Below are positions 1-64,000 of a stretch of DNA of 64,000 bases, in pieces; the first letter of the stretch is position 1, and each line of letters starts with the position of its first letter. The position numbers were made by a program, and so were the translations under genes. Under the pieces are notes generated by a model. That model saw only the letters and a list, made by a program, of their open reading frames with translations. It ran no database searches and was not told where the DNA came from. This DNA comes from Ureibacillus thermophilus (GTDB taxonomy: Bacteria > Bacillota > Bacilli > Bacillales_A > Planococcaceae). The DNA is taken from the NCBI RefSeq assembly GCF_004331915.1, contig NZ_CP036528.1, positions 1,254,567 to 1,318,566 of the forward strand, written 5' to 3'.

Positions 1-384
1 TCCTTCCAAGTTTACAAATTTCAGCGCTTCCCTCACACGATCTCGGATTTCTTTTTCTTTCATTTTTTTTATGCGCAAGCCGAACGCGACGTTTTCAAAA
101 ACATTCAAATGAGGAAAGAGCGCGTAGTCTTGAAACACTGTGTTTACTTGTCGTTCATGGGCTGGAACGTTGTTGATTTTTTTTCCATTAAAATAAACGT
201 TTCCGCTAGAAGGCTCTGTAAAACCCGCGATGATTCGAAGGATGGTTGTTTTCCCGCAACCTGATGGCCCCAGTAGGGTATAAAACTTTCCTTTTTCCAG
301 TTCAAAGTTGATGTTTTTTAATACAACTGTCCCATCATCATAGGATTTTGAAACATTTTCAAATTGAATAATCGTGTTACCCAT
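1..384 (-). CDS. potA: Spermidine/putrescine ABC importer ATP-binding protein PotA (partial, N-terminal part)
   Basis: The first 128 codons of an ABC ATPase run off the left edge of the window. The Walker A motif GPSGCGKTT and the Q-loop region [21 protein letters not shown] are visible; the second is the form usual in polyamine importers of the PotA family. PotA is the cytoplasmic ATPase that drives polyamine uptake through PotBC with the lipoprotein PotD. The start ATG at 384 has a good ribosome binding site (TTAGGAGGC read on this strand). The gene starts 18 bp beyond the end of the XRE-cupin regulator and is read in the same direction, so the two are probably one operon. Signature motif, Walker B and the regulatory domain lie outside the window. 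Confidence 0.92.
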
Positions 385-402
385 ACTCAAGCCTCCTAAA
401 CA

Positions 403-945
403 CTATAAATAAGATTCTGTTGCTACAAGAAGCAGTTGCGACTCACCATCATTGGCATTAAAAATTTGATGATTGCTTGAAGCCTCATAATAAATTGAAT
501 TTCCCTCGCTTGCGATATACTCTTCGTCTCCCAGCACTACACGAATTCGACCCTTTAATACGTAAATGAAAGTTTCTGCAAGAGACGGTTCAAATTGTTT
601 ATATTCTCCACCCTTTTGAAAGGTAATAATCACCGGCTCCATTTCTTTTTCATTGGAAGTAGGTATGAGCCATTTAATTTCGTATTTCTTTTCATCATCT
701 CTATAGGAAGTTTGGTCTTCTTCGCTATAGACGACTTTTTGTTCTTCCATATCATCATCAAAAAATTCTTTCGGAGTGGAGCCTAAAACTTCTAAAATAG
801 TAAAAAGCGTGTCAATGGAAGGGGAATTCAAATCGCGTTCAAGCTGAGAAATGTATCCTTTTGTCAGGTCTGTTCTTTCCCCAAGTTCTTCTTGGGTTAA
901 TCCTTTTTTAATGCGCAATGCTTTTATTTTTTTTCCAATTTGCAT
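403..945 (-). CDS. XRE-family regulator with C-terminal cupin domain (PuuR-like), polyamine operon regulator
   Basis: This is a 180-residue regulator. Residues 1-60 are an XRE helix-turn-helix (IGKKIKALRIKKGLTQEELG followed by TKGYISQLERDLNSPS), and residues 105-175 are a small cupin fold (ETFIYVLKGRIRVVLGDEEY, then an SNHQIFNANDG segment). This HTH-cupin layout is that of PuuR-type regulators, which often precede polyamine transport genes. Its place directly upstream of potA, in the same direction, supports control of polyamine uptake. An in-frame start lies 16 codons upstream, but ATG 945 is preferred because GAGGAG sits 9 bp before it. The ligand is inferred, not seen. Confidence 0.85.
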   Translation of the reverse strand: MQIGKKIKALRIKKGLTQEELGERTDLTKGYISQLERDLNSPSIDTLFTILEVLGSTPKEFFDDDMEEQKVVYSEEDQTSYRDDEKKYEIKWLIPTSNEKEMEPVIITFQKGGEYKQFEPSLAETFIYVLKGRIRVVLGDEEYIASEGNSIYYEASSNHQIFNANDGESQLLLVATESYL

Positions 946-1038
946 ATAGTAAAACTCCTCTTTAGCAACAAATAGTTTATTTTCTTTAAACATTCAGTAA
1001 GAAAGTTTACTATTACAAAACTTAAAGTTTACAATTAC

Positions 1039-1053
1039 AGATAATGATTATAC
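1039..1053. promoter_or_regulatory. Possible PerR/Fur-type box
   Basis: The sequence AGATAATGATTATAC matches 11 of 14 defined positions of the PerR consensus (TTATAATNATTATAA) and 11 of 14 of the Fur 7-1-7 consensus. It lies between the divergent XRE regulator and the 2-Cys peroxiredoxin gene, 224 bp before the peroxiredoxin start. Peroxide control of a peroxiredoxin would make sense, but the distance is long and AT-rich DNA yields such matches by chance. Confidence 0.3.
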
Positions 1054-1276
1054 AGAATTTTAGAGGGAATGCAATATTTTTTATAAAAAATTCTTTCTCA
1101 TTAATGAATACCACTGGGATCAGGTTTATTTTCGCTTATTTCAGGAAAATAAAAAAATATATAACTATGATAAATAAAGGAAGAGTTTGTGAAATAAATT
1201 GAAATTAGCTCCTGTATTTGTTAATGTAAAAATTAGGAAAGAATCACCTTCACTATTCATTTAGGAGGGATTTTTC

Positions 1277-1819
1277 ATGGCAGAACGTCTAGTAGGAAAA
1301 CAGGCTCCGTTATTTGTATTGGATGCAGTAATGCCAGATAAAACCTTTGGAACCGTTTCTTTAGAACAAATCATGAATGAAGGGAAATGGACGATTTTAT
1401 TTTTTTATCCAAATGATTTTACCTTTGTTTGCCCGACTGAAATTACCGCTATCAGCGACCGTTATGAGGAATTTCAGGAATTAAATGCAGAAGTAATTGG
1501 CATATCAACGGATTCTTTGTATTCCCATTATGCTTGGATTAACACAGAACGTACAAAAAATGGAATTGGTCCTTTAAATTATCCATTAGCTTCAGACCGT
1601 AACCATGTTGTTTCAAGAGAATACGGGGTTTTAATAGAAGAAAAAGGTGTGGCGATGCGCGGATTATTTATTATTCATCCATCAGGTGAAATACAATATG
1701 AAGTAGTGCATCACAATAATGTAGGCCGCGATATTGATGAAGTGCTTCGTGTTTTACAAGCCCTTCAAACTGGAGGATTATGTCCGGCAAATTGGCGGCC
1801 GGGTCAATCCACATTGTAA
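1277..1819 (+). CDS. ykuU: 2-Cys peroxiredoxin YkuU
   Basis: This is a 180-residue AhpC/Prx1-type peroxiredoxin. The peroxidatic cysteine is Cys52 in FTFVCPTE, and the resolving cysteine is Cys169 in GGLCPANWRPG, so it should be a typical 2-Cys enzyme that reduces hydrogen peroxide and alkyl hydroperoxides in the cytoplasm. GGAGGGA lies 7 bp before ATG. The next gene is a YkuV-type thioredoxin-like protein 37 bp downstream, the same pairing as ykuU-ykuV in B. subtilis, and YkuV may act as its reductant. Confidence 0.93.
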   Translation: MAERLVGKQAPLFVLDAVMPDKTFGTVSLEQIMNEGKWTILFFYPNDFTFVCPTEITAISDRYEEFQELNAEVIGISTDSLYSHYAWINTERTKNGIGPLNYPLASDRNHVVSREYGVLIEEKGVAMRGLFIIHPSGEIQYEVVHHNNVGRDIDEVLRVLQALQTGGLCPANWRPGQSTL

Positions 1820-1856
1820 TAAAAGGGCTTTATTAATAGATTAAGGAGGAAAATGG

Positions 1857-2309
1857 ATGAAATTGCGTTCACCATTGCCTAATTTGGATGGTGCAACGGC
1901 ATGGTTTAATGGAGAAGTAAGAAGGGAAGATTTGCTGGGGGAAAAAGCAACATTAGTTCACTTCTGGTCAGTCAGCTGTTATTTATGCAAGGAAGCAATG
2001 CCTGACTTGAATCGATTGTGCGAAAAGTATAAAGACCACTTGAATGTTGTAGCAGTGCATATGCCTCGAACGGATGAAGATCGGGATTTAATAACGGTAA
2101 AACAAATAGCAGCTGAATTGGAAATGACGCAGCCGATTTATGTGGATAATGATTATGTATTATCAGATTTATTTGGAAATGAATATGTTCCTTCTTATTA
2201 TGTATTTGACCGTTCCGGTTCCTTAAGGCATTACCAGGCTGGCGGAAAAGGGATGAAAATGTTGGAGCAAAGATTGGAACGAATTATAGGCGTACAAGGC
2301 ACCTCTTAA
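1857..2309 (+). CDS. ykuV: Thiol-disulfide oxidoreductase YkuV
   Basis: This is a 150-residue TlpA/ResA-like thioredoxin-fold protein without a signal peptide. The active site is Cys41-Tyr-Leu-Cys44 within HFWSVSCYLCKEAMP (CHLC in the B. subtilis protein as recalled). The C-terminal NEYVPSYYVFDRSG segment holds the cis-proline loop. The lack of a membrane anchor fits a cytoplasmic reductant. A good site (AAGGAGG) precedes the ATG, and the gene follows ykuU directly, so the two are probably co-transcribed and end at the shared hairpin at 2296-2323. Confidence 0.92.
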   Translation: MKLRSPLPNLDGATAWFNGEVRREDLLGEKATLVHFWSVSCYLCKEAMPDLNRLCEKYKDHLNVVAVHMPRTDEDRDLITVKQIAAELEMTQPIYVDNDYVLSDLFGNEYVPSYYVFDRSGSLRHYQAGGKGMKMLEQRLERIIGVQGTS

Positions 2310-2323
2310 TCTAGAGGTGCCTT
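2296..2323. terminator. Hairpin between convergent ykuV and ktrC
   Basis: AAGGCACCTC and GAGGTGCCTT form a perfect 10-bp stem with an 8-nt loop. It overlaps the end of ykuV and reaches the last codon of ktrC, so it can serve both convergent genes. The T-run is short on both strands, so termination may be partial. Confidence 0.6.
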
Positions 2324-2981
2324 ATGTCATTGCCCGGTTGACGAAGCGGTTGATATCCACTACAGCTCCGATGACAAGCAGCACATCGCCTAAAAGAATT
2401 TTCTCATCGGCGCCAGGAGAAATAATAATTTGTTCTCCACGTTTGATGCCGATAATATTGATTCCATAATTGGCGCGAATGTCTAGGTCTTTAATGGAGT
2501 ATCCGGCAATCCGATCATTAGATCTAATTTCCATAATTGAATATTCATCGGATAATTCCAAGTAATCGAGCACATTGTGGGACATGATATTGTTGGCAAT
2601 GCGGATTCCCATATCCCTCTCTGGATGCACGATAAGATCGGCACCGATTTTATGCAATACTTTGGCATGATAATCATTTTGAGCTTTCGCCGTGATTTGA
2701 GGCACTCCAAATTCTTTTAAGATTAACGTCGCCAATATGCTTGCCTGAATGTCATCTCCAATTGCTACAATGACATGTTCGAAATTTTGGATGCCAAGGG
2801 ATTTTAATGCCTCTTCATCGGTTGCATCTGCAATCACCGCTTGGGTAGCGATTTTTGCATAATCTTCCACCCGTTCAGGGTCAGAATCTATTGCCATCAC
2901 ATCTGCCCCTAATCGCACCAATTCTTCTACAATGCTTCCTCCAAATCGTCCTAGCCCGATGACTACAAATTCTTTTTTCAT
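2322..2981 (-). CDS. ktrC: K+ channel regulatory subunit KtrC (RCK/TrkA domains)
   Basis: This is a 219-residue cytoplasmic gating ring protein. Residues 1-135 are an RCK/TrkA-N Rossmann domain with GLGRFGG (9-15) and the ribose-binding acidic Asp32. Residues 140-219 are a TrkA-C domain. KtrC binds nucleotide (ATP/ADP, c-di-AMP in the C domain) and controls potassium uptake through a KtrB/KtrD-type membrane subunit, which is not in this window. Length and position next to rnjA match B. subtilis ktrC (ykqB). The site GGAGGT precedes ATG 2981. Confidence 0.93.
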   Translation of the reverse strand: MKKEFVVIGLGRFGGSIVEELVRLGADVMAIDSDPERVEDYAKIATQAVIADATDEEALKSLGIQNFEHVIVAIGDDIQASILATLILKEFGVPQITAKAQNDYHAKVLHKIGADLIVHPERDMGIRIANNIMSHNVLDYLELSDEYSIMEIRSNDRIAGYSIKDLDIRANYGINIIGIKRGEQIIISPGADEKILLGDVLLVIGAVVDINRFVNRAMT

Positions 2982-3067
2982 TAGTTACCTCCATGCTTCG
3001 TTCAAACATCGATGACAATATTTTATATCACTCCGTGGATTTCCACAAATCAGGAAAAAGAAGATAT

Positions 3068-3835
3068 TTATTCTTTTATTCCAACCACTCGAATTCGCTT
3101 GTAGTCAGCAACCCAAACACCATTTTCAAAAAGGGAAGGTTTTAAGGCTGTTTCAACATTTGCAATGATTTCGTGTTTCAACTGTTCATTAATTCCTTCA
3201 AAAAATGAGCTTGCGAACATAGCAATCCAATTTTTTAATCCATCTTCTCCTTCAAGGGGCGTTGGACGGTCAAAATGCATCGCCAATGTAACGCGGAAAC
3301 CTACTTGTTCCATTAATGCTACATATTCGCCGATGCTTGGAAAATACCAAGGGGATGCAATGTCTCTTTCAATTCCTGCTTTTTTTATTTGCATAAGCAA
3401 AGCGTCAGTAATCTTTTGAACATTTCCTTTGCCGCCAAATTCTGCAACAAATCGGCCCCCATTTTTTAGGCTGTTGAAAATATTCGTTAAGGCTTTTTCC
3501 GACGGTTTGACCCAATGCAATGTGGCGTTTGAAAAAACAGCATCAAATTCATGATGAAAATCCATTTTCGTAACGTCTTTCACTATAAATTGAATATGGG
3601 GATATTTCTCTTTTGCTTTAGCGACCATGTTTTCGCTGAAATCGATTCCCACCACATTGGCGCCGACGCTCGCGATTTTATTCGCCAAATCTCCAGTTCC
3701 GCATCCAACATCCAATATGCTTTCTCCTTTTTTTGGATCTAAATAATCGAATAATTGGTTTCCGAATTTTGAAACAAAGGCATGTTTATCATCATAAAGC
3801 AATGGATTCCAATGATCTTTCTGAATCGTATTCAT
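3068..3835 (-). CDS. Class I SAM-dependent methyltransferase
   Basis: This is a 255-residue methyltransferase with motif I ILDVGCGTGDLANKIAS near residues 40-55, the acidic post-motif II GIDFSENMVAKAK, and motif IV DAVFSNATLHWV. The last motif and the long variable C-terminal half resemble the trans-aconitate methyltransferase/UbiE-like group. The substrate cannot be read from sequence. ATG 3835 has AGGAG 8 bp before it; an ATG two codons earlier would sit on the ribosome binding site. It lies alone between ktrC and the rnjA operon, on the same strand. Confidence 0.85.
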   Translation of the reverse strand: MNTIQKDHWNPLLYDDKHAFVSKFGNQLFDYLDPKKGESILDVGCGTGDLANKIASVGANVVGIDFSENMVAKAKEKYPHIQFIVKDVTKMDFHHEFDAVFSNATLHWVKPSEKALTNIFNSLKNGGRFVAEFGGKGNVQKITDALLMQIKKAGIERDIASPWYFPSIGEYVALMEQVGFRVTLAMHFDRPTPLEGEDGLKNWIAMFASSFFEGINEQLKHEIIANVETALKPSLFENGVWVADYKRIRVVGIKE

Positions 3836-3936
3836 CTGCATCTCTCCTTATTTTTTGTAAAATTATACAAATTTACAATAAAAGAGTAAATAATAAATTG
3901 GAATATTATGAATTTTTGAAAGAATGGTAAAAAAAG

Positions 3937-3971
3937 GGCTGTCCAGAAAGTCGAACACTTTCTGAACAGCC
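3937..3971 (-). terminator. Leftward rho-independent terminator
   Basis: GGCTGTCCAGAAAG and CTTTCTGAACAGCC form a 14-bp stem with two mismatches and a 7-nt loop. Read leftwards it is followed by CCC and then a run of T, so it ends transcription arriving from the rnjA side. The 3842-4116 interval holds only this hairpin and the one at 4075. Confidence 0.7.
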
Positions 3972-4074
3972 TTACTTCTAGTAAAATTCTCTTAAAAAAT
4001 TTCCCTGCGGTGGTTACAAAACGCGCCTTTTTGTCGCAATTTATCTGCGGCGAAGTATGTGCTACAGCCGCAAA

Positions 4075-4108
4075 GGGGGCGTCTGAAAAGTCATTTTGAG
4101 ACGCCCCC
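4075..4108 (-). terminator. GC-rich hairpin after rnjA
   Basis: GGGGGCGTCT and AGACGCCCCC form a perfect 10-bp stem immediately downstream of the rnjA stop codon. The T-run is short, and the second hairpin at 3937 may back it up. Confidence 0.65.
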
Positions 4109-4116
4109 TTCTTTGC

Positions 4117-5781
4117 TTATACCTCCATAATAATCGGCAAAATCATTGGCCGGCGTTTTGTTTTTTCAAACAAATATGGAGATAAAATTTCCGTAATTTC
4201 ATTTTTTAACTCTGTCCATTGGGATTTTTCCTGAATTTTTTCTGCCAAGTGTTCTGAAAGCATTTTTTGTGCTTCGCTAATTAACGTAGCCGATTCGCGC
4301 ATATACACAAAGCCTCTAGAAATGATATCAGGACCTGCCACGATTTTTTGTTGTTTCATATCTACACTGACCACAACGATGACTAGCCCTTCTTCGGAAA
4401 GAATGCGGCGGTCGCGCAACACGATATTTCCGATGTCACCAATGCCGCTTCCATCAATGTAGACATCCCCAGAAGGAACGCGGCCTGCAATATAGGCTTC
4501 ATCTGAACTTAATGCAAGCACATCGCCGTTTTCCATTACAAATGTATTTTCAGGTGGAATATCGCAATCGATTGCAAGTTTTGTATGCATTTTTAACATG
4601 CGATATTCACCATGGATTGGCATAAAGAATTTCGGTTTCATTAAGCGAAGCATTAGCTTTTGTTCTTCTTGGGATCCGTGTCCAGAAGTATGGATATTGT
4701 TAATAGAACCATGAATGACTTCTGCTCCTGCTTTATATAACAAGTTGATGATGCGATTGACGCTAATCGTGTTTCCAGGAATTGGAGAAGATGAGAATAC
4801 AACAGTATCTCCAGGCTGAATTTGAATTTGTCGGTGAGTACCATTAGCAATTCGCGATAATGCGGCCATTGGCTCACCTTGAGATCCTGTACATAAAATC
4901 ATGACTTCATTCGCAGGAAGGCGATTGATGGTTTGAGCGTCCACAAAGGTTTCTTTTGGAGCAGTAATATATCCTAGTTCCCGGCCAATGGAGATGGCGT
5001 TGTCCATTGAACGTCCAAAAACAGCAATTTTTCTTCCGTATTGAGCTGCTGCATCGGTTACTTGTTGGAGACGGTGGATATTCGAAGCAAAAGTTGCAAA
5101 AATGATGCGTCCTTCTACTTTTCGGAAAATATCGTGGATGCTTTCGCCAACTTTACGTTCGGACATTGTAAAATTAGGAACTTCAGCATTTGTACTGTCC
5201 GATAATAAACAAAGCACTCCATCGCGTCCAATTTCGGCCATCTTTGTTAAGTTTGCAGGTTCTCCAACCGGTGTAAAGTCAAACTTAAAGTCGCCCGTAT
5301 GAACGATATTTCCTGGAGGCGTTTTTACAACGATTCCAAAAGCATCTGGTATGCTGTGAGTTGTTCTAAAGAAACTAACGGATGTTTTTCGGAATTTGAT
5401 GACGTCGTCTTCTTTAATTTCAATTAATTTTGTTTGACGAAGCAATCCGTGCTCTTCTAATTTATTTCGCAATAGCCCGAGGGCAAGTTTTCCACCGTAT
5501 ACTGGAACATTCACTTTACGCAATAAGTACGGAATTCCGCCGATATGGTCTTCATGGCCATGGGTAATAAACAACCCTTTAATTTTATCTGCATTCCGAA
5601 CCAAATATGTGTAGTCAGGAATTACATAATCAATTCCTAAAAGGTCGTCTTCAGGGAATTTTATGCCTGCATCAATGATGATAATTTCATCTTGAAATTG
5701 TACGCAGTAAGTATTTTTGCCGATTTCGCCCAGTCCGCCGAGAGCGAAAACGGCTGTTTGATCATTTTTTACAAATTTCAT
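4117..5781 (-). CDS. rnjA: Ribonuclease J1
   Basis: This is a 554-residue metallo-beta-lactamase/beta-CASP ribonuclease, the usual length for RNase J1. The zinc motif HGHEDH is at residues 74-79, and further motifs include [12 protein letters not shown] and the beta-CASP segments. The C-terminal domain is present. RNase J1 has 5'-to-3' exonuclease and endonuclease activity in mRNA turnover and rRNA maturation. rpoY ends 5 bp upstream on the same strand, the conserved rpoY-rnjA (ykzG-ykqC) arrangement. No damage is seen. Confidence 0.97.
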
Positions 5782-5786
5782 ATAGT

Positions 5787-5996
5787 TTACGCATTCTCCA
5801 AACGGAAATTCGGGCTATTTTTTTCATATTCTAAATAATTGCCCTCTAATAATTGGATATACTCAATCAAAATGCGGCGATCCTTTAAATATTCGCGGAC
5901 TTCTCGTTCTGAGTTGGCTTCTAGATATAGGCTTTTTGTATTTTCGCGAATAGGCACTTCTTCTGGATTTTCTTGATAATACACTTTGTAAATCAT
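5787..5996 (-). CDS. rpoY: RNA polymerase epsilon subunit
   Basis: This is a 69-residue RpoY (YkzG, DUF1447) protein beginning [19 protein letters not shown]. It is the small epsilon subunit of Bacillota RNA polymerase. The reading frame is open 23 codons further upstream, but ATG 5996 has GAAGGAGAG just before it and fits the family length. It lies 5 bp upstream of rnjA, with which it is typically co-transcribed. Confidence 0.94.
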
Positions 5997-6222
5997 TTTT
6001 TCTCTCCTTCTTTGACCGAACATTTTTGCATATATTATTTTTCCACTTTTTACGAATATAATCAATTAATTATATATACTAACGCAAATGGCGCTCTTTT
6101 CTCAACCATTTGCGTGAAGTGGTGAAGATTATTCCCATCTTAATCATCAAAGATATTCACCATCATCGAAAACAAATGCATTTTCTTTTATATTATCATG
6201 GGAATCTTTTAAAATAAAGAAA

Positions 6223-6247
6223 AGCCCTTCATTTTTAGAGAAGGGCT
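6223..6247 (-). terminator. Terminator of the 23-codon peptide gene
   Basis: AGCCCTTC and GAAGGGCT form a perfect 8-bp stem with a 9-nt loop. Read leftwards it is followed by TTTCTTTATTTT. The stem overlaps the stop codon of the small gene at 6247-6318. Confidence 0.8.
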
Positions 6248-6318
6248 CAAGCGATTGATTTTTTGCCGAGGATGCCATTGAGTCGTCTCAAAAGTTTCTT
6301 TTTGAGTCTTTTCAACAT
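6247..6318 (-). CDS. Very short cationic amphipathic peptide (23 aa), own transcription unit
   Basis: A 23-codon frame begins MLKRLKKKLLRRLNG and continues ILGKKSIA before TGA. Nine residues are Lys or Arg and none is acidic; the Leu/Ile spacing gives an amphipathic helix. AAGGAGTGA lies 6 bp before the ATG. A TTTACA-17-TATACT promoter lies just upstream (6340-6368), and a perfect intrinsic terminator overlaps the stop. Promoter, ribosome binding site and terminator together make this a real unit rather than chance. I do not recognise the family. It could be a membrane-active peptide, a small membrane-associated regulator, or a peptide whose RNA is also functional. Confidence 0.72.
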   Translation of the reverse strand: MLKRLKKKLLRRLNGILGKKSIA

Positions 6319-6339
6319 GGCGCATCACTCCTTATTAAA

Positions 6340-6368
6340 AGTATAAGGTAGAATGATATATATGTAAA
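6340..6368 (-). promoter_or_regulatory. Sigma-A promoter of the 23-codon peptide gene
   Basis: On the minus strand TTTACA (6363-6368) and TATACT (6340-6345) are separated by 17 bp, close to the sigma-A consensus. The start codon is about 22 bp beyond the -10, so the leader is short. Confidence 0.7.
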
Positions 6369-6414
6369 GTATTTTTCATTTACATATAAATATGCGTTGG
6401 AAGGGTTAATGATC

Positions 6415-7185
6415 ATGAAGAAAGTGCTGTTTTTTGACGTGGATGGAACGCTTTACAATAGCAAGAAACAATTGCCTCCGTCTGCAAAGGATGCGATCTT
6501 TCAAGCGAAGCGAAACGGTTATGAAATTGCGATTGCTACAGGCCGTGCCCCTTTTATGATTGAACCGATTTTAAAAGAGTTGGAGATTGATACATTTGTT
6601 ACTTTTAATGGCCAATACGTTGTTTATAAAAATGAAGTCATTTTTATGGACAGTGTCCCAAAAGAGGAGTTGGCGGAAATTATTGAATTTGGTTCTAAGC
6701 GCAATCATCCGGTTGTCTTTATAGATGACAAGAAAATGATTGCAACAGCAGAGGGAAACGAAAAGATTGAACAAAGTTTAAAGTCGCTCCGCTATCCGTA
6801 TCCGAAAATCAATCCCCATTTTTATAAAGAAAATACTGTTTATCAAACGCTGATTTTTATGGAAGAAGACGAGGAGCCTGTGTATCATCAAACATTTTCA
6901 AATGTAAAATTTGTCCGATGGCATCCGTATTCTTGCGATATTCTTCCAAAAGATGGTTCAAAGGCAAGAGGCATTCAAAAAGTGCTGGAAAAAATGAATG
7001 TGCCGATTGAAAATGCCGTTGCCTTTGGCGATGGTTTAAACGATATCGAAATGCTTAAAGCAGTCGGCATTGGCGTGGCCATGGGCAATGCAAAAGAGCA
7101 AGTAAAAGCTGTTGCCGATGTGGTTGGAGATCATGTAGATGATGATGGGCTTGCAAAAGTGATGAAAAAATTAGAGATTATCTAA
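6415..7185 (+). CDS. ykrA: HAD-superfamily Cof-type phosphatase YkrA
   Basis: This is a 256-residue Cof-type HAD hydrolase. Motif I is DVDGT near the N terminus (VLFFDVDGTLYNSK), the Cof cap lies in the middle, and motif IV is AFGDGLNDIEML near residue 208. Such enzymes dephosphorylate sugar phosphates or flavin/pyridoxal precursors; the substrate is not known from sequence. GGAAGGG lies 9 bp before ATG 6415. Its place between rpoY and defB matches B. subtilis ykrA. Confidence 0.9.
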   Translation: MKKVLFFDVDGTLYNSKKQLPPSAKDAIFQAKRNGYEIAIATGRAPFMIEPILKELEIDTFVTFNGQYVVYKNEVIFMDSVPKEELAEIIEFGSKRNHPVVFIDDKKMIATAEGNEKIEQSLKSLRYPYPKINPHFYKENTVYQTLIFMEEDEEPVYHQTFSNVKFVRWHPYSCDILPKDGSKARGIQKVLEKMNVPIENAVAFGDGLNDIEMLKAVGIGVAMGNAKEQVKAVADVVGDHVDDDGLAKVMKKLEII

Positions 7186-7238
7186 TATATGTATATGCGG
7201 GATACCTGTTTTAGTCTCGGCAATTCTAGTTAAAAAAA

Positions 7239-7278
7239 CCCCAATAGCACCTTTTAACGGGCTATTGGGGGCTTTTTT
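7239..7278. terminator. Bidirectional terminator between ykrA and defB
   Basis: CCCCAATAGC and GCTATTGGGG form a perfect 10-bp stem with a 12-nt loop. An A-run precedes the stem and GGCTTTTTT follows it, so it works in both directions for the convergent genes. Confidence 0.88.
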
Positions 7279-7843
7279 ATGCTTCGCTTTCCGCTTCCAA
7301 TGGAAAGGCGTCTGGGATTGGGGCAAAAGGATCTTCTTTATTAATATGGTCGTAAAACATCACGCCGTTTAAATGGTCGAGTTCATGTTGGAAACAAATA
7401 GCTGGAAGGCCTTGTAGACGCATTTTTTTCTCTTCGCCATCCAAGGTGTAAAATTTCACGGTAATGCGTGCATAACGAGGCACATAACCAGGCACACTGC
7501 GGTCTACTGATAAGCAGCCTTCTCCTTGAGGCAAGTATGTTTTTTCTGCAGAATGGCTGACGATTTTTGGATTCACTGCAATAAAACTTAATGCTTCTCC
7601 GTTTTCTTGTTCTATATGAATGGCAAAGATTCTTTTTAAGAAATTGATTTGGTTTCCAGCAAGTCCAATTCCAGAGCGAAGTCCATATTTTTCTGCAATT
7701 TCAGGGTCTTGGCTATTTTTTAAAAACTGCAACATATCTTTTGCCAGTTTTCGTTCTTCATCAGTTAATGGGAATTTCACTTCTTCTGCTTTCGTTCTTA
7801 AAGCAGGGTGCCCTTCTCGGACAATGTCTTTCATTAAAATCAT
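7277..7843 (-). CDS. defB: Peptide deformylase (type 2)
   Basis: This is a 188-residue peptide deformylase. All three family motifs are present: GIGLAGNQ (58-65), EGCLS and the metal-binding HELDH. The long insertion between strands (KNSQDPEIAEKYGLRSG) is typical of the type 2 enzymes of Gram-positive bacteria. It removes the formyl group from the N-terminal methionine of nascent proteins. GAGGGAGTAA precedes ATG 7843. Position matches B. subtilis defB (ykrB). The adjacent ykyA of B. subtilis is absent here. Confidence 0.96.
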   Translation of the reverse strand: MILMKDIVREGHPALRTKAEEVKFPLTDEERKLAKDMLQFLKNSQDPEIAEKYGLRSGIGLAGNQINFLKRIFAIHIEQENGEALSFIAVNPKIVSHSAEKTYLPQGEGCLSVDRSVPGYVPRYARITVKFYTLDGEEKKMRLQGLPAICFQHELDHLNGVMFYDHINKEDPFAPIPDAFPLEAESEA

Positions 7844-8014
7844 TTCTTACTCCCTCTCAATATCACTATCAAATTTTTCAATATAAAAATATCATAAGTT
7901 TTTTTCTTTTTCTAATAAATGGACCAATGAATATTATATGCGATACATAGGGGATACTGTATTCATATGCAAATATTTTATGAACATAACATAAAAAATG
8001 TCTAATTTTTCAAA

Positions 8015-8049
8015 CTGTTATAACACAAGTTTTTATTGTATTATAACAG
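8015..8049. promoter_or_regulatory. Inverted repeat upstream of the pdh operon
   Basis: CTGTTATAA (8015-8023) and TTATAACAG (8041-8049) are perfect inverted 9-mers separated by 17 bp. The left arm lies within a perfect 10-bp palindrome (TGTTATAACA). It lies about 65 bp upstream of the probable pdh -35 and could be an operator. No regulator is assigned. Confidence 0.35.
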
Positions 8050-8112
8050 ATGTGTCTTAGTTGACTGTGGATTAAAATAGAAAATATAAGATTTAAAAAG
8101 AGAAAACAATAA

Positions 8113-8142
8113 TTGACCGATGGTGTTTAGGTGGGTTATACT
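8113..8142 (+). promoter_or_regulatory. Probable sigma-A promoter of pdhABCD
   Basis: TTGACC (8113-8118) and TATACT (8137-8142) are separated by 18 bp, about 70 bp before the pdhA start codon. The 7844-8211 interval otherwise holds only the inverted repeat at 8015. Confidence 0.6.
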
Positions 8143-8157
8143 GTTAACAACTAATAA

Positions 8158-9315
<1,158 letters not shown>

Positions 9316-9318
9316 CCT

Positions 9319-10296
9319 ATGGCACAAATGACAATGATTCAAGCGATTACAGATGCGTTAAGAACAGAATTAAAAAATGATGAAAATGTATTGGTGTTCG
9401 GGGAAGACGTCGGCGTCAACGGCGGTGTGTTCCGGGCAACAGAAGGGTTACAAAAGGAATTTGGAGTGGATCGGGTTTTTGATACTCCTCTTGCTGAATC
9501 GGGAATCGGTGGGCTTGCAATAGGGTTGGCATTACAAGGCTTCCGTCCGGTTCCAGAAATTCAATTTTTCGGATTTGTCTATGAAGTAATGGATTCTATT
9601 AGCGGTCAAATGGCCCGCTATCGTTACCGTACTGGCGGAACGTATAAAATGCCAATTACGATTCGTTCACCATTTGGCGGTGGTGTGCAAACTCCTGAGA
9701 TGCACTCAGATAGTTTGGAAGGATTGATGGCTCAACAACCAGGATTAAAAGTAGTCATTCCTTCAACGCCATATGATGCAAAAGGATTGTTAATTTCAGC
9801 AATCCGCGATGATGATCCGGTCATCTTTTTAGAACATTTAAAATTGTATCGCTCCTTCCGCCAAGAAGTGCCAGAGGGAGAGTATACAATTCCAATCGGC
9901 AAAGCGGACGTTAAACGAGAAGGAAAAGATTTATCTATTTTTGCCTATGGACTTATGGTGCATGAAAGTATAAAAGCGGCAGAAGAATTAGAAAAAGAAG
10001 GATACTCTGTTGAAGTGGTCGACCTTCGCACAGTGCAGCCTCTTGATATTGAAACAATCGTTGCTTCTGTTGAAAAAACAAATCGAGCTATCGTTGTTCA
10101 AGAGGCGCAAAAACAAGCTGGCATTGCGGCAAATGTTGTGGCGGAAATCATGGAAAGAGCAGTGTGGAGTTTAGAGGCACCTGTTTTAAGAGTTGCAGCA
10201 CCGGATACAGTTTATCCATTCCCGCAAGCTGAAAATGTATGGCTGCCAAATTATAAAGACATTATTGAAACAGCGAAAAAAGTATTGACATTTTAA
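9319..10296 (+). CDS. pdhB: Pyruvate dehydrogenase E1 component, beta subunit
   Basis: This is a 325-residue transketolase-fold E1-beta subunit. [37 protein letters not shown] and the C-terminal transketolase domain ([13 protein letters not shown]) are intact. It starts 3 bp after the pdhA stop; AAAGGAG lies inside the end of pdhA, which suggests translational coupling. It completes the E1 active site at the subunit interface. Confidence 0.97.
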
Positions 10297-10318
10297 GTAG
10301 CAGAAAGGGTGATTGGTA

Positions 10319-11623
10319 ATGGCGTTTGAGTTTCGTATGCCGGATATTGGCGAAGGAATTCATGAAGGCGAAATTGTCAAATGGTTCGTAAAACCTGGAG
10401 ATGAAGTGAAAGAAGATGATATTTTATGTGAAATTCAAAACGATAAAGCAGTCGTTGAAATTCCTTCTCCAGTGGATGGGAAAGTAGAAGAAATTTTAGT
10501 GGAAGAAGGAAAAGTGGCAGTGGTTGGCGACGTGCTTATCCGCTTCGATGCACCAGGTTATGAAAATATGCAATTTAAAGGCGATGTGCATGTAGAAGAA
10601 GGAACGAAAAAAACAGAAGAACAAGTGCAAGCAACAGCGGAAGATGGAAAGGTAGAAAATGCAAAAGAAGAGACATCATTGACGGCTAAAGAAGAAGTGG
10701 CTGCCCGCGTCATTGCGATGCCTTCTGTTCGCAAATTTGCAAGAGAAAATGGTGTAGATATTCGCAAAGTGAAGGGAACTGGTAAAAACGGGCGCATTTT
10801 AAAAGAAGATGTGATTCAATACATGGAAGGCGGACAAAAAGCACAAGAAGTGCCGGAAGTGTCTTCAGAAAAAGTGGAAGCTGCGCAAGAATCACCAAAA
10901 GCTCCTATATTGGAAGGCGATTTTCCAGAAACGAGAGAAAAAATTTCCGGAATCCGCAAAACCATTGCGAAAGCTATGGTTCATTCAAAACAAACGGCAC
11001 CTCATGTCACATTGATGGACGAAGTGGACGTGACAAATTTAGTGGCCCATCGCAAAAAATTCAAAGACATTGCAGCGGAGAAGGGCATCAAGTTAACTTA
11101 CTTGCCATATGTAGTAAAGGCATTGGTCGCAATGCTTCGTGAATTTCCAGAATTCAATCGTTCCTTTGACGATGCAACAGAAGAAATCATTCAAAAACAT
11201 TACTATAATGTAGGAATTGCTGCAGATACGGAGCGTGGACTCCTCGTTCCGGTCATCAAACATGCCGATAAAAAATCCATTTTTGCATTGGCAAAAGAAA
11301 TTAATGAGTTGGCAACAAAGGCGCGCGAAGGCAAACTGGCTCCTAATGAGATGAAGGGCGGTTCCATGTCCATTACGAATATAGGATCTGCTGGAGGTCA
11401 ATGGTTTACGCCGGTCATTAATTATCCGGAAATTGCAATTTTAGGGCTTGGAAGAATTTCAGAAAAGCCTATAATAAAAGAAGGTGAAATTATTGCAGCA
11501 CCTATGTTAGCATTATCATTGAGCTTTGATCATCGTTTGATCGATGGCGCATTGGCTCAAAATGCGTTAAATTATCTAAAACAATTAATTAGTGATCCAG
11601 AACTTTTATTAATGGAGGCGTAA
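10319..11623 (+). CDS. pdhC: Dihydrolipoamide acetyltransferase, E2 component
   Basis: This is a 434-residue E2 protein with a single lipoyl domain (residues 1-80; lipoylated Lys43 in [12 protein letters not shown]). It then has an acidic linker, a peripheral subunit-binding domain ([21 protein letters not shown]), a second linker, and the catalytic acetyltransferase domain ending with [13 protein letters not shown]2 forms the core of the complex and moves acetyl groups to CoA. ATG 10319 follows AAAGGG; a TTG two codons earlier is less likely. Confidence 0.97.
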
Positions 11624-11626
11624 CAA

Positions 11627-13039
11627 ATGGTAGTAGGAGATTTTCCAATTGAAATCGACACACTCGTAGTCGGAGCGGGTCCTGGTGGATATGTAGCTGC
11701 GATTCGTGCGGCACAAACTGGGCAAAAAGTGACAGTTGTTGAAAAAAATGAAGTGGGCGGCGTATGCTTAAACGTTGGATGTATCCCTTCAAAAGCATTG
11801 ATTTCTGTTGCTCACCGTTATGAAAATGCGAAACATTCAGAAGATATGGGCGTTATTGCATCTGATGTAAAACTTGACTTTTCAAAAGTTCAAGCATTCA
11901 AAGATAGCGTAGTGAAAAAATTAACTGGCGGGGTAGCCGGTTTATTAAAAGGAAATAATGTAGACGTTATCAAAGGTGAAGCATATTTTATTGATGCAAA
12001 CACTGTTCGCGTTGTAAACGGTGACAATGCTCAAACTTACAAATTTAAAAATGCTATTCTAGCTACAGGTTCACGTCCTGTAGAAATCCCAACATTCAAA
12101 TATTCTGACCGCGTATTGAACTCCACTGGCGCATTAAATCTAAAAGAATTGCCTAAAAAATTAGTGGTTATCGGCGGTGGATATATCGGTACAGAATTAG
12201 GTACTGCATATGCTAACTTCGGTACAGAAGTAACAATTCTTGAAGGTGGAAGCGACATTTTAGCCGGATTTGAAAAACAAATGACTCAAATCGTGAAAAA
12301 AGGTCTGAAGAAAAAAGGCGTGACAATTGAAGTGAACGCCCTTGCTAAAGGTGTAGAAGAAACAGAAAATGGCGTAATCGTTACTTATGAAGTAAACGGC
12401 GAAGAGAAAAAAGTAGAAGCAGATTACGTACTTGTAACAGTTGGACGCAGACCAAACACAGATGAACTTGGTCTTGAACAAATCGGCATCGAGTTTGGCG
12501 AAAGAGGATTAATTAAAGTTGATAAACAATGCCGTACAAATATTCCAAATATCTATGCAATCGGTGATATTGTTCCTGGTCCACAACTTGCTCACAAAGC
12601 TTCTTATGAAGGAAAAGTTGCTGCTGAAGCAATTGCCGGACATAAATCTGTTGTTGACTACTTAGCAATTCCAGCAGTTTGCTTCACTGATCCAGAAATG
12701 GCATCTGTTGGATATAGCGAAGAGCAAGCAAAAGCGGAAGGCATCGAAGTAACGGTTGCGAAATTCCCATTTGCTGCAAACGGCCGTGCATTAGCATTAA
12801 ATCAAACAGAAGGTTTTGTGAAACTTGTTGCACGTAAAGAAGATGGCCTTATCATCGGTGGACAAATTGTAGGTGCAGGTGCTTCTGATATGATTTCTGA
12901 AATCTGCCTAGCAATCGAAGGCGGTATGACAGCTGAAGACATCGCTCTTACAATTCACCCGCATCCAACATTGGGCGAAATCACAATGGAAACTGCCGAA
13001 GTACTATTAGGCAATCCAATTCATATCATTTCAAAATAA
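11627..13039 (+). CDS. pdhD: Dihydrolipoamide dehydrogenase, E3 component
   Basis: This is a 470-residue flavoprotein. It has the FAD motif [15 protein letters not shown], the redox disulfide [13 protein letters not shown], the NAD motif [17 protein letters not shown] and the C-terminal catalytic histidine in HPHPTLGE. E3 reoxidises dihydrolipoyl groups and reduces NAD+. GGAGG at the end of pdhC precedes ATG by 9 bp. It is the last gene of the operon and is followed by a strong terminator. Confidence 0.97.
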
Positions 13040-13047
13040 TTCATAAT

Positions 13048-13084
13048 AAAAAAAGGAGCAATCTGTCTGGTTGCTCCTTTTTTT
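13048..13084 (+). terminator. Terminator of pdhABCD
   Basis: GGAGCAA and TTGCTCC form a perfect stem, extended by A7/T7 pairing, with a 9-nt loop. The group II intron remnant begins two bases after its T-run. Confidence 0.92.
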
Positions 13085-13085
13085 G

Positions 13086-13438
13086 GTGCGATTGGCATGT
13101 ACATGAACTATGGGGTGTAAGTTCCGAACCCCGAAGACAGAGGCAGCAGAGGTCATCGTATTAGTTGGTTTAGAACTACTAAGAAGGACCGAACAATTAA
13201 GAGAGAATAGCCCTTGGCATTCAGTGGGTCATGATGAACACAGAAAACGTAGTACCTCACTTGAGGAAGGAATCGGTGAATCCCGTGGGAGACCTCTTGG
13301 AGGGTGGAGTGACCACTGGCATAAAGAGAACAGCTATTCACGGAAGTTATAAAAACTTGCGTCAATTATCTTAATTGAACCGCTGTATACTACGGTGGTG
13401 TGAGAGGAGGGGAGTTCATCGATCCCTCCTACTCGATT
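13086..13438 (+). mobile_element. Decayed, ORF-less group IIC intron remnant (copy 1)
   Basis: The 5' end GTGCGATTGGCATGTACATG and the 3' end CTCCCTCCTACTCGATT type boundaries match copy 2 at 23342. Compared with copy 2, about 290 bp of domains I-III are missing: the sequence jumps from CCGAAGACAG to GCAGCAGAGGTCAT. Domain V is also damaged, with about 11 bp lost from its hairpin (GCTGTATACTACGGTGG). A short maturase remnant remains in domain IV. Insertion directly after an intrinsic terminator is the known habit of class C group II introns. This copy should be splicing-dead. Confidence 0.82.
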
Positions 13439-14289
13439 GAAACCGTTTGGATATTCGCTGCGTATTGTTTAATGAGAAATACAATCAATGAAAATTCTTC
13501 ATATTTCTGCAGATTGGACACAAGACCAGTTAAGATGGCCAATCTAGGATTTTCTTTCTTCATTTCATCTATTAAAAGTTGAATGGATTCATCAATCAAC
13601 GGGTTTTCCTTATAATGCCCATCTAATGGTTCGAGCAAAGATAAAATATGTTCTTTTGAAATCAGTTCATCGAAATTGGAAGAACCTATTAAATTCCACA
13701 TTTGTTCCGTCACAAAATGAAGGTTGCTGTATTCTACAATAATATTTACTTTTTCTGCAAGGCTATTGGCTAAATGCTCTAAATTATACTTTTGTGGACG
13801 AGTCGTAATAAATTCGGTATAACTAATTAATAAACCACGAACAACTAATAATAAATCATACTTAAAATGTTCCGCTTTTTCTCCAAAAGTTTGTTGGATA
13901 ATCGTCAGCAGCGATTGATCAAGAATGGAATTCAATTCTTTGATTTTTTTAATGACTTCATTGTTCATCGGTTGAAAATTTTCCCGCATGCACATGGAGA
14001 TAAAGGAGTAGTGGTCTTCTAAAAGTTTAAAACTGTGAAAAAAGAACAACGTGATTTTATTTTCTTTCGGTATGCTGTCATTTAAAATTTCATTCTGTTT
14101 CGCAATGATTTTTTTAATAAAATAATTGGTAATTTCCACGAGTAAATCATCTTTTGATTTAAAGCTGAGATAAAAGGCGCCTTTCGAAATGCCGCATGCA
14201 TTGGTTATATCTTGGATGGAAGTAGACTCCACACCGTTTTTCGAAAACAGTTCAATAGCCTTCTCCATAATTAGAATTTTTTTTGTCAC
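13429..14289 (-). CDS. TetR-family regulator of the adjacent RND pump (YerO-like)
   Basis: This is a 286-residue TetR/AcrR regulator with an N-terminal HTH (SIQDITNACGISKGAFYLSFKSKDDL) and an unusually long ligand domain. The long form and the divergent RND gene match the B. subtilis yerO-swrC (yerP) pair. The start is GTG at 14289 with GGAGGAG before it. Two TGACTG-type palindromes lie in the intergenic region and are its probable operators. The stop codon TAG is supplied by the last bases of the neighbouring intron remnant, so the original C terminus may have been slightly altered. Confidence 0.88.
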   Translation of the reverse strand: MTKKILIMEKAIELFSKNGVESTSIQDITNACGISKGAFYLSFKSKDDLLVEITNYFIKKIIAKQNEILNDSIPKENKITLFFFHSFKLLEDHYSFISMCMRENFQPMNNEVIKKIKELNSILDQSLLTIIQQTFGEKAEHFKYDLLLVVRGLLISYTEFITTRPQKYNLEHLANSLAEKVNIIVEYSNLHFVTEQMWNLIGSSNFDELISKEHILSLLEPLDGHYKENPLIDESIQLLIDEMKKENPRLAILTGLVSNLQKYEEFSLIVFLIKQYAANIQTVSIE

Positions 14290-14328
14290 AAAATCTCCTC
14301 CGAAATGTAAAGAAATAACTCGATTACA

Positions 14329-14380
14329 TTGACAGTGACTGTTCAGTCAATTATTATATTGAAATGTGACCGATTAGTCA
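14329..14380 (+). promoter_or_regulatory. swrC promoter with two overlapping TetR-type operators
   Basis: TTGACA (14329-14334) and TATTAT (14352-14357) are 17 bp apart. The spacer holds the perfect palindrome TGACTG-TT-CAGTCA (14336-14349). A second, related site, TGACCGATTAGTCA (14367-14380), lies downstream of the -10 and matches 11 of 14 bases. Repressor bound here would block the RND gene promoter, and the divergent regulator gene probably represses itself too. Confidence 0.78.
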
Positions 14381-14398
14381 AAAAAGGTGGGTTTAACT

Positions 14399-17300
14399 TT
14401 GAACGGATTAGTGAATTTCGTCATAAAAAATAAGTTAGCCGTATGGTTATTAGCCATTATTTTAATGGTAACAGGAATTTATTCTACTTCCCGAATGAAT
14501 AAAGAAACAATTCCTGACATCTCAATTCCTTATATTACGGTAATGACCATTTATCCAGGGGCTACTCCTGAACAAGCAATGAATGACATTTCCATTCCTT
14601 TAGAAAACGCAGTGCAAAATTTAAGGAATGTAGTAGGGGTTTATTCCACATCCTATTCCAATATGTCCAGCGTACAAGTGGAATATGAATATGGAACTGA
14701 CATGATCGATGCGGAACGGGAATTGCGTTCAGTCATTGACAGCATGGAGTTTCCGGATACAGCCCAAGACCCTACAATTGCCCGGATTACAGTGAATTCT
14801 TTCCCGATTTTAGCATTAAGTGTTTCAAGCGATAAAGAAGACATTGTGGAACTGACTTCCACAGTTGAAGATGTCATTGTACCGAAATTAGAAGGGATTG
14901 AAGGCGTATCTTCCGTTTCCATTTCGGGCCAGCACGTAAATAAAGTGGAACTTGAATATGACCAAGAAAAAATGGCGTCTTTAGGCATTACGGAAGATAA
15001 TGTGAAACAAATGATTCAAGCAAGCGACTTAAAAGCTCCGCTTGGGTTATATCCATTTAAAGAAAAAGAACAATCTATCGTAATAGATGGCAAATTTACA
15101 ACAGTTGATGAATTGAAAAACTTGCTTATTCCAGTTACACCAACTATACAACACCCAACACCTTTTGTGACTTTAGGGGAAATTGCAAAAGTGGAATTAG
15201 TCGGGGAAGTTGAATCAGTTTCCCGTACAAATGGAAAAGAAGCAATCGGCATCCAGATTGTAAAAGGTCAAGAAGCAAATACAGTTGAAGTCGTGAATGA
15301 AGCAAAAGACATCATTAAAGAATTAGAAGACAAATATGACGGACTGCACATTGATGTAACCCTTGACCAAGGGGAGCCGATTGAAGAATCTATTTCCACA
15401 ATGCTTGGGAAAGCCATTTATGGTGCAGGATTTGCGATTATTATTATCTTGCTGTTCTTGCGCGATATTAAGTCAACAATTATATCTGTTATTTCCATTC
15501 CGTTGTCTTTGTTGATTGCATTTACAATTTTGCATCAAATGGAAATTACATTAAATATCATGACTCTTGGTGCGATGACCGTTGCAATTGGACGGGTTAT
15601 CGACGACTCCATCGTTGTAGTTGAAAATATTTATAGACGATTGCACTTAAAAGATGAAAAATTAAAAGGTCGTGCGTTGATTCGTTCTGCAACGATTGAA
15701 ATGTTCAAACCGATTTTAGCTTCCACCCTTGTAACCATTGCCGTGTTTGCGCCGCTTGTGTTAGTTGGCGGCATGGTGGGAGAGCTATTTACACCGTTTG
15801 CATTAACGATGGCCTTTGCCTTATTGGCATCCTTGTTTGTAGCTATTACAGTTGTTCCTTCCCTATCCCATACGCTGTTTAAAAAGCAATTGTATGGTGA
15901 AAAAGCGGTCGGAAAAAATAAACATGAAAAACAAAGCGCTTTAGCTTCATGGTATAAAAAGGTATTGGCTTGGTCTTTAAATCATAAAGTAATTGCTTCT
16001 CTTATTGCGATTGCATTATTAGCTGGAAGCTTATTCTTAATTCCGGTTGTAGGTTTCAGTTTCTTATCAACTGACCAAGAAAAAGTCATGTATCTCACAT
16101 ATACGCCTGAACCTGGCGAATCTAAGGAAAAAACGTTGGAAAATGTGCAAGTTGTTGAAGATAAACTACTTGCAAGAGATGATGTAAAAATCGTCCAAGT
16201 TTCCATTGGCTCTAGCGGCGGTCCAATGATGGGCATGATGGGAACGGACGGAGCATTGATGTATGTTATTTTTAAAGATGACACAGAAAACTTTGATGAT
16301 GTCCAAGAGGAAGTTGAAAAATATATTGAAGGCTTGGACCAATCAGGTAAATGGATCAATCAAAACTTCAGTATGTCCATGTCCAATAACGAACTAAGTT
16401 ATACTGTTTATGGCGATGACATGGAGAAAATTGAAAAAACTGTATCAGACATCGAACAAATTATGAAAGAGTCTGGAAACTTAAAAGATGTAAGTACCTC
16501 TCTTTCTGAACGTTATGATGAATTCACATTAAAAGTGAACCAACAAACATTGTTGCAATATGGTTTAACAGCTGGACAGCTTGCCATGATGTTAAATCCG
16601 AACCAAAAAGATGAAGTGTTGACAACACTTAAAAAAGACGGTACGGATATCGATGTCATTGTAAAACGGAATGTTAACTTAGCTGAATCGTTTGATGATT
16701 TATTAGAACGGCCTGTGCCGACTGCAACAGGTGCGCCTGTACAGCTTAAAGACATTGTGGAAGTGGAAAAAGGTACAGTTTCCAATACGATTTCTCGCAG
16801 CAAAGGACAGTTGTATGCAAGCGTATCTGGTACAGTCACAAGCAAAGATGTAACGAAAGCTTCATCCGAGGTAGATAAAAAAATAGATAAACTTGATTTG
16901 CCAAAAGGCGTTGAAATTGGCGTTGACGGTGTTACAGCAGATATGGAAGAAGCCTTTACACAATTAGGCTTTGCGATGATTGTGGCAATTGGAATTGTTT
17001 ACTTCATCCTCGTTGTAACATTTGGTGAAGGATTGGCTCCATTCGCAATCCTCTTCTCATTGCCGTTTACAGTGATCGGTTCATTAGTAGGGCTTTGGAT
17101 TGCAGGAGAAACAATTTCCGTATCGGTTATGATGGGTATGCTCATGTTGATTGGTATTGTCGTAACAAATGCGGTTGTATTAGTTGACCGAATCATCAAT
17201 ATGGAACGTACAGGAATGCCAATGCGTGAAGCGATTCTAGAAGCAGGTGCTACTCGTCTTCGTCCAATCCTAATGACAGCCATCGCCACAATTGGTGCGT

Positions 17301-17476
17301 TAATTCCGCTTGCGATTGGCGCGGAAGGCAGCGGCATGATTTCAAGGGATTTAGGTATTTGTGTAATCGGCGGTTTATTCAGTTCAACGATGTTAACCTT
17401 AATTGTAGTGCCGATTGTTTATGAAATTTTATCCAAAATGTTGCGAAAAAATCGTACAGAAATTGAAGAAGATTAA
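14399..17476 (+). CDS. swrC: RND-family efflux transporter (SwrC/AcrB-like)
   Basis: This is a 1025-residue RND permease with the family's duplicated layout. It has a TM1 hairpin at 10-30, a large extracytoplasmic domain, a TM block around 335-480 that includes the GRVIDDSIVVVENIYR motif, a second large domain, and a second TM block from about 855. It resembles B. subtilis SwrC (YerP), which exports surfactin and other amphiphiles. The start is taken as TTG 14399, with AAGGTGGG 5 bp upstream. A GTG four codons earlier overlaps that site. A divergent TetR gene and operators imply ligand-induced expression. Confidence 0.9.
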   Translation: MNGLVNFVIKNKLAVWLLAIILMVTGIYSTSRMNKETIPDISIPYITVMTIYPGATPEQAMNDISIPLENAVQNLRNVVGVYSTSYSNMSSVQVEYEYGTDMIDAERELRSVIDSMEFPDTAQDPTIARITVNSFPILALSVSSDKEDIVELTSTVEDVIVPKLEGIEGVSSVSISGQHVNKVELEYDQEKMASLGITEDNVKQMIQASDLKAPLGLYPFKEKEQSIVIDGKFTTVDELKNLLIPVTPTIQHPTPFVTLGEIAKVELVGEVESVSRTNGKEAIGIQIVKGQEANTVEVVNEAKDIIKELEDKYDGLHIDVTLDQGEPIEESISTMLGKAIYGAGFAIIIILLFLRDIKSTIISVISIPLSLLIAFTILHQMEITLNIMTLGAMTVAIGRVIDDSIVVVENIYRRLHLKDEKLKGRALIRSATIEMFKPILASTLVTIAVFAPLVLVGGMVGELFTPFALTMAFALLASLFVAITVVPSLSHTLFKKQLYGEKAVGKNKHEKQSALASWYKKVLAWSLNHKVIASLIAIALLAGSLFLIPVVGFSFLSTDQEKVMYLTYTPEPGESKEKTLENVQVVEDKLLARDDVKIVQVSIGSSGGPMMGMMGTDGALMYVIFKDDTENFDDVQEEVEKYIEGLDQSGKWINQNFSMSMSNNELSYTVYGDDMEKIEKTVSDIEQIMKESGNLKDVSTSLSERYDEFTLKVNQQTLLQYGLTAGQLAMMLNPNQKDEVLTTLKKDGTDIDVIVKRNVNLAESFDDLLERPVPTATGAPVQLKDIVEVEKGTVSNTISRSKGQLYASVSGTVTSKDVTKASSEVDKKIDKLDLPKGVEIGVDGVTADMEEAFTQLGFAMIVAIGIVYFILVVTFGEGLAPFAILFSLPFTVIGSLVGLWIAGETISVSVMMGMLMLIGIVVTNAVVLVDRIINMERTGMPMREAILEAGATRLRPILMTAIATIGALIPLAIGAEGSGMISRDLGICVIGGLFSSTMLTLIVVPIVYEILSKMLRKNRTEIEED

Positions 17477-17490
17477 TTCATAAATCAAGA

Positions 17491-17532
17491 ATTCACCCTC
17501 GATATCTACAATATCGAGGGTGAATATTTTTT
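17491..17532 (+). terminator. Terminator of swrC
   Basis: ATTCACCCTCGATAT and ATATCGAGGGTGAAT form a perfect 15-bp stem with a 5-nt loop, followed by ATTTTTT. Confidence 0.93.
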
Positions 17533-17624
17533 ATCCTTGCTGGACAATTGCCAAAAGCAGGCGTAGAATAGTGGATACAAGAAGGAGGGAAAGGTATTAC
17601 AAATTACTTTTGATACCGCAGATT

Positions 17625-18032
17625 ATGACCATTATCCGCACGATTTTACAAATACTGATTTTATATATTTTTTATTACATTGGCGTGTTGATTGTGAATG
17701 TAACCCATCTCCCTTTTCCGCCTAGTGTGATTGGTTTGCTATTATTATTTTTATGTTTGCAACGAAAATGGATTAAAGTGGGAATAATCCAGCAAGGTGC
17801 CAGCTTTTTAATAGGGTTTATGACATTATTTTTTATTCCTTCGATGCTCGGGATTGTAGAATATCCAGAATTGCTGTCGATGAAAGGGATTCTTTTAATC
17901 GTGACCGTTTTTGCAAGTACGGTGCTTACCATTTATTTGACAAGCATCTTTAGCGGAATTATCGAAAGAAAAGAGAGAGGATTGAAGGGGAAGGAGGATG
18001 GTGGAGTTGAACGCCATCATTTATATCATTAG
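17625..18032 (+). CDS. lrgA: LrgA/CidA-family membrane protein (copy 1)
   Basis: This is a 135-residue membrane protein with four predicted TM segments. It has the family pattern TIIRTILQILILYIFYYIGVLIVN followed by PPSVIGLLLLFLCL and SFLIGFMTLFFIPSMLGIVEYPELL. LrgA/CidA proteins are holin-like and act with an LrgB/CidB partner in overflow metabolism, pyruvate uptake or cell lysis control. The start is uncertain: GGAGGG at 17583 lies far from ATG 17625, and TTG 17610 is an alternative. It overlaps lrgB copy 1 by 35 bp. A second lrgAB pair follows. Confidence 0.85.
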   Translation: MTIIRTILQILILYIFYYIGVLIVNVTHLPFPPSVIGLLLLFLCLQRKWIKVGIIQQGASFLIGFMTLFFIPSMLGIVEYPELLSMKGILLIVTVFASTVLTIYLTSIFSGIIERKERGLKGKEDGGVERHHLYH

Positions 18033-18684
18033 CACGGTTCTCATCTTTTTAATCATGATGAGATTATATAAACGTTTTCCTTTTCCGTTTTTACTTCCTA
18101 TTCTTACGACAACCATTGTATTAGTGGTATTGATTATATTGCTTCATATCCCTTATAACGAGTATATGGAAGGCGGAAAATGGATTCAAAATCTATTAGG
18201 GCCGGCCGTTGTTGCATTGGCTTATCCATTGTACAATCAACGTCAATTAGTAGCAAAATATAAATATACAATCATGTTAGGCATTGTTTTTGCGATGATG
18301 ATTGGTTTAATCAGTGTATGTTTAGGTTTAGAAGCATTTCATGAAGAAAAAGACTTTATCTTGACGGCCTTGCCTAAATCGCTGACGACGCCAATTGCCA
18401 TGCAGGTGAGCGAAACCATCGGAGGAATTCCACCGTTAACGGCCGTTTTAGTGATGGTGGCCGGTTTTACGGGGGCACTTTTTGGTCCAATGGTATATAA
18501 ATTAGGCAAAATCGATTCACCGATTTCAAGAGGCATTTCGATGGGAAGCGCCAGTCATGGAGTCGGCATATCGAGATTAAAAGATTATGGAGAAGAGGAT
18601 TTGTCAATCGGCTCTGTCTCCATGAGTTTAAGCGCGGTTATTGGTGCGATTCTTTGCCCGATTTTCGTATTTCTCTTTTTCTAA
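17998..18684 (+). CDS. lrgB: LrgB/CidB-family membrane protein (copy 1)
   Basis: This is a 228-residue hydrophobic protein with about seven TM segments and the family motifs LTALPKSLTTPIAMQVSE, GGIPPLTAVLVMVAGFTGA and SHGVGISR. It is the partner of LrgA. It overlaps lrgA by 35 bp, implying translational coupling. AAGGAGG abuts ATG 17998, so translation may begin at GTG 18001 or TTG 18007; the ATG gives the same length as copy 2. Confidence 0.88.
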   Translation: MVELNAIIYIISTVLIFLIMMRLYKRFPFPFLLPILTTTIVLVVLIILLHIPYNEYMEGGKWIQNLLGPAVVALAYPLYNQRQLVAKYKYTIMLGIVFAMMIGLISVCLGLEAFHEEKDFILTALPKSLTTPIAMQVSETIGGIPPLTAVLVMVAGFTGALFGPMVYKLGKIDSPISRGISMGSASHGVGISRLKDYGEEDLSIGSVSMSLSAVIGAILCPIFVFLFF

Positions 18685-18695
18685 AAGATTTTATT

Positions 18696-18739
18696 AGAGC
18701 GAATGGAAGAAACCATAAGTTTCCCATTCGCTCTTTTTT
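18696..18739 (+). terminator. Terminator of the first lrgAB operon
   Basis: AGAGCGAATGG and CCATTCGCTCT flank a loop with internal pairing (GAAGAAACC..AAGTTTC), followed by TTTTTT. Confidence 0.9.
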
Positions 18740-18900
18740 GGTGTGAATTGGGTACACTTATATAATGAATCATTTTGTAAGTATAACGTAAGAATAAATG
18801 CTTCTTTATACGCATATCCCCATATAGTAGACATCGCAAGAAAAATCTATGAATTGTATCCAAATTTTAGATTCTTTTGATTTTTCAAAAATAATTAATA

Positions 18901-18914
18901 GACAAAAATTTGTC
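18901..18914. promoter_or_regulatory. Possible operator upstream of the second lrgAB operon
   Basis: GACAAA-AA-TTTGTC is a perfect 6+6 palindrome, 80 bp before the lrgA2 start. The 18740-18980 interval otherwise shows nothing clear. Confidence 0.25.
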
Positions 18915-18980
18915 ACAAGTTTAAAATAACGGATACAGGGGGTGAAATTTGGAAAAAGTTTGACTTTTTCCAATGGGGAT

Positions 18981-19418
18981 ATGAAAGTGATTCGAATTAT
19001 TCTTCAAGTAATGCTTTTATATGTGTTCTATTACATTGGGGTGTTTGTGGTAGAAATGACGCATTTGCCATTGCCAGCCAGCATCATCGGCTTAGTGCTT
19101 TTATTTATCTGCTTGTATTTTAAATGGATTAAAGTGGATTATGTGAAAGATGGGGCAAATTTCTTAATCGGGTTTATGACGTTATTTTTCATTCCGCCCA
19201 TTATCGGGATTATTGATTATCCGGAACTTCTTTCTGTATCAGGTTCATTACTGGTGGCTTCGGTCATCATCAGTACACTTTTTGTGCTGTTTACAACAAG
19301 CTTGATTTGCCAATGGATTGAGAAAAAAGAATTGGCAATGAAAGAAAAAAAAGAACTGGCAATGGAAAAGGAGGGAGAAAGGGATGTGGATCGTACGAGC
19401 GAGTGTATCCATCATTAG
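18981..19418 (+). CDS. lrgA: LrgA/CidA-family membrane protein (copy 2)
   Basis: This is a 145-residue paralogue of the protein at 17625. It shares MKVIRIILQVMLLYVFYYIG, the LPASIIGLVLLF segment and FLIGFMTLFFIPPIIGIIDYPELL. The C-terminal tail is longer and repeats KKELAM twice with intervening lysines and glutamates. The reading frame is open 13 codons upstream, and AGGGGGTG lies near that GTG, so the true start could be upstream. It overlaps lrgB2 by 35 bp, the same overlap as in the first pair. Confidence 0.85.
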   Translation: MKVIRIILQVMLLYVFYYIGVFVVEMTHLPLPASIIGLVLLFICLYFKWIKVDYVKDGANFLIGFMTLFFIPPIIGIIDYPELLSVSGSLLVASVIISTLFVLFTTSLICQWIEKKELAMKEKKELAMEKEGERDVDRTSECIHH

Positions 19419-20070
19419 TACAGTTTGTGTATTCCTATTAATGAGGAAATTGTATTCCAAATATCCCACTCCATTATTAATGCCCATTTTAACATCGACG
19501 ATAATTATCATTGCAGGGTTGTTGCTTTTGAATATTCCTTTTGATGTTTATATGGAAGGTGGACGTTATCTTCAACATCTATTGGGACCGGGTGTTGGCG
19601 CTTTAGCTTATCCGCTTTACAATCAATGGCAGATGGTGTTGAAGTACAAATATACAATACTATCCGGCATTGTGATTGCAATGGTGAGCGGTATAATAAG
19701 TGTTTATACACTGCTTGTCGTTTTTAAAATCGATAAAGAATACATCTTAACTGCCTTGCCTAAATCAATGACGACACCAGTTGCAATGAACGTCAGCGAA
19801 ACTATTGGGGGAATTCCGCCTCTTACCGCAGTATTGGTGTTGATTGCAGGATTTACGGGAGCTCTTCTCGGCCCTCTTATGTATTCCCTTGGAAGAATTC
19901 ATTCTCCTATCAGCCGGGGAGTTGCCATGGGAAGCGCAAGCCATGGGGTTGGTACGGCAAAGCTGGTTGATTATGGTGAGCTGGATTTATCCGTTGGTTC
20001 ATTATCGATGGGCTTAAGTGCAGTGGTTGGAGCGATTTTATGTCCTATCTTTGTCTATATCTTTATGTAA
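19384..20070 (+). CDS. lrgB: LrgB/CidB-family membrane protein (copy 2)
   Basis: This is a 228-residue paralogue of the protein at 17998, the same length and with the same motifs (LTALPKSMTTPVAMNVSE, GGIPPLTAVLVLIAGFTGA, SHGVGTAKL). GGAGGGAGAAAGGG precedes ATG 19384 with good spacing. Two lrgAB operons in tandem, each with its own upstream region, point to an old duplication and possible division of roles such as CidAB versus LrgAB or pyruvate transport. Confidence 0.88.
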   Translation: MWIVRASVSIISTVCVFLLMRKLYSKYPTPLLMPILTSTIIIIAGLLLLNIPFDVYMEGGRYLQHLLGPGVGALAYPLYNQWQMVLKYKYTILSGIVIAMVSGIISVYTLLVVFKIDKEYILTALPKSMTTPVAMNVSETIGGIPPLTAVLVLIAGFTGALLGPLMYSLGRIHSPISRGVAMGSASHGVGTAKLVDYGELDLSVGSLSMGLSAVVGAILCPIFVYIFM

Positions 20071-20077
20071 TAAAAAA

Positions 20078-20351
20078 GAGGCTGGGACATAAACAAAAAA
20101 TTAAAGGGGCAGTTGAAAGAGTTTTGATAAAAAATTGATATAACTAAAAATTGATTGGAGTGACGGGGCGACTCCTGCGGGATCAGCCCGTGTCTCGAGA
20201 CACCGCAGGAGCGAAGTAATGAGCTCCGAGGAGGCTCGAGCCGGGCCCGCGGAAAGCGTCCCCGGAACGGAAATCAATTTTAATAACATATCAAAAAAAC
20301 ATCATTTTCTCCTTGGAGAAAATGATGTTTTTTTAGATTTGTCCCAGCCTC
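20078..20351 (+). repeat. GAGGCTGGGACA repeat element, copy R1
   Basis: The 274-bp element is bounded by GAGGCTGGGACA and TGTCCCAGCCTC. Inside are the GC-rich core (GGCGACTCCTGCGG, CCGCAGGAGCGAAG, GCCCGCGGAAAGCGTCC) and a perfect 15-bp hairpin AACATCATTTTCTCC-TTGG-pair followed by T7. It lies between convergent lrgB2 and speA and probably ends both. It has no plausible protein product. R4 at 38458 is nearly identical. Confidence 0.9.
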
Positions 20352-20368
20352 TTTTTCCTTTTCGCATA

Positions 20369-21838
20369 TTAATATATAGGTTTTCGTTCTTTAATAACCC
20401 GAATCGTTTGAAGGCTTGCATCTTCAGGCCCTTGCACCGGCAGTCCCGCTTCAATGTTCATTTGAATATATTCGATATTTTCTTGGGTAATAACTTCGCC
20501 AGGAATGAAAATAGGAATGCCAGGTGGATACACCATGATAAATTCAGCGCAAATATAGCCTGCCGAATCTTTAAATGGAATGACTTCTGTGCTGGAATAG
20601 AAAGCATCTCTTGGCGTCATCGCAAGGGCTGGAATATCCGGCACATTCACTTCCGTTTCTTTTATGCAAGCCTCCGAATCAAATGCCTGGGACATGCGTT
20701 GCAATGCATTCACAAGCAAATTGATTTCTTTTTTTGTATCCCCCAATGTAACAAGGCAAAGGATGTTGTAAAGATCTGACAACTCGACTTCGATATTCGC
20801 ATTTTGCCGAAGCCATTCCTCTGCTTGATGACCTGTAATCCCCAAGTCTTTTACGCTAATTAATAGCTTTGTTGGGTCCATGTCGAAGGTTGCAGATGAG
20901 TGCAGTTTTTCTCTTCCTGCTACTTTCAAATGAGGAATTTTATTGATTCTTTTTCTTGCTTCTTTTGCTAAACGAATCGTTTTATCAATTAAATGATAAC
21001 CATTGATGGCAAGCTGTCTTCTGGCGCAGTCAAGGGAAGCGAGCAATGGATATGATGTTGAAGTCGTCGTTAACATCGAAAAAACCGATTGTACACGGCT
21101 TACGCTTACCAGCCCTTCCCGCACGTTTAAAACAGAACTTTGCGTCAAAGACCCTCCCAGCTTATGTACGCTTGTTGCAGCCATATCTGCTCCAGCTTCC
21201 ATCGCTGAGATTGGCAGTTCATCATGAAATTTCAAATGAATGCCATGGGCTTCATCGACAATCACCGGTATATTTGAAGCATGTGCAATGTCCACAATGC
21301 GTTTTAAATCAGCAGCAAATCCATAGTAAGTTGGATTGATGACAAGCAAAGCTTTTGCATCTGGATAAGTTTCAATAGCCTTCTCAACGGATTCTGCAGA
21401 TATTCCATGGGTGATTCCATATTCTTCATCCACTTCAGGATAAATAAAAATAGGAATTGCCCCAGACAGAATAATCGCAGACATAGTTGATTTATGAACA
21501 TTACGTGGTACCAAAATTTTATCTCCTGGACCAACGACAGACATAATCATCGTCATGATAGCACCACTAGTTCCTTGAACAGAAAAAAATGTATAGTCAG
21601 CACCAAAGGCTTCTGCAGCTAGTTTTTGTGCCGCTTTAATTGCACCTTTTGGCGAATGTAAATCATCTAGTGGAGCAATATTGATCAAATCAATGGATAA
21701 AACGTTGTCTCCAATGAATTCTCGAAAAGCAGGATCCATTCCTTGCCCTTTTTTATGCCCAGGGATGTGGAATTGGATTGGATGTCTGTTTCGATGTTTT
21801 AACAATGCGTCGAACAGAGGAGTTTCTAACTGTGACAA
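20369..21838 (-). CDS. speA: Arginine decarboxylase SpeA (Orn/Lys/Arg decarboxylase family)
   Basis: This is a 489-residue PLP enzyme of the bacterial fold-III-like Orn/Lys/Arg decarboxylase family. Its sequence follows B. subtilis SpeA closely: QFHIPGHKKG near the N terminus, FFSVQGTSGAIMTM, VDEAHGIHLKFH, the PLP lysine in SVHKLGG, and MTPRDAFY with YPPGIPIFIPGE near the C terminus. It makes agmatine from arginine, the first step to putrescine. Start TTG 21838 matches the SpeA N terminus (SQLETPL); an in-frame GTG lies four codons upstream. Confidence 0.92.
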   Translation of the reverse strand: MSQLETPLFDALLKHRNRHPIQFHIPGHKKGQGMDPAFREFIGDNVLSIDLINIAPLDDLHSPKGAIKAAQKLAAEAFGADYTFFSVQGTSGAIMTMIMSVVGPGDKILVPRNVHKSTMSAIILSGAIPIFIYPEVDEEYGITHGISAESVEKAIETYPDAKALLVINPTYYGFAADLKRIVDIAHASNIPVIVDEAHGIHLKFHDELPISAMEAGADMAATSVHKLGGSLTQSSVLNVREGLVSVSRVQSVFSMLTTTSTSYPLLASLDCARRQLAINGYHLIDKTIRLAKEARKRINKIPHLKVAGREKLHSSATFDMDPTKLLISVKDLGITGHQAEEWLRQNANIEVELSDLYNILCLVTLGDTKKEINLLVNALQRMSQAFDSEACIKETEVNVPDIPALAMTPRDAFYSSTEVIPFKDSAGYICAEFIMVYPPGIPIFIPGEVITQENIEYIQMNIEAGLPVQGPEDASLQTIRVIKERKPIY

Positions 21839-21985
21839 CGCAGGTACCACCTCACTTTAATGAAATATTAAAAAACAATGAAATTATAGCATCTATAGAC
21901 TCTAGTTGCTATAAAAATTTAAAGGAAATTTTAGATTTATTAGAGAACTCATTAATTTAATCAATATGAAATAAAGGAGTTGGGC

Positions 21986-22948
21986 ATGATGAATTGGGAA
22001 ACGAGAGTGACGAAATTATTGGGGATTCAGTATCCAATCATCCAAGGTGGGCTTGCTTACTTAGCCTATTCTGATTTAGCGGCAGCCGTATCCAATGCCG
22101 GCGGACTTGGACAAATTACAGCTTTAACTTTAGAATCCCCAGAACAATTGCGGGAAGAAATTAGAAAAACGAGGGAAAAAACCGATAAACCCTTTGGTGT
22201 GAATTTTGCATTCGGTAATTATGGCAAAGGATATGAACCAATGGTGGAAGTGGCCATTGAGGAAAAAGTTCCGGTGATTTCCATGACGGGCGGAAATCCT
22301 GCACCGATGTTTAAATTGCTTGAAGGGGTCGATGTGAAAAAGCTAGTATTAGTGGCGGCACGCCGTCAAGCACAAAAAGCGGAAGAACTAGGGGCAGATG
22401 CCGTAATGGTGGTAGGACAAGAAGGAGGAGGCCATCTAGGAAGAGATGATGTGGGAACAATGGTGCTTGTTCCGCAAGTGGTAGATAGTGTCTCCATTCC
22501 TGTCATAGCTTCTGGAGGAATTGGCGATGGCAGAGGCTTAATGGCTGCACTAGCTTTAGGAGCGGAAGGGATTGAAATGGGGACAAGATTTATTGCGACA
22601 AAAGAATGCGTCCATGCTTCCCCAGCTTATATTGATGCATTAATCAACAGTTCTGAAACGGATACAACAGTAATTAAACGTTCACTCGGGACGCCAGCAC
22701 GTGCATTAAAAAATGAATTCACAGAAAAAATTTTGCAAATTGAAAAAGAAAATCCGACTTATGAAGCCTTGAAAGAGTACATTAGCGGCGAAGCAAATAA
22801 ACGCTTTATTTATGACGGAGATGCAAAGAATGGCTTCGGATGGGCAGGGCAGGTGGCAGGTTTAATCAAAGATGTGCCGACAGTTAAAGAATTGTTTGAA
22901 CGGATGATTCGAGAAGCGGAAGAAATTCGGCTAAAATGGGGAAGATAA
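21986..22948 (+). CDS. Nitronate monooxygenase / FabK-like flavoprotein
   Basis: This is a 320-residue TIM-barrel flavoprotein of the NMO/2-nitropropane dioxygenase family. It has an N-terminal YPIIQGGLAYLA, the central GQEGGGHLG flavin-binding loop, and IPVIASGGIGDGRG with GAEGIEMGTRF. The same fold includes FabK enoyl-ACP reductases, so oxidation of nitronate or reduction of an enoyl substrate cannot be told apart with certainty. AAAGGAG lies 7 bp before ATG 21986. yktA follows after 27 bp and may be co-transcribed. Confidence 0.88.
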   Translation: MMNWETRVTKLLGIQYPIIQGGLAYLAYSDLAAAVSNAGGLGQITALTLESPEQLREEIRKTREKTDKPFGVNFAFGNYGKGYEPMVEVAIEEKVPVISMTGGNPAPMFKLLEGVDVKKLVLVAARRQAQKAEELGADAVMVVGQEGGGHLGRDDVGTMVLVPQVVDSVSIPVIASGGIGDGRGLMAALALGAEGIEMGTRFIATKECVHASPAYIDALINSSETDTTVIKRSLGTPARALKNEFTEKILQIEKENPTYEALKEYISGEANKRFIYDGDAKNGFGWAGQVAGLIKDVPTVKELFERMIREAEEIRLKWGR

Positions 22949-22975
22949 CAAAAAATAAAAAGTGAGGTACAGTTA

Positions 22976-23251
22976 ATGGAATATGCTTATCCTATATTAC
23001 CGGATTGGACAACAGAGGAAATTATTGCAGTTGTGAAATTTTTTGAAGGCATTGAACAAGCCTACGAAAAAGGCATTAAAAGAGAAGACATGTTGGAAAA
23101 ATATCGCCGTTTTAAACAGATCGTCCCCTCAAAGGCGGAAGAAAAAACATTGTTTCGGGAATTTGAAGAGATCAGCGGATATGCAAGCTATCCAGTTGTC
23201 AAACAGGCGAGGGAATTAGAAAATGGCGCTTGGATTCATATGAGATCTTGA
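22976..23251 (+). CDS. yktA: UPF0223 family protein YktA
   Basis: This is a 91-residue protein beginning [16 protein letters not shown], the signature of the UPF0223 (YktA) family. It is all-helical and soluble; its function is unknown. GTGAGGT precedes the ATG. It sits between the nitronate monooxygenase gene and a terminator, and its neighbour yktB follows after the intron remnant. Confidence 0.92.
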
Positions 23252-23291
23252 TTTTTGCAGTTGCTTTTAACAATCTCTGGCGAAGCAAAAT

Positions 23292-23340
23292 AAAAAGAGC
23301 GGATGGGTAAACGCCTCGTTTTCCTCCATCCGCTCTTTTT
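23292..23340 (+). terminator. Terminator of yktA
   Basis: AAAAAGAGCGGATGG and CCATCCGCTCTTTTT form a perfect 15-bp stem; the 3' arm is the T-run. The group II intron begins 2 bases after it. Confidence 0.93.
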
Positions 23341-23341
23341 G

Positions 23342-23982
23342 GTGCGCCCGGCATGTACATGAACTATAGGGTGTAAGTCCCGAACCCCGAAGACAGAAGT
23401 AGAGGTTAGCCAAGAGCAAGGGTGTCCGTGGTGACGCGGAATCTGAAGGAAGCTGGAGGCAAAACACCGGTCCGAGGAACACGAACCTCATATAAGGCTA
23501 GGTATGATTGAGTGAGTTTGCCAAACAAAACAAAGCTCTTTCTGTCGAAGGTCATATCGAGTAGATGAGGCGGATAGATGGTGTGAAAGTGCATGTACTT
23601 ACCCGGGGAGGTCTGGCGGATAGGTGAAGTACGCTTCATAACCTACTTAGCGATAAGTAGCTGAACCGTCAGAAGTCAGCAGAGGTCATAGTATTAGTTG
23701 GTCTAGAACAACTGAGAAGGACCGAGCAATTAAGAGAGAATAGCCCTTGGCATTCAGTGAGTCATGATGAACACAGAAAACGTAGTACCTCACTTGAGGA
23801 AGGAAGCGGTGAATCCCGTGGGAGACCTCTTGGAGGGTGGAGTGACCACTGGCATAAGAAGACAAGCTATTCACGGAAGTTATGAAAACTTGCGTCAATT
23901 ATCTTAATTGAACCGCCGTATACGGAACCGTACGTACGGTGGTGTGAGAGGACGGGAGCTAATCACTCCCTCCTACTCGATT
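23342..23982 (+). mobile_element. Group IIC intron lacking its maturase, with intact domain V (copy 2)
   Basis: The 641-bp sequence follows the plan of class C group II introns such as the one recalled from Oceanobacillus iheyensis. It begins GTGCGCCCGGCATG, has the CTATAGGGTGTAAGTCCCGAAC and GGGTGTCCGTGG segments of domain I, and GAACACGAACCTCATAT. It ends with a domain V hairpin (GAACCGCCGTATACGG..CCGTACGTACGGTGG) and a domain VI ending CTCGATT. Domain IV holds only about 47 codons that look like the maturase N terminus (NVVPHLRKEAVNPVGDLLE) fused to its C terminus (SYENLRQL). Reverse transcriptase is gone. It sits just after a terminator. Confidence 0.88.
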
Positions 23983-24147
23983 CAATGAGCATTTTATGAA
24001 AATTTGAAGTGAACAATTAGCAAATTTGATGAAAAAAAGAAAGAGAAAAATGTAATGTTTAAAGTCGTCCTAAGCATATTTATTTATACAACATAAGCCA
24101 GAAAATGAAAATTTCCCACGATGTCAAAACAACGCCACTATTATCCC

Positions 24148-24777
24148 CTAATTTTTCCCAACGATGACATTGTAAATTGGGAAGAGGGTTTCAAAAGTAT
24201 CTTCAGCCATTTTTATAAATTCATCCGAGGATAAGTTTATGCATTGTTCCCGGGGAATATGACGACCAACTAAAAATTCACCTTTTTTGACGTCTCTCAA
24301 ACGAAGGAGAAGCTTTTCCAAATCGCCATTGAACGCTGTTTTTAAAGGAATGGCATCAGGAGAAGTATGATCGCCTGAAATCACAAAATCGTCAGGCAGT
24401 TGTTTAAATACATCCAGCGCCTTAAGCAAACGATTCGCCATGTGAGATTTTTGTGGAACTTCATAAATAATTGCAACAACGATGAATAAATGGGTATTGG
24501 TTAGACCGATTTGAAAATGTGGAAGCGATTTGTAACCCCGTTTGTATGGAGCAAATGCTACCCATGAATCATTTGGGGGATTAATTGTTCTTCTGGCATG
24601 CTTTGCAATATGGGCAAAAAATTCATCACCCGTTTTAGCGCTAAAATATCCCGCAAAATATTCCCCCAGCGCTTGGAATTTTGGCCGCACAATCGTTTTC
24701 AATGCATCCATTCGAGCTTCTAAACCGTCAATTGCAAAAACATCAAAATCGGAATTTGTCCATTTGACATCGATCAT
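24148..24777 (-). CDS. yktB: DUF1054 family protein YktB
   Basis: This is a 209-residue protein of the YktB/DUF1054 family, beginning MIDVKWTNSDFDVFAIDGLEARM. It contains PPNDSWVAFAPYKRGYKSLPHFQIGL and ends with TLFPIYNVIVG. It is soluble and of unknown function; length is as in B. subtilis. GGAGGAAA precedes ATG 24777. The 23983-24147 interval before its end shows no gene. Confidence 0.92.
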   Translation of the reverse strand: MIDVKWTNSDFDVFAIDGLEARMDALKTIVRPKFQALGEYFAGYFSAKTGDEFFAHIAKHARRTINPPNDSWVAFAPYKRGYKSLPHFQIGLTNTHLFIVVAIIYEVPQKSHMANRLLKALDVFKQLPDDFVISGDHTSPDAIPLKTAFNGDLEKLLLRLRDVKKGEFLVGRHIPREQCINLSSDEFIKMAEDTFETLFPIYNVIVGKN

Positions 24778-24893
24778 GATTATTTTCCTCCTTTTTGAAA
24801 CTTATGTTTATTTTCCATCTTTTTTGGGAAAAATCTTGTAACAAACGGGACTTCATCTTTTGATAAAATCATTTGGAAAGGAACGTGAGTGGC

Positions 24894-25091
24894 ATGAGAC
24901 AAACGGTTAAGATTATCCGCAAAGTCGATATCGAAAAACAGTATGAACACGTTTTACGTTTAGAATTAGATTATGAATTAGCTTCCTTATATGCCGCGAT
25001 GCAAGGAAAGGATACAAAAGAAATGGAAAGATGCAAAAAACGCTTAAAAGAAATCCAGGATGAATTAAACGGTCTGCACGCTTATGCGTAA
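24894..25091 (+). CDS. ykzI: YkzI family small protein
   Basis: This is a 65-residue charged, helical protein (IIRKVDIEKQYEHVLRLELD, then MERCKKRLKEIQDEL) matching YkzI in kind and place, between yktB and suhB. Function is unknown. ATG 24894 is preferred to a TTG seven codons upstream, although the ribosome binding site is not ideal for either. Confidence 0.78.
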   Translation: MRQTVKIIRKVDIEKQYEHVLRLELDYELASLYAAMQGKDTKEMERCKKRLKEIQDELNGLHAYA

Positions 25092-25110
25092 TCGAGTCCC
25101 CTTCCTTTAG

Positions 25111-25147
25111 AATCACTTGCTTAAATGATGAGCAAGTGATTTTTTTA
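25111..25147 (+). terminator. Terminator of ykzI
   Basis: AATCACTTGCT and AGCAAGTGATT form a near-perfect 11-bp stem with a short loop, followed by TTTTT. Confidence 0.9.
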
Positions 25148-25286
25148 TTTCCAAAGGATGTCATTGTCTTTTCCTGCACCTTCTAAAAAAGTATATAATA
25201 ATAACGTAAAAAATAAAGATTTTGGGAAAGATTTTGCAACTTGAACAATTTAACAGTTTTTTTCAAAAAATCATGTTAAAATAATG

Positions 25287-25307
25287 AGGTATAGAAACTC
25301 TATACCT
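25287..25307. promoter_or_regulatory. Palindrome in the suhB leader
   Basis: AGGTATAG and CTATACCT are perfect inverted 8-mers with a 5-bp spacer, about 90 bp before suhB and just after an AT-rich -10-like TTAAAATAAT. It could be an operator or an RNA hairpin without a T-run. Confidence 0.35.
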
Positions 25308-25397
25308 ATTTAACCCAAGTGAAATTTCTGAATTTTAGAAATAGTTTTTTAGAGAAATAGGATTTTATTGTATTTCAAGAAGGCAGGTTTTAAACGA

Positions 25398-26210
25398 ATG
25401 AATTTACAAAAAATAAATGAATTTGCAATAAATACAATTTTACAAGCTGGAAGACAAATTCGAGAATCCTTTTCCAAAGAGTTAATTATCGAAACAAAAG
25501 CCAATGCCAATGATTTAGTGACAAATATCGATCGTAAAATTGAACAATATTTTGTGGAAAAAATAAAAGAATTGGATCCATCCCATAAAATTTTAGGAGA
25601 AGAAGGGATGGGGGATCGAATTGCAACTTTAGATGGTCCCTTGTGGATAATTGACCCAATTGACGGCACAATGAACTTTATTAAACAAGGACGCCATTTC
25701 ATGATTACAGTCGGTTTTTTTGTGGATGGAGTTGGCAAGTTAGGATATTTATACGATGTCATGCGGGATGAACTTATTTCTGCTATACAGGGAGAAGGAG
25801 CGTTTTTAAATCGCCAGCCACTCAAAAAGTTAAATCCGCTGACAATTGAAAAAGCAATCATTGGAATTAATTCTAGCTGGGTGATTCCGAATGGAAAAAT
25901 TAACCATGAAAAACTTGTAAAACTCATCAAAACCGTCCGCGGAACCCGTTCATACGGCTCTGCAGCTATGGAAATTGCATTAGTGGTGACAGGAAAACTG
26001 GATGCTTATCTATCCATGAGGTTGGCTCCGTGGGATATTGCTGGGGGATTGGTCATTGCGAATGAAGTTGGGGCAGTTGCGACGAATTTGAAAGGCCAGC
26101 CGTTTAATTTATTGTCCCAAGATACTTTTTTGATTGCGAATCCATCTATCCATCAAGTATTGCTCGACCAATACATCGAGTTGATAGAAGAAAAACAGCA
26201 TTCCAAGTGA
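25398..26210 (+). CDS. suhB: Inositol monophosphatase family protein (SuhB/YktC)
   Basis: This is a 270-residue member of the lithium-sensitive phosphatase family. The metal-binding motifs are GEE (67-69), DPIDGT (86-91) and the C-terminal APWDIAGG. It should hydrolyse inositol phosphate or related sugar phosphates in the cytoplasm. AAGGCAGG precedes ATG 25398. Its place before ylaF/typA matches yktC in B. subtilis. Confidence 0.92.
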   Translation: MNLQKINEFAINTILQAGRQIRESFSKELIIETKANANDLVTNIDRKIEQYFVEKIKELDPSHKILGEEGMGDRIATLDGPLWIIDPIDGTMNFIKQGRHFMITVGFFVDGVGKLGYLYDVMRDELISAIQGEGAFLNRQPLKKLNPLTIEKAIIGINSSWVIPNGKINHEKLVKLIKTVRGTRSYGSAAMEIALVVTGKLDAYLSMRLAPWDIAGGLVIANEVGAVATNLKGQPFNLLSQDTFLIANPSIHQVLLDQYIELIEEKQHSK

Positions 26211-26222
26211 GGAAAAAACAAA

Positions 26223-26569
26223 GAGGTTGGGACAAAACCCTCCTCTAAAAAAGATGAAAAAGAGGCTGGGACATAAACAAAAAATTAAAGGGGCAGTTGA
26301 AAGAGTTTTGATAAAAAATTGATATAACGAAAAATTGATTGGAGTGACGAGGCGACTCCTGCGACGAGCCCGTGTCTCGAGACACCGCAGGAGCGAAGTA
26401 ATGAGCTCCGAGGAGGCTCGAGCCGGGCCCGCGGAAAGCGTCCCCGGAACGGAAATCAATTTTAATAACATATCAAAAAAACATCATTTTCTCCTTGGAG
26501 AAAATGATGTTTTTTTAGATTTGTCCCAGCCTCTTTTTCCTATCTTGAAGCTAGTTTTGTCCCAGCCTC
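26223..26569 (+). repeat. Nested GAGGCTGGGACA repeat elements, copy R2
   Basis: An inner element (26262-26533, 272 bp) has the usual GAGGCTGGGACA / TGTCCCAGCCTC ends, GC-rich core and hairpin. It lies inside an outer pair, GAGGTTGGGACAAAAC (26223-26238) and GTTTTGTCCCAGCCTC (26554-26569), that would itself form a hairpin. The arrangement suggests that the inner copy entered an older, simple terminator of the same end sequence. It lies between convergent suhB and ylaF. The inner core lacks the GGGATCA of R1. Confidence 0.88.
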
Positions 26570-26573
26570 TATG

Positions 26574-26759
26574 CTATAGAAGCCCTTTTTCACGGAATTT
26601 TCTTTTCATGCCGAATCCAATTCCCATCACAGCAATTAAAGCAACGATACTAGCAATGATTGAAACAATGCTTCCAATGGCAATGGCATAACCGATCGAA
26701 ATCATTGACAGTAGTGCGGCTATGGAAAAAAGCAGCATCACAAATTTTGCTAGATTCAC
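26574..26759 (-). CDS. ylaF: Small membrane protein YlaF
   Basis: This is a 61-residue protein with two TM segments (about 5-28 and 30-51) and a basic tail GFGMKRKFREKGLL. Position beside typA and overall pattern match YlaF (DUF5325). Function is unknown. The start is GTG at 26759 with AAAGGGGGG before it. Confidence 0.85.
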   Translation of the reverse strand: MNLAKFVMLLFSIAALLSMISIGYAIAIGSIVSIIASIVALIAVMGIGFGMKRKFREKGLL

Positions 26760-26829
26760 TAGTAAGCCCCCCTTTAGTGTTCCAACGAATAAAAATGTAA
26801 CAATTTAAAAAGGACATTTACACGTTCTT

Positions 26830-26844
26830 GTGATATAATATCAC
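26830..26844 (+). promoter_or_regulatory. typA promoter: extended -10 within a palindrome
   Basis: TGATATAAT (26831-26839) is an extended -10. It is embedded in the perfect palindrome GTGATAT-A-ATATCAC. The -35 is poor (AGGACA at 17 bp), as is common with an extended -10. The palindrome may be an operator. Confidence 0.5.
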
Positions 26845-26880
26845 AGTTAATCTTATGAACAAAGAAATTGGAGTGGAAAA

Positions 26881-28728
26881 ATGACAAAATTACGTGATGA
26901 TATTCGCAACATTGCTATTATTGCACACGTTGACCACGGAAAAACAACATTAGTCGATCAATTATTAAAACAATCTGGAACGTTTCGTGTAAATGAACAT
27001 ATTGAAGAACGAGTTATGGACTCGAATGATATAGAGCGTGAACGCGGTATTACTATTTTAGCAAAAAACACAGCTGTTCACTATAAAGGCACAAAAATTA
27101 ACATTTTAGATACTCCGGGACACGCGGATTTCGGGGGCGAAGTAGAGCGGATTTTAAAAATGGTGGACGGAGTATTGCTCGTTGTAGATGCATACGAGGG
27201 ATGTATGCCTCAAACGCGCTTCGTTTTAAAAAAAGCGTTGGAACAAAAATTGACGCCAATTGTTGTAGTCAATAAAATCGATAAAGACTCTGCCCGTCCT
27301 TTAGAGGTAGTCGATGAAGTATTAGATTTATTAATCGAATTAGGTGCAGACGAAAATCAATTGGATTTCCCAGTTGTCTATGCTTCGGCAGTCAATGGAA
27401 CAGCAAGCCTTGATCCAGACCCAGCTAACCAAGAAGAAAATATGCAATGCTTATTTGATAGCATTATTGATCATATTCCTGCACCGGTGGATAATTCGGA
27501 TGAACCTTTGCAATTCCAAGTAACAATGCTCGATTATAATGATTATGTAGGGCGAATTGGAATTGGACGAATCTTCAGAGGAAAAATTCATGTAGGCCAA
27601 TCTGTAGCCTTGATGAAATTAGATGGCTCTGTCAAACAATACCGAGTGACAAAATTATTGGGCTACGCAGGTTTAAAACGGGAAGAAATTCCATCTGCAA
27701 GCGCTGGGGATATCGTAGCGGTATCTGGCATGGATGACATTAACGTAGGGGAAACCGTATGTGAGGTCGAACATCAAGAAGCATTGCCGCCTTTGCGAAT
27801 CGATGAACCAACTTTGCAAATGACATTCCTTGTAAACAATTCACCTTTTGCCGGCAGAGAAGGAAAATATGTCACAGCCCGCAAATTAGAAGAACGTTTA
27901 AGACAGCAATTAGAAACCGATGTTTCATTGCGGGTGGAAGATACAGATTCACCAGATGCATGGATTGTTTCCGGCCGCGGTGAATTGCATTTATCCATTT
28001 TGATTGAAAATATGCGCCGTGAAGGATATGAATTGCAAGTATCCAAACCAAAAGTCATTATTAAAGAAATCGATGGAGTTAAATGTGAACCGGTGGAACG
28101 GGTGCAAGTAGATGTACCAGAAGAATACGTAGGCGCTGTGATTGAATCATTAGGTAATCGCAAAGGTGAAATGATGGATATGTCAAATAACGGCAATGGA
28201 CAAGCCCGCCTTATTTTCATGGTGCCATCGCGCGGATTAATCGGTTATACAACAGAGTTTATGTCCATCACAAAAGGTTACGGAATTATCAACCATTCTT
28301 TTGACAGCTATCATCCGGTTATGCCAGGCCGTGTCGGCGGTCGCCATAATGGAGCGCTCGTTTCAATGGAAACAGGAAAAGCAACTACCTATGGTATGAT
28401 GCAAATTGAAGATCGCGGTACTTTATTTGTAGAGCCGGGAACGGAAATTTATGAAGGTATGATTGTTGGGGAAAATAACCGCGAAAATGACCTTGCAGTG
28501 AATATTACAAAACAAAAACAAAAAACGAATGTCCGTTCCGCAACGAAAGATCAAACAGCGGTCATTAAGAAACCACGCCTATTGACATTGGAAGAAGCAT
28601 TGGAATTTTTAAATGATGATGAATATTTAGAAGTAACACCACAATCTATTCGGTTAAGAAAACAAATTTTAAATAAAAGCGAAAGAGAAAAAATGGCGAA
28701 AAAGCAAAAATACGCTGAACAAGAATAA
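26881..28728 (+). CDS. typA: Ribosome-associated GTPase TypA/BipA
   Basis: This is a 615-residue translational GTPase, the usual length for BipA. It has the P-loop AHVDHGKTT (15-23), the switch I region [15 protein letters not shown] and NKID, then EF-G-like domains III and V and the BipA-specific C-terminal domain. It binds the ribosome and helps large-subunit assembly under cold or stress. TTGGAGTGG precedes the ATG. ylaH follows after 25 bp. Confidence 0.97.
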
Positions 28729-28762
28729 TTCTCTATATGGGAATGGGAAAGGTGTGTTCGAC

Positions 28763-29128
28763 TTGAAGCTGTTTAGTTTGATTTTGGCATCTGCACCAAT
28801 CAGTGACACAGATCGTGTGTTTAACCGCATGTCAGCAGTTACTCGTTATGTATACGAAAATGCACCGAATAACCAAGTGGCAGGATATATTATCTTTTTC
28901 CTTGTTTTTATCCTTTCCGCCATCGTGTACAAGCTGGGGTTTGCTAAAAAACTCAGCGTAGGGAAAAATATAATTATTTATATTTTCCTATTTTTGGGCT
29001 GTATTCTATTAACCTTTTTTGCCTTATTCTTGCCAATGATAGAAGGTTTAATAGTGGCTGCCCTTGTACTGATTCTCTATAAAATCCGTTTATGGAGAGA
29101 GAAAAAAGAAGAAAAAGAAGCTTCGTAA
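28763..29128 (+). CDS. ylaH: YlaH-like membrane protein
   Basis: This is a protein of about 121 residues with two TM segments (after AGYIIFFLVFILSAIVYKLGF and in the IIYIFLFLGCILLTFFALF / MIEGLIVAALVLIL region) and a charged tail WREKKEEKEAS. It matches YlaH in place and kind. Function is unknown. TTG 28763 has GGGAAAGG 10 bp before it; GTG 28754 is a possible earlier start. Confidence 0.82.
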   Translation: MKLFSLILASAPISDTDRVFNRMSAVTRYVYENAPNNQVAGYIIFFLVFILSAIVYKLGFAKKLSVGKNIIIYIFLFLGCILLTFFALFLPMIEGLIVAALVLILYKIRLWREKKEEKEAS

Positions 29129-29191
29129 GAAAAGAAAAACAGCTTTGTGATTGCCATCATCATTTTCAACTGAAAATAGAAACATAGATTT

Positions 29192-29496
29192 GAGGCTGGG
29201 ACATAAACCAAAAATGATAGGGGCAGCTGAAAGAGTTTTAATAAAAATTTGATATAACGAAAAATTGATTGGAGTGACGGGGCGAGTTCCTGTCGCGCAC
29301 GCTTAGTCATAAAGCAAATATTTTCCTGCGATGAGCCCTGTCGAGACCACGAGGAGCGAAGGAATGACTCAGAGGAGGCTAGAGCCGGGCCCCGCGGAAA
29401 GCGTTCCCGGAACGGAAATCAATTTTTAATAACCTATCAAAAAACATCATTTTCTCTTTGGAGAAAATGATGTTTTTTTAGATTTGTCCCAACCTC
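29192..29496 (+). repeat. GAGGCTGGGACA repeat element, copy R3 (diverged)
   Basis: The 305-bp copy has GAGGCTGGGACA at the left and a variant TGTCCCAACCTC at the right. Its core carries a GCGCACGCTTAGTC-type insertion also found in R6 but absent from R1, R2 and R4. The terminal hairpin is kept (CATCATTTTCTC-TTTG-pair). It lies between ylaH and the ABC importer genes, the only copy not between convergent genes. Confidence 0.85.
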
Positions 29497-29623
29497 TTTT
29501 GTTGTTTCAGTAGGAGGAAATCAAGCAAAAGAGGAAGTTGTATCGGCAAGCACCCGTGGGCATTCACACATTATTTTCCCTTCGCATAACCTACTCTTGA
29601 TAATGGATGGAACCATGAAATAA
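29495..29623 (+). pseudogene. Possible C-terminal remnant of an unidentified gene
   Basis: An open frame without a start runs from the right end of repeat R3 to a TAA 13 bp before the next gene. It reads FVVSVGGNQAKEEVVSASTR and then GHSHIIFPSHNLLLIMDGTMK. It could be a gene end cut off by the repeat or chance. I do not recognise it. Confidence 0.25.
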
Positions 29624-29636
29624 GGAGGTAAGAGGG

Positions 29637-30233
29637 ATGAAATGGTGGAAGATTAGTCTTGTCGTTATGTTGGCAAGTATGGTGGTTCTTCTTGCTGCGT
29701 GCGGGGAGAAAGAAATGACAAAAGTAAAAGTTGGGGAAGTAACGCGCTCCATCTTCTATGCTCCTCAATATGTAGCAATTGCGAAAGGATTTTTTGAAGA
29801 AGAAGGACTTGAAATTGAACTTTCTACTATTCCAGGCGGAGATAAAACAATGACTGCCCTTCTTTCAGGCGGCATCGATATAGCCCTTGTAGGAGCAGAA
29901 ACTTCCATTTATGTAACGGCCCAAGGAGCCAATGATCCAATTAAAAACTTTGCTCAATTAACACAAACAGATGGAACTTTCTTAGTTGCCCGGGAAAAAA
30001 TTGACGAGTTTTCTTGGGAAATGTTGAAAGGTACTACATTCCTTGGCCAACGCAAGGGCGGAATGCCGCAGATGGTCGGTGAATTTGTATTGAAAAAACA
30101 TGGAATCGATCCGCATAATGACTTGAATTTAATTCAAAACATCGAATTTGCCAATATTGCAACAGCCTTTGCATACGGGTACAAAAAACACCACAAAAGG
30201 AATCATGTAATAATTGGGTTGCAGTGTCCTTGA
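29637..30233 (+). pseudogene. ABC importer substrate-binding lipoprotein, N-terminal part, interrupted by the island
   Basis: The first 179 codons are those of an NMT1/SsuA-like (NitT/TauT family) binding protein. It has a lipoprotein signal with LAAC (Cys22), then VTRSIFYAPQYVAIAKGFFE, and GGDKTMTALLSGGIDIALVG. After ATAFA the frame runs into island DNA (YGYKKHHKRN...) and stops at 30233. The missing 150 codons lie at 40235-40687 in the same frame. AGGAGGTAAGAGGG precedes the ATG. The shortened product lacks the second lobe and should not bind ligand. The substrate is unknown; ATPase and permease genes are intact beyond the island. Confidence 0.9.
30150..30195. other. attL of the island
   Basis: The left half is target coding sequence (AATATTGCAACAGCC), then the common TTTGCAT at 30168-30174, then the phage-type arm GGGTACAAAAAACACCAC (30177-30194). 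Confidence 0.8.
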
Positions 30234-30334
30234 TACAGTATTTAATGATCCATTAATGTGTGTGTAATTTTAATAAAGGATGGCAATGAATGTATTTAGT
30301 CCTTCTTGGTTACAAAGATTACGAGAGAGTGAAA

Positions 30335-31267
30335 ATGATGCCAATCTTGTCAATTGTCATACCTGCTTATAATGAAGAAAAAATGATATTAAAGGCGGCA
30401 TATACGATTTCAGAACTGCTGAATAAGGAAAAGATTTCTGCAGAAATTCTCTTTGTCAATGACGGTTCTGAGGATAATACTTGGAAAGAAATCCAGCGTG
30501 CAAGTCAAGAAATTGAGAATGTGAGAGGAATCAGCTTATCCAGAAATTTTGGTAAAGAATCTGCCATTTTGGCTGGTCTTACTCATGCCAAAGGGGATTG
30601 CTGCATTGTCATGGATTGTGATTTGCAACATCCTCCCGAAACAATCATTGAAATGTATAGGCTATGGAAAGATGGCTATGACATAGTAGAAGGATTTAAA
30701 AAATCCAGAGGCAAAGAAGGAAAAATTAAAACATTTTTTGCCAAAAGTTTTTACCGGTTAATCAATCGGGTCACAGGATTTGATATGTCAGCTTCTTCGG
30801 ATTTTAAGCTTTTAGACCGGAAAGTGGTGGATGCTTATTTACAGCTGCCTGAGCGAAAAGTGTTTTTTCGCGCTTTAACCTTTTGGCTCGGCTTTAAAAG
30901 CATTGGAGTGGAATATGAGGTGCAGGAACGAACGGAAGGGAAGACGAAATGGTCTTATCTTTCCTTAATAAAATACGCCATTACAAATATTACGTCCTTT
31001 TCTACTGCTCCTATGCAAATTATAACCATCATCGGTGTGTTATTTTTTATTTTTTCCATTGTTTTAGGTGTGCAATCTCTCATCAACTTTTTCAGCGGCC
31101 GTTCCCTTGAAGGATTTACAACTGTTATTCTTCTTTTATTGGGAATTGGCAGTGTGCTTATGATGAGTTTAGGGATTATCGGTTATTATATTGCCAAAAT
31201 TTATGAGGAAGTAAAACGGAGACCAAGATATATTGTTTCTGAAAAAACGAATGATAAGGATGAATAA
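30335..31267 (+). CDS. GT2 family glycosyltransferase, DPM1/GtrB-like, membrane-anchored
   Basis: This is a 310-residue enzyme. Residues 1-230 are a GT-A family 2 domain (LSIVIPAYNEE, FVNDGSEDNTW, GLTHAKGDCCIVMDCDLQHPPE with the metal-binding DCD, and QERTEGKTKWSYLSLIKYA). Two C-terminal TM segments follow (VLFFIFSIVLGVQSL and VILLLLGIGSVLMMSLGIIGYY). GtrB-type enzymes load a sugar, usually glucose, onto undecaprenyl phosphate at the inner membrane face. ATG 30335 gives the usual family N terminus; ATG 30290 is an alternative. It overlaps gtrA and starts the glucosylation module of the island. Confidence 0.88.
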   Translation: MMPILSIVIPAYNEEKMILKAAYTISELLNKEKISAEILFVNDGSEDNTWKEIQRASQEIENVRGISLSRNFGKESAILAGLTHAKGDCCIVMDCDLQHPPETIIEMYRLWKDGYDIVEGFKKSRGKEGKIKTFFAKSFYRLINRVTGFDMSASSDFKLLDRKVVDAYLQLPERKVFFRALTFWLGFKSIGVEYEVQERTEGKTKWSYLSLIKYAITNITSFSTAPMQIITIIGVLFFIFSIVLGVQSLINFFSGRSLEGFTTVILLLLGIGSVLMMSLGIIGYYIAKIYEEVKRRPRYIVSEKTNDKDE

Positions 31268-31685
31268 TAATTTGTGGAAGCGTATAGGCTCGGTAGTAGA
31301 TGAGAAGTTTTGGAAATTTATAATTGTAGGAATCGTGAATACCATTGTAGGAACGATGATTATGTTTGGTTTGTATAATCTCGCCGGATTTTCCTATTGG
31401 CTGTCTTCATCGGCTAATTATATTTTGACTAGCATTTTAAGTTATTTTTTAAATAAATATTTTACATTTCAGCATAAAAAAGATTCGTGGAAGTCGGCAT
31501 TGCGCTTTGCTTTAAATATAGCGGTTTGTTATTTGTTGGCATATGGAATTGCTAAGCAGTTGGCTCTGCTCCTTTTATCGAATGTTTCTGTCAAAGTGCA
31601 GGAGAATGTGGCAATGATTGTAGGGATGGTCTTTTTTACAATGCTCAACTATTTAGGCCAGCGTTTTTTTGCCTTTAAGGAATAA
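31260..31685 (+). CDS. GtrA-family membrane protein (probable lipid-sugar flippase)
   Basis: This is a 141-residue protein with four TM segments and the GtrA signature (FWKFIIVGIVNTIVGTMIMFG, then SYFLNKYFTFQ and a C-terminal NYLGQRFFAFKE). GtrA proteins are thought to move undecaprenyl-phosphate-glucose across the membrane. It overlaps the end of the GT2 gene by 8 bp. ATG 31251 is another possible start. Confidence 0.87.
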   Translation: MNNNLWKRIGSVVDEKFWKFIIVGIVNTIVGTMIMFGLYNLAGFSYWLSSSANYILTSILSYFLNKYFTFQHKKDSWKSALRFALNIAVCYLLAYGIAKQLALLLLSNVSVKVQENVAMIVGMVFFTMLNYLGQRFFAFKE

Positions 31686-31713
31686 TATAGTGGATTGAAT
31701 TGGAAAGAAAGTA

Positions 31714-33276
31714 GTGGTGGAAACTATGCCGGAACAAGTGTTAAAAAGTTTAAAAGAAAAAATACAACCTGAATGGGTGCTCGCATTTTTCTCAGCAGTG
31801 ATGATTGGCTTTTTAGCCCATGCTTATGTCTTTTTGCATCGTTTGCCGAATCATGATGGCATTATCAATATATATAATACGCAGGCGAAGGTTAAATCCG
31901 GGCGCTTCTTTTTAGGCCCTGCTAGTGGAATGAGTTCTTTTTTTGATCTTCCTTGGGTTATAGGGGTGCTATCCATCCTTTTCTTGGGGTTGGCTGCTGT
32001 TTGTATCATTATTTTGTTTGATGTACGAAAAAAACTAGCTATTGTGTTAATTTCAGGAATTATCGTTGTTTTTCCAAGCGTGTCTGCTACATTTGCCTAT
32101 ATGTTTACAGCAGATGGTTATATGCTGGGCATCTTTTTTGCCATTTTAGCCGTAGTGTTGACGAAAAAATATAAATTTGGCTTTCTGATTGGAGCCATTC
32201 TTCTTTGTTTGTCTGTAGGGATTTATCAGGCAAATTTATCCGTAGCACTTGTTTTTATCACGTTATGGATTATTCATGAGATTTTATTTTCCACGTTTTC
32301 AACGAAAGTAATCGGGCTTCATATCCTTCGTTCAGGTTTGGCTGTAGGGATTGGAATGGTGTTGTATTTGGCCATATTTAACTTTTTTACAAAGTTTTTA
32401 AATGTACAAATTACGAGCTATCAGGGACTGGATAAAGTAGGAGCTGTAACAATACATGATATTCCAAAACGGTTAGTGCAGATAAAAGAAGAGTTGTTAA
32501 GTTTTTTCTTCGATAGTTTTTACAATCATCATGATATAAGTTTACTGCCGATATTGAATGTTTTCATTTTCATCACCCTCATTGCGGCAGTTTTTACAGT
32601 GATTGTGAAAAAACATTTATATAAAAACCTTTTACATATGATCCTTTTCATAGTGCTGGTAATGAGTCTTCCGTTTAGCTATTATATTGTTTATTTTATT
32701 TCGCCGGTTGCGTTTTATCATACGTTAATGGTTTTTAGTTTAAGCAGTGTGTATATTTTCCTTGTGCTGCTGTATGATGCTGTAGAAGAAAAACGGCCAT
32801 TATGGGTGGAAAAGGTCAGCTCTTGGGCAACGGTATTGTTGATGAGCGTTGCGATTTTTAATTTCGCCATCATTGCGAATATTAGTTATTTTAATATGGA
32901 ATTGCGACATGAAAAAACAATGAATTTGACTAATCGAATTCTTGACCGAATTGAACAATTGGATGAATACGAAGACATTAAAAAAATGACAGTGTTCGGA
33001 AAAGTTCCCATGCATTCAGAATTGACTTCTGAAATTATTCCAAACCGTATTCCCCATATGATTGGGACAACAGGAGAAGTTTTTATTTCGGAACCATATC
33101 ATTATACGGCATTGTTTGACAGTTTCTTTGGTTATTCATTGGATATTGCCACTGAAGAAGAAAGAAAAGCAATCCAACAAAGCAGGGAATTTAAAGAGAT
33201 GGGCGTTTGGCCTGCCAAAGACTCCATTAAAGTATTTGATGATATTGTTGTTGTGAAATTTGAGGACATAGAATAA
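31714..33276 (+). CDS. GtrII-like polytopic glucosyltransferase
   Basis: This is a 520-residue membrane protein with roughly ten TM segments and the pattern of the Glucos_trans_II family: RLPNHDGIINIYN, SGRFFLGPASGMSSFFDLPW, FTADGYMLGIFFAI and SVGIYQANLSVALVF, with a long extracytoplasmic C-terminal part. Such enzymes move the sugar from the lipid carrier to a surface polymer. The likely acceptor here is a wall polymer, glycolipid or surface glycan, and is not shown. GTG 31714 has GGAAAG before it; ATG 31726 is an alternative start. It follows gtrA after 28 bp. Confidence 0.83.
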   Translation: MVETMPEQVLKSLKEKIQPEWVLAFFSAVMIGFLAHAYVFLHRLPNHDGIINIYNTQAKVKSGRFFLGPASGMSSFFDLPWVIGVLSILFLGLAAVCIIILFDVRKKLAIVLISGIIVVFPSVSATFAYMFTADGYMLGIFFAILAVVLTKKYKFGFLIGAILLCLSVGIYQANLSVALVFITLWIIHEILFSTFSTKVIGLHILRSGLAVGIGMVLYLAIFNFFTKFLNVQITSYQGLDKVGAVTIHDIPKRLVQIKEELLSFFFDSFYNHHDISLLPILNVFIFITLIAAVFTVIVKKHLYKNLLHMILFIVLVMSLPFSYYIVYFISPVAFYHTLMVFSLSSVYIFLVLLYDAVEEKRPLWVEKVSSWATVLLMSVAIFNFAIIANISYFNMELRHEKTMNLTNRILDRIEQLDEYEDIKKMTVFGKVPMHSELTSEIIPNRIPHMIGTTGEVFISEPYHYTALFDSFFGYSLDIATEEERKAIQQSREFKEMGVWPAKDSIKVFDDIVVVKFEDIE

Positions 33277-33286
33277 TTTTTATAAC

Positions 33287-33324
33287 TAGTGGTGTTGGCG
33301 TGTTATGTCAGCACTATTTTTTTT
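33287..33324 (+). terminator. Terminator of the glucosylation module
   Basis: TAGTGGTG and CAGCACTA form an imperfect stem, followed by nine T. Confidence 0.75.
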
Positions 33325-33346
33325 TGAAGTAATTTAAATATAAAAT

Positions 33347-33396
33347 GAAGCTGCTAATTCCTGATTTTTTGATTAGAATTAGCAGCTTCGTTTTTT
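33347..33396. terminator. Bidirectional terminator before the MFS gene end
   Basis: GAAGCTGCTAATTC and GAATTAGCAGCTTC form a perfect 14-bp stem with a 15-nt loop, followed by G and T6; AT-rich sequence on the other side also suits the leftward MFS gene. Confidence 0.85.
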
Positions 33397-33422
33397 ATAG
33401 ATTAAAGGTGAAATACATTTTT

Positions 33423-34913
33423 TTATTTATTTTTTTCCATGTTTTCTGCAATCCCTTTGCTTACATCAACGCGTTTTAAAAACAATGCTAAGATTAACGC
33501 TACTCCTGTAACAACGGCTGCCACTAAGAAGGAAACTTGGACACCTTCAAGCAATGCTTGTTGCTGAATTCCGGCTATGAACATTTGGTCTTGTAATTGA
33601 GCTGGATTTGAAGCTTTTGCTGCTTCCACCAACTCTTCGCCCTTATTAGTAGCGACAGAGTTCATTAATGTTACAAATAGAGCTGTACCGATAGAACCAA
33701 CTACTTGTTGGATTGTGTTGTTCACCGCTGTGCCATGCGGATTTAATTGATTTGGCAATTGGTTTAAACCGTTTGTCATAATTGGCATCATAACCATTGA
33801 CATACCGAACATACGAAGCGTATACATTAAAACGATTGTCGTTTTCGTTGTTTCCAAATCCATAGTGGATAGTAAATATGTTGCGTATCCTGTAATGGCT
33901 AAACCGATTAATGCTAAGACGCGAGGTCCGAATTTGTCAAATAATTTACCGGTAATTGGCGACATAATCCCCATCACTAGTGCGCCCGGAAGCATAATTA
34001 AACCAGAATCGAGCGGTGAAATGCCGCGGACACTTTGTACATAAGCAGGAGTCAAAATCATGCCGGAGAACATGGCTGCCGTTACAACCATTGATATAAT
34101 ATTCGCTAGTGCAAACATTGGATATTTGTAAACACGCAAATCTAATAATGGCTGTTCTAAACGGAATTGGCGAACAACGAACAAAATGATGCCCAATGCT
34201 CCAACGATTAGTGTTGTCAATACAGTTGCGTCTGACCAGCCATCGTTCGAAGCTGTTGAACAGCCATATAATAAACATCCGAAACCAATAATGGATAACA
34301 CAACAGATATATAGTCAATGGAAGTATGGCGTGTTTCCAAAATATTTTCCAATTTCCAAATAGCAAGTAAGAGGCTGAGAATGGCAAATGGCAAAATCAT
34401 TTCAAATAAGATGCGCCAGTCCCAATACTCTACAATATAACCGGATAATGTTGGACCAATAGCTGGGGCAGTAATCATTACTAATCCGAAAATCCCCATG
34501 GCCGCCCCTCGTTTTTCTCGTGGGAAGCTGACGAGCATGATGTTCATAAGTAATGGACCCATGACGGAACCGCCTGCAGCTTGAAACATACGTCCAGCTA
34601 AAAGAATGCCAAAATTAGGAGCATAAGCTGCTAGTGCCGTTCCAATTGTAAAAAGGAACATCGCTGTAATAAACAAATGACGGTTTTTAAACCGCGTAAT
34701 TAAAAAGGCGGATACAGGAATTAGTACACCGCTTACGAGCATATAGCCTGTAGCTAACCATTGTACCGTTGAATATTCAATTTCAAAGTCCTTCATTATC
34801 GTTGGCAATGCAACGTTTAATAAGGAGTTATTTAAGAAAGATACAAACGCACCAAAGAAAAGTATTGCGATGACTAAATATGGCGGTTTTTTCTCCTTAT
34901 CGTCTAATGTCAT
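33423..34913 (-). CDS. DHA2-family MFS drug efflux transporter (EmrB/QacA-like)
   Basis: This is a 496-residue transporter with 14 predicted TM segments. It has the family's early motif LNVALPTIMKDFEIEYSTVQWLATGYML, the motif A-like loop ITRFKNRHLFI and the motif C AAGGSVMGPLL with APAIGPTLSGYIVE. These proton-driven pumps export hydrophobic drugs, dyes or detergents. A divergent TetR gene starts 144 bp away, a usual layout for regulated pumps. It lies inside the recombinase island. Confidence 0.9.
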   Translation of the reverse strand: MTLDDKEKKPPYLVIAILFFGAFVSFLNNSLLNVALPTIMKDFEIEYSTVQWLATGYMLVSGVLIPVSAFLITRFKNRHLFITAMFLFTIGTALAAYAPNFGILLAGRMFQAAGGSVMGPLLMNIMLVSFPREKRGAAMGIFGLVMITAPAIGPTLSGYIVEYWDWRILFEMILPFAILSLLLAIWKLENILETRHTSIDYISVVLSIIGFGCLLYGCSTASNDGWSDATVLTTLIVGALGIILFVVRQFRLEQPLLDLRVYKYPMFALANIISMVVTAAMFSGMILTPAYVQSVRGISPLDSGLIMLPGALVMGIMSPITGKLFDKFGPRVLALIGLAITGYATYLLSTMDLETTKTTIVLMYTLRMFGMSMVMMPIMTNGLNQLPNQLNPHGTAVNNTIQQVVGSIGTALFVTLMNSVATNKGEELVEAAKASNPAQLQDQMFIAGIQQQALLEGVQVSFLVAAVVTGVALILALFLKRVDVSKGIAENMEKNK

Positions 34914-35018
34914 ATTTTCCCTTCCTCATTTCTCTTTTTTTTGACTTAAACATTTTATACCTGCAGTTCATTTTTGGCAACAAAAAAATACATTGGGTTC
35001 AAATTCTGTTTTTTCGTG

Positions 35019-35024
35019 TATAAT
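35019..35024 (+). promoter_or_regulatory. Probable -10 of the TetR gene
   Basis: TATAAT lies 33 bp before the ATG of the TetR gene. A good -35 is not seen. The 34914-35057 interval has no clear palindrome to call an operator. Confidence 0.4.
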
Positions 35025-35057
35025 GATAATAAGCAATAATAAATAGAGGAGTTTAAA

Positions 35058-35954
35058 ATGAATAAAAGAAAAAAAGCAGTAGTGGATCACGCTTTACAAT
35101 TATTTGTTGAAAACGGCATTGCGAAAACATCCATTCAACAAATTATTGAAAGTGCAGGCATTTCAAAAGGAACTTTTTATAATTACTTCTCTTCCAAAGC
35201 GGAATGTATTGAAGCGATTTTAGAACAGGCAAGATATGATGCTTCGCTTTTGCGCGCTGAACTGATGATTGGTAAGGACCCTACGGATATTCATGTATTT
35301 GCCAATCAGATTGCAGTACTGTGGAAGATTAATCAAGAATCGGGATTGGATGTTTTATATGAAGAAATTTTGCATTCTGGGGAAGTGGAATTAAAACAAC
35401 TGGTGCTGCGCCATCGTTTATTAGAGTTTGAGTGGTTTAAATTGCGTTTATGCGAAATTTTCGGCGATGAAATCCGACCTTACGGATTTGAAGCGGCAGT
35501 TTTATTTTATGGAATGTTTCAATATTTAACCTTCACATGCAAAATTACAAATCATCAATCGGTTTCATTAGAAGAAATTGCTTCCACCTTATTAAAGTAC
35601 TTAGAAAAAATCATTGATTTAATACTCAAAGAAAAAACGGCTCTTTTAAATCCTGATAAAATTAATACATTTATTGCCGTATCAAAGAAACAATATTCTT
35701 TTGATATTACAGAGATAAAATATAGACTTAAGGAATTGGCTGAACAAAATTTAACGAACTCCCAAGAGGAAATTGTCACAGCAATTATAGAGGAAATCAA
35801 TCGCGAACCTCTTCGAACACGGATTCTCAACGCTCTCTTGAAAGTATTGATTGATGAATTTAAAGGCTCTGAATATGAACAAACGGTAAAAGAAATCGCG
35901 AGCCTTATTTGGTATGATGTACGGGCTAAACAATTGCAGCAAAAAAGCACCTGA
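35058..35954 (+). CDS. TetR-family regulator, long form, divergent to the MFS pump
   Basis: This is a 298-residue regulator with an N-terminal HTH (TSIQQIIESAGISKGTFYNYFSSKAECI) and a ligand domain extended by about 100 helical residues. This long form is like the YerO-like gene at 13429. The divergent MFS gene is its likely target. AGAGGAG precedes the ATG. The gene ends at a strong hairpin. Confidence 0.88.
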   Translation: MNKRKKAVVDHALQLFVENGIAKTSIQQIIESAGISKGTFYNYFSSKAECIEAILEQARYDASLLRAELMIGKDPTDIHVFANQIAVLWKINQESGLDVLYEEILHSGEVELKQLVLRHRLLEFEWFKLRLCEIFGDEIRPYGFEAAVLFYGMFQYLTFTCKITNHQSVSLEEIASTLLKYLEKIIDLILKEKTALLNPDKINTFIAVSKKQYSFDITEIKYRLKELAEQNLTNSQEEIVTAIIEEINREPLRTRILNALLKVLIDEFKGSEYEQTVKEIASLIWYDVRAKQLQQKST

Positions 35955-35992
35955 AATGTAAAGGGGAATCCAATAACTTACCATCAAAAAAG

Positions 35993-36035
35993 AGCTATTT
36001 TAGTAGGAGGCAATCTACTAAAATAGCTTATTTTT
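35993..36035. terminator. Terminator between the TetR gene and the recombinase gene
   Basis: AGCTATTTTAGTAG and CTACTAAAATAGCT form a perfect 14-bp stem with an 8-nt loop, followed by TATTTTT. It lies between convergent genes and has an A-run on the other side. Confidence 0.92.
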
Positions 36036-36047
36036 CTGCAATTATCT

Positions 36048-37619
36048 TTAATAAAGTTTTCCATTCAAATAATCTGATAATGAGAGATTCAATTCAATGT
36101 CAATTTCATTTTTTCCAAAGTACACTTTATGAATTATCTTTGAAAGCATCGCTTTTATTAAATCTTCATCGGCTTCATTAAATTTTTGTTCCCAGTTTTT
36201 GAATTGATTTTCCGGCTTATCGGCATGATCCCGCTCTTTATCTAATGCTTCCTTTAAATCATTGATTTGCCTTAACTTTTCTTCAAGTTGCTTTTCGATG
36301 GCTTTCAAGGCGAGAGATAACTGTTCAGGTGTAAATGCACTTTCCCCAATTAACGCTTTCCCAATCTCCAGATTTAATTTTTCCTGCTGTTTTCTTAAAT
36401 CTCCATATTCTTTTTTTAAATTTTTCAGATTTTGTTCCTTTAGCTTTAGGAATTCATCTTTTCCAGTTTGGTTTTTATTAAAGAAGGATTCTAATTCCAA
36501 TTTGGATAGAATGGTTTTGAGTTGATTGATGATAAGAGTGTCATATTTTTTTCCGCCCCAAACGTTTTGTTGGTGGCTCCCGTGCAATTTGCCTTTATTC
36601 AAAGGGCATCGGTAACGGTAAATGATCGTTTTAGAAGATTCATTTTTGGAAGTTCTATAAAGATAATTTGATGTCAGTTTAGAACCGCAATATTTGCAAT
36701 AGGCAAGGCCAGAGAATAGAAGCTTTCCGGTTCTTGGGATGCTTGATTTATCTTGTTTTTCAATAGAATTGTGCCGGACCTTTCGGATTCGTTCTGCTTG
36801 ATAAAAGAGTTCATCAGAAATAATCTTTAGTTTTTCGTTAAAAGGCTGCGTTCCTCCTAAAGCGGATTTATATCGCTTGTATCCGATGTAAATGGGATTG
36901 GATAATATGCGCTGGATGGTGCTTACAACAAAAATGCTACCATCTCTTGTTCGGAACCCATGTTCATTTAAATAATCGGCAATTTTCCGATAGCCCATCT
37001 GTTTGTTTACATATAAATGGAAGATTAACTTTATCATTTTTGATTCCATTTCGTCTGGGACTAATTCTTTCAGTCGGCGGTCTTTGTTTTTCCAATGAGG
37101 TTGATTCGTTTCCACGATTTTGTACCCAATGGGAGCTGTACCACCTTGAAAAAAACCTTGTTCACCAAGCTGTTTTTTTGCCTCTTTTACCCGAATGGAA
37201 GTTTTTTGGCTTTCGCCGTCGGATTGCCAAAAGCTGATATAATTCAGGAGCTTATCGACATGGGATTCAATTTTCCTCTGTCCTTCTTTAACAGACCAGA
37301 CTTCTATGCCATGTTGAATTAAAAAATTGACCATAACCGGCGTTTCATCTTCCCGCCGGCCTAACCGGTCGAACATGAAAACGAGCAAAACGTCAAATTT
37401 TTTCTTTAATGCGCCTTCTTTTAATGCAGCCATTTCATCCCGTTCACTAGCAGTCTTTTTCCAGCCAGATACGCCCTTTTCATATAACTCATTGGTGATG
37501 GTCCAATCGGGTTTGTTTTTGACGAATTCATGGCAGGCATTTTTTTGCATCGGAATGTCTTCATCTGCACTGACTTGTTGTTTTTTCGATACCCGATAAA
37601 GACACCAAACCCGCTTCAT
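36048..37619 (-). CDS. Large serine recombinase (site-specific integrase of the island)
   Basis: This is a 523-residue recombinase. The N-terminal resolvase catalytic domain starts CLYRVSKKQQ with nucleophile Ser11 and holds the FDVLLVFMFDRLGRREDE segment. A recombinase domain (YRKIADYLNEHGFRTRDG, then ILSNPIYIGYK) follows at about 200-260. A zinc ribbon (LAYCKYCGSK with a later RCPLNKG) lies near 320-365, and a coiled coil covers 390-470. This is the layout of phage-type large serine integrases, which join attP and attB unidirectionally without host factors. The attL/attR pair around the island fits this enzyme. A small gene lies 18 bp upstream. Confidence 0.95.
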   Translation of the reverse strand: MKRVWCLYRVSKKQQVSADEDIPMQKNACHEFVKNKPDWTITNELYEKGVSGWKKTASERDEMAALKEGALKKKFDVLLVFMFDRLGRREDETPVMVNFLIQHGIEVWSVKEGQRKIESHVDKLLNYISFWQSDGESQKTSIRVKEAKKQLGEQGFFQGGTAPIGYKIVETNQPHWKNKDRRLKELVPDEMESKMIKLIFHLYVNKQMGYRKIADYLNEHGFRTRDGSIFVVSTIQRILSNPIYIGYKRYKSALGGTQPFNEKLKIISDELFYQAERIRKVRHNSIEKQDKSSIPRTGKLLFSGLAYCKYCGSKLTSNYLYRTSKNESSKTIIYRYRCPLNKGKLHGSHQQNVWGGKKYDTLIINQLKTILSKLELESFFNKNQTGKDEFLKLKEQNLKNLKKEYGDLRKQQEKLNLEIGKALIGESAFTPEQLSLALKAIEKQLEEKLRQINDLKEALDKERDHADKPENQFKNWEQKFNEADEDLIKAMLSKIIHKVYFGKNEIDIELNLSLSDYLNGKLY

Positions 37620-37637
37620 TCCACACCACCCGTTTCA

Positions 37638-37844
37638 TTAGAATAATAGTTCTAAGAAAAAGGTTTTTAATGCATTTTCGGCTTCTAATCTTTTATCCTT
37701 ATCTTTCGTGAATTTTAGATGAATTTTCACTTCGTTGTCTAATATCTCCGTTAAATAATCGAACCTTTCATCAGATTTGTATATATATTTTCCTCCGTCA
37801 ATGACGATTTCTTTAATGCTTCGAGGAGGATTTACATGATTCAA
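37638..37844 (-). CDS. Small protein upstream of the recombinase (68 aa), unknown
   Basis: This is a 68-residue soluble, charged protein (VNPPRSIKEIVIDGGKYIYK, ending ENALKTFFLELLF). It begins at TTG 37844 with GGAGGG 6 bp before it and ends 18 bp before the recombinase start, so both are probably one operon. I do not recognise the family. Small genes beside serine integrases sometimes act as directionality factors or regulators; that role is only a hypothesis here. Confidence 0.72.
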   Translation of the reverse strand: MNHVNPPRSIKEIVIDGGKYIYKSDERFDYLTEILDNEVKIHLKFTKDKDKRLEAENALKTFFLELLF

Positions 37845-38151
37845 CCAGATCCCTCCAATTTTGTTGTGTTAAATTGTATTCGATTAAAAAGGATAATATT
37901 AGTCATTGTTCGGGGAATGCGCGTTTTTTGTTGGGGTGGGTTATTCTAAAAAGTTTTCTTGATGAGTTTGCAGGAAATAAAAAAGAAATTGGAACCTTTT
38001 GTCATTTTTTTCGTAAATTTAGTAAGGAAAGTTTTGGAATGAATTTGAAAAAGGTTGTGGGAATTTTCGTCGGTTATTTTTTACCTTTTCCCATGACGTT
38101 TTTATAAAGGAGTAAATAAGTGGAAACCGAATGGGTACAGAGGTGATTGGG

Positions 38152-38430
38152 ATGAATAAAAATAAAGTTGGAAATATTTTAGGAATTAATTCAATTTTAC
38201 CTGCAATCGTGAGTATGATCGTTTTTTTTATATTATCAGGACCGGATGCAGATGGTTATTTAATAGTAATAATTTTTAGTCTTTTATCAATTATCGGTGT
38301 TTTTATGGCTGTGATTGGCTTGATTTTTGACAAGAGGCGTATAACAGCCTTTATCGGATTAGTCGCTAACTTGATTGTGTTGGTTTGCACTTTTTTATTA
38401 TTCTTAGCGATGCGTATAGGGGAAGTTTAA
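38152..38430 (+). CDS. Small membrane protein (DUF4064-like), island cargo
   Basis: This is a 92-residue protein with about three TM segments (SILPAIVSMIVFFIL, IVIIFSLLSIIGVFMAVIGL and AFIGLVANLIVLVCTFLLFL). The small TM protein pattern recalls DUF4064. Function is unknown. AGAGGTGATTGGG lies before ATG 38152; an ATG seven codons upstream lacks a good site. The 37845-38151 interval shows no supported gene. Confidence 0.65.
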   Translation: MNKNKVGNILGINSILPAIVSMIVFFILSGPDADGYLIVIIFSLLSIIGVFMAVIGLIFDKRRITAFIGLVANLIVLVCTFLLFLAMRIGEV

Positions 38431-38457
38431 TAGAAAGGTAGAGTTATTTTGTCTAAA

Positions 38458-38731
38458 GAGGATGGGACATAAACCAAAAATTAAAGGGGCAGTTGAAAGA
38501 GTTTTGATAAAAAATTGATATAACTAAAAATTGATTGGAGTGACGGGGCGACTCCTGCGGGAACAGCCCGTGTCTCGAGACACCGCAGGAGCGAAGGAAT
38601 GAGCTCCGAGGAGGCTCGAGCCGGGCCCGCGGAAAGCGTCCCCGGAACGGAAATCAATTTTAATAACATATCAAAAAAACATCATTTTCTCCTTGGAGAA
38701 AATGATGTTTTTTTAGATTTGTCCCAGCCTC
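38458..38731 (+). repeat. GAGGCTGGGACA repeat element, copy R4 (inside the island)
   Basis: The 274-bp copy differs from R1 at only a few positions (for example GGGAACAGCC for GGGATCAGCC). It lies between the convergent small membrane protein and OYE genes. Near identity with a copy outside the island means recent spread, recent gene conversion, or an island from a close relative. Confidence 0.9.
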
Positions 38732-38776
38732 ATTTAGCATTGCAAACAAATATTTTTCATTGTTCTATATTTCTTG

Positions 38777-39907
38777 TTAACGTTCTTTTACAGGAAACCA
38801 GCCGGGTCTATTTAAAATTTGATCCCATAAGCCATCCGGAATGATTAATTCTTCTTGTTGGTCTGTATAGATGCAAGTTGCGATTTCATTTTCTCGTCCT
38901 TCTTCAATTTTTTGCATCCAATCAGGATCTACAATCATCTCTCTTCCTATGGCAACAAGTGAAATGCCTGTGTCGAGTGCTTCTTTTGCATCATCTGCGG
39001 TAATAATGGAACCGACTCCGATAAGCGGCACACGTCCATTGATGGTTTCAAGCAAATATTCAATGCGCGTTTTTGTTAAATCTTTGACGCCGACTCTTGG
39101 GGTGGAGCGGAAATCATGCAATGAAACATGAAGATAATCAAGCCCTTTACCGGCAAGAACATCGACAAACGCAATGGTGTCTGCCATCGTAATGCCAGGT
39201 GTTTCAGGTTCTTCCGGAGAAAAACGGTATCCGACAATGAAAGGGCTTTTCGCATATTTAGCGACAACGCTTTTTACTTGATCGATAATCTCAAGCGGTA
39301 ACGTCATCCGTTTTTCAAGGGTGCCGCCATATCGGTCAGTTCGGCGGTTAGAGTGAGGCGAGAAAAATTGGTGAATTAGATATCCGTTCGCCCCGTGGAT
39401 TTCAACTCCGTCAAATCCTGCTTCAATTGCCCGGCGAGTTGCTTCTCCAAAGGCTTCCACAAGTTCTTTTATTTCATTTTCTGTCAATGCCCTTGGTGTT
39501 TTCATTCCGGGTTTTTCAGCAGGAACAGCACTCGCACTGACGATCTCGCCATTTGGTACAAGTTCAGGTGGACATAATCTTCCACCGTGATGGATTTGAA
39601 GAATGGCCTTTGCGCCTTGTTCTTGAATGGTTTTTGCCACTTTTCTTAAGCCAGGAATCATTTCATCGCGGTCTGCTGCAAATTGGCCGTGGAATGCTTT
39701 TCCATTAGGCAATACATAAGCGCAGGCGGTGATGACTGCACTCACGCCGGAAGATCGGCGGGCATAGTATTTCAGTTCCACTTCCGATACAGAACCGTCT
39801 GGATTGGAAGACCAGTGCGTCATTGGAGCAATGACGATGCGGTTTTTTAAAGTTACACCATTTGGAAAAGTATAAGGTGAAAATAAATCTTTATATTTGT
39901 CCTTCAT
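38777..39907 (-). CDS. NADH:flavin oxidoreductase, old yellow enzyme family
   Basis: This is a 376-residue TIM-barrel FMN enzyme. It has LKNRIVIAPMTHWSS, LQIHHGGRLC, the EIHGANGYLIHQFFSPHSN motif with NRRTDRYGG, and a C-terminal IGVGSIITADDA and VAIGREMIVDPDW. OYE enzymes reduce activated alkenes, nitro compounds and quinones with NAD(P)H; B. subtilis YqiG is a similar protein as recalled. ATG 39907 with GGGGGAAA upstream fits the family N terminus; an in-frame start 22 codons upstream is less likely. It is the last complete gene before attR. Confidence 0.9.
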   Translation of the reverse strand: MKDKYKDLFSPYTFPNGVTLKNRIVIAPMTHWSSNPDGSVSEVELKYYARRSSGVSAVITACAYVLPNGKAFHGQFAADRDEMIPGLRKVAKTIQEQGAKAILQIHHGGRLCPPELVPNGEIVSASAVPAEKPGMKTPRALTENEIKELVEAFGEATRRAIEAGFDGVEIHGANGYLIHQFFSPHSNRRTDRYGGTLEKRMTLPLEIIDQVKSVVAKYAKSPFIVGYRFSPEEPETPGITMADTIAFVDVLAGKGLDYLHVSLHDFRSTPRVGVKDLTKTRIEYLLETINGRVPLIGVGSIITADDAKEALDTGISLVAIGREMIVDPDWMQKIEEGRENEIATCIYTDQQEELIIPDGLWDQILNRPGWFPVKER

Positions 39908-39982
39908 TAACGGTTTCCCCCAAACTGTTAAATTGCTACTATAACGATAAGCCTTTATCAGATTCCTTTTCAAATAGATTGC

Positions 39983-40207
39983 TTAAAAATATCCGCAGAG
40001 TGTTTTAGGACAAATCTTTCTTTATACAATTCCGCTCAAAAAATTGAACAACAATCGTATGATAAAGGATATTTAAAAGCAGGGATGCGGGAAGGAGAAG
40101 ACGATGTTTATAGAGTTGATGGTCCAGTAGACAATCCAATTGATGAAAATAAATTGGAGCTTATTGAAAGAAAGTTATATGTGTCTTCCATCATTGAAAT
40201 GAGGTAG
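39983..40207 (+). pseudogene. Startless 3' gene fragment ending in the attR arm
   Basis: An open frame of 74 codons ends at a TAG inside the right island arm. It reads YDKGYLKAGMREGEDDVY, then VDNPIDENKLELIERK and ends SSIIEMR. No start codon with a ribosome binding site was found. The composition looks like protein-coding sequence, but the family is not recognised. It may be the tail of a lost gene. Confidence 0.35.
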
Positions 40208-40250
40208 TGTTTTTTGTACCTCCATGCTTTTGCATCCGGTACTGGTGAAT
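40203..40250. other. attR of the island
   Basis: The arm GTAGTGTTTTTTGTACC (40204-40220) is followed by TCCATGCT, the common TTTGCAT (40229-40235), and target coding sequence CCGGTACTGGTGAAT. Confidence 0.8.
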
Positions 40251-40687
40251 TTGTACAATTGTTCGAACCAACTGCAAGCGTTTTTGAAAAAGAAGGAATC
40301 GGCCATGTAGTCGCCTCATTCGGTACGGAATCCGGCCGCGTGCCTTATACAGTGTTTATGGCCAAAAAGAGCTACTTAAAGGAAAATAAGGAAGTGGCGG
40401 AGAAATTTACAAGAGCCATTAAAAAAGCGCAAGATTATGTGTATGAAGCGCCAGCAGAAGAAGTGGCAAAAACCATTCAGCCATTCTTTGAAGATACAGA
40501 TGTTGAATTAATTGCGCAAGTGGTAGAACGTTATCGCCAGCAAGAATCATATGCGAAGGATCCGATTTTAGATGAAGAAGAATGGAATAACTTGCAGGAT
40601 ATCATGGATGAAGCAGGGGAGCTTCCGATGCGCATGGATTATTCAAAACTAGTGGATACAACATTTGCAGAGAAGGTTTCGAAGTGA
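40229..40687 (+). pseudogene. ABC importer substrate-binding lipoprotein, C-terminal part, separated by the island
   Basis: This is the second half of the gene at 29637. From FAS at 40229 it continues GTGEFVQLFEPTASVFEKEG, then FMAKKSYLKENKEVAEKFTRAIKKAQDYV and ends TFAEKVSK. It has no proper start of its own; the preceding codons are island DNA. Joined at TTTGCAT the full protein would have 329 residues, the usual size for NMT1-like binding proteins. The stop is 1 bp before the ATPase gene, so the downstream genes depend on transcription from within the island or through it. Confidence 0.9.
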
Positions 40688-40688
40688 T

Positions 40689-41453
40689 ATGGGCTTCTTA
40701 GTTGTTGAAAATGTCAGCCATACGTATTTTTCAAAGGATGCGGCAACGGAAGCGTTACAGGATATTCATTTAACCATTGAAGCAGGTGAATTTGTATCCT
40801 TTATCGGACCAAGTGGATGCGGAAAAACAACGCTGCTTTCAATTATTGCAGGATTGATTTCCCCGACGACAGGAAATGTATATATTGACAATCAAAAGGT
40901 ATACGGAAATAAAGAACTTTCCATTGGGTATATGTTGCAGCAAGATTATTTATTCCCTTGGAAAACCATAGAGGAAAATATTATTCTTGGGTTAAAACTA
41001 TTAAATAAACCATTTGATGGGAAAATTGCATCCAAACTATTGGAAGATGTGGGGTTGCCGTCCATTGAGAAAAAATATCCTCGGGAGCTTTCCGGTGGGA
41101 TGAGGCAGAGAGTGGCTCTTGCCAGAACGCTTGCAGTAGACCCGAAAGTATTACTTTTGGATGAACCATTTTCCGCTCTTGACTATCAATCAAAATTGAA
41201 GCTGGAAGATTTAGTTTCAAAAATGTTAAAAGCCTATAGTAAAACAGCCATTCTTGTGACCCATGACATTGGGGAAGCCATTGCGATGAGCGACCGCATC
41301 TTCTTATTCTCAAAAAGACCTGGCCGAATTCATCAGACTTTCGAAGTGCCAGAAGAAATTAGAAACTTAACTCCATTCGAAGCAAGAAGCCATTCAAGCT
41401 ACTCCCCGCTATTTCAAGAAATTTGGAAGGAGCTTGAAAGCCTTGAACATTAA
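40689..41453 (+). CDS. ABC importer ATP-binding protein (NitT/TauT family)
   Basis: This is a 254-residue ATPase with Walker [10 protein letters not shown], a [20 protein letters not shown]-loop, the signature [15 protein letters not shown] and Walker [12 protein letters not shown]. The PWKT(I/V) pattern is typical of SsuB/TauB/ThiZ-like ATPases. It follows the binding-protein fragment by 1 bp and overlaps the permease by 11 bp. An in-frame start 8 codons earlier lies within the previous gene. Confidence 0.93.
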
Positions 41454-42237
41454 AGAACTCCATCAAGCATATAAGAAAAGGCTGGCAAAGGAAAAACGCT
41501 GGATTCGATTTTATCAATTACTGATCTTAGCAGGTTTTTTCGCACTATGGGAAACCGCTTCTTCCAATCGCTGGATTGATCCGCTCATCTTTAGCGCTCC
41601 TTCAAGAATTTTTAAACTACTGCAAAGCATGATTTCAGATGGTACGATCTTTATCCACATGAACTATACATTGTTTGAAACGATTCTAGGGTTTATTTTA
41701 GGAACGCTTATTGGCACGATTCTAGCAGCCATCCTTTGGTGGTTCCCAAATCTATCAAAAATTTTGGATCCTTATTTAGTTGTGTTAAATTCCATGCCAA
41801 AAGTGGCTCTTGGACCAATCCTCATTGTCGCCCTTGGCCCAGGAATGACTTCCATTATTACAATGGGGGCTATAATTTCAGTAATCATTTCCACAATCGT
41901 CATTTACACATCCTTCCGCAATGTGGATGCCAACTATCTAAAAGTATTGCAGACCTTTAATGCGACGAAATTGCAAATGTTTAAAGAAGCCATTTTGCCT
42001 GCATCATTCCCAACGATTATCTCTACATTAAAAGTAAATGTTGGATTGTCCTGGGTAGGGGTCATTGTCGGCGAGTTTCTTGTTTCTTCCCAAGGACTTG
42101 GCTATTTAATCATTTACGGTTTTCAAGTATTTAATTTCAATCTTGTGTTGATGTCCCTTCTCATCATTGCGATTTTTGCAACAATCATGTACCAGTTGGT
42201 TGAGATGCTAGAAAAACGGTTAATCAAATATGAGTAA
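41443..42237 (+). CDS. ABC importer permease (NitT/TauT family)
   Basis: This is a 264-residue permease with six TM segments and the BPD_transp_1 EAA loop ([25 protein letters not shown]) plus [21 protein letters not shown] 41443 has AAGGAGC 9 bp before it. It completes the importer whose binding protein is split by the island. Candidate ligands are thiamine precursors, aliphatic sulfonates or similar small compounds. No riboswitch was seen upstream of the operon to decide. Confidence 0.9.
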
Positions 42238-42268
42238 AAAAGACAATAATAAATGTTTATAAAAATAT

Positions 42269-42621
42269 GAGGCTGGGACATAAACAAAAAATTATAGGGG
42301 TAGCTGAAAGAGTGTTGATAAAAAATTGATAGAACGAAAAATTGATTGGCGTGACGGGGCGACTCCTGCGACGAGCCCTCTCGAGACCACAAGGATCGAA
42401 GGAATGAATCAGAGGAGAGTCTAGCCGGGCCCGCGGAAAGCGTCCCCGGAACGGAAATCAATTTTAATAACATATCAAAAAAACATCATTTTCTCCTTGG
42501 AGAAAATGATGTTTTTTTAGATAAAGCGTCCCCGGAACGGAAATCAATTTTAATAACATATCAAAAAAACATCATTTTCTCCTTGGAGAAAATGATGTTT
42601 TTTTAGATTTGTCCCAACCTC
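42269..42621 (+). repeat. GAGGCTGGGACA repeat element, copy R5, with internal tandem duplication
   Basis: The 353-bp copy has the usual ends and hairpin. Its last 86 bp, from AAAGCGTCCCCGG to the TTTTTTTAGAT after the hairpin, are present twice in tandem (42437-42522 and 42523-42608). It therefore carries two full terminator hairpins. It lies between the convergent permease and ylaI. Confidence 0.9.
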
Positions 42622-42627
42622 AATTTG

Positions 42628-42831
42628 TTATAATTCTTCATCAATGCTGGATGAGCTGCGAAAAAATCGAAATTTTCCAGTTGCAAGTCTCTCCAATGTT
42701 TTTGTAGTAATGCGATCGTGGCATGTTTCGCACATAAAAGTATGAATCGGTCGATTTCTTAGTTTTTTAGCCAGTGGTGAGTCGTCTTCCAGTTCATGGA
42801 TGGAATCACAAAGAACACATTGGACAAGCAT
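42628..42831 (-). CDS. ylaI: YlaI family zinc-ribbon protein
   Basis: This is a 67-residue protein with two CxxC pairs (VQCVLCDS and FMCETCHD) that should bind zinc, as in YlaI (DUF2197). Function is unknown. It starts 11 bp after the end of the next gene upstream on the same strand, so the two are likely co-transcribed and end at repeat R5. Confidence 0.88.
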   Translation of the reverse strand: MLVQCVLCDSIHELEDDSPLAKKLRNRPIHTFMCETCHDRITTKTLERLATGKFRFFRSSSSIDEEL

Positions 42832-42842
42832 AGGATCAAGTC

Positions 42843-43343
42843 CTACTCTACTCGAATGGCTGCGATGTTTTTGATTGGGTTGTCCAAGTTGGAACCATCG
42901 CCAAAAATAATATGAACAGGTCCATCCTCTGTAAGCGGCTTACCATCTTGGCTGTATTTAAAAATTAATGTGTATGCTTCATCGATGGAGAAAGCATGCT
43001 CTGTGCCATCTTTGCATTCAAAAACCACTTTCGTTGCATCTTCTTCAATTTCAGCATTGTTAAGAAAATATTTAATTTCCATACCAAACGTACCAGTTTC
43101 CATGCCTTTTCGGTCAAATTTTCTTTCCGTTTTTAAAGTAGGAGGGAATGTTGCACCTTCCATAATTTCGCGGGACCAATGTTCACCCATTTTAAATAAG
43201 TACTTTAAATCTTCATTCTCTTCTTCTTTTGGTTTTGTAAAATAGGTTTTTAAGTCGATTCTTCGGTCATCAAAAATCCAAACGGATGGATCTAAAGTTA
43301 GTTTATATTTTACTTTGCCTTTAATTGGAATGATGCTTTCCAT
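42843..43343 (-). CDS. Conserved hypothetical protein
   Basis: This is a 166-residue soluble protein beginning MESIIPIKGKVKYKLTLDPS. The C-terminal part (PLTEDGPVHIIFGDGSN then PIKNIAAIRVE) is reminiscent of the end of the sulfite-oxidase-type fold, but no cofactor cysteine is evident, so a molybdopterin role is not claimed. GGGGGAGA precedes ATG 43343. It shares an operon with ylaI. Confidence 0.7.
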   Translation of the reverse strand: MESIIPIKGKVKYKLTLDPSVWIFDDRRIDLKTYFTKPKEEENEDLKYLFKMGEHWSREIMEGATFPPTLKTERKFDRKGMETGTFGMEIKYFLNNAEIEEDATKVVFECKDGTEHAFSIDEAYTLIFKYSQDGKPLTEDGPVHIIFGDGSNLDNPIKNIAAIRVE

Positions 43344-43519
43344 TATCAATTCTCCCCCTTAACGATTTTACATATATCAGTATACAGGGAGATGTTCTGT
43401 TTATAAAGAAATAATCATTATAAACGTTCTATCTTGTGTTGCTACTTGCATTTTTATTTGCTAAAAGATAAACTTTATTAAGATAGAATAGAAGAAATTA
43501 TATTAATGGGGGCGTCCTC

Positions 43520-43813
43520 ATGGATAAAAAAACGCAAGCTTCCTTCCAGGAAAAAGCATTAGAATTACTGCTTGAAGATGCAGATAAAATAGCTCGTTTA
43601 ATTAAAGTGCAAATGGATCATTTAACGATGCCGCAATGTCCATTGTACGAAGAAGTATTAGATACACAAATGTTTGGTTTGTCCCGGGAAATCGATTTCG
43701 CAGTGAAATTGGGATTGATTGAACGTGAGCAAGGAAGAAAGATTTTAGATACATTGGAAAAAGAATTGTCCTTGTTACATGAAGCATATACGAATGCAAA
43801 CTCAAACAAGTAA
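43520..43813 (+). CDS. ylaN: YlaN family protein (UPF0358)
   Basis: This is a 97-residue helical protein matching Yla[56 protein letters not shown]. In B. subtilis and Staphylococcus aureus YlaN has been linked to Fur and iron homeostasis. It precedes ftsW as in B. subtilis and has its own terminator. GGGGG lies before the ATG. Confidence 0.93.
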
Positions 43814-43819
43814 CAAAAG

Positions 43820-43850
43820 ACTCAAATCAATTTGATTTGAGTTTTTTTTT
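43820..43850 (+). terminator. Terminator of ylaN
   Basis: ACTCAAATCA and TGATTTGAGT form a perfect 10-bp stem with a 2-nt loop, followed by nine T. Confidence 0.93.
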
Positions 43851-43869
43851 AAAAAAAGAGGTCTTTGCA

Positions 43870-45057
43870 ATGAGAAAATATCTTTCCTACTACATCAGAA
43901 ATTTTGATTATGCCCTATTTTTTGATTATATTTTTCTATGCTTATTCGGTCTTGTGATGATTTACAGTTCCAGCATCATGGTGGCACTTGTCGATGGGAA
44001 AGAACCGGATTATTATTATAAAAAGCAATTATTTAATTTATTGGTTTCTTTTTTCGCTTTTGCTGTTGGGGCTTTTATTCCATATAAGCATTATAGTAGA
44101 AAAAAAATAATGGTGTTTATGGTTGGTTTAATCACCATTTTAATGTTTTGGGTATTTTTCTTTGGTTTCGGTGAAAGCGGAACAGGTTCAAAAAGCTGGA
44201 TTAGTTTGTTTGGCCTGATGTCTTTCCAGCCGTCCGAACTTGCAAAACTCATTATTATTTTGTATTTTGCAGGGACTTTTTATCGCAAAACATTAAATAA
44301 CCCAACAGTTGAATTGAACCCAAATAATATTATATATCCCATTATAGTATGGATTTTTATTATTTTCTTTGTGGCGCTTGAAACCGATCTTGGTGCCGTC
44401 TTGATCATTTCCGGAATTGCCATCGGTGTAGTTGCAGCAAGCGGCATACGCATCCGGACCTTCTTTAAGTTTTTTGCCGAATTAGTCGTTCTTGGAGCGG
44501 CGGTTCTCGGTTTTATATTGCTAATCAAAGGGGATAAATTTTTAACCCCTAACCGAATTGGGAGAATTAAAGCGTTCATTAATCCTTTTGAATATGAGCA
44601 AGGTTCAGGACACCAAGTCATTCAAGGGTATATTGCCATCGGTTCTGGTGGACTTGAAGGGGTTGGACTTGGACAATCTGTGCAAAAACTTGGATATTTG
44701 CCTGAACCGCAAACCGATTTTATAATGGCTGTAATTGCGGAAGAATTAGGTTTGATGGGAGTTGCTATTGTTCTTGGAGGTTTAGGATTTATCGTATTTA
44801 AAGCGCTACTAATAGCGCTGACGACGAAAGATCCTTTAGCCAGAATGATTGCAGCCGGCATTGCCAGTTGGATTGCCATCCAAACCTTTATCAATTTAGG
44901 TGGTTTATCAGGGCTTATTCCATTGACTGGGGTAACATTGCCGTTTATCAGTTATGGTGGATCATCTATTTTGGTATTATCTTTCGCAATGGGCATATTA
45001 ATCAATATTTCTATGTATGAAAAACTAGAAAAAAGGAAACTAAGGGGGACAAAATGA
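43870..45057 (+). CDS. ftsW: Peptidoglycan glycosyltransferase FtsW (SEDS family)
   Basis: This is a 395-residue SEDS protein with about ten TM segments. GSKSWISLFGLMSFQPSELAKL, the large loop QGSGHQVIQGYIAIGSGGLEGVGLGQS and PEPQTDFIMAVIAEELG are the family hallmarks, with LPFISYGGSS near the end. It polymerises lipid II at the division septum with a class B PBP. ATG 43870 follows AAAAGAGGT; an earlier in-frame start lies in the ylaN terminator. The stop overlaps the pyc start (ATGA). Confidence 0.95.
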   Translation: MRKYLSYYIRNFDYALFFDYIFLCLFGLVMIYSSSIMVALVDGKEPDYYYKKQLFNLLVSFFAFAVGAFIPYKHYSRKKIMVFMVGLITILMFWVFFFGFGESGTGSKSWISLFGLMSFQPSELAKLIIILYFAGTFYRKTLNNPTVELNPNNIIYPIIVWIFIIFFVALETDLGAVLIISGIAIGVVAASGIRIRTFFKFFAELVVLGAAVLGFILLIKGDKFLTPNRIGRIKAFINPFEYEQGSGHQVIQGYIAIGSGGLEGVGLGQSVQKLGYLPEPQTDFIMAVIAEELGLMGVAIVLGGLGFIVFKALLIALTTKDPLARMIAAGIASWIAIQTFINLGGLSGLIPLTGVTLPFISYGGSSILVLSFAMGILINISMYEKLEKRKLRGTK

Positions 45058-48000
45058 GAAAGATTCGTAAACTTTTAGTTGCAAACAGAGGGGAAATTGC
45101 AATTCGCGTATTGCGAGCTTGCAATGAGTTGGACATTAAAACAGTTGCGATTTATTCAGAGGAAGACCGCGCTTCTCACCACCGTTATAAAGCGGATGAA
45201 GCGTATCTTGTCGGCGCTGGGAAAGGGCCGATTGATGCCTACTTAGATATTGATGGCATTATTGAAATAGCTAAGGAATCCGGCGCTGATGCCATTCATC
45301 CAGGTTATGGCTTTTTAGCGGAAAATGTTGCTTTTGCTAGACGTTGTGAGGAAGAAGGGATCATTTTCATTGGTCCATCTTCAAGACACTTAGAAATTTT
45401 TGGAGATAAAGTGAAAGCAAGAGAGCAGGCAATTCTTGCAGGAATTCCTGTCATTCCAGGAAGCGACGGCCCGGTTTCATCATATGAAGAATTGGAGCAA
45501 TTTGCTGATGATGTCGGTTATCCAGTTATGATTAAAGCTGCTTTGGGTGGCGGCGGTCGCGGAATGCGATTGGTGCATTCAAAAGACGAATTAAAAAGCG
45601 CCTATGAAAGGGCAAAATCTGAAGCAAAAGCCGCTTTTGGCTCCGATGAAGTGTATGTGGAAAAAGCCATTATTAAACCAAAGCATATTGAAGTGCAAAT
45701 ATTAGGAGACTATGCTGGCAACATCGTTCATTTGTATGAGCGGGATTGTTCCATCCAACGCCGTCATCAAAAGGTGGTAGAAATCGCCCCATCGATTTCG
45801 CTTTCTGAAAATTTAAGAAATAGAATATGTGATGCGGCTGTAAAATTAATGAAAAATGTAGAATACGTGAATGCCGGTACGGTGGAATTTCTAGTTTCCG
45901 GAGATGAATTCTATTTCATCGAAGTGAATCCGCGCATTCAAGTGGAGCATACCATCACGGAAATGATTACAGGGATTGATATTGTCCATGCTCAAATCAA
46001 AATTGCGGAAGGATATGAATTGCATTCGGAAGAAATTGGAATTCCGGAACAAAGCGAAATTCCTTTATTTGGACATGCGATACAATCCCGCGTCACAACA
46101 GAAGATCCAGCCAACAACTTTATGCCGGATACAGGAAAAATTATGGTGTATCGTTCAAGTGGCGGATTTGGCGTGCGGCTAGATGCAGGAAACGGATTCC
46201 AAGGGGCAGTGGTAACGCCTTATTACGATTCCTTGCTTGTTAAAATTTCTACATGGGGCAGAACATTTAAAGAAGCTGCTGCAAAAATGGACCGGAATTT
46301 GCGGGAATTCCGCATCCGCGGTGTGAAAACAAACATTCCTTTCTTAACAAACGTCGTATTGCATGAGAAGTTTTTATCTGGAGATTTTGATACAAGCTTT
46401 ATTGATTCTACGCCGGAACTATTTGACTTTACCGTTCGGAAAGACCGAGGTACAAAGTTGTTGAGATATATTGGAGATGTCACATTAAACGGCTTCCCGG
46501 GCATTGAGAAAAAGAATAAACCGATTTTTGTAAAGCCGAAAAAACCAAAATTGGATATTAAAAATACAGAAATTCCGAGGGGCACAAAACAAATCCTTGA
46601 GGAAGAAGGTGTGGATGGAGTTATTCGCTGGATTAAAGAACAGAATGATGTTCTGCTAACAGATACGACATTCCGCGATGCCCATCAATCGCTTCTTGCT
46701 ACACGTGTCCGCAGTCAAGATATGTATCAAATTGCCGATTATAATGCGCGCATGATGCATAATTTCTTCTCCCTTGAACTTTGGGGAGGCGCAACTTTTG
46801 ACGTAAGCTACCGCTTCTTAAAAGAAGACCCATGGGAAAGACTTGCAAAACTTCGGAAGCAAATACCGAATGTTTTATTCCAAATGCTTTTCCGTGGAGC
46901 CAATGCTGTAGGTTATACAAATTATCCGGATAATTTAATCCGCGAGTTTGTGCGGGAAGCCGCAAGCGCAGGCATTGATGTATTCCGGATCTTTGACAGC
47001 CTCAACTGGATTAAAGGCATGGAAATCGCCATTGATGAAGTAAGAAATTCAGGAAAAATCGCTGAAGCGGCAATTTGCTATACAGGCGATATTTTAGACC
47101 CGACTCGCACAAAATACACGGTTGAATATTTTAAAGAAATGGCGAAGGAATTGGAGCGGGCTGGAGCTCATATTTTAGCGATTAAAGATATGGCAGGATT
47201 ATTGAAACCGGAAGCAGCATATGTATTAATTTCAGAATTAAAAGAAGTTACAGACATGCCAATCCATTTGCATACTCATGATACAAGCGGCAACGGTATT
47301 TACACTTATGCCAAAGCCATTGAAGCGGGAGTGGATATTGTTGATACTGCCTTAGGTTCTATGGCAGGACTCACATCCCAGCCGAGCGCTAATACGTTGT
47401 ACTATGCCATGAGAGGTGCCAAACGCCAAGTGCGTGCAGATATTGAGGCCCTTGAACAACTGTCTTATTATTGGCAAGATGTGCGTGAATATTACCGCGA
47501 TTTTGAAAGCGGCATGAAGAGCCCTCATTCGGAGATTTATGTACATGAAATGCCAGGCGGACAATACAGCAACTTGCAGCAACAGGCAAAAGCAGTGGGG
47601 CTTGGAGACCGCTGGGATGAAGTGAAAAAGATGTATTCCCGTGTAAATTTATTGTTTGGCGATATTGTTAAAGTAACACCATCCTCTAAAGTGGTCGGCG
47701 ATATGGCACTATTTATGGTGCAAAACAATTTAGATGAAAATAATATTTTAGAAAAAGGGAAGACGATTGATTTTCCTGATTCCGTTGTCGAATTCTTCCA
47801 AGGATATTTAGGACAACCTTATGGCGGATTCCCGGAAGAACTGCAAAAAGTCATCTTAAAAGAGCGAAAACCGATTGATGTTCGTCCTGGTGAGTTGCTT
47901 GAACCTGTCGATTTCGATGCATTGAAAGCAGAATTAGAGAAAAAAGTAAATGGACAAGTAACGAAGAAAGATGTCATTTCCTATGCTTTATATCCAAAAG

Positions 48001-48491
48001 TGGTGGAAGAATATTTCAAAGCAGTTGAAAAATACGGCAACCTGTCTGTTCTAGATACGCCTTCATTCCTCTACGGTTTAAGAATCGGCGAGGAAATAGA
48101 AGTGGAAATTGAAAAAGGGAAAACGCTGATTATTAAATTAGTGTCAATAGGGGAAGCAGAGCACGATGGAACACGGGTAATTTACTTCGAATTTAACGGC
48201 CAGCCTCGTGAAGTGGTCGTTGAAGATAAGACGGTTGAAGCTGATGGATCCATCGCAGTGAAGGCAGATCCAAACAATCCAAATCAAATCGGTGCGACAA
48301 TGCCTGGAACGGTATTGAAAGTGCTTGTTTCAAAAGGAAGCCATGTAAAACGCGGTGATCACTTGTTGATTACTGAAGCGATGAAGATGGAAACAACTGT
48401 GCAGGCGCCAAGCGATGGGGTTGTGAAAGAAATTTACGCAAAACCAGGCGATGCGATTTCAACAGGGGATTTACTAATCGAATTGGAATAA
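45054..48491 (+). CDS. pyc: Pyruvate carboxylase
   Basis: This is a 1145-residue single-chain enzyme with an N-terminal biotin carboxylase (KLLVANRGEIAIRVLRAC, GGGGRGMRLV, EVNPRIQVEHTITE), a central carboxyltransferase (LLTDTTFRDAHQSLLATRVR, LELWGGATFDVSYRFL) and a C-terminal biotinyl domain with the target lysine in EAMKMET. It makes oxaloacetate from pyruvate and bicarbonate to refill the TCA cycle; acetyl-CoA activation is usual. The 4-bp overlap with ftsW implies translational coupling. Confidence 0.98.
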   Translation: MRKIRKLLVANRGEIAIRVLRACNELDIKTVAIYSEEDRASHHRYKADEAYLVGAGKGPIDAYLDIDGIIEIAKESGADAIHPGYGFLAENVAFARRCEEEGIIFIGPSSRHLEIFGDKVKAREQAILAGIPVIPGSDGPVSSYEELEQFADDVGYPVMIKAALGGGGRGMRLVHSKDELKSAYERAKSEAKAAFGSDEVYVEKAIIKPKHIEVQILGDYAGNIVHLYERDCSIQRRHQKVVEIAPSISLSENLRNRICDAAVKLMKNVEYVNAGTVEFLVSGDEFYFIEVNPRIQVEHTITEMITGIDIVHAQIKIAEGYELHSEEIGIPEQSEIPLFGHAIQSRVTTEDPANNFMPDTGKIMVYRSSGGFGVRLDAGNGFQGAVVTPYYDSLLVKISTWGRTFKEAAAKMDRNLREFRIRGVKTNIPFLTNVVLHEKFLSGDFDTSFIDSTPELFDFTVRKDRGTKLLRYIGDVTLNGFPGIEKKNKPIFVKPKKPKLDIKNTEIPRGTKQILEEEGVDGVIRWIKEQNDVLLTDTTFRDAHQSLLATRVRSQDMYQIADYNARMMHNFFSLELWGGATFDVSYRFLKEDPWERLAKLRKQIPNVLFQMLFRGANAVGYTNYPDNLIREFVREAASAGIDVFRIFDSLNWIKGMEIAIDEVRNSGKIAEAAICYTGDILDPTRTKYTVEYFKEMAKELERAGAHILAIKDMAGLLKPEAAYVLISELKEVTDMPIHLHTHDTSGNGIYTYAKAIEAGVDIVDTALGSMAGLTSQPSANTLYYAMRGAKRQVRADIEALEQLSYYWQDVREYYRDFESGMKSPHSEIYVHEMPGGQYSNLQQQAKAVGLGDRWDEVKKMYSRVNLLFGDIVKVTPSSKVVGDMALFMVQNNLDENNILEKGKTIDFPDSVVEFFQGYLGQPYGGFPEELQKVILKERKPIDVRPGELLEPVDFDALKAELEKKVNGQVTKKDVISYALYPKVVEEYFKAVEKYGNLSVLDTPSFLYGLRIGEEIEVEIEKGKTLIIKLVSIGEAEHDGTRVIYFEFNGQPREVVVEDKTVEADGSIAVKADPNNPNQIGATMPGTVLKVLVSKGSHVKRGDHLLITEAMKMETTVQAPSDGVVKEIYAKPGDAISTGDLLIELE

Positions 48492-48534
48492 CGGGCTCCC
48501 AACAAGAGAGAATGAAGTATTCAATATGTATTAG

Positions 48535-48562
48535 AGCGAATGAGCATTCATTCGCTTTTTTT
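48535..48562 (+). terminator. Terminator of pyc
   Basis: AGCGAATGA and TCATTCGCT form a perfect 9-bp stem, followed by TTTTTT. Confidence 0.9.
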
Positions 48563-48598
48563 ATGTGTTTGAGGTAAGAGGATTTAGTTGGAAACTAC

Positions 48599-48636
48599 AA
48601 AAAAGGATTGCCCTCTTCCATTAAGGTACAATCCTT
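48599..48636 (-). terminator. Terminator of ctaA
   Basis: AAGGATTG and CAATCCTT flank an 18-nt loop. Read leftwards the stem is followed by TTTTTTG, so it ends the ctaA transcript. Confidence 0.8.
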
Positions 48637-48642
48637 CAAATG

Positions 48643-49572
48643 TTAATGATTTTTTTCATTATATGAGCTTCGTGCAACCAACAGAATGAAGTAACATAAT
48701 AGACCAAATAGCAACGAGATGAATAAAGAATGCAATAAAGATACAATTAAATTTAAATGCGTGTAAATAATGAACGCGCCAGCAATAACTTGCAGTGAAA
48801 CGAGAATAAAGGCAATAATCCAGCCCCAGTAAACGACCTTTTGTTCTTTATAATGTTTCATTGCGTGTACCATAATATAGAGAATCCAGACGAAAATTAA
48901 GAAAGCAGCGAATCGATGGCCCATGTGCACCCATTCATACATTTTCGCCGGCAGTTTAAAAGGATCGCTGTTGTCGCAAAACGGCCAGCTTGTGCATGTT
49001 AAACTTGAACCTGTATGTCGAACGAGAGCGCCAGTATACACAACTATGTATGAATATAGGGTTACACCAATGGTATGCCACTTTAATTTTTTTTGAATGT
49101 CAACCCGAACGGCATCAAATTTTTGATCGACTTCGAAAACAATCATTGCAAGCAACATGACTGCAGCAAAGGAAATCAATGAAATGCCAAAGTGCAAGGC
49201 TAAAATGAAATCACCTTGTCCCCATAGCACTTGTGCAGCACCGATTAATGCTTGCAGCACAAGGAAAAAGATTGCTAAAAAGCCTAAAAATTTTACTTCT
49301 TTAACGTGTTTTAAAGCTCTCCAAGTCCAAATCACTAATATTAATACTAGAATTGAGACTGCACCGGTAACAAACCGATGTGAAAACTCAATTAACACTT
49401 CTGTTGTGATTTCTTTCGGAATTAGTGAACCATTACAATCCGGCCAATTTCGGCCGCATCCTAAACCGCTGTCTGTTTTTGTAACGAGAGCTCCACCTAA
49501 AAGTATAAGCAACATGCCAAGGGTAGTAAGTACTGCAACCCATTTTAATAACCAATAATACCTGTGTTGCAT
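48643..49572 (-). CDS. ctaA: Heme A synthase
   Basis: This is a 309-residue protein with eight TM segments in two four-helix bundles. It has the early loop GCGRNWPDCNG with its cysteine pair, conserved histidines in IEFSHRFVTG and the second-half VHMGHRFAAF, and a second pair SLTCTSWPFCDN. It oxidises heme O to heme A for the terminal oxidase. It is divergent from the ctaCDEF genes. ATG 49572 has AGGTG before it; a GTG lies three codons upstream. Confidence 0.95.
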   Translation of the reverse strand: MQHRYYWLLKWVAVLTTLGMLLILLGGALVTKTDSGLGCGRNWPDCNGSLIPKEITTEVLIEFSHRFVTGAVSILVLILVIWTWRALKHVKEVKFLGFLAIFFLVLQALIGAAQVLWGQGDFILALHFGISLISFAAVMLLAMIVFEVDQKFDAVRVDIQKKLKWHTIGVTLYSYIVVYTGALVRHTGSSLTCTSWPFCDNSDPFKLPAKMYEWVHMGHRFAAFLIFVWILYIMVHAMKHYKEQKVVYWGWIIAFILVSLQVIAGAFIIYTHLNLIVSLLHSLFISLLFGLLCYFILLVARSSYNEKNH

Positions 49573-50188
49573 GAATGACACCTACTTTTATATCTGTAAA
49601 GATTAAATGAAAAAAGCTATGCTTTTATGATGATAGCGAATTCGCGGGAAAAAGACAACTTCAAAGAATTCTCATGAAATAATTGTTATGATATTTCACA
49701 AACTGTTCACAAAAACGTGAAAAATATTTCACAAAACCACTATTAAAACTTCATTCCTTATAATATTCTTTTTATAAAGCTATATATTTATCAGTCGAAC
49801 TTGGTGGGATTCCATAAAATTCACATAAAATCTAGAAATTTAGCACAAAGTTCGATATAGTAGAATTTAGTAAGTAAGCTTACAAAATTGAAAGAAAAAA
49901 AAGGGGGGGATATAAAGAGGCTAGATTTGGCAGGCATCGTAACTTGCCTTTGGTATATTGACATAGTAAACTCAGAGATGATGTGACTTAAACAATTAGG
50001 CTCGTGTGTCGGTTGGATTCTTAAAGTGTGTGTTTTCTGAACAGGGATGAATGAGATTTGAACATTTTTTTAAATATATAAAATGTCATTCATCAAACAA
50101 AAATTGTGTGCTAATATGGTTATTGTTTTATTTTTATGTATAAACTGTTTTTCAGTTGCTTTACACTTATTAAGATCATTTTAAGATT

Positions 50189-50230
50189 AGCGACGTTTAT
50201 TACTAACATAGCGACGTTTAATACTAACAT
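50189..50230. repeat. Two tandem 21-bp repeats upstream of ctaC
   Basis: The unit AGCGACGTTTA-N-TACTAACAT (one difference in the middle) occurs twice without a gap. A 21-bp period is two helical turns, as expected for a protein binding two sites on one face. The interval 49573-50395 (over 800 bp) has no supported gene; ctaB, which lies here in B. subtilis, is not present. Confidence 0.7.
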
Positions 50231-50395
50231 TATGTTGCAAACATGAGATTGGTGATATTTTTGATAATACATTCTATTCACCAATGAGTACATTTATACC
50301 CTTTGGGATTCTTTCTTCAATAAAGAATTCAAATAGATAGAATACAACGTCCAGTTAGACAAGACAATCAAAAGAAAGAGGGGTTTAATTAAGCT

Positions 50396-51472
50396 ATGAA
50401 GAAAGGGCTTAAAAAATGGTCTCTTTTCCCGTTGTTAGCAGCAATGGCTGTGATTTTATCGGGCTGTGGTGAAGAGTATATTTCTGCGCTTCGACCAGCC
50501 GGTGCTGTCGGAAAAGAGCAATTTAATCTACTATTACTAGCTGTAAGTATCATGACGTTGGTAGTTTTAGTAGTATCAGTTCTTTATTTACTCGCTTTCG
50601 CAAAGTTTCGCCGTTCTAAACTTGGCGAAGATTACATGCCTAAGCAAGTGGAAGGTAGCCATACATTAGAGGTAATTTGGACAGTTATTCCAATCATCCT
50701 TCTATTAATTTTATCTGTTCCAACAGTATTGGCTACTTATAAATTTGCTGATGTATCCGCAATGGATGAAGTGGATGAAAATGGGGATCCAAAAGCATTA
50801 ACAGTTAATGTTACTGCAAAATTGTATTGGTGGGAATTTGAATATCCACAATACGGTATTGTTACTTCTCAAGAGTTAGTTGTTCCAACAAATGAAAAGG
50901 TTTACTTTACATTAAAAGCAGGAGATGTAAAACACTCTTTCTGGATTCCTGCAATTGGTGGAAAAATGGACACTAACGTTGAAAACGTAAACAAATTCTA
51001 CCTAGTATTTGATAAGGAATCTAAAGGATTAAATGGTGGAGAAGGCGTATGGTACGGAAAATGTGCTGAGCTTTGCGGTCCTTCTCACGCATTAATGGAT
51101 TTCAAAGTGAAATCATTAAATCGTGATGATTTCGATGCTTGGGTAGCAGCAATGAAAGCTACTGAAGGTCAAACAGCTTCTCCAGATTCTACAGATTTAG
51201 GTGAAGCTACATTTGCTCAAAACTGCTTAGGTTGCCACGCGATTTCTGCTGTAACTCCTGCTGGTGCAGCTGGACCAAACTTAACAACATTTGGTGACCG
51301 CAACCGCGTTGCAGGTTTCTTAGAGCATAATAAAGAAAACGTAGAAGCTTGGATTAAAGATCCTGAAAAATACAAACCAGGCAACTTGATGACTGGTAAG
51401 TATAAAAATTTAACTGATGAGGAAATTAGTGCTGTAGCTGATTTCTTATTGGGCTTATCAGTTGAAAAATAA
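50396..51472 (+). CDS. ctaC: Cytochrome c oxidase subunit II with fused cytochrome c (caa3 type)
   Basis: This is a 358-residue lipoprotein (LSGCG, Cys24) with two TM segments, the CuA domain (LYWWEFEYPQYG, KHSFWIPAIGGK, GKCAELCGPSHALM) and a C-terminal cytochrome c domain with the heme site CLGCH and a distal methionine in GNLMTGKYKNL. The fusion defines a caa3 oxidase. It receives electrons from cytochrome c and passes them to subunit I. AAAGAGGGG precedes the ATG. Confidence 0.97.
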   Translation: MKKGLKKWSLFPLLAAMAVILSGCGEEYISALRPAGAVGKEQFNLLLLAVSIMTLVVLVVSVLYLLAFAKFRRSKLGEDYMPKQVEGSHTLEVIWTVIPIILLLILSVPTVLATYKFADVSAMDEVDENGDPKALTVNVTAKLYWWEFEYPQYGIVTSQELVVPTNEKVYFTLKAGDVKHSFWIPAIGGKMDTNVENVNKFYLVFDKESKGLNGGEGVWYGKCAELCGPSHALMDFKVKSLNRDDFDAWVAAMKATEGQTASPDSTDLGEATFAQNCLGCHAISAVTPAGAAGPNLTTFGDRNRVAGFLEHNKENVEAWIKDPEKYKPGNLMTGKYKNLTDEEISAVADFLLGLSVEK

Positions 51473-51520
51473 TATTTTATAGTGCTAGTAGATAGAGAAA
51501 AAATTAAGGAGGTTAAAGTT

Positions 51521-53413
51521 GTGAGCTCAGTAGCAGTCACAAAGAAAAAGAGCGTGGGCGCAGTTATTTGGGACTATTTGACAACTGTTGACCATAAAAA
51601 ACTTGCGATATTATATTTATTCTCTGGGCTATTATTCTTTGCTATCGCAGGTTTTGAAGCGCTTTTAATGCGTATTCAGTTGATGTATCCAAATAGCGAC
51701 TTTATTTCAGCCGGTACATTTAACGAGTTATTAACAATGCACGGTACAACAATGCTCTTCTTAGCAGCGACACCGCTTTTATTCGGTTTTATGAACATGA
51801 TTGTACCATTGCAAATTGGCGCTCGTGACGTAGCGTTTCCATTCCTTAACTCATTAGGATTCTGGTTATTCTTCTTAGGTGCTACATTCTTGCATTTATC
51901 ATTCTTTATGGGTGGAGCACCAGATGCAGGTTGGACATCATATGCATCATTATCTTTATATTCACCTGGACATGGTATTGACTTCTATGTATTAGGTCTG
52001 CAAATTTCAGGTGCAGGTACATTGATTTCTGGAATTAACTTTATTGTAACAATCATTACTATGCGTGCACCTGGTATGACGTTCATGCGCATGCCTTTGT
52101 TCACATGGACTACACTTATTTCTAGTATATTGATTTTATTCGCATTCCCACCACTAACAGTAGGATTATTCTTAATGTTAGTAGACCGTATGTTCGATGC
52201 TAACTTCTTCGATCATACAATGGGTGGTAACACAATTATTTGGGAGCACTTATTCTGGATTTTCGGTCACCCTGAAGTATATATCTTAGTATTGCCAGCA
52301 TTCGGTTTATTCTCTGAAATTATTCCGGTATTTGCTCGCAAACGCTTATTCGGATATTCTTCAATGGTATTCGCGACAATCCTAATCGGTTTCTTAGGAT
52401 TCATGGTTTGGGCTCACCATATGTTTACTGTAGGTCTTGGTGCGACTGCAAACGCAATTTTCGCAATAGCAACAATGGCGATCGCCGTTCCAACAGGTAT
52501 GAAAGTATTTAACTGGATTTTGACAATTTGGGGCGGTTCTATTAAAGTTACTGTACCAATGATTTACGCATTAGGATTCATCCCATCCTTCGTTGCTGGT
52601 GGGGTAACAGGTGTAATGCAGGCAACTGCACCACTTGACTATCAATTACACGACTCTTATTTTATCGTTGCACACTTCCACTACGTAATCGTTGGTGGTA
52701 TCGTAACGGCTATCTTTGCATCATTCCATTTCTATTGGCCGTTATTATTTAACCGTGCATTAAATGAGAAATTAGGTTATTTAACATTCTGGATCTTCTT
52801 TACAGGATTCCATTTAACATTCTTTGTACAACACTTCTTAGGATTAATGGGTATGCCACGCCGTGTATTCACTTATATGGAAGGTCAAGGTTGGGATTTA
52901 TTCAACTTCATTTCTTCCATTGGTGCGATCATGATGGCAATTGGTGTAGTGCTAATGGTTATTAACATGTTGTCATCTATTAAATCTAAACCATTAAACT
53001 GCCGAGATTACTGGGGAGACGGACGTTCTTTAGAATGGGCATTAAAAACGCCTATCCCATTCTATAACTTTAAACAAACTCCACTTATCCGTGGATTTGA
53101 CCCATATTGGATTGAAAAACAAGAAGGCAATCCTGAAGGTATGACTTATGCTGAACCACTTGGCGACATCCATATGCCAAACAACTCAATTTTACCGCTT
53201 ATTATGTCAATCGGATTATTCATTGCTGCATTTGGTGCATTATATCATCCAGATGGAGTATCTTGGTCAGTACCAGTAATGGTAATTGGAATTGGTATTA
53301 CTGTGCTTGCAATGATTATTCGTTCAGTAAAAGATGATTTAGGGTATCACTTACATGCAGAAGAAATTATTGCAATTGAAAATGAGCTTTATGGAAAAGG
53401 GGGAAATAAATAA
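51521..53413 (+). CDS. ctaD: Cytochrome c oxidase subunit I
   Basis: This is a 630-residue heme-copper oxidase subunit I. It has the His-Tyr crosslink motif HPEVYILVLPAFG, WAHHMFTVGL, VVAHFHYVIVGG and the early TMHGTTMLFL. It holds heme a, heme a3 and CuB. The start is GTG 51521 with AAGGAGG 8 bp before it; a TTG-initiated frame 13 codons upstream has no site. It ends in a 1-bp overlap with ctaE (TAATG). Confidence 0.97.
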   Translation: MSSVAVTKKKSVGAVIWDYLTTVDHKKLAILYLFSGLLFFAIAGFEALLMRIQLMYPNSDFISAGTFNELLTMHGTTMLFLAATPLLFGFMNMIVPLQIGARDVAFPFLNSLGFWLFFLGATFLHLSFFMGGAPDAGWTSYASLSLYSPGHGIDFYVLGLQISGAGTLISGINFIVTIITMRAPGMTFMRMPLFTWTTLISSILILFAFPPLTVGLFLMLVDRMFDANFFDHTMGGNTIIWEHLFWIFGHPEVYILVLPAFGLFSEIIPVFARKRLFGYSSMVFATILIGFLGFMVWAHHMFTVGLGATANAIFAIATMAIAVPTGMKVFNWILTIWGGSIKVTVPMIYALGFIPSFVAGGVTGVMQATAPLDYQLHDSYFIVAHFHYVIVGGIVTAIFASFHFYWPLLFNRALNEKLGYLTFWIFFTGFHLTFFVQHFLGLMGMPRRVFTYMEGQGWDLFNFISSIGAIMMAIGVVLMVINMLSSIKSKPLNCRDYWGDGRSLEWALKTPIPFYNFKQTPLIRGFDPYWIEKQEGNPEGMTYAEPLGDIHMPNNSILPLIMSIGLFIAAFGALYHPDGVSWSVPVMVIGIGITVLAMIIRSVKDDLGYHLHAEEIIAIENELYGKGGNK

Positions 53414-54036
53414 TGCTAAATACTAAATTCACCCCTCAAACTTGGCCAGAACATCCGGAACAGGTAACACAAGAAGGTAAAAATAAGTACGTTGGTATTT
53501 GGATTTTTATCTGTAGCGATATCGTGCTATTTGCAAGTTTATTCGCAACTTACATCTCTTTAAGAAACAAAGGTCCAGCAGGCATGGAGTTCACATCACA
53601 AGAACTTTTTGAATTGCCGCTAGCCTTTGTGATGACGATGCTCCTTTTAACATCATCATTAACTTCTGTATATGCAATGTATCATTTGAAAAACTATAAT
53701 TTCAAAGGGGTTCAACTTTGGACTGGAGTAACAGTTCTTCTTGGACTTGGCTTCCTTGCCCTTGAAATTTATGAGTTCTATCACTATGTACACATTGGTT
53801 TTGGTTATACTCAATCTGCGTTCTCTTCAGCATTCTTTACGCTTGTAGGAACACACGGTCTTCACGTGATTATCGGATTAGTTTGGATGATCTGCTTAAT
53901 GGTCCGTAATGCTAGACGTGGTCTGAATCTATACAACGCACCTAAATACTATGTAGCGTCCATTTATTGGCACTTTATTGACGTTGTTTGGGTATTTATC
54001 TTTACGGTAGTATACCTCATGGGGGTGTTAGGATAA
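53413..54036 (+). CDS. ctaE: Cytochrome c oxidase subunit III
   Basis: This is a 207-residue subunit with five TM segments, the early WIFICSDIVLFASLFATY, and the family's THGLHVIIGL and YWHFIDVVWVFIFTVVYL motifs. It stabilises subunit I and its proton entry. GGGGG lies before the ATG. It is coupled to ctaD and followed 1 bp later by ctaF. Confidence 0.96.
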   Translation: MLNTKFTPQTWPEHPEQVTQEGKNKYVGIWIFICSDIVLFASLFATYISLRNKGPAGMEFTSQELFELPLAFVMTMLLLTSSLTSVYAMYHLKNYNFKGVQLWTGVTVLLGLGFLALEIYEFYHYVHIGFGYTQSAFSSAFFTLVGTHGLHVIIGLVWMICLMVRNARRGLNLYNAPKYYVASIYWHFIDVVWVFIFTVVYLMGVLG

Positions 54037-54037
54037 T

Positions 54038-54379
54038 ATGAGTCACGATACTGAGATTCAAGGCAGAAACCAAGCCCAATACGAATTTGATCGCAGAAAA
54101 GGTGCGCTGCAATTGCGCAAACAAGTGATTAACTTTGCGATCATGATTTTCCTAACGTTTATTGCCTTTGCAACAGTTGTTGCAGATTTTGCACCAACAT
54201 TTATTAAACCAGTCATCTTATTGCTTGCTGGAATCCAAGTAATATTGCAACTTTATTCCTTCATGCATATGGATGATAAAAATGCTCCATATATTGGTGT
54301 TATCTCCACATTCGTGTGGGTAGGAGCAGTAATCGCATTTACATTCTTCTTAGCATTCAATACAATTATATGGTGGTAA
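54038..54379 (+). CDS. ctaF: Cytochrome c oxidase subunit IV
   Basis: This is a 113-residue protein with three TM segments and the CtaF/COX4_pro pattern (QVILQLYSFMHMDDKN). It starts 1 bp after ctaE. It is the last structural subunit; a terminator follows. Confidence 0.93.
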   Translation: MSHDTEIQGRNQAQYEFDRRKGALQLRKQVINFAIMIFLTFIAFATVVADFAPTFIKPVILLLAGIQVILQLYSFMHMDDKNAPYIGVISTFVWVGAVIAFTFFLAFNTIIWW

Positions 54380-54387
54380 TAAGAAAT

Positions 54388-54417
54388 GGCTGTCTAGATT
54401 TTTAGACAGCCTTTCTT
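54388..54417 (+). terminator. Terminator of ctaCDEF
   Basis: GGCTGTCTA and TAGACAGCC form a perfect 9-bp stem with a 6-nt loop, followed by TTTCTT. Confidence 0.85.
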
Positions 54418-54552
54418 ATGTATAGAGCTTTTCAAAAATATCATATTTTCTTCATAAAGTTGCAAGAAATCTTAATATTTCATATTAAAAAAATGTTATA
54501 ATATCAATAGTACTTTGCACTTTAGATTACTTCTTTGTTAAGGAGCGATATT

Positions 54553-55488
54553 ATGCCTTTAAGTATATTTGGGTTTCAAGCGATGTGGAGCCCATATATG
54601 ATCGGGACATTGGTATTTGTCATCATTGTTTATTTTTTAGTTACGATTCGTTGGAGAAACGATTTTAAAGAGAGCGAGCCTTTAAAAAAAAAGGAAGCCG
54701 TTTATTTTCTTTTAGGAATTATTTTATTATATGTGGTAAAAGGTTCTCCAATTGATTTGATGTCTAATATTACTTTTACAATGCATATGGTTCAAATGGC
54801 TTTCTATCTATTATTGCTTCCAATTTTCTTTATTAAAGGAATCCCTTGGTGGATATGGAAAGTAGTTGTGGAATTTCCGGTAGTTGATAAAATTGTGAAA
54901 GCATTAACCCATCCAGTTGTCTCCGTTCTTGGGTTTGCATTAGCTTTTTCAGTTTATCATTTACCGATTGTATTTGATAACATTAAAGTAGATGAAACAT
55001 TGCATGGACTAGCCAGTCTTGCATTGTTCTTATCAGCCTTTTTTATGTATTGGCCGCTTGTCAACGAAGTGCCAGGACAGCGAAAAGTTAAAGGATTATA
55101 TAAAGTAGGGTATATTATCGCGACTGCTGTTGTAATCACGCCTGCTTGTGCATTGATTATTTTTACAAAAAATCCTGCCTATGCAACATACACTGATGGA
55201 GAAGCGTGGTTGAAGGCAATGGCCCTTTGTGTGCCGGATAGAACTTTAGCAAGCATTAATACATCCGTTCAGCTATCAGGTCCGGAACTATTTACGAATC
55301 TTTCGCCATTGCGTGATCAGCAATTAGGCGGAGTGTTGATGAAAATTATTCAAGAAATCATTTTAGGTTTTATTTTATACTTTGCCTTCCGTGAATGGTG
55401 GAATGATGAGCATAGGTTGTCTGAAGAAGAAATTACAGCGAAGGCATTAAGTGACTTCCAAGAGAAAAAAAGAAACCATAAAGAATAG
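54553..55488 (+). CDS. ctaG: Oxidase assembly protein CtaG
   Basis: This is a 311-residue membrane protein of the caa3-CtaG family with seven TM segments. It has SIFGFQAMWSPYM, MHMVQMAFYLLLLPIFF and ALCVPDRTLASINTSVQLSGPELF. It helps mature the copper sites of caa3 oxidase. ATG 54553 follows AAGGAG. The next gene is 13 bp downstream, so they are probably co-transcribed. Confidence 0.93.
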   Translation: MPLSIFGFQAMWSPYMIGTLVFVIIVYFLVTIRWRNDFKESEPLKKKEAVYFLLGIILLYVVKGSPIDLMSNITFTMHMVQMAFYLLLLPIFFIKGIPWWIWKVVVEFPVVDKIVKALTHPVVSVLGFALAFSVYHLPIVFDNIKVDETLHGLASLALFLSAFFMYWPLVNEVPGQRKVKGLYKVGYIIATAVVITPACALIIFTKNPAYATYTDGEAWLKAMALCVPDRTLASINTSVQLSGPELFTNLSPLRDQQLGGVLMKIIQEIILGFILYFAFREWWNDEHRLSEEEITAKALSDFQEKKRNHKE

Positions 55489-55501
55489 GGGTATGTGAAG
55501 C

Positions 55502-55963
55502 ATGGGTGTACCAATTTTACCAACGATTAGTACAGGATTTATTGTAATTAGCGCAGTTTTAGTGGCAATCGGATGGGGACTAATCATTGCCAGAAAAATT
55601 GAGGCGCATAAGAAAGTCATGTTGGCAGCTGGTGCGAGCGCGCTAACCTTTTTCATTATATATGCTTTAAGAACATTGTTTATCGGCAATACGGCTTTTG
55701 GCGGTCCTGATAATGTTAAAGTTTATTATACATTCTTCTTAATTTTCCATATTATTTTGGCAACAGTAGGCGGCGTATTAGGACTTATCAGCATTATTAC
55801 TGGTTTAAAAGATAAGCTCACAACCCACCGTCGTCTTGGACCGATTTCAAGTATAATTTGGTTCTTTACAGCCATCACAGGTGTTATTGTATATTTATTG
55901 CTTTATGTAATTTATGAAGGCGGCGAAACAACTTCTGTGATTAAAGCAATTTTAGGAATTTAA
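55502..55963 (+). CDS. yozB: DUF420 oxidase assembly factor (YozB/CtaM-like)
   Basis: This is a 153-residue protein with four TM segments and the DUF420 pattern (IEAHKKVMLAAGASALTFFIIYALR, FHIILATVGGVLGL, THRRLGPIS). The S. aureus homologue CtaM is needed for aa3 oxidase activity. Position after ctaG supports the same role here. Confidence 0.9.
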   Translation: MGVPILPTISTGFIVISAVLVAIGWGLIIARKIEAHKKVMLAAGASALTFFIIYALRTLFIGNTAFGGPDNVKVYYTFFLIFHIILATVGGVLGLISIITGLKDKLTTHRRLGPISSIIWFFTAITGVIVYLLLYVIYEGGETTSVIKAILGI

Positions 55964-55968
55964 TTTCT

Positions 55969-55996
55969 CGAGGCTACTGTTTAGCCTCTTTTTCTT
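55969..55996 (+). terminator. Terminator of ctaG-yozB
   Basis: GAGGCT and AGCCTC form a 6-bp stem with a 7-nt loop, followed by TTTTTCTTTTT. A second GAGGC-type hairpin at 56012-56038 lies on the yugN side. Confidence 0.7.
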
Positions 55997-56072
55997 TTTA
56001 AACCTAAAAAATAAAAAAAGAGGCTATTCAATTGCCTCCTTTGTAATATAAATTAAATAAAATATAAGTGCA

Positions 56073-56435
56073 TTATGCGACGCCGATTTCAGCTAAATCT
56101 TTTTTAATGTTTTCTAAAATGGATTCACATTTTTTTACTAAATGTGCTGGAAATACTTCATCTTCACCGTATTCAACACCATGTGGGTAATAGTATTTGC
56201 CGAGAGCAGGTTTCAAGATTTTTAAAGTAGCTGTATTGTTTCCACAGTCTCCAGAAACGGCTGTGCAGAAAACGCGTAAATAGTAACGGCCTTCTTTCAC
56301 ATCAAAACGTTTGTCAAATGTCATACGGTCATAATCCCATCCGCCGTGGCATGTTAAACCGTTTTTTTCCATTACTTCAACAAGTACCGCTTGGTCTACG
56401 ATTATATCTTCAAGCGTTTTGTTTTCAAAATACAT
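56073..56435 (-). CDS. YugN-like family protein
   Basis: This is a 120-residue protein that begins MYFENKTLEDIIVDQAVLVE, has the GWDYDRMTFDKRFD and GRYYLRVFCTAVSGD segments, and is of the YugN-like type. Function is unknown. ATG 56435 has AGGAGG before it. The reading frame is open upstream, without a ribosome binding site. Confidence 0.85.
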   Translation of the reverse strand: MYFENKTLEDIIVDQAVLVEVMEKNGLTCHGGWDYDRMTFDKRFDVKEGRYYLRVFCTAVSGDCGNNTATLKILKPALGKYYYPHGVEYGEDEVFPAHLVKKCESILENIKKDLAEIGVA

Positions 56436-56580
56436 GAATAATCCTCCTTTTGTTACATCGAACAAATTTTTACGCATAATTTTATAATAGAGCAATTTCT
56501 TAATAGTTGCAATGACAACATTGTGTCATACAAATTAAATTTAGTATAATGAGACCATTATAGCAAAGGATATGAATTGT

Positions 56581-57633
56581 ATGAAAACGCTCTTTCGAAT
56601 ATTAATTGTCCTTTTTTGTATTGCTATTCTTTATTATTATACATCTGATTCAACTTATGAGCTTGAGCCATTGGAAGGCCCAAATTCGAACTCCTCTGTA
56701 ATCCCTAAAACCGAAATTCCAAAAGGGGATGAGGATGCATTGCCAAGACCTGAGATGGGCATTTCTACATACATAAATCAAAAAAGCGATAGGATCGTAA
56801 AGGATTTTGGCGAGCCAAATCGAATTGACCAAAGCGCCTATGGTTATGAATGGTGGGTTTATAATAATAATCCAAAATCATTCATCATGTTTGGGGTAGA
56901 AAATGGAACGATTACTCAAGTGTATACAGCAGGTAGTCATGTGGATGCAACACCGTATAAGATAGGTGAATCGATTGATGAAATTTATCGGATGACGATT
57001 GTTAATCCGGAAATAACGGTAAATATTGGAGATAACGTTTATACATTTTCACTGTCGGAATATGATATGCATTCTCGAATTTTAGTAAAATTTGACGGCG
57101 TTTTTGCCCAATTATATATCGACCAATTCACAAATACGTTGGTGGGCATTCGATATATGAACAGTGAAACCTTGGTGAAGCATAGACCATATGAGATGAG
57201 CTTTGTAGGGGATTTAATTCGGGTGCCGAATTTAAATTCTTATATTTTACAGCAAAGCAATGAAGCCTATTCAAAACAATTATTTGATACGATCAATGTT
57301 TTCCGTAACAATAAGGATGTTCCAGTATTGGAATGGGATGTTGAGGCAAGCCTTGCTGCCATGGAACATAGTGAAGAAATGTATACAGAAGATTATTTGT
57401 CTCATGATTCGCCTAAATTTGGTTCGCTTAAAGATCGGCTGCAAATGCATTCAATTGTGTATGATGAAGCGGGAGAAAACTTGGCTACAGCTTATTATGA
57501 TGCCATTGAAGCTGCCCATGGATGGTTTAATTCAGAGGAGCATCGCGATTTGATTTTAAATGAAAAATTCACTCATGTTGGTTCAGGGGTTTTCATCAAT
57601 TACTATACTCAAATTTTTTTAAAGAAACCTTGA
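56581..57633 (+). CDS. CAP-domain protein with CAP-associated N-terminal domain (YlbC-like)
   Basis: This is a 350-residue protein with an N-terminal signal anchor (TLFRILIVLFCIAILYYYTS). A CAP-associated domain follows (DRIVKDFGEPNRIDQSAYGYEWWVYNN). The CAP/SCP domain covers about 225-350: VLEWDVEASLAAMEHSEEM, YLSHDSP, GENLATAY and HRDLILNEKFTHVGSG. The domain pair is that of B. subtilis YlbC. It acts outside the membrane; its activity is unknown. ATG 56581 is 9 bp from AAAGGAT. Confidence 0.9.
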   Translation: MKTLFRILIVLFCIAILYYYTSDSTYELEPLEGPNSNSSVIPKTEIPKGDEDALPRPEMGISTYINQKSDRIVKDFGEPNRIDQSAYGYEWWVYNNNPKSFIMFGVENGTITQVYTAGSHVDATPYKIGESIDEIYRMTIVNPEITVNIGDNVYTFSLSEYDMHSRILVKFDGVFAQLYIDQFTNTLVGIRYMNSETLVKHRPYEMSFVGDLIRVPNLNSYILQQSNEAYSKQLFDTINVFRNNKDVPVLEWDVEASLAAMEHSEEMYTEDYLSHDSPKFGSLKDRLQMHSIVYDEAGENLATAYYDAIEAAHGWFNSEEHRDLILNEKFTHVGSGVFINYYTQIFLKKP

Positions 57634-57648
57634 TTTAGAAAAATCTTC

Positions 57649-57699
57649 AAAAAGCGGATTGAGAAAATGGTTGTTTTCCAATTCGCTTTTTTATTTTTT
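57649..57699 (+). terminator. Terminator of the CAP-domain gene
   Basis: AAAAAGCGGATTG and CAATTCGCTTTTTT form a stem with one mismatch, extended by GAAAA/TTTTC in the loop, then a T-rich run. Confidence 0.85.
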
Positions 57700-57745
57700 A
57701 AGAAATCCCTAACTTGTTGCCCCTGTGTCACATTTTTTTCCTGGG

Positions 57746-57754
57746 CATATGATA
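57746..57754 (+). promoter_or_regulatory. CATATGATA, possible sporulation-type -10 before the MurE-like gene
   Basis: CATATGATA fits the -10 of sigma-K (CATANNNTA) and partly sigma-E. The -35 region (GTCACATT) is similar to a sigma-E -35, but spacing is too short. It lies 20 bp before the start codon. Confidence 0.3.
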
Positions 57755-57773
57755 TGGGAAAAGGAGTGACACA

Positions 57774-59246
57774 GTGCAATTAGCAGAGTTATTAAAAGAT
57801 TGGCCTTGTACGGTGAAAGGCAGCTCCATCCGCATTGAAGTAACTGGTATTGAAGATCATGCCCAGCATGTGAAACCCGGCGATTTATTTATTGTCAGAA
57901 AAGGGAAAAAGTTTGATGGGTATGAGTTCATTGATTTAGCCATTCAAAATGGTGCGGTTGGAGTTGTCATTGAAGATGAAAATAAACTCGATCAATTAAA
58001 ATTACCGGTGCCTCTAATTTGGGTTCCGAACTGTTTAAAGTTTATGTCCTTTAGTGCTGCAAAAATTCATCATTTTCCTGCAGAAGCGCTGCAAGTCATT
58101 GCAATAACTGGTACGAATGGAAAAACGACGGTGAGCCATTTTATTGGGCAACTGCTGCAAGCACTACATAAAAAGGTCATGGTAATTGGAACGGTTGGCG
58201 TATTTATCAATGGTGAAGAAATTGATTTAGAATACGAACATTTAACAACACTGCAGCCGAAACATTTGCATAAAATCTTGCAGTATGCGGTAAGAAATAG
58301 AATACAATATGTGGCACTGGAAGCCTCTTCTATGGGGCTTGCGACTCATCGGCTGGATGATTGCGATATTGATATAGGGGTATTTTTAAATTTAGCGGAA
58401 GATCATATTGAAGAACACGGATCCTTTGAAAAATATAAACAATCCAAACAAATTTTAGCCCAGCTGGCAAAAAAGATTATATTAAATGGTGACGATTCAT
58501 TTTGTCGAACAGTAGGTCTGCAATCGAAAAAGAAAAAGACCTATTTTGGTCTCGGAAATCGCATGAATTACCAATTGCAAGTGTTGGCGGAGGGCATTCA
58601 GCATACCACTTGCTGTTTGCAGAGCGATAAAGGCCAAAAGGTGTTTACATTGCCATTTGTGGGAGAATATCAATTGCAAAATGCCATCGCTGCCATTACA
58701 ACCGTCAGCGAATTAGGCTTCCCAATCGATAAGATTTGTGAAGCGGCAGAACACTTGCATTTGCCAAACGGAAGGCTTGAGCCGGTTCCAAATAATTTAA
58801 ATTTGTCTATCTACATCGACTATGCCCATACGGAAGCAGCGTTGAGAGCCGTATTAAAAACATTGAAAAAAACAGTGAAAAACGAATTAATTTTAGTATT
58901 TAGCTGCGGCGGCGACAGAGATAAACATAAGCGGATAAAAATGGGGGCGGTTGCTTCCAAATATGCAGATATGATTTACTTGACAACTGATAATCCGAGA
59001 AGTGAGGATCCAACTTTGATAAATTCTCAAATTGCAGCCGGGTTCCCATCGACTCAAAAATATGAAATGATATTAGATCGGGCAGAAGCTATCGAAAAAG
59101 CTATTTTATCTGCTAAAGAAGGGGATACGATCCTTATCGCCGGAAAAGGGCATGAAACGACCCAAACCTTTAAGGACAAGGAAATTTATTTTTCCGATTA
59201 TGAATGTGTTCAAGCTGTTTTGGCAAATTATCATCAAAATCAATAA
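57774..59246 (+). CDS. MurE-like Mur ligase, stand-alone (diaminopimelate-type motif)
   Basis: This is a 490-residue three-domain Mur ligase: an N-terminal UDP-binding domain, a central ATPase domain with GTNGKTT (113-119), and a C-terminal domain with FSCGGDRDKHKR and the substrate motif DNPRSEDP (Asp406-Arg409). DNPR is the motif of enzymes adding meso-diaminopimelate. It is outside a dcw cluster. In relatives with L-lysine vegetative walls, a separate diaminopimelate ligase makes the spore cortex precursor; that role is inferred here. GTG 57774 follows AAAAGGAGTGA. Confidence 0.85.
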   Translation: MQLAELLKDWPCTVKGSSIRIEVTGIEDHAQHVKPGDLFIVRKGKKFDGYEFIDLAIQNGAVGVVIEDENKLDQLKLPVPLIWVPNCLKFMSFSAAKIHHFPAEALQVIAITGTNGKTTVSHFIGQLLQALHKKVMVIGTVGVFINGEEIDLEYEHLTTLQPKHLHKILQYAVRNRIQYVALEASSMGLATHRLDDCDIDIGVFLNLAEDHIEEHGSFEKYKQSKQILAQLAKKIILNGDDSFCRTVGLQSKKKKTYFGLGNRMNYQLQVLAEGIQHTTCCLQSDKGQKVFTLPFVGEYQLQNAIAAITTVSELGFPIDKICEAAEHLHLPNGRLEPVPNNLNLSIYIDYAHTEAALRAVLKTLKKTVKNELILVFSCGGDRDKHKRIKMGAVASKYADMIYLTTDNPRSEDPTLINSQIAAGFPSTQKYEMILDRAEAIEKAILSAKEGDTILIAGKGHETTQTFKDKEIYFSDYECVQAVLANYHQNQ

Positions 59247-59305
59247 AAGCTTCTTAAGGAAGGCGACTAAAGCAAGTATTGAAAATACAAACTTCGCTGA
59301 AATTT

Positions 59306-59314
59306 TGCTATGAT
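59306..59314 (+). promoter_or_regulatory. Extended -10 of ricF
   Basis: TGCTATGAT is an extended -10 with no clear -35, about 24 bp before the ricF start codon. Confidence 0.4.
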
Positions 59315-59337
59315 AGATATACAGATTGGAGGAAAAA

Positions 59338-59784
59338 ATGATGATGATGACATCAGAATGGGCCTTCATTTTAGATGAAGCTGACGCATTGAGCTCCATG
59401 ATTCTCAATTCTGAACTCGTTCGCAATTACCGAGAAGCGCACCAAGCGGTTTACAGCGACCGATCGTTAGTTGAGAAGATTGCCGCATTTAATCGATTAA
59501 AAGAACAATATGAGGATGTACAACGTTTTGGCAAGTATCATCCTGATTATCATACAATTATGAAAGAAATTCGAAAGCAGAAAAGGGAACTGGATTTAAA
59601 TGAAAAAGTTGCCAATTTAAAATTTGCTGAAAATGAACTGCAAGATTTGTTGGATGAAATTTGTCTCATTATTGGAAAATCCGTTTCGGAAGCGGTCAAA
59701 GTTCCAGTGAGCAACCCATTTTTTGAAACGTCTTGCCACTCCGGCGGCTGCGGATCCGGTGGAAATTGCTCTTGTTCTGCTTAA
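59338..59784 (+). CDS. ricF: RicF (YlbF), component of the RicAFT complex
   Basis: This is a 148-residue helical protein (SSMILNSELVRNYREAHQAVY, then KIAAFNRLKEQYEDVQRFGKYHPDY) with a C-terminal cysteine cluster CHSGGCGSGGNCSC. RicF, RicA and RicT form a complex with iron-sulfur clusters that stimulates RNase Y mRNA processing and affects competence, sporulation and biofilms. The cluster fits Fe-S binding. ATG 59338 follows GGAGG. Confidence 0.9.
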   Translation: MMMMTSEWAFILDEADALSSMILNSELVRNYREAHQAVYSDRSLVEKIAAFNRLKEQYEDVQRFGKYHPDYHTIMKEIRKQKRELDLNEKVANLKFAENELQDLLDEICLIIGKSVSEAVKVPVSNPFFETSCHSGGCGSGGNCSCSA

Positions 59785-59797
59785 GAAAAAATCAAAC

Positions 59798-59836
59798 AGG
59801 CTGTTTGGAAAGGAATTGCTTTCTGAACAGCCTTAT
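59798..59836 (+). terminator. Terminator of ricF
   Basis: AGGCTGTTTGGAAAG and CTTTCTGAACAGCCT form a long stem with two mismatches, followed by TATTTCTT. Confidence 0.8.
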
Positions 59837-59866
59837 TTCTTAATTTATTCAATATTGGAGGAAGTT

Positions 59867-60325
59867 ATGATTTTAGTAAGTGCATGTTTAGCAGGTTTAA
59901 AAGTTCGTTATAATGGCACCGATTGTTTAGATGAAAAAATAGCGAAATTGCTTGAAGAGAAAAAAGCCGTCACGGTTTGTCCAGAAGTGCTTGGAGGATT
60001 GCCGATTCCTCGGGAGCCAGCTGAAATCATTGGGGGAGACGGTTTTGATGTGTTAGATGGGAAGGCAAAGGTTGTTTCAAAATCAGGAAAGGATGTAACA
60101 GAACATTTTTTAAAGGGAGCCTTAACTACTTTGGAAATCGCTAAGAAAGTGAATGCTACAATTGTCGTGTTGAAAGAAAACAGTCCGTCTTGTGGAAGTA
60201 CGATGATTTACAATGGAGAGTTTAATGGAGAGAAAAAGGCAGGAGATGGCGTTACTTCTGCGTTGCTGAAACGAAATGGATTTAGAGTGATTTCAGAAGA
60301 GGAGTTTTTGAGGGAATTAAATTAA
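59867..60325 (+). CDS. DUF523 family protein
   Basis: This is a 152-residue protein of the DUF523 family: ILVSACLAGLKVRYNG, VCPEVLGGLPIPREPAEI and LKENSPSCGS. The conserved cysteines suggest metal or Fe-S binding; it may act in nucleotide or tRNA-related sulfur chemistry, but the function is not known. GGAGGAAG precedes ATG 59867. Confidence 0.9.
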   Translation: MILVSACLAGLKVRYNGTDCLDEKIAKLLEEKKAVTVCPEVLGGLPIPREPAEIIGGDGFDVLDGKAKVVSKSGKDVTEHFLKGALTTLEIAKKVNATIVVLKENSPSCGSTMIYNGEFNGEKKAGDGVTSALLKRNGFRVISEEEFLRELN

Positions 60326-60330
60326 AAAAA

Positions 60331-60636
60331 GTTTGGACAAATCAAAAAACATCATTTTCTCCAAAGAGAAAATGATGTTTTTTGAGATGTTATTAAAAAT
60401 TGATTTCCGTTCCGGGGACGCTTTCCGCGGGACCGGATCGAGCCTCCTCTGAGTCATCCCTTCGCTCCTCGTGGTCTCGAAAGGGCTCGTCGCAGGAAAG
60501 CTTTGAATTTACTTCCTTGAACTTGCTCCGCTTTGCGACTAAGCGTGCGAGACAAGATTCGCTCCGTCACTCCAATCAATTTTTTATCAAAACTCTTTCA
60601 GCTGCACCTATAATTTTTTGTTCATGTCCCAGCCTC
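60331..60636 (-). repeat. GAGGCTGGGACA repeat element, copy R6 (inverted)
   Basis: The 306-bp copy is in the opposite orientation to R1-R5 and has a degenerate end (GTTTGGACAAATC). It keeps the hairpin (CATCATTTTCTC, loop, GAGAAAATGATG) and has the long core with a GCGACTAAGCGTGCGAGAC segment, like R3. It lies between convergent DUF523 and GDPD genes. Confidence 0.87.
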
Positions 60637-60649
60637 TAGGATGAAAAAA

Positions 60650-61585
60650 CTATTTTTCATTTTCATTTTTTTCTGCTTGGCTTTCTATCCAATTTCGTAC
60701 AAGGGGAACTGCAATATCTGGCCGGTCGGTGATAATGCCTTGTGCACCGTTTTCCAATAATTTTTTCATTTGTTCTTCATCGTCAATTACCCAATAATGG
60801 ACAGGGATGTTGAATTTGTTCAAGAAAGCAATAAATTTCGGCGAGTCGAGCGTAATTCTTCCATGTTTTTGAGGCAGTTGAAATACGTCGACTTTTGGTT
60901 GATATAGATGTCTAAATTGGCTCGTATAAGCGGCAAAGGCTTTTTTTACATCCGTTTCTCCTGCTCCTAAAGCAACTCGATTTTGGGCATATAAATTGAA
61001 ACGGTCTACTTGTTCGCTATAGAAGCTCGTTACTACTACCCGATTTTCTGCGTGGTATTCTTCTATTAATCTCCATAGTTTCGAAGGCATTAAGCTTCCT
61101 TCATAGGTTTCCGGGCTATCCTTAATGTCAATATTTATATACATATTCGGGAATTTTTCAAATAATTCTCTTAACGTCACAATATCTACTTTTTCATTAC
61201 GGTATGGATAATTTCCTTCTTCGTCTTTATAATGATAAGCAAAATTAAAGGTCTTTAATTCTTCTAATGTAAAGTCTCTTATAGCACCTATCCCATCTGA
61301 AGTTCGATCGATGGTCTCATCGTGAAAAGCAACGATTTCTTCGTCTTTTGTAAGGCGTATATCGATTTCAAAGCCATCTACTCCAAGTTCAAATGCTTTA
61401 TCAAAAGCAATCATAGTATGCTCTGGTGCGAGTTTTGCCCCACCTCTATGAGCTAACACAACAGGAGATTTTTGTAAAACAGCTTTTCCTTCTCGTTTTT
61501 GGGGTTTTAAAAAAGCTTTGCTTCCAGCCCATGCGGCCGCACTTGCAGCAGCAATCGCCAGCGCCAATTTTGTTTTTTTTCCCAT
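60650..61585 (-). CDS. Glycerophosphodiester phosphodiesterase family protein
   Basis: This is a 311-residue GDPD TIM-barrel protein with an N-terminal membrane segment (LALAIAAASAAAWAGSKAF). Motifs are LAHRGGAKLAPEHT, DGFEIDIRLTKDEEIVAFHDETIDRTSDG and the late VHYWVIDDEEQM with GIITDRPD. It should hydrolyse glycerophosphodiesters at the outer membrane face, perhaps from lipids or teichoic acid. AAAGGAGG precedes ATG 61585. Confidence 0.92.
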   Translation of the reverse strand: MGKKTKLALAIAAASAAAWAGSKAFLKPQKREGKAVLQKSPVVLAHRGGAKLAPEHTMIAFDKAFELGVDGFEIDIRLTKDEEIVAFHDETIDRTSDGIGAIRDFTLEELKTFNFAYHYKDEEGNYPYRNEKVDIVTLRELFEKFPNMYINIDIKDSPETYEGSLMPSKLWRLIEEYHAENRVVVTSFYSEQVDRFNLYAQNRVALGAGETDVKKAFAAYTSQFRHLYQPKVDVFQLPQKHGRITLDSPKFIAFLNKFNIPVHYWVIDDEEQMKKLLENGAQGIITDRPDIAVPLVRNWIESQAEKNENEK

Positions 61586-61769
61586 GTTTGGCCTCCTTTA
61601 CGAGCTTCTATCTTCTATTTGCAATTGAAAGTCTACTTTACTTGTTTAGCAAAAATTTAGTCCCTTAAAATTGATTATAACGAAAATTGTAGCGTCATGT
61701 CACGAATGTTCAGTTGCTATTGATTTTGCGTGTATGGTATCCTTGAAATGAAGAAAAGGGGTAATAAAA

Positions 61770-62045
61770 ATGCAAGAACGCCAAGGGCTAATTGTGTATA
61801 TTTATCAGTTAAAAAACGCTAAAAGTTTGAGAAAGTTTGGACATGTGCATTATATTTCAAGAAAATTAAAATATGTTGTCCTTTATTGTAATCGAGATGA
61901 AATTTCTTATATAAAAAATAAAATACAACGCCTTCCTTTTGTGAAAGACGTTGTGGAATCTTATTTGCCGTTTGTAAAAAATGAGTTTGAAAATAGCAAA
62001 TCGAAGAAAGAAAAAGAAGAATTTGATTATCGAATTGGACTTTAA
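61770..62045 (+). CDS. ylbG: YlbG family protein (DUF2129)
   Basis: This is a 91-residue protein with the YlbG pattern (LIVYIYQLKNAKSLRKFGHVHYISRKLKYVVLYCN, then LPFVKDVVESYLPFVKNEFENS). Function is unknown; genes of this family often lie near ricF and rsmD. AAAGGGG precedes the ATG. Its stop directly abuts the stop of the convergent next gene. Confidence 0.93.
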   Translation: MQERQGLIVYIYQLKNAKSLRKFGHVHYISRKLKYVVLYCNRDEISYIKNKIQRLPFVKDVVESYLPFVKNEFENSKSKKEKEEFDYRIGL

Positions 62046-62435
62046 TTAATCGAGCGGTGGAATTAAGCGGTTCATTCGCAATACGCCGATTAAATGTTGA
62101 TAGAATAAAATGGTTTCAGCATAGTAACAGGAGTGTTTTATATCCATTGGAACTGCTTCTTTGCCGATTTCTTTTAATGCTTCCTCAAATAGCTCTAGCC
62201 GCTTAGATGGTTTTTCTGGTGTGTAAGGAATTCCTTCGCGGCATATGTATATCGGCATAAAATTGCTGTCGCCAACGGGTTCAAAGGCTACTGCCGGGGA
62301 AGCGTACGCTTGATTTCCTTTATAAGATATAAATAAAAAGGCGTTATGGAATCTTTTTTTATTGGTGCGAATCAATTCACAAAGCTCATAAATATCTCCA
62401 TAACCTTGTCCTAGTTCGACAAATTGTTGAGTCAT
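62046..62435 (-). CDS. Conserved hypothetical protein between ylbG and rsmD
   Basis: This is a 129-residue soluble protein (FVELGQGYGDIYELCELIRTNKKRFHNAFLFIS, later YYAETILFYQHLIGVLRMNRLIPPLD). I do not recognise the family with certainty. AAGGATGA precedes ATG 62435. It is convergent with ylbG with no gap and divergent from the next gene. Confidence 0.7.
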   Translation of the reverse strand: MTQQFVELGQGYGDIYELCELIRTNKKRFHNAFLFISYKGNQAYASPAVAFEPVGDSNFMPIYICREGIPYTPEKPSKRLELFEEALKEIGKEAVPMDIKHSCYYAETILFYQHLIGVLRMNRLIPPLD

Positions 62436-62489
62436 TTTTTTATCATCCTTTCTTTTTCATATATTAACATGGTTAAAGGTGGTTTGCCC

Positions 62490-63905
62490 ATGAAATATAT
62501 CGTGTCTTTTTTTAGTGTGCTCGTTCTGCTGATTGGCGGCGTACTCTTTTTTCAATATCAAGTTTTTTCTAATCAAGAAGAAAGTGAATTAGAAGAGTTT
62601 ACTTATAATCAAGAAATTGATGTCGTGTTAAGGGGAGATAGTTTAGATATCCGCCACCACTTAAAAAATCTACCAAATCAAACGGTTTATATCAACTGGC
62701 CCGAACAAGCCCAAAACCCTGATTGTTTTATCGAAAAAGAAAATAGCTGCAAACGGTTAAGTGACGATTATTCCAAATTTGAAAAAAGCGATATTCAAAC
62801 TCAATCCATATCATACATAATCCCATTACAAGGCGGATTAAAATCCAGCCAGCTGCTGAAAAATATTTTTGTTACATTAGAAAATGGAATTGTATCTCAT
62901 ACAACAGTGCATGTTACAACTGACCAATCTGTGAATGGAACATGGATTACAGGATTGCCTTTAGTCGGCCAACAATCTTTATCGTTAGTCAACTATACGA
63001 TGTTTAGCGGCACTGGTCCAGTCTATGAATTGTATTATCAAGCTGGAGAGCTGTATCATCGAGAAAAAGATGACTTAATTTCGATTTATTCACCAAATCC
63101 AATTCAGGATGATTTAATGAAACAATTTGATGAAATAAAATTCATGAATGATGAACATATTGCTGTTGTACTTAACTCTAGCCTTGATTCGCAAGGAAGC
63201 CGCATTTTGTTTACGAATCAGTCAACTGTTGAAGCCATGAAGGAAGATATATTTTTAACGCAATTAAACATGAAGTATCAGTTTGAAAATGTGCCAAATT
63301 GGTTAAGAGAAGTATTAGCTTCATTTTTAACTAATAGCGAAATTGGCGGAGAGAAAGCAAAAGAAATGACAGTGACGCTAAAAAATCGGATGACGGAATC
63401 CCAACTTAAACTTTGGAATGAAAAATTGCAGGAGTTGGAAGGCAAAAAAATTGATGCAGCCACTTTAGATCAACTGTTAAGCGAAGTGTTCGGCAACCAT
63501 ACACAATATTTTGAGGCAAATGCTTCAGCGGATGGAGTCTATCCATTATTGTTTAATGATACACGGGATGTGTATGTCAATACCAACTTAGTGAAAGATG
63601 TTGAAGTCATTTTTAAAGATGGGCAAGTGCTCTATTCGGCTGATTCATTATTAAAACATCTTGGATATGAAACGAAGATTGGAGAAAATGGCTTTTATGT
63701 GGACAATGATGCAAGACAATTCCGCTTCCCGATTGACCACGGCTTTTATGTTTATAATCAAAGACGATACAATACGGTTTCTCAACCAATAAAAATCGTT
63801 TCAGGGAAGTATTACATCGAAGAGTCTTGGCTGCAAAAATTATTCCTTGTAGAAGTGGACAAAAAGAAAGACACTATTTCCATTCATACACTTGAATTAA
63901 AATAA
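62490..63905 (+). CDS. Membrane-anchored protein with C-terminal stalk-type domain, unknown
   Basis: This is a 471-residue protein with one N-terminal TM segment (YIVSFFSVLVLLIGGVLFF) and an extracytoplasmic remainder. The middle part is not recognised. It resembles a GerMN/anti-sigma-type extracellular region only loosely. The last 100 residues (VLYSADSLLKHLGYETKIGE then FYVDNDARQFRFPIDHG and YYIEESWLQKLF) resemble the copper amine oxidase N-terminal-like (stalk) domain common in Gram-positive envelope proteins. ATG 62490 has AAAGGTGG before it. Confidence 0.75.
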   Translation: MKYIVSFFSVLVLLIGGVLFFQYQVFSNQEESELEEFTYNQEIDVVLRGDSLDIRHHLKNLPNQTVYINWPEQAQNPDCFIEKENSCKRLSDDYSKFEKSDIQTQSISYIIPLQGGLKSSQLLKNIFVTLENGIVSHTTVHVTTDQSVNGTWITGLPLVGQQSLSLVNYTMFSGTGPVYELYYQAGELYHREKDDLISIYSPNPIQDDLMKQFDEIKFMNDEHIAVVLNSSLDSQGSRILFTNQSTVEAMKEDIFLTQLNMKYQFENVPNWLREVLASFLTNSEIGGEKAKEMTVTLKNRMTESQLKLWNEKLQELEGKKIDAATLDQLLSEVFGNHTQYFEANASADGVYPLLFNDTRDVYVNTNLVKDVEVIFKDGQVLYSADSLLKHLGYETKIGENGFYVDNDARQFRFPIDHGFYVYNQRRYNTVSQPIKIVSGKYYIEESWLQKLFLVEVDKKKDTISIHTLELK

Positions 63906-63928
63906 TGAAAGAAAGATTGGTGAGAAAA

Positions 63929-64000
63929 ATGAGGGTAGTTGCCGGAGAAAGAAAGGGGACGCCGCTTAAAGCGATTGCTGGCACTACTACAAGGCCAACT
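63929..64000 (+). CDS. rsmD: 16S rRNA (guanine966-N2)-methyltransferase RsmD (partial, N terminus)
   Basis: The first 24 codons read MRVVAGERKGTPLKAIAGTT and then TRPT, the typical RsmD N terminus. The gene continues off the right edge. It corresponds to B. subtilis ylbH. A GTG three codons upstream is in frame. The catalytic motifs are outside the window. Confidence 0.88.
   Translation, partial: MRVVAGERKGTPLKAIAGTTTRPT

What the first reader, a model, noticed from the sequence alone, without database searches (positions are those of the whole stretch)
30168..40235. A 10-kb serine-recombinase island splits an ABC binding-protein gene and can be spliced out in silico with single-base precision
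Seen: TTTGCAT occurs at both junctions; joining 1-30174 to 40236 onward restores one open 329-codon lipoprotein gene whose two halves belong to one protein. Inside the ends are inward-facing arms, GGGTACAAAAAACACCAC and GTAGTGTTTTTTGTACC. In a circle they form an inverted repeat with an 18-bp centre whose middle dinucleotide (TT) falls inside the shared TTTGCAT. Known: large serine integrases use such an attP and a 2-bp core, and one is encoded inside. Inference: the element is integrated, its boundaries are exact, and excision would switch the importer back on.
Basis: partly seen in the sequence, partly recalled or inferred. Interest (0 to 1): 0.85.

Follow-up and report, generated by a model that had tools for sequence, protein, structure and literature searches.

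The report
Sporulation importer gene split by element
A 10-kb mobile element sits inside a nutrient-importer gene that appears to be used while the bacterium makes spores, and its likely switches suggest that it cuts itself out in the dying mother cell so that the gene works there while the spore keeps the element.

Summary
A 10,061-bp element (30170-40230) with a large serine recombinase splits an ABC binding-protein gene after codon 179. Joining the flanks restores 329 codons; the circle would carry a symmetric attP centred on TT. Of 25 genomes of the genus, 20 keep the gene whole. The same place is occupied in four more genomes of the genus and one of another genus, by elements of 7 to about 27 kb or more with homologous recombinases and the same arms.

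It occurs in 138 of 210 sampled genomes with SpoIVA and in 0 of 89 without, and a sigma-K-like block precedes it in 26 of 26 genomes compared. The recombinase and a 68-aa protein before it (candidate directionality factor) share a conserved sigma-E-like block in six elements (exact pattern in four). Both halves remain under purifying selection (omega 0.034 and 0.038) though the split appears old. Best explanation: a skin/gin-type gene-intervening element excised in the mother cell. An unrelated recombinase element splits the same gene near codon 105 in two other genomes. Excision was not observed.

The parts
29566..29593 (+). sigma-K-like block before the binding-protein operon (AC, spacer, CATAnnnTA)
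   Evidence: only strict match in the window, 8 loose ones (pattern written after seeing the site); present before the gene in 26 of 26 genomes compared, the window's included
29637..30173 (+). 5' half of the ABC substrate-binding lipoprotein gene (codons 1-179; the frame runs on into the element to 30233)
   Evidence: NMT1-type domain
30168..30174 (+). attL core TTTGCAT; central dinucleotide TT at 30168-30169
30177..30194 (+). left attP arm
30170..40230 (.). whole intervening element, 10,061 bp, if the crossover is at TT
30338..31267 (+). cargo: family 2 glycosyltransferase
31260..31685 (+). cargo: GtrA-type membrane protein
31714..33276 (+). cargo: GtrII-type glucosyltransferase
33423..34913 (-). 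cargo: DHA2-type MFS efflux permease
35058..35954 (+). cargo: TetR-type regulator
36048..37619 (-). large serine recombinase, 523 aa
37638..37844 (-). orf68, small protein directly before the recombinase; candidate recombination directionality factor
37873..37901 (-). sigma-E-like block before orf68-recombinase
   Evidence: only strict match in the window, 2 loose ones (pattern written after seeing the site); block kept in 6 of 6 elements, strict pattern in 4 of 6
38131..38430 (+). 99-aa protein, hydrophobic by eye, of unknown role
38777..39973 (-). cargo: old-yellow-enzyme-type flavin oxidoreductase
40204..40220 (+). right attP arm
40229..40235 (+). attR core TTTGCAT
40235..40687 (+). 3' half of the binding-protein gene (codons 180-329)
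40680..41453 (+). ABC importer ATPase of the same operon
41434..42237 (+). ABC importer permease of the same operon

Best explanation
This is a sporulation gene-intervening element of the skin/gin kind. During growth it stays in the binding-protein gene and rides in the germ line. In the mother cell, sigma-E RNA polymerase transcribes orf68 and the recombinase from one promoter. Recombinase plus Orf68 (the likely directionality factor) recombine attL with attR at the central TT and release a circle, which rebuilds the 329-codon gene. Sigma-K then transcribes the rebuilt binding-protein, ATPase and permease operon late in the mother cell, which later dies, so the spore inherits the element. Shown here: exact ends, empty sites, conserved att symmetry, conserved promoter-like blocks, restriction of the gene to SpoIVA genomes in the sample, purifying selection on both halves. 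[quoted passage not shown] subtilis ytlA.
For: Ends and att. Empty sites: full-length gene in 20 of 25 genus genomes; TypA and the 124-aa gene upstream in 17 of 19 intact stretches fetched, the other two being cut at a contig end. Occupied sites at the same codon: the window, four more of the genus (G009 right junction only), one of another genus. Sporulation gene: homologue in 138 of 299 Bacilli genomes, SpoIVA in 210 of the same 299; 138 of 138 with the gene have SpoIVA, 0 of 89 without SpoIVA have it, Fisher p 1.6e-31. Sigma-K-like block in 26 of 26 and in 16 of 30 more distant homologues against 0.5 expected by mononucleotide shuffling. A published table lists B. subtilis ytlA, ytlC, ytlD, an ABC importer with the same three components, under sigma-K (PMC3416734, passages). 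Sigma-E-like block: 31 of 45 columns invariant in six elements against 3 of the 60 before it; without the 11 columns used as anchor, 20 of 34. Sigma-K-like homologue in 25 of 25 genus genomes. Selection: omega 0.034 and 0.038 for the halves in G000, G021, G022 (0.035 in five and 0.059 in six split genomes) against 0.045 and 0.034 in 12 intact genomes; no stop in any half read in six genomes. The skin unit has the same layout: sigma-E promoter, small rdf skr, recombinase (PMC6957869, passages).
Against: No reads or PCR: excision not seen. The exact sigma-E pattern is met in 4 of 6 elements; G022 and G009 read AATATA for AATATT, those two are identical over the block, and the -10 begins with A where I recall C. 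The patterns were written after seeing the sites; the loose sigma-K pattern occurs 8 times in the window. They missed the upstream regions of sigK in five genomes (0 of 5) and of the second sigma gene in G000, so they are not a calibrated promoter test. 14 of 30 distant homologues lack the sigma-K pattern. None of the 25 sigma-K homologues passes the curated cut-off (nor does the B. subtilis control), and one second sigma homologue (G009) has a stop. Orthology to ytlA was not compared by sequence. G015, inside the split clade, has an intact copy. Orf68 has no family or structural match; 18 of 40 recombinase relatives lack a recognised partner. Second-site recombinases have no sigma-E-like pattern within 420 bp (0 of 3).
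Confidence: 0.77

Rival explanations
1. An ordinary integrated island that simply inactivates a dispensable importer; excision occurs rarely and has nothing to do with sporulation.
For: Cargo is varied; excision was not seen; independent recent insertions would also leave the halves intact.
Against: Halves show the same purifying selection as the intact gene with no stops, although synonymous distances of the halves among G000, G021 and G022 are 0.8-1.5 and G000 and G021 share an element backbone at like distances; promoter-like block kept in six elements while its surroundings are not.
Confidence: 0.14
2. Regulated excision, but in growing or stressed cells (as in the Listeria comK prophage, PMC5025042, passage) or for transfer, not in the mother cell.
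For: A 57% relative of the recombinase with a related small partner lies on a contig with conjugation-like genes by eye, so the module also serves transfer elsewhere; G007 and G470 recombinases are closer to each other than their hosts are, so the element moves.
Against: In the sample the importer is confined to SpoIVA genomes and has a sigma-K-like block; the block before orf68 is not matched before the partners of L105-L107 (0 of 3).
Confidence: 0.07
3. The two halves work as a split binding protein without excision.
For: Both halves are conserved and the right half has a possible TTG start inside the arm.
Against: The right half has no N-terminal signal sequence by eye, and the break should lie inside a two-lobed fold (general knowledge, not modelled here); no ribosome site is conserved before the right half by eye.
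Confidence: 0.02

Closest known systems
gin element in gerE, Bacillus cereus ATCC10987 (PMC5595907; abstract and sections 5, 8, 11 read)
   Same: Non-phage element with a large serine recombinase inside a mother-cell sporulation gene; short shared core with imperfect inverted repeat and 2-bp centre; small additional factor (GirX, 42 aa); variable cargo among strains.
   Different: Other target gene; girX was located by deletion in a separate region, whereas orf68 lies directly before the recombinase; excision was shown there, not here.
skin element in sigK, B. subtilis (PMC6957869, passages and section 10)
   Same: Sigma-E promoter, small rdf gene (skr), recombinase spoIVCA in one unit; excision limited to the mother cell.
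   Different: skin is a defective prophage in sigK, and skr overlaps the recombinase gene; no phage gene recognised in this element; Skr and Orf68 not compared by sequence.
SP-beta in spsM, vfbin in spoVFB, vrin in spoVR, yin in yabG (PMC4191935 and PMC10747680, passages)
   Same: Recombinase-bearing elements interrupting sporulation genes.
   Different: Described there as phage or phage-like; none interrupts an ABC importer in the passages read.
SCC cassettes (Ccr recombinases)
   Same: Best named profile of the recombinase is CcrB, 100.6 bits.
   Different: Far below the curated cut-off of 900 bits; the element has one recombinase and sits in another gene (SCC site recalled).

Membership tests
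sporulation gene-intervening elements (skin, SP-beta/spsM, vfbin, gin, yin) | Sits inside a protein-coding gene, with the uninterrupted gene known elsewhere | tested here: met
   split after codon 179; whole in 20 of 25 genus genomes
sporulation gene-intervening elements (skin, SP-beta/spsM, vfbin, gin, yin) | Encodes its own site-specific serine recombinase | tested here: met
sporulation gene-intervening elements (skin, SP-beta/spsM, vfbin, gin, yin) | attL/attR with a short shared core and attP inverted repeat; exact join restores the frame | tested here: met
   (5 of 5 elements with both ends)
sporulation gene-intervening elements (skin, SP-beta/spsM, vfbin, gin, yin) | Interrupted gene is a mother-cell sporulation gene | tested here: inconclusive
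   restricted to SpoIVA genomes in the sample, sigma-K-like block, table entry for ytlA; expression not measured, orthology to ytlA not compared by sequence
sporulation gene-intervening elements (skin, SP-beta/spsM, vfbin, gin, yin) | Recombination genes under sporulation control | tested here: inconclusive
   sigma-E-like block in 6 of 6 elements, strict pattern in 4; no expression data
sporulation gene-intervening elements (skin, SP-beta/spsM, vfbin, gin, yin) | Directionality factor needed for excision | not testable with these tools
   orf68 is a candidate by position and conservation
sporulation gene-intervening elements (skin, SP-beta/spsM, vfbin, gin, yin) | Excision as a circle in the mother cell during sporulation | not testable with these tools
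   needs PCR, reads or reporters
SCC cassettes | Recombinase of the CcrA, CcrB or CcrC families | tested here: not met
   CcrB 100.6 bits (cut-off 900), CcrC 83.3 (900), CcrA 47.7 (700)
prophage | Structural or lysis genes | tested here: not met
   none among the nine element proteins scanned; PHROGs run on three of the nine gave only integrase and invertase matches at E below 0.001
integrative conjugative or mobilizable element | Relaxase or conjugation genes | tested here: not met
   none among the nine element proteins scanned; the L105 relative does lie by conjugation-like genes (by eye)

The most novel reading that the evidence does not exclude
One late mother-cell importer gene is a repeated safe harbour for excisable elements: two unrelated serine-recombinase systems have captured it independently, after codon 179 (six genomes, two genera) and near codon 105 (two genomes of a third genus, perhaps a third case in G521). 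The first system also brings a new family of directionality factors, small four-strand-plus-helix proteins encoded directly before recombinases in many Firmicutes.
Probability: 0.5. Interest if true: 0.8.

Novelty: new member of a known kind. Interest (0 to 1): 0.68.

Why it matters
If right, programmed gene rebuilding in the mother cell extends to a nutrient importer and to Ureibacillus/Lysinibacillus-type bacteria, and it has lasted long enough for the split gene to evolve like an intact one. Because unrelated elements hit the same gene, it gives a natural experiment on why terminal-cell genes are good hiding places for mobile DNA. It offers a defined recombinase, attP, attB and a candidate directionality factor, useful as a recombination tool, and points to a little-studied sporulation transporter.

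Tried and rejected
Chance repeat: TTTGCAT alone is as common as expected, so the case rests on the restored frame, the arms and the relatives. TnpW: orf68-like proteins looked like the small protein of Tn4451 (recalled); PF14202 gave no match in G000, and of 11 genomes searched four rang, two over the cut-off, at places other than the recombinase loci. Known structures: Foldseek gave no PDB match with E below 0.001 for the orf68 model (pLDDT 77); Pur-alpha and YkuJ entries are among the weak hits. A deeper alignment did not improve the model. PDB sequence search with the recombinase profile: none at E 0.001. Promoter control on sigK upstream regions failed, 0 of 5. The second loose sigma-E-like string of the window (56602) is not before an evident sporulation gene, so the loose pattern has about one chance hit per window. 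Later rounds of the orf68 profile search are partly circular and picked up two out-of-frame shadows, which I drop, with one weak hit. The codon model's omega was not found in the report files and then read from the logs. IME8 of Lysinibacillus was considered and rejected: tyrosine recombinases (PMC13239906, abstract and passages). Riboswitch before the operon: none at Rfam gathering scores. Literature: the listings showed no paper on an interrupted ytlA-type gene; that covers only the open library and those terms.
Full report
THE OBSERVATION. The window is bases 1254567-1318566 of a one-contig 3,017,325-bp genome. The two TTTGCAT copies, the arms and the restored 329-codon frame are as described. 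Taking the central TT as crossover, the element is 10,061 bp. Its proteins are three glycosylation-type proteins, an efflux permease, a TetR regulator, the recombinase, a 68-aa protein, a 99-aa protein and a flavin oxidoreductase. No phage or conjugation gene was recognised among these nine. The binding protein is NMT1/SsuA-like; ATPase and permease genes follow.

EMPTY AND OCCUPIED SITES. In 25 genomes of the genus the full-length gene is found in 20; 17 of 19 intact stretches fetched show TypA and the 124-aa gene upstream, the other two are cut at a contig end. It is split at the same codon in the window genome, G021 (7 kb), G022 (13 kb), G007 (halves on two contigs, about 27 kb or more if the element runs to both contig ends) and G009, where only the right junction is seen and the left half ends with its contig. 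G470, another genus of the family, is split at the same codon by a 7.4-kb element. The five elements with both ends known share the arms, 18-20 of 25 paired bases and the central TT. Their recombinases are 75-85% identical (G009 is known for 224 residues only).

A SPORULATION GENE. The gene is found in 138 of 299 Bacilli genomes at E 1e-70, all 138 of which have SpoIVA; 72 genomes have SpoIVA without it and 89 have neither. The sample is phylogenetically structured, so the p value overstates independence. Before it an AC-spacer-CATAnnnTA block is present in 26 of 26 genomes, the window's included, and in 16 of 30 more distant homologues (0.5 expected by simple shuffling). This loose pattern is not rare by itself: 8 in the window on both strands. 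The sigma-K and sigma-E letter consensus is recalled; the spacing, 14-16 and 11-13 bases, is from PMC517825 (passages), and both blocks fit it with my choice of block edges. PMC3416734 (passages) lists ytlA, ytlC and ytlD of B. subtilis, the same three components, under sigma-K; PMC11466899 (passages) gives the function as unknown. That the window gene is ytlA's counterpart is my inference. All 25 genus genomes have a sigma-K-like homologue without a stop, none over the curated cut-off, like the B. subtilis control; the second hit of each I take for sigma-E, one of 25 with a stop.

THE SWITCH. orf68 lies directly before the recombinase on the same strand in all six elements. Before it is a block, in the window ATGACTAATATTATC to CGAATACAATTTAACA, that is conserved while flanking DNA is not: 31 of 45 columns invariant against 3 of the 60 before. 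Eleven of those columns served as anchor; without them it is 20 of 34, and 5 of 30 after the block. G022 and G009 are identical there, so five distinct sequences count. The block resembles a sigma-E promoter except for the first -10 base; the strict pattern is met in 4 of 6, since G022 and G009 have AATATA. It is not matched before the partner genes of L105-L107 (0 of 3). The skin unit of B. subtilis has the same order, and there the small upstream gene, skr, is the directionality factor (PMC6957869).

THE PARTNER FAMILY. Small open frames of similar pattern lie directly before recombinases of 57%, 41% and about 35-40% identity, among them an ICE-like contig and Lachnospiraceae and Defluviitaleaceae loci. 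A profile search accepted 24 distinct frames after I dropped two shadows and one weak hit (later rounds partly circular). Counted by distinct recombinase N-terminus over 200 bits, 22 of 40 have the partner and 18 do not; of the 18, one is masked DNA (L091) and three (in L085, L093, L094) lie behind another recombinase. Profile-profile comparison supports close versus middle group (90%, E 1.4e-6) and less so middle versus far group (42%, 2.6e-4). AlphaFold gives four strands and a helix at moderate confidence.

SELECTION AND AGE. Codon-model omega is 0.034 and 0.038 for the halves in G000, G021 and G022, 0.035 (five genomes) and 0.059 (six) for the wider split sets, and 0.045 and 0.034 in 12 intact genomes. 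No half read in six genomes has an in-frame stop (G009's left half is only 51 codons). G000 and G021 share the order efflux permease, TetR, recombinase, orf68, oxidoreductase, with synonymous distances of 0.9-1.75, like their flanks at 0.8-1.6. The recombinase tree separates G000 plus G021 from the rest (97) and joins G022 with G009 (100), compatible with descent within that host clade, but its root is unresolved (43); G007 and G470 cluster (96) against the host tree, with recombinase dS 0.46 against 1.11 for TypA. I read this as old residence plus horizontal spread; repeated fresh insertion is not excluded. G015, inside that clade, has an intact gene preceded by a relic of the element. An old pseudogene would not look like this; a gene rebuilt in a terminal cell would.

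A SECOND CAPTURE. In G555 and G493 the same gene is in two parts meeting near codons 104-111, about 6.7 and 4.7 kb apart, with a 466-aa serine recombinase between them that is 26-27% like the window's over 311 residues. G521 has the right part from codon 107 after a 462-aa recombinase and phage-like genes by eye; its left part was not seen on the stretch read. No sigma-E-like pattern lies within 420 bp before these recombinases (0 of 3).

VERDICT. The new content is that this is most likely a mother-cell gene-intervening element at a target that I did not find in print: passages or sections of PMC4191935, PMC5025042, PMC5595907, PMC6957869 and PMC10747680 name sigK, spsM, spoVFB, spoVR, gerE, kamA and yabG. 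It recurs in six genomes and has a candidate directionality factor.

Noticed in passing
L058:1-7464 (G015): A relic: left gene half almost identical to the window's (0.997 over 128 codons), the glycosylation genes, efflux permease and TetR, then directly an intact binding-protein gene; looks like a recombined or reverted element.
   Followed up: partly
L054:6323-18656 and L055:7917-8918 (G007): The Lysinibacillus antri element carries a CBASS-like cyclase with 4TM effector, an Mrr-type nuclease, a candidate defence protein and two further tandem serine recombinases.
   Followed up: partly
L170-L172 (G555), L174-L175 (G493), L173 (G521): The same importer gene is interrupted near codon 105 in G555 and G493, and perhaps G521, beside unrelated serine recombinases.
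   Followed up: partly
window 20070-20333, 26259-26515, 29191-29473, 38455-38713, 42265-42603, 60337-60668: A dispersed repeat family, one copy just before the split gene and one inside the element.
   Followed up: no
window 23425-23981 +: Group II intron RNA domains.
   Followed up: no
L105/L106: IMG/VR contigs with conjugation-like genes (by eye) carry a 57% recombinase relative plus an orf68 homologue: the module also serves ICE-like elements.
   Followed up: partly
window 40028-40207 +: A short open fragment before the right arm looks like the tail of another gene; not identified.
   Followed up: no
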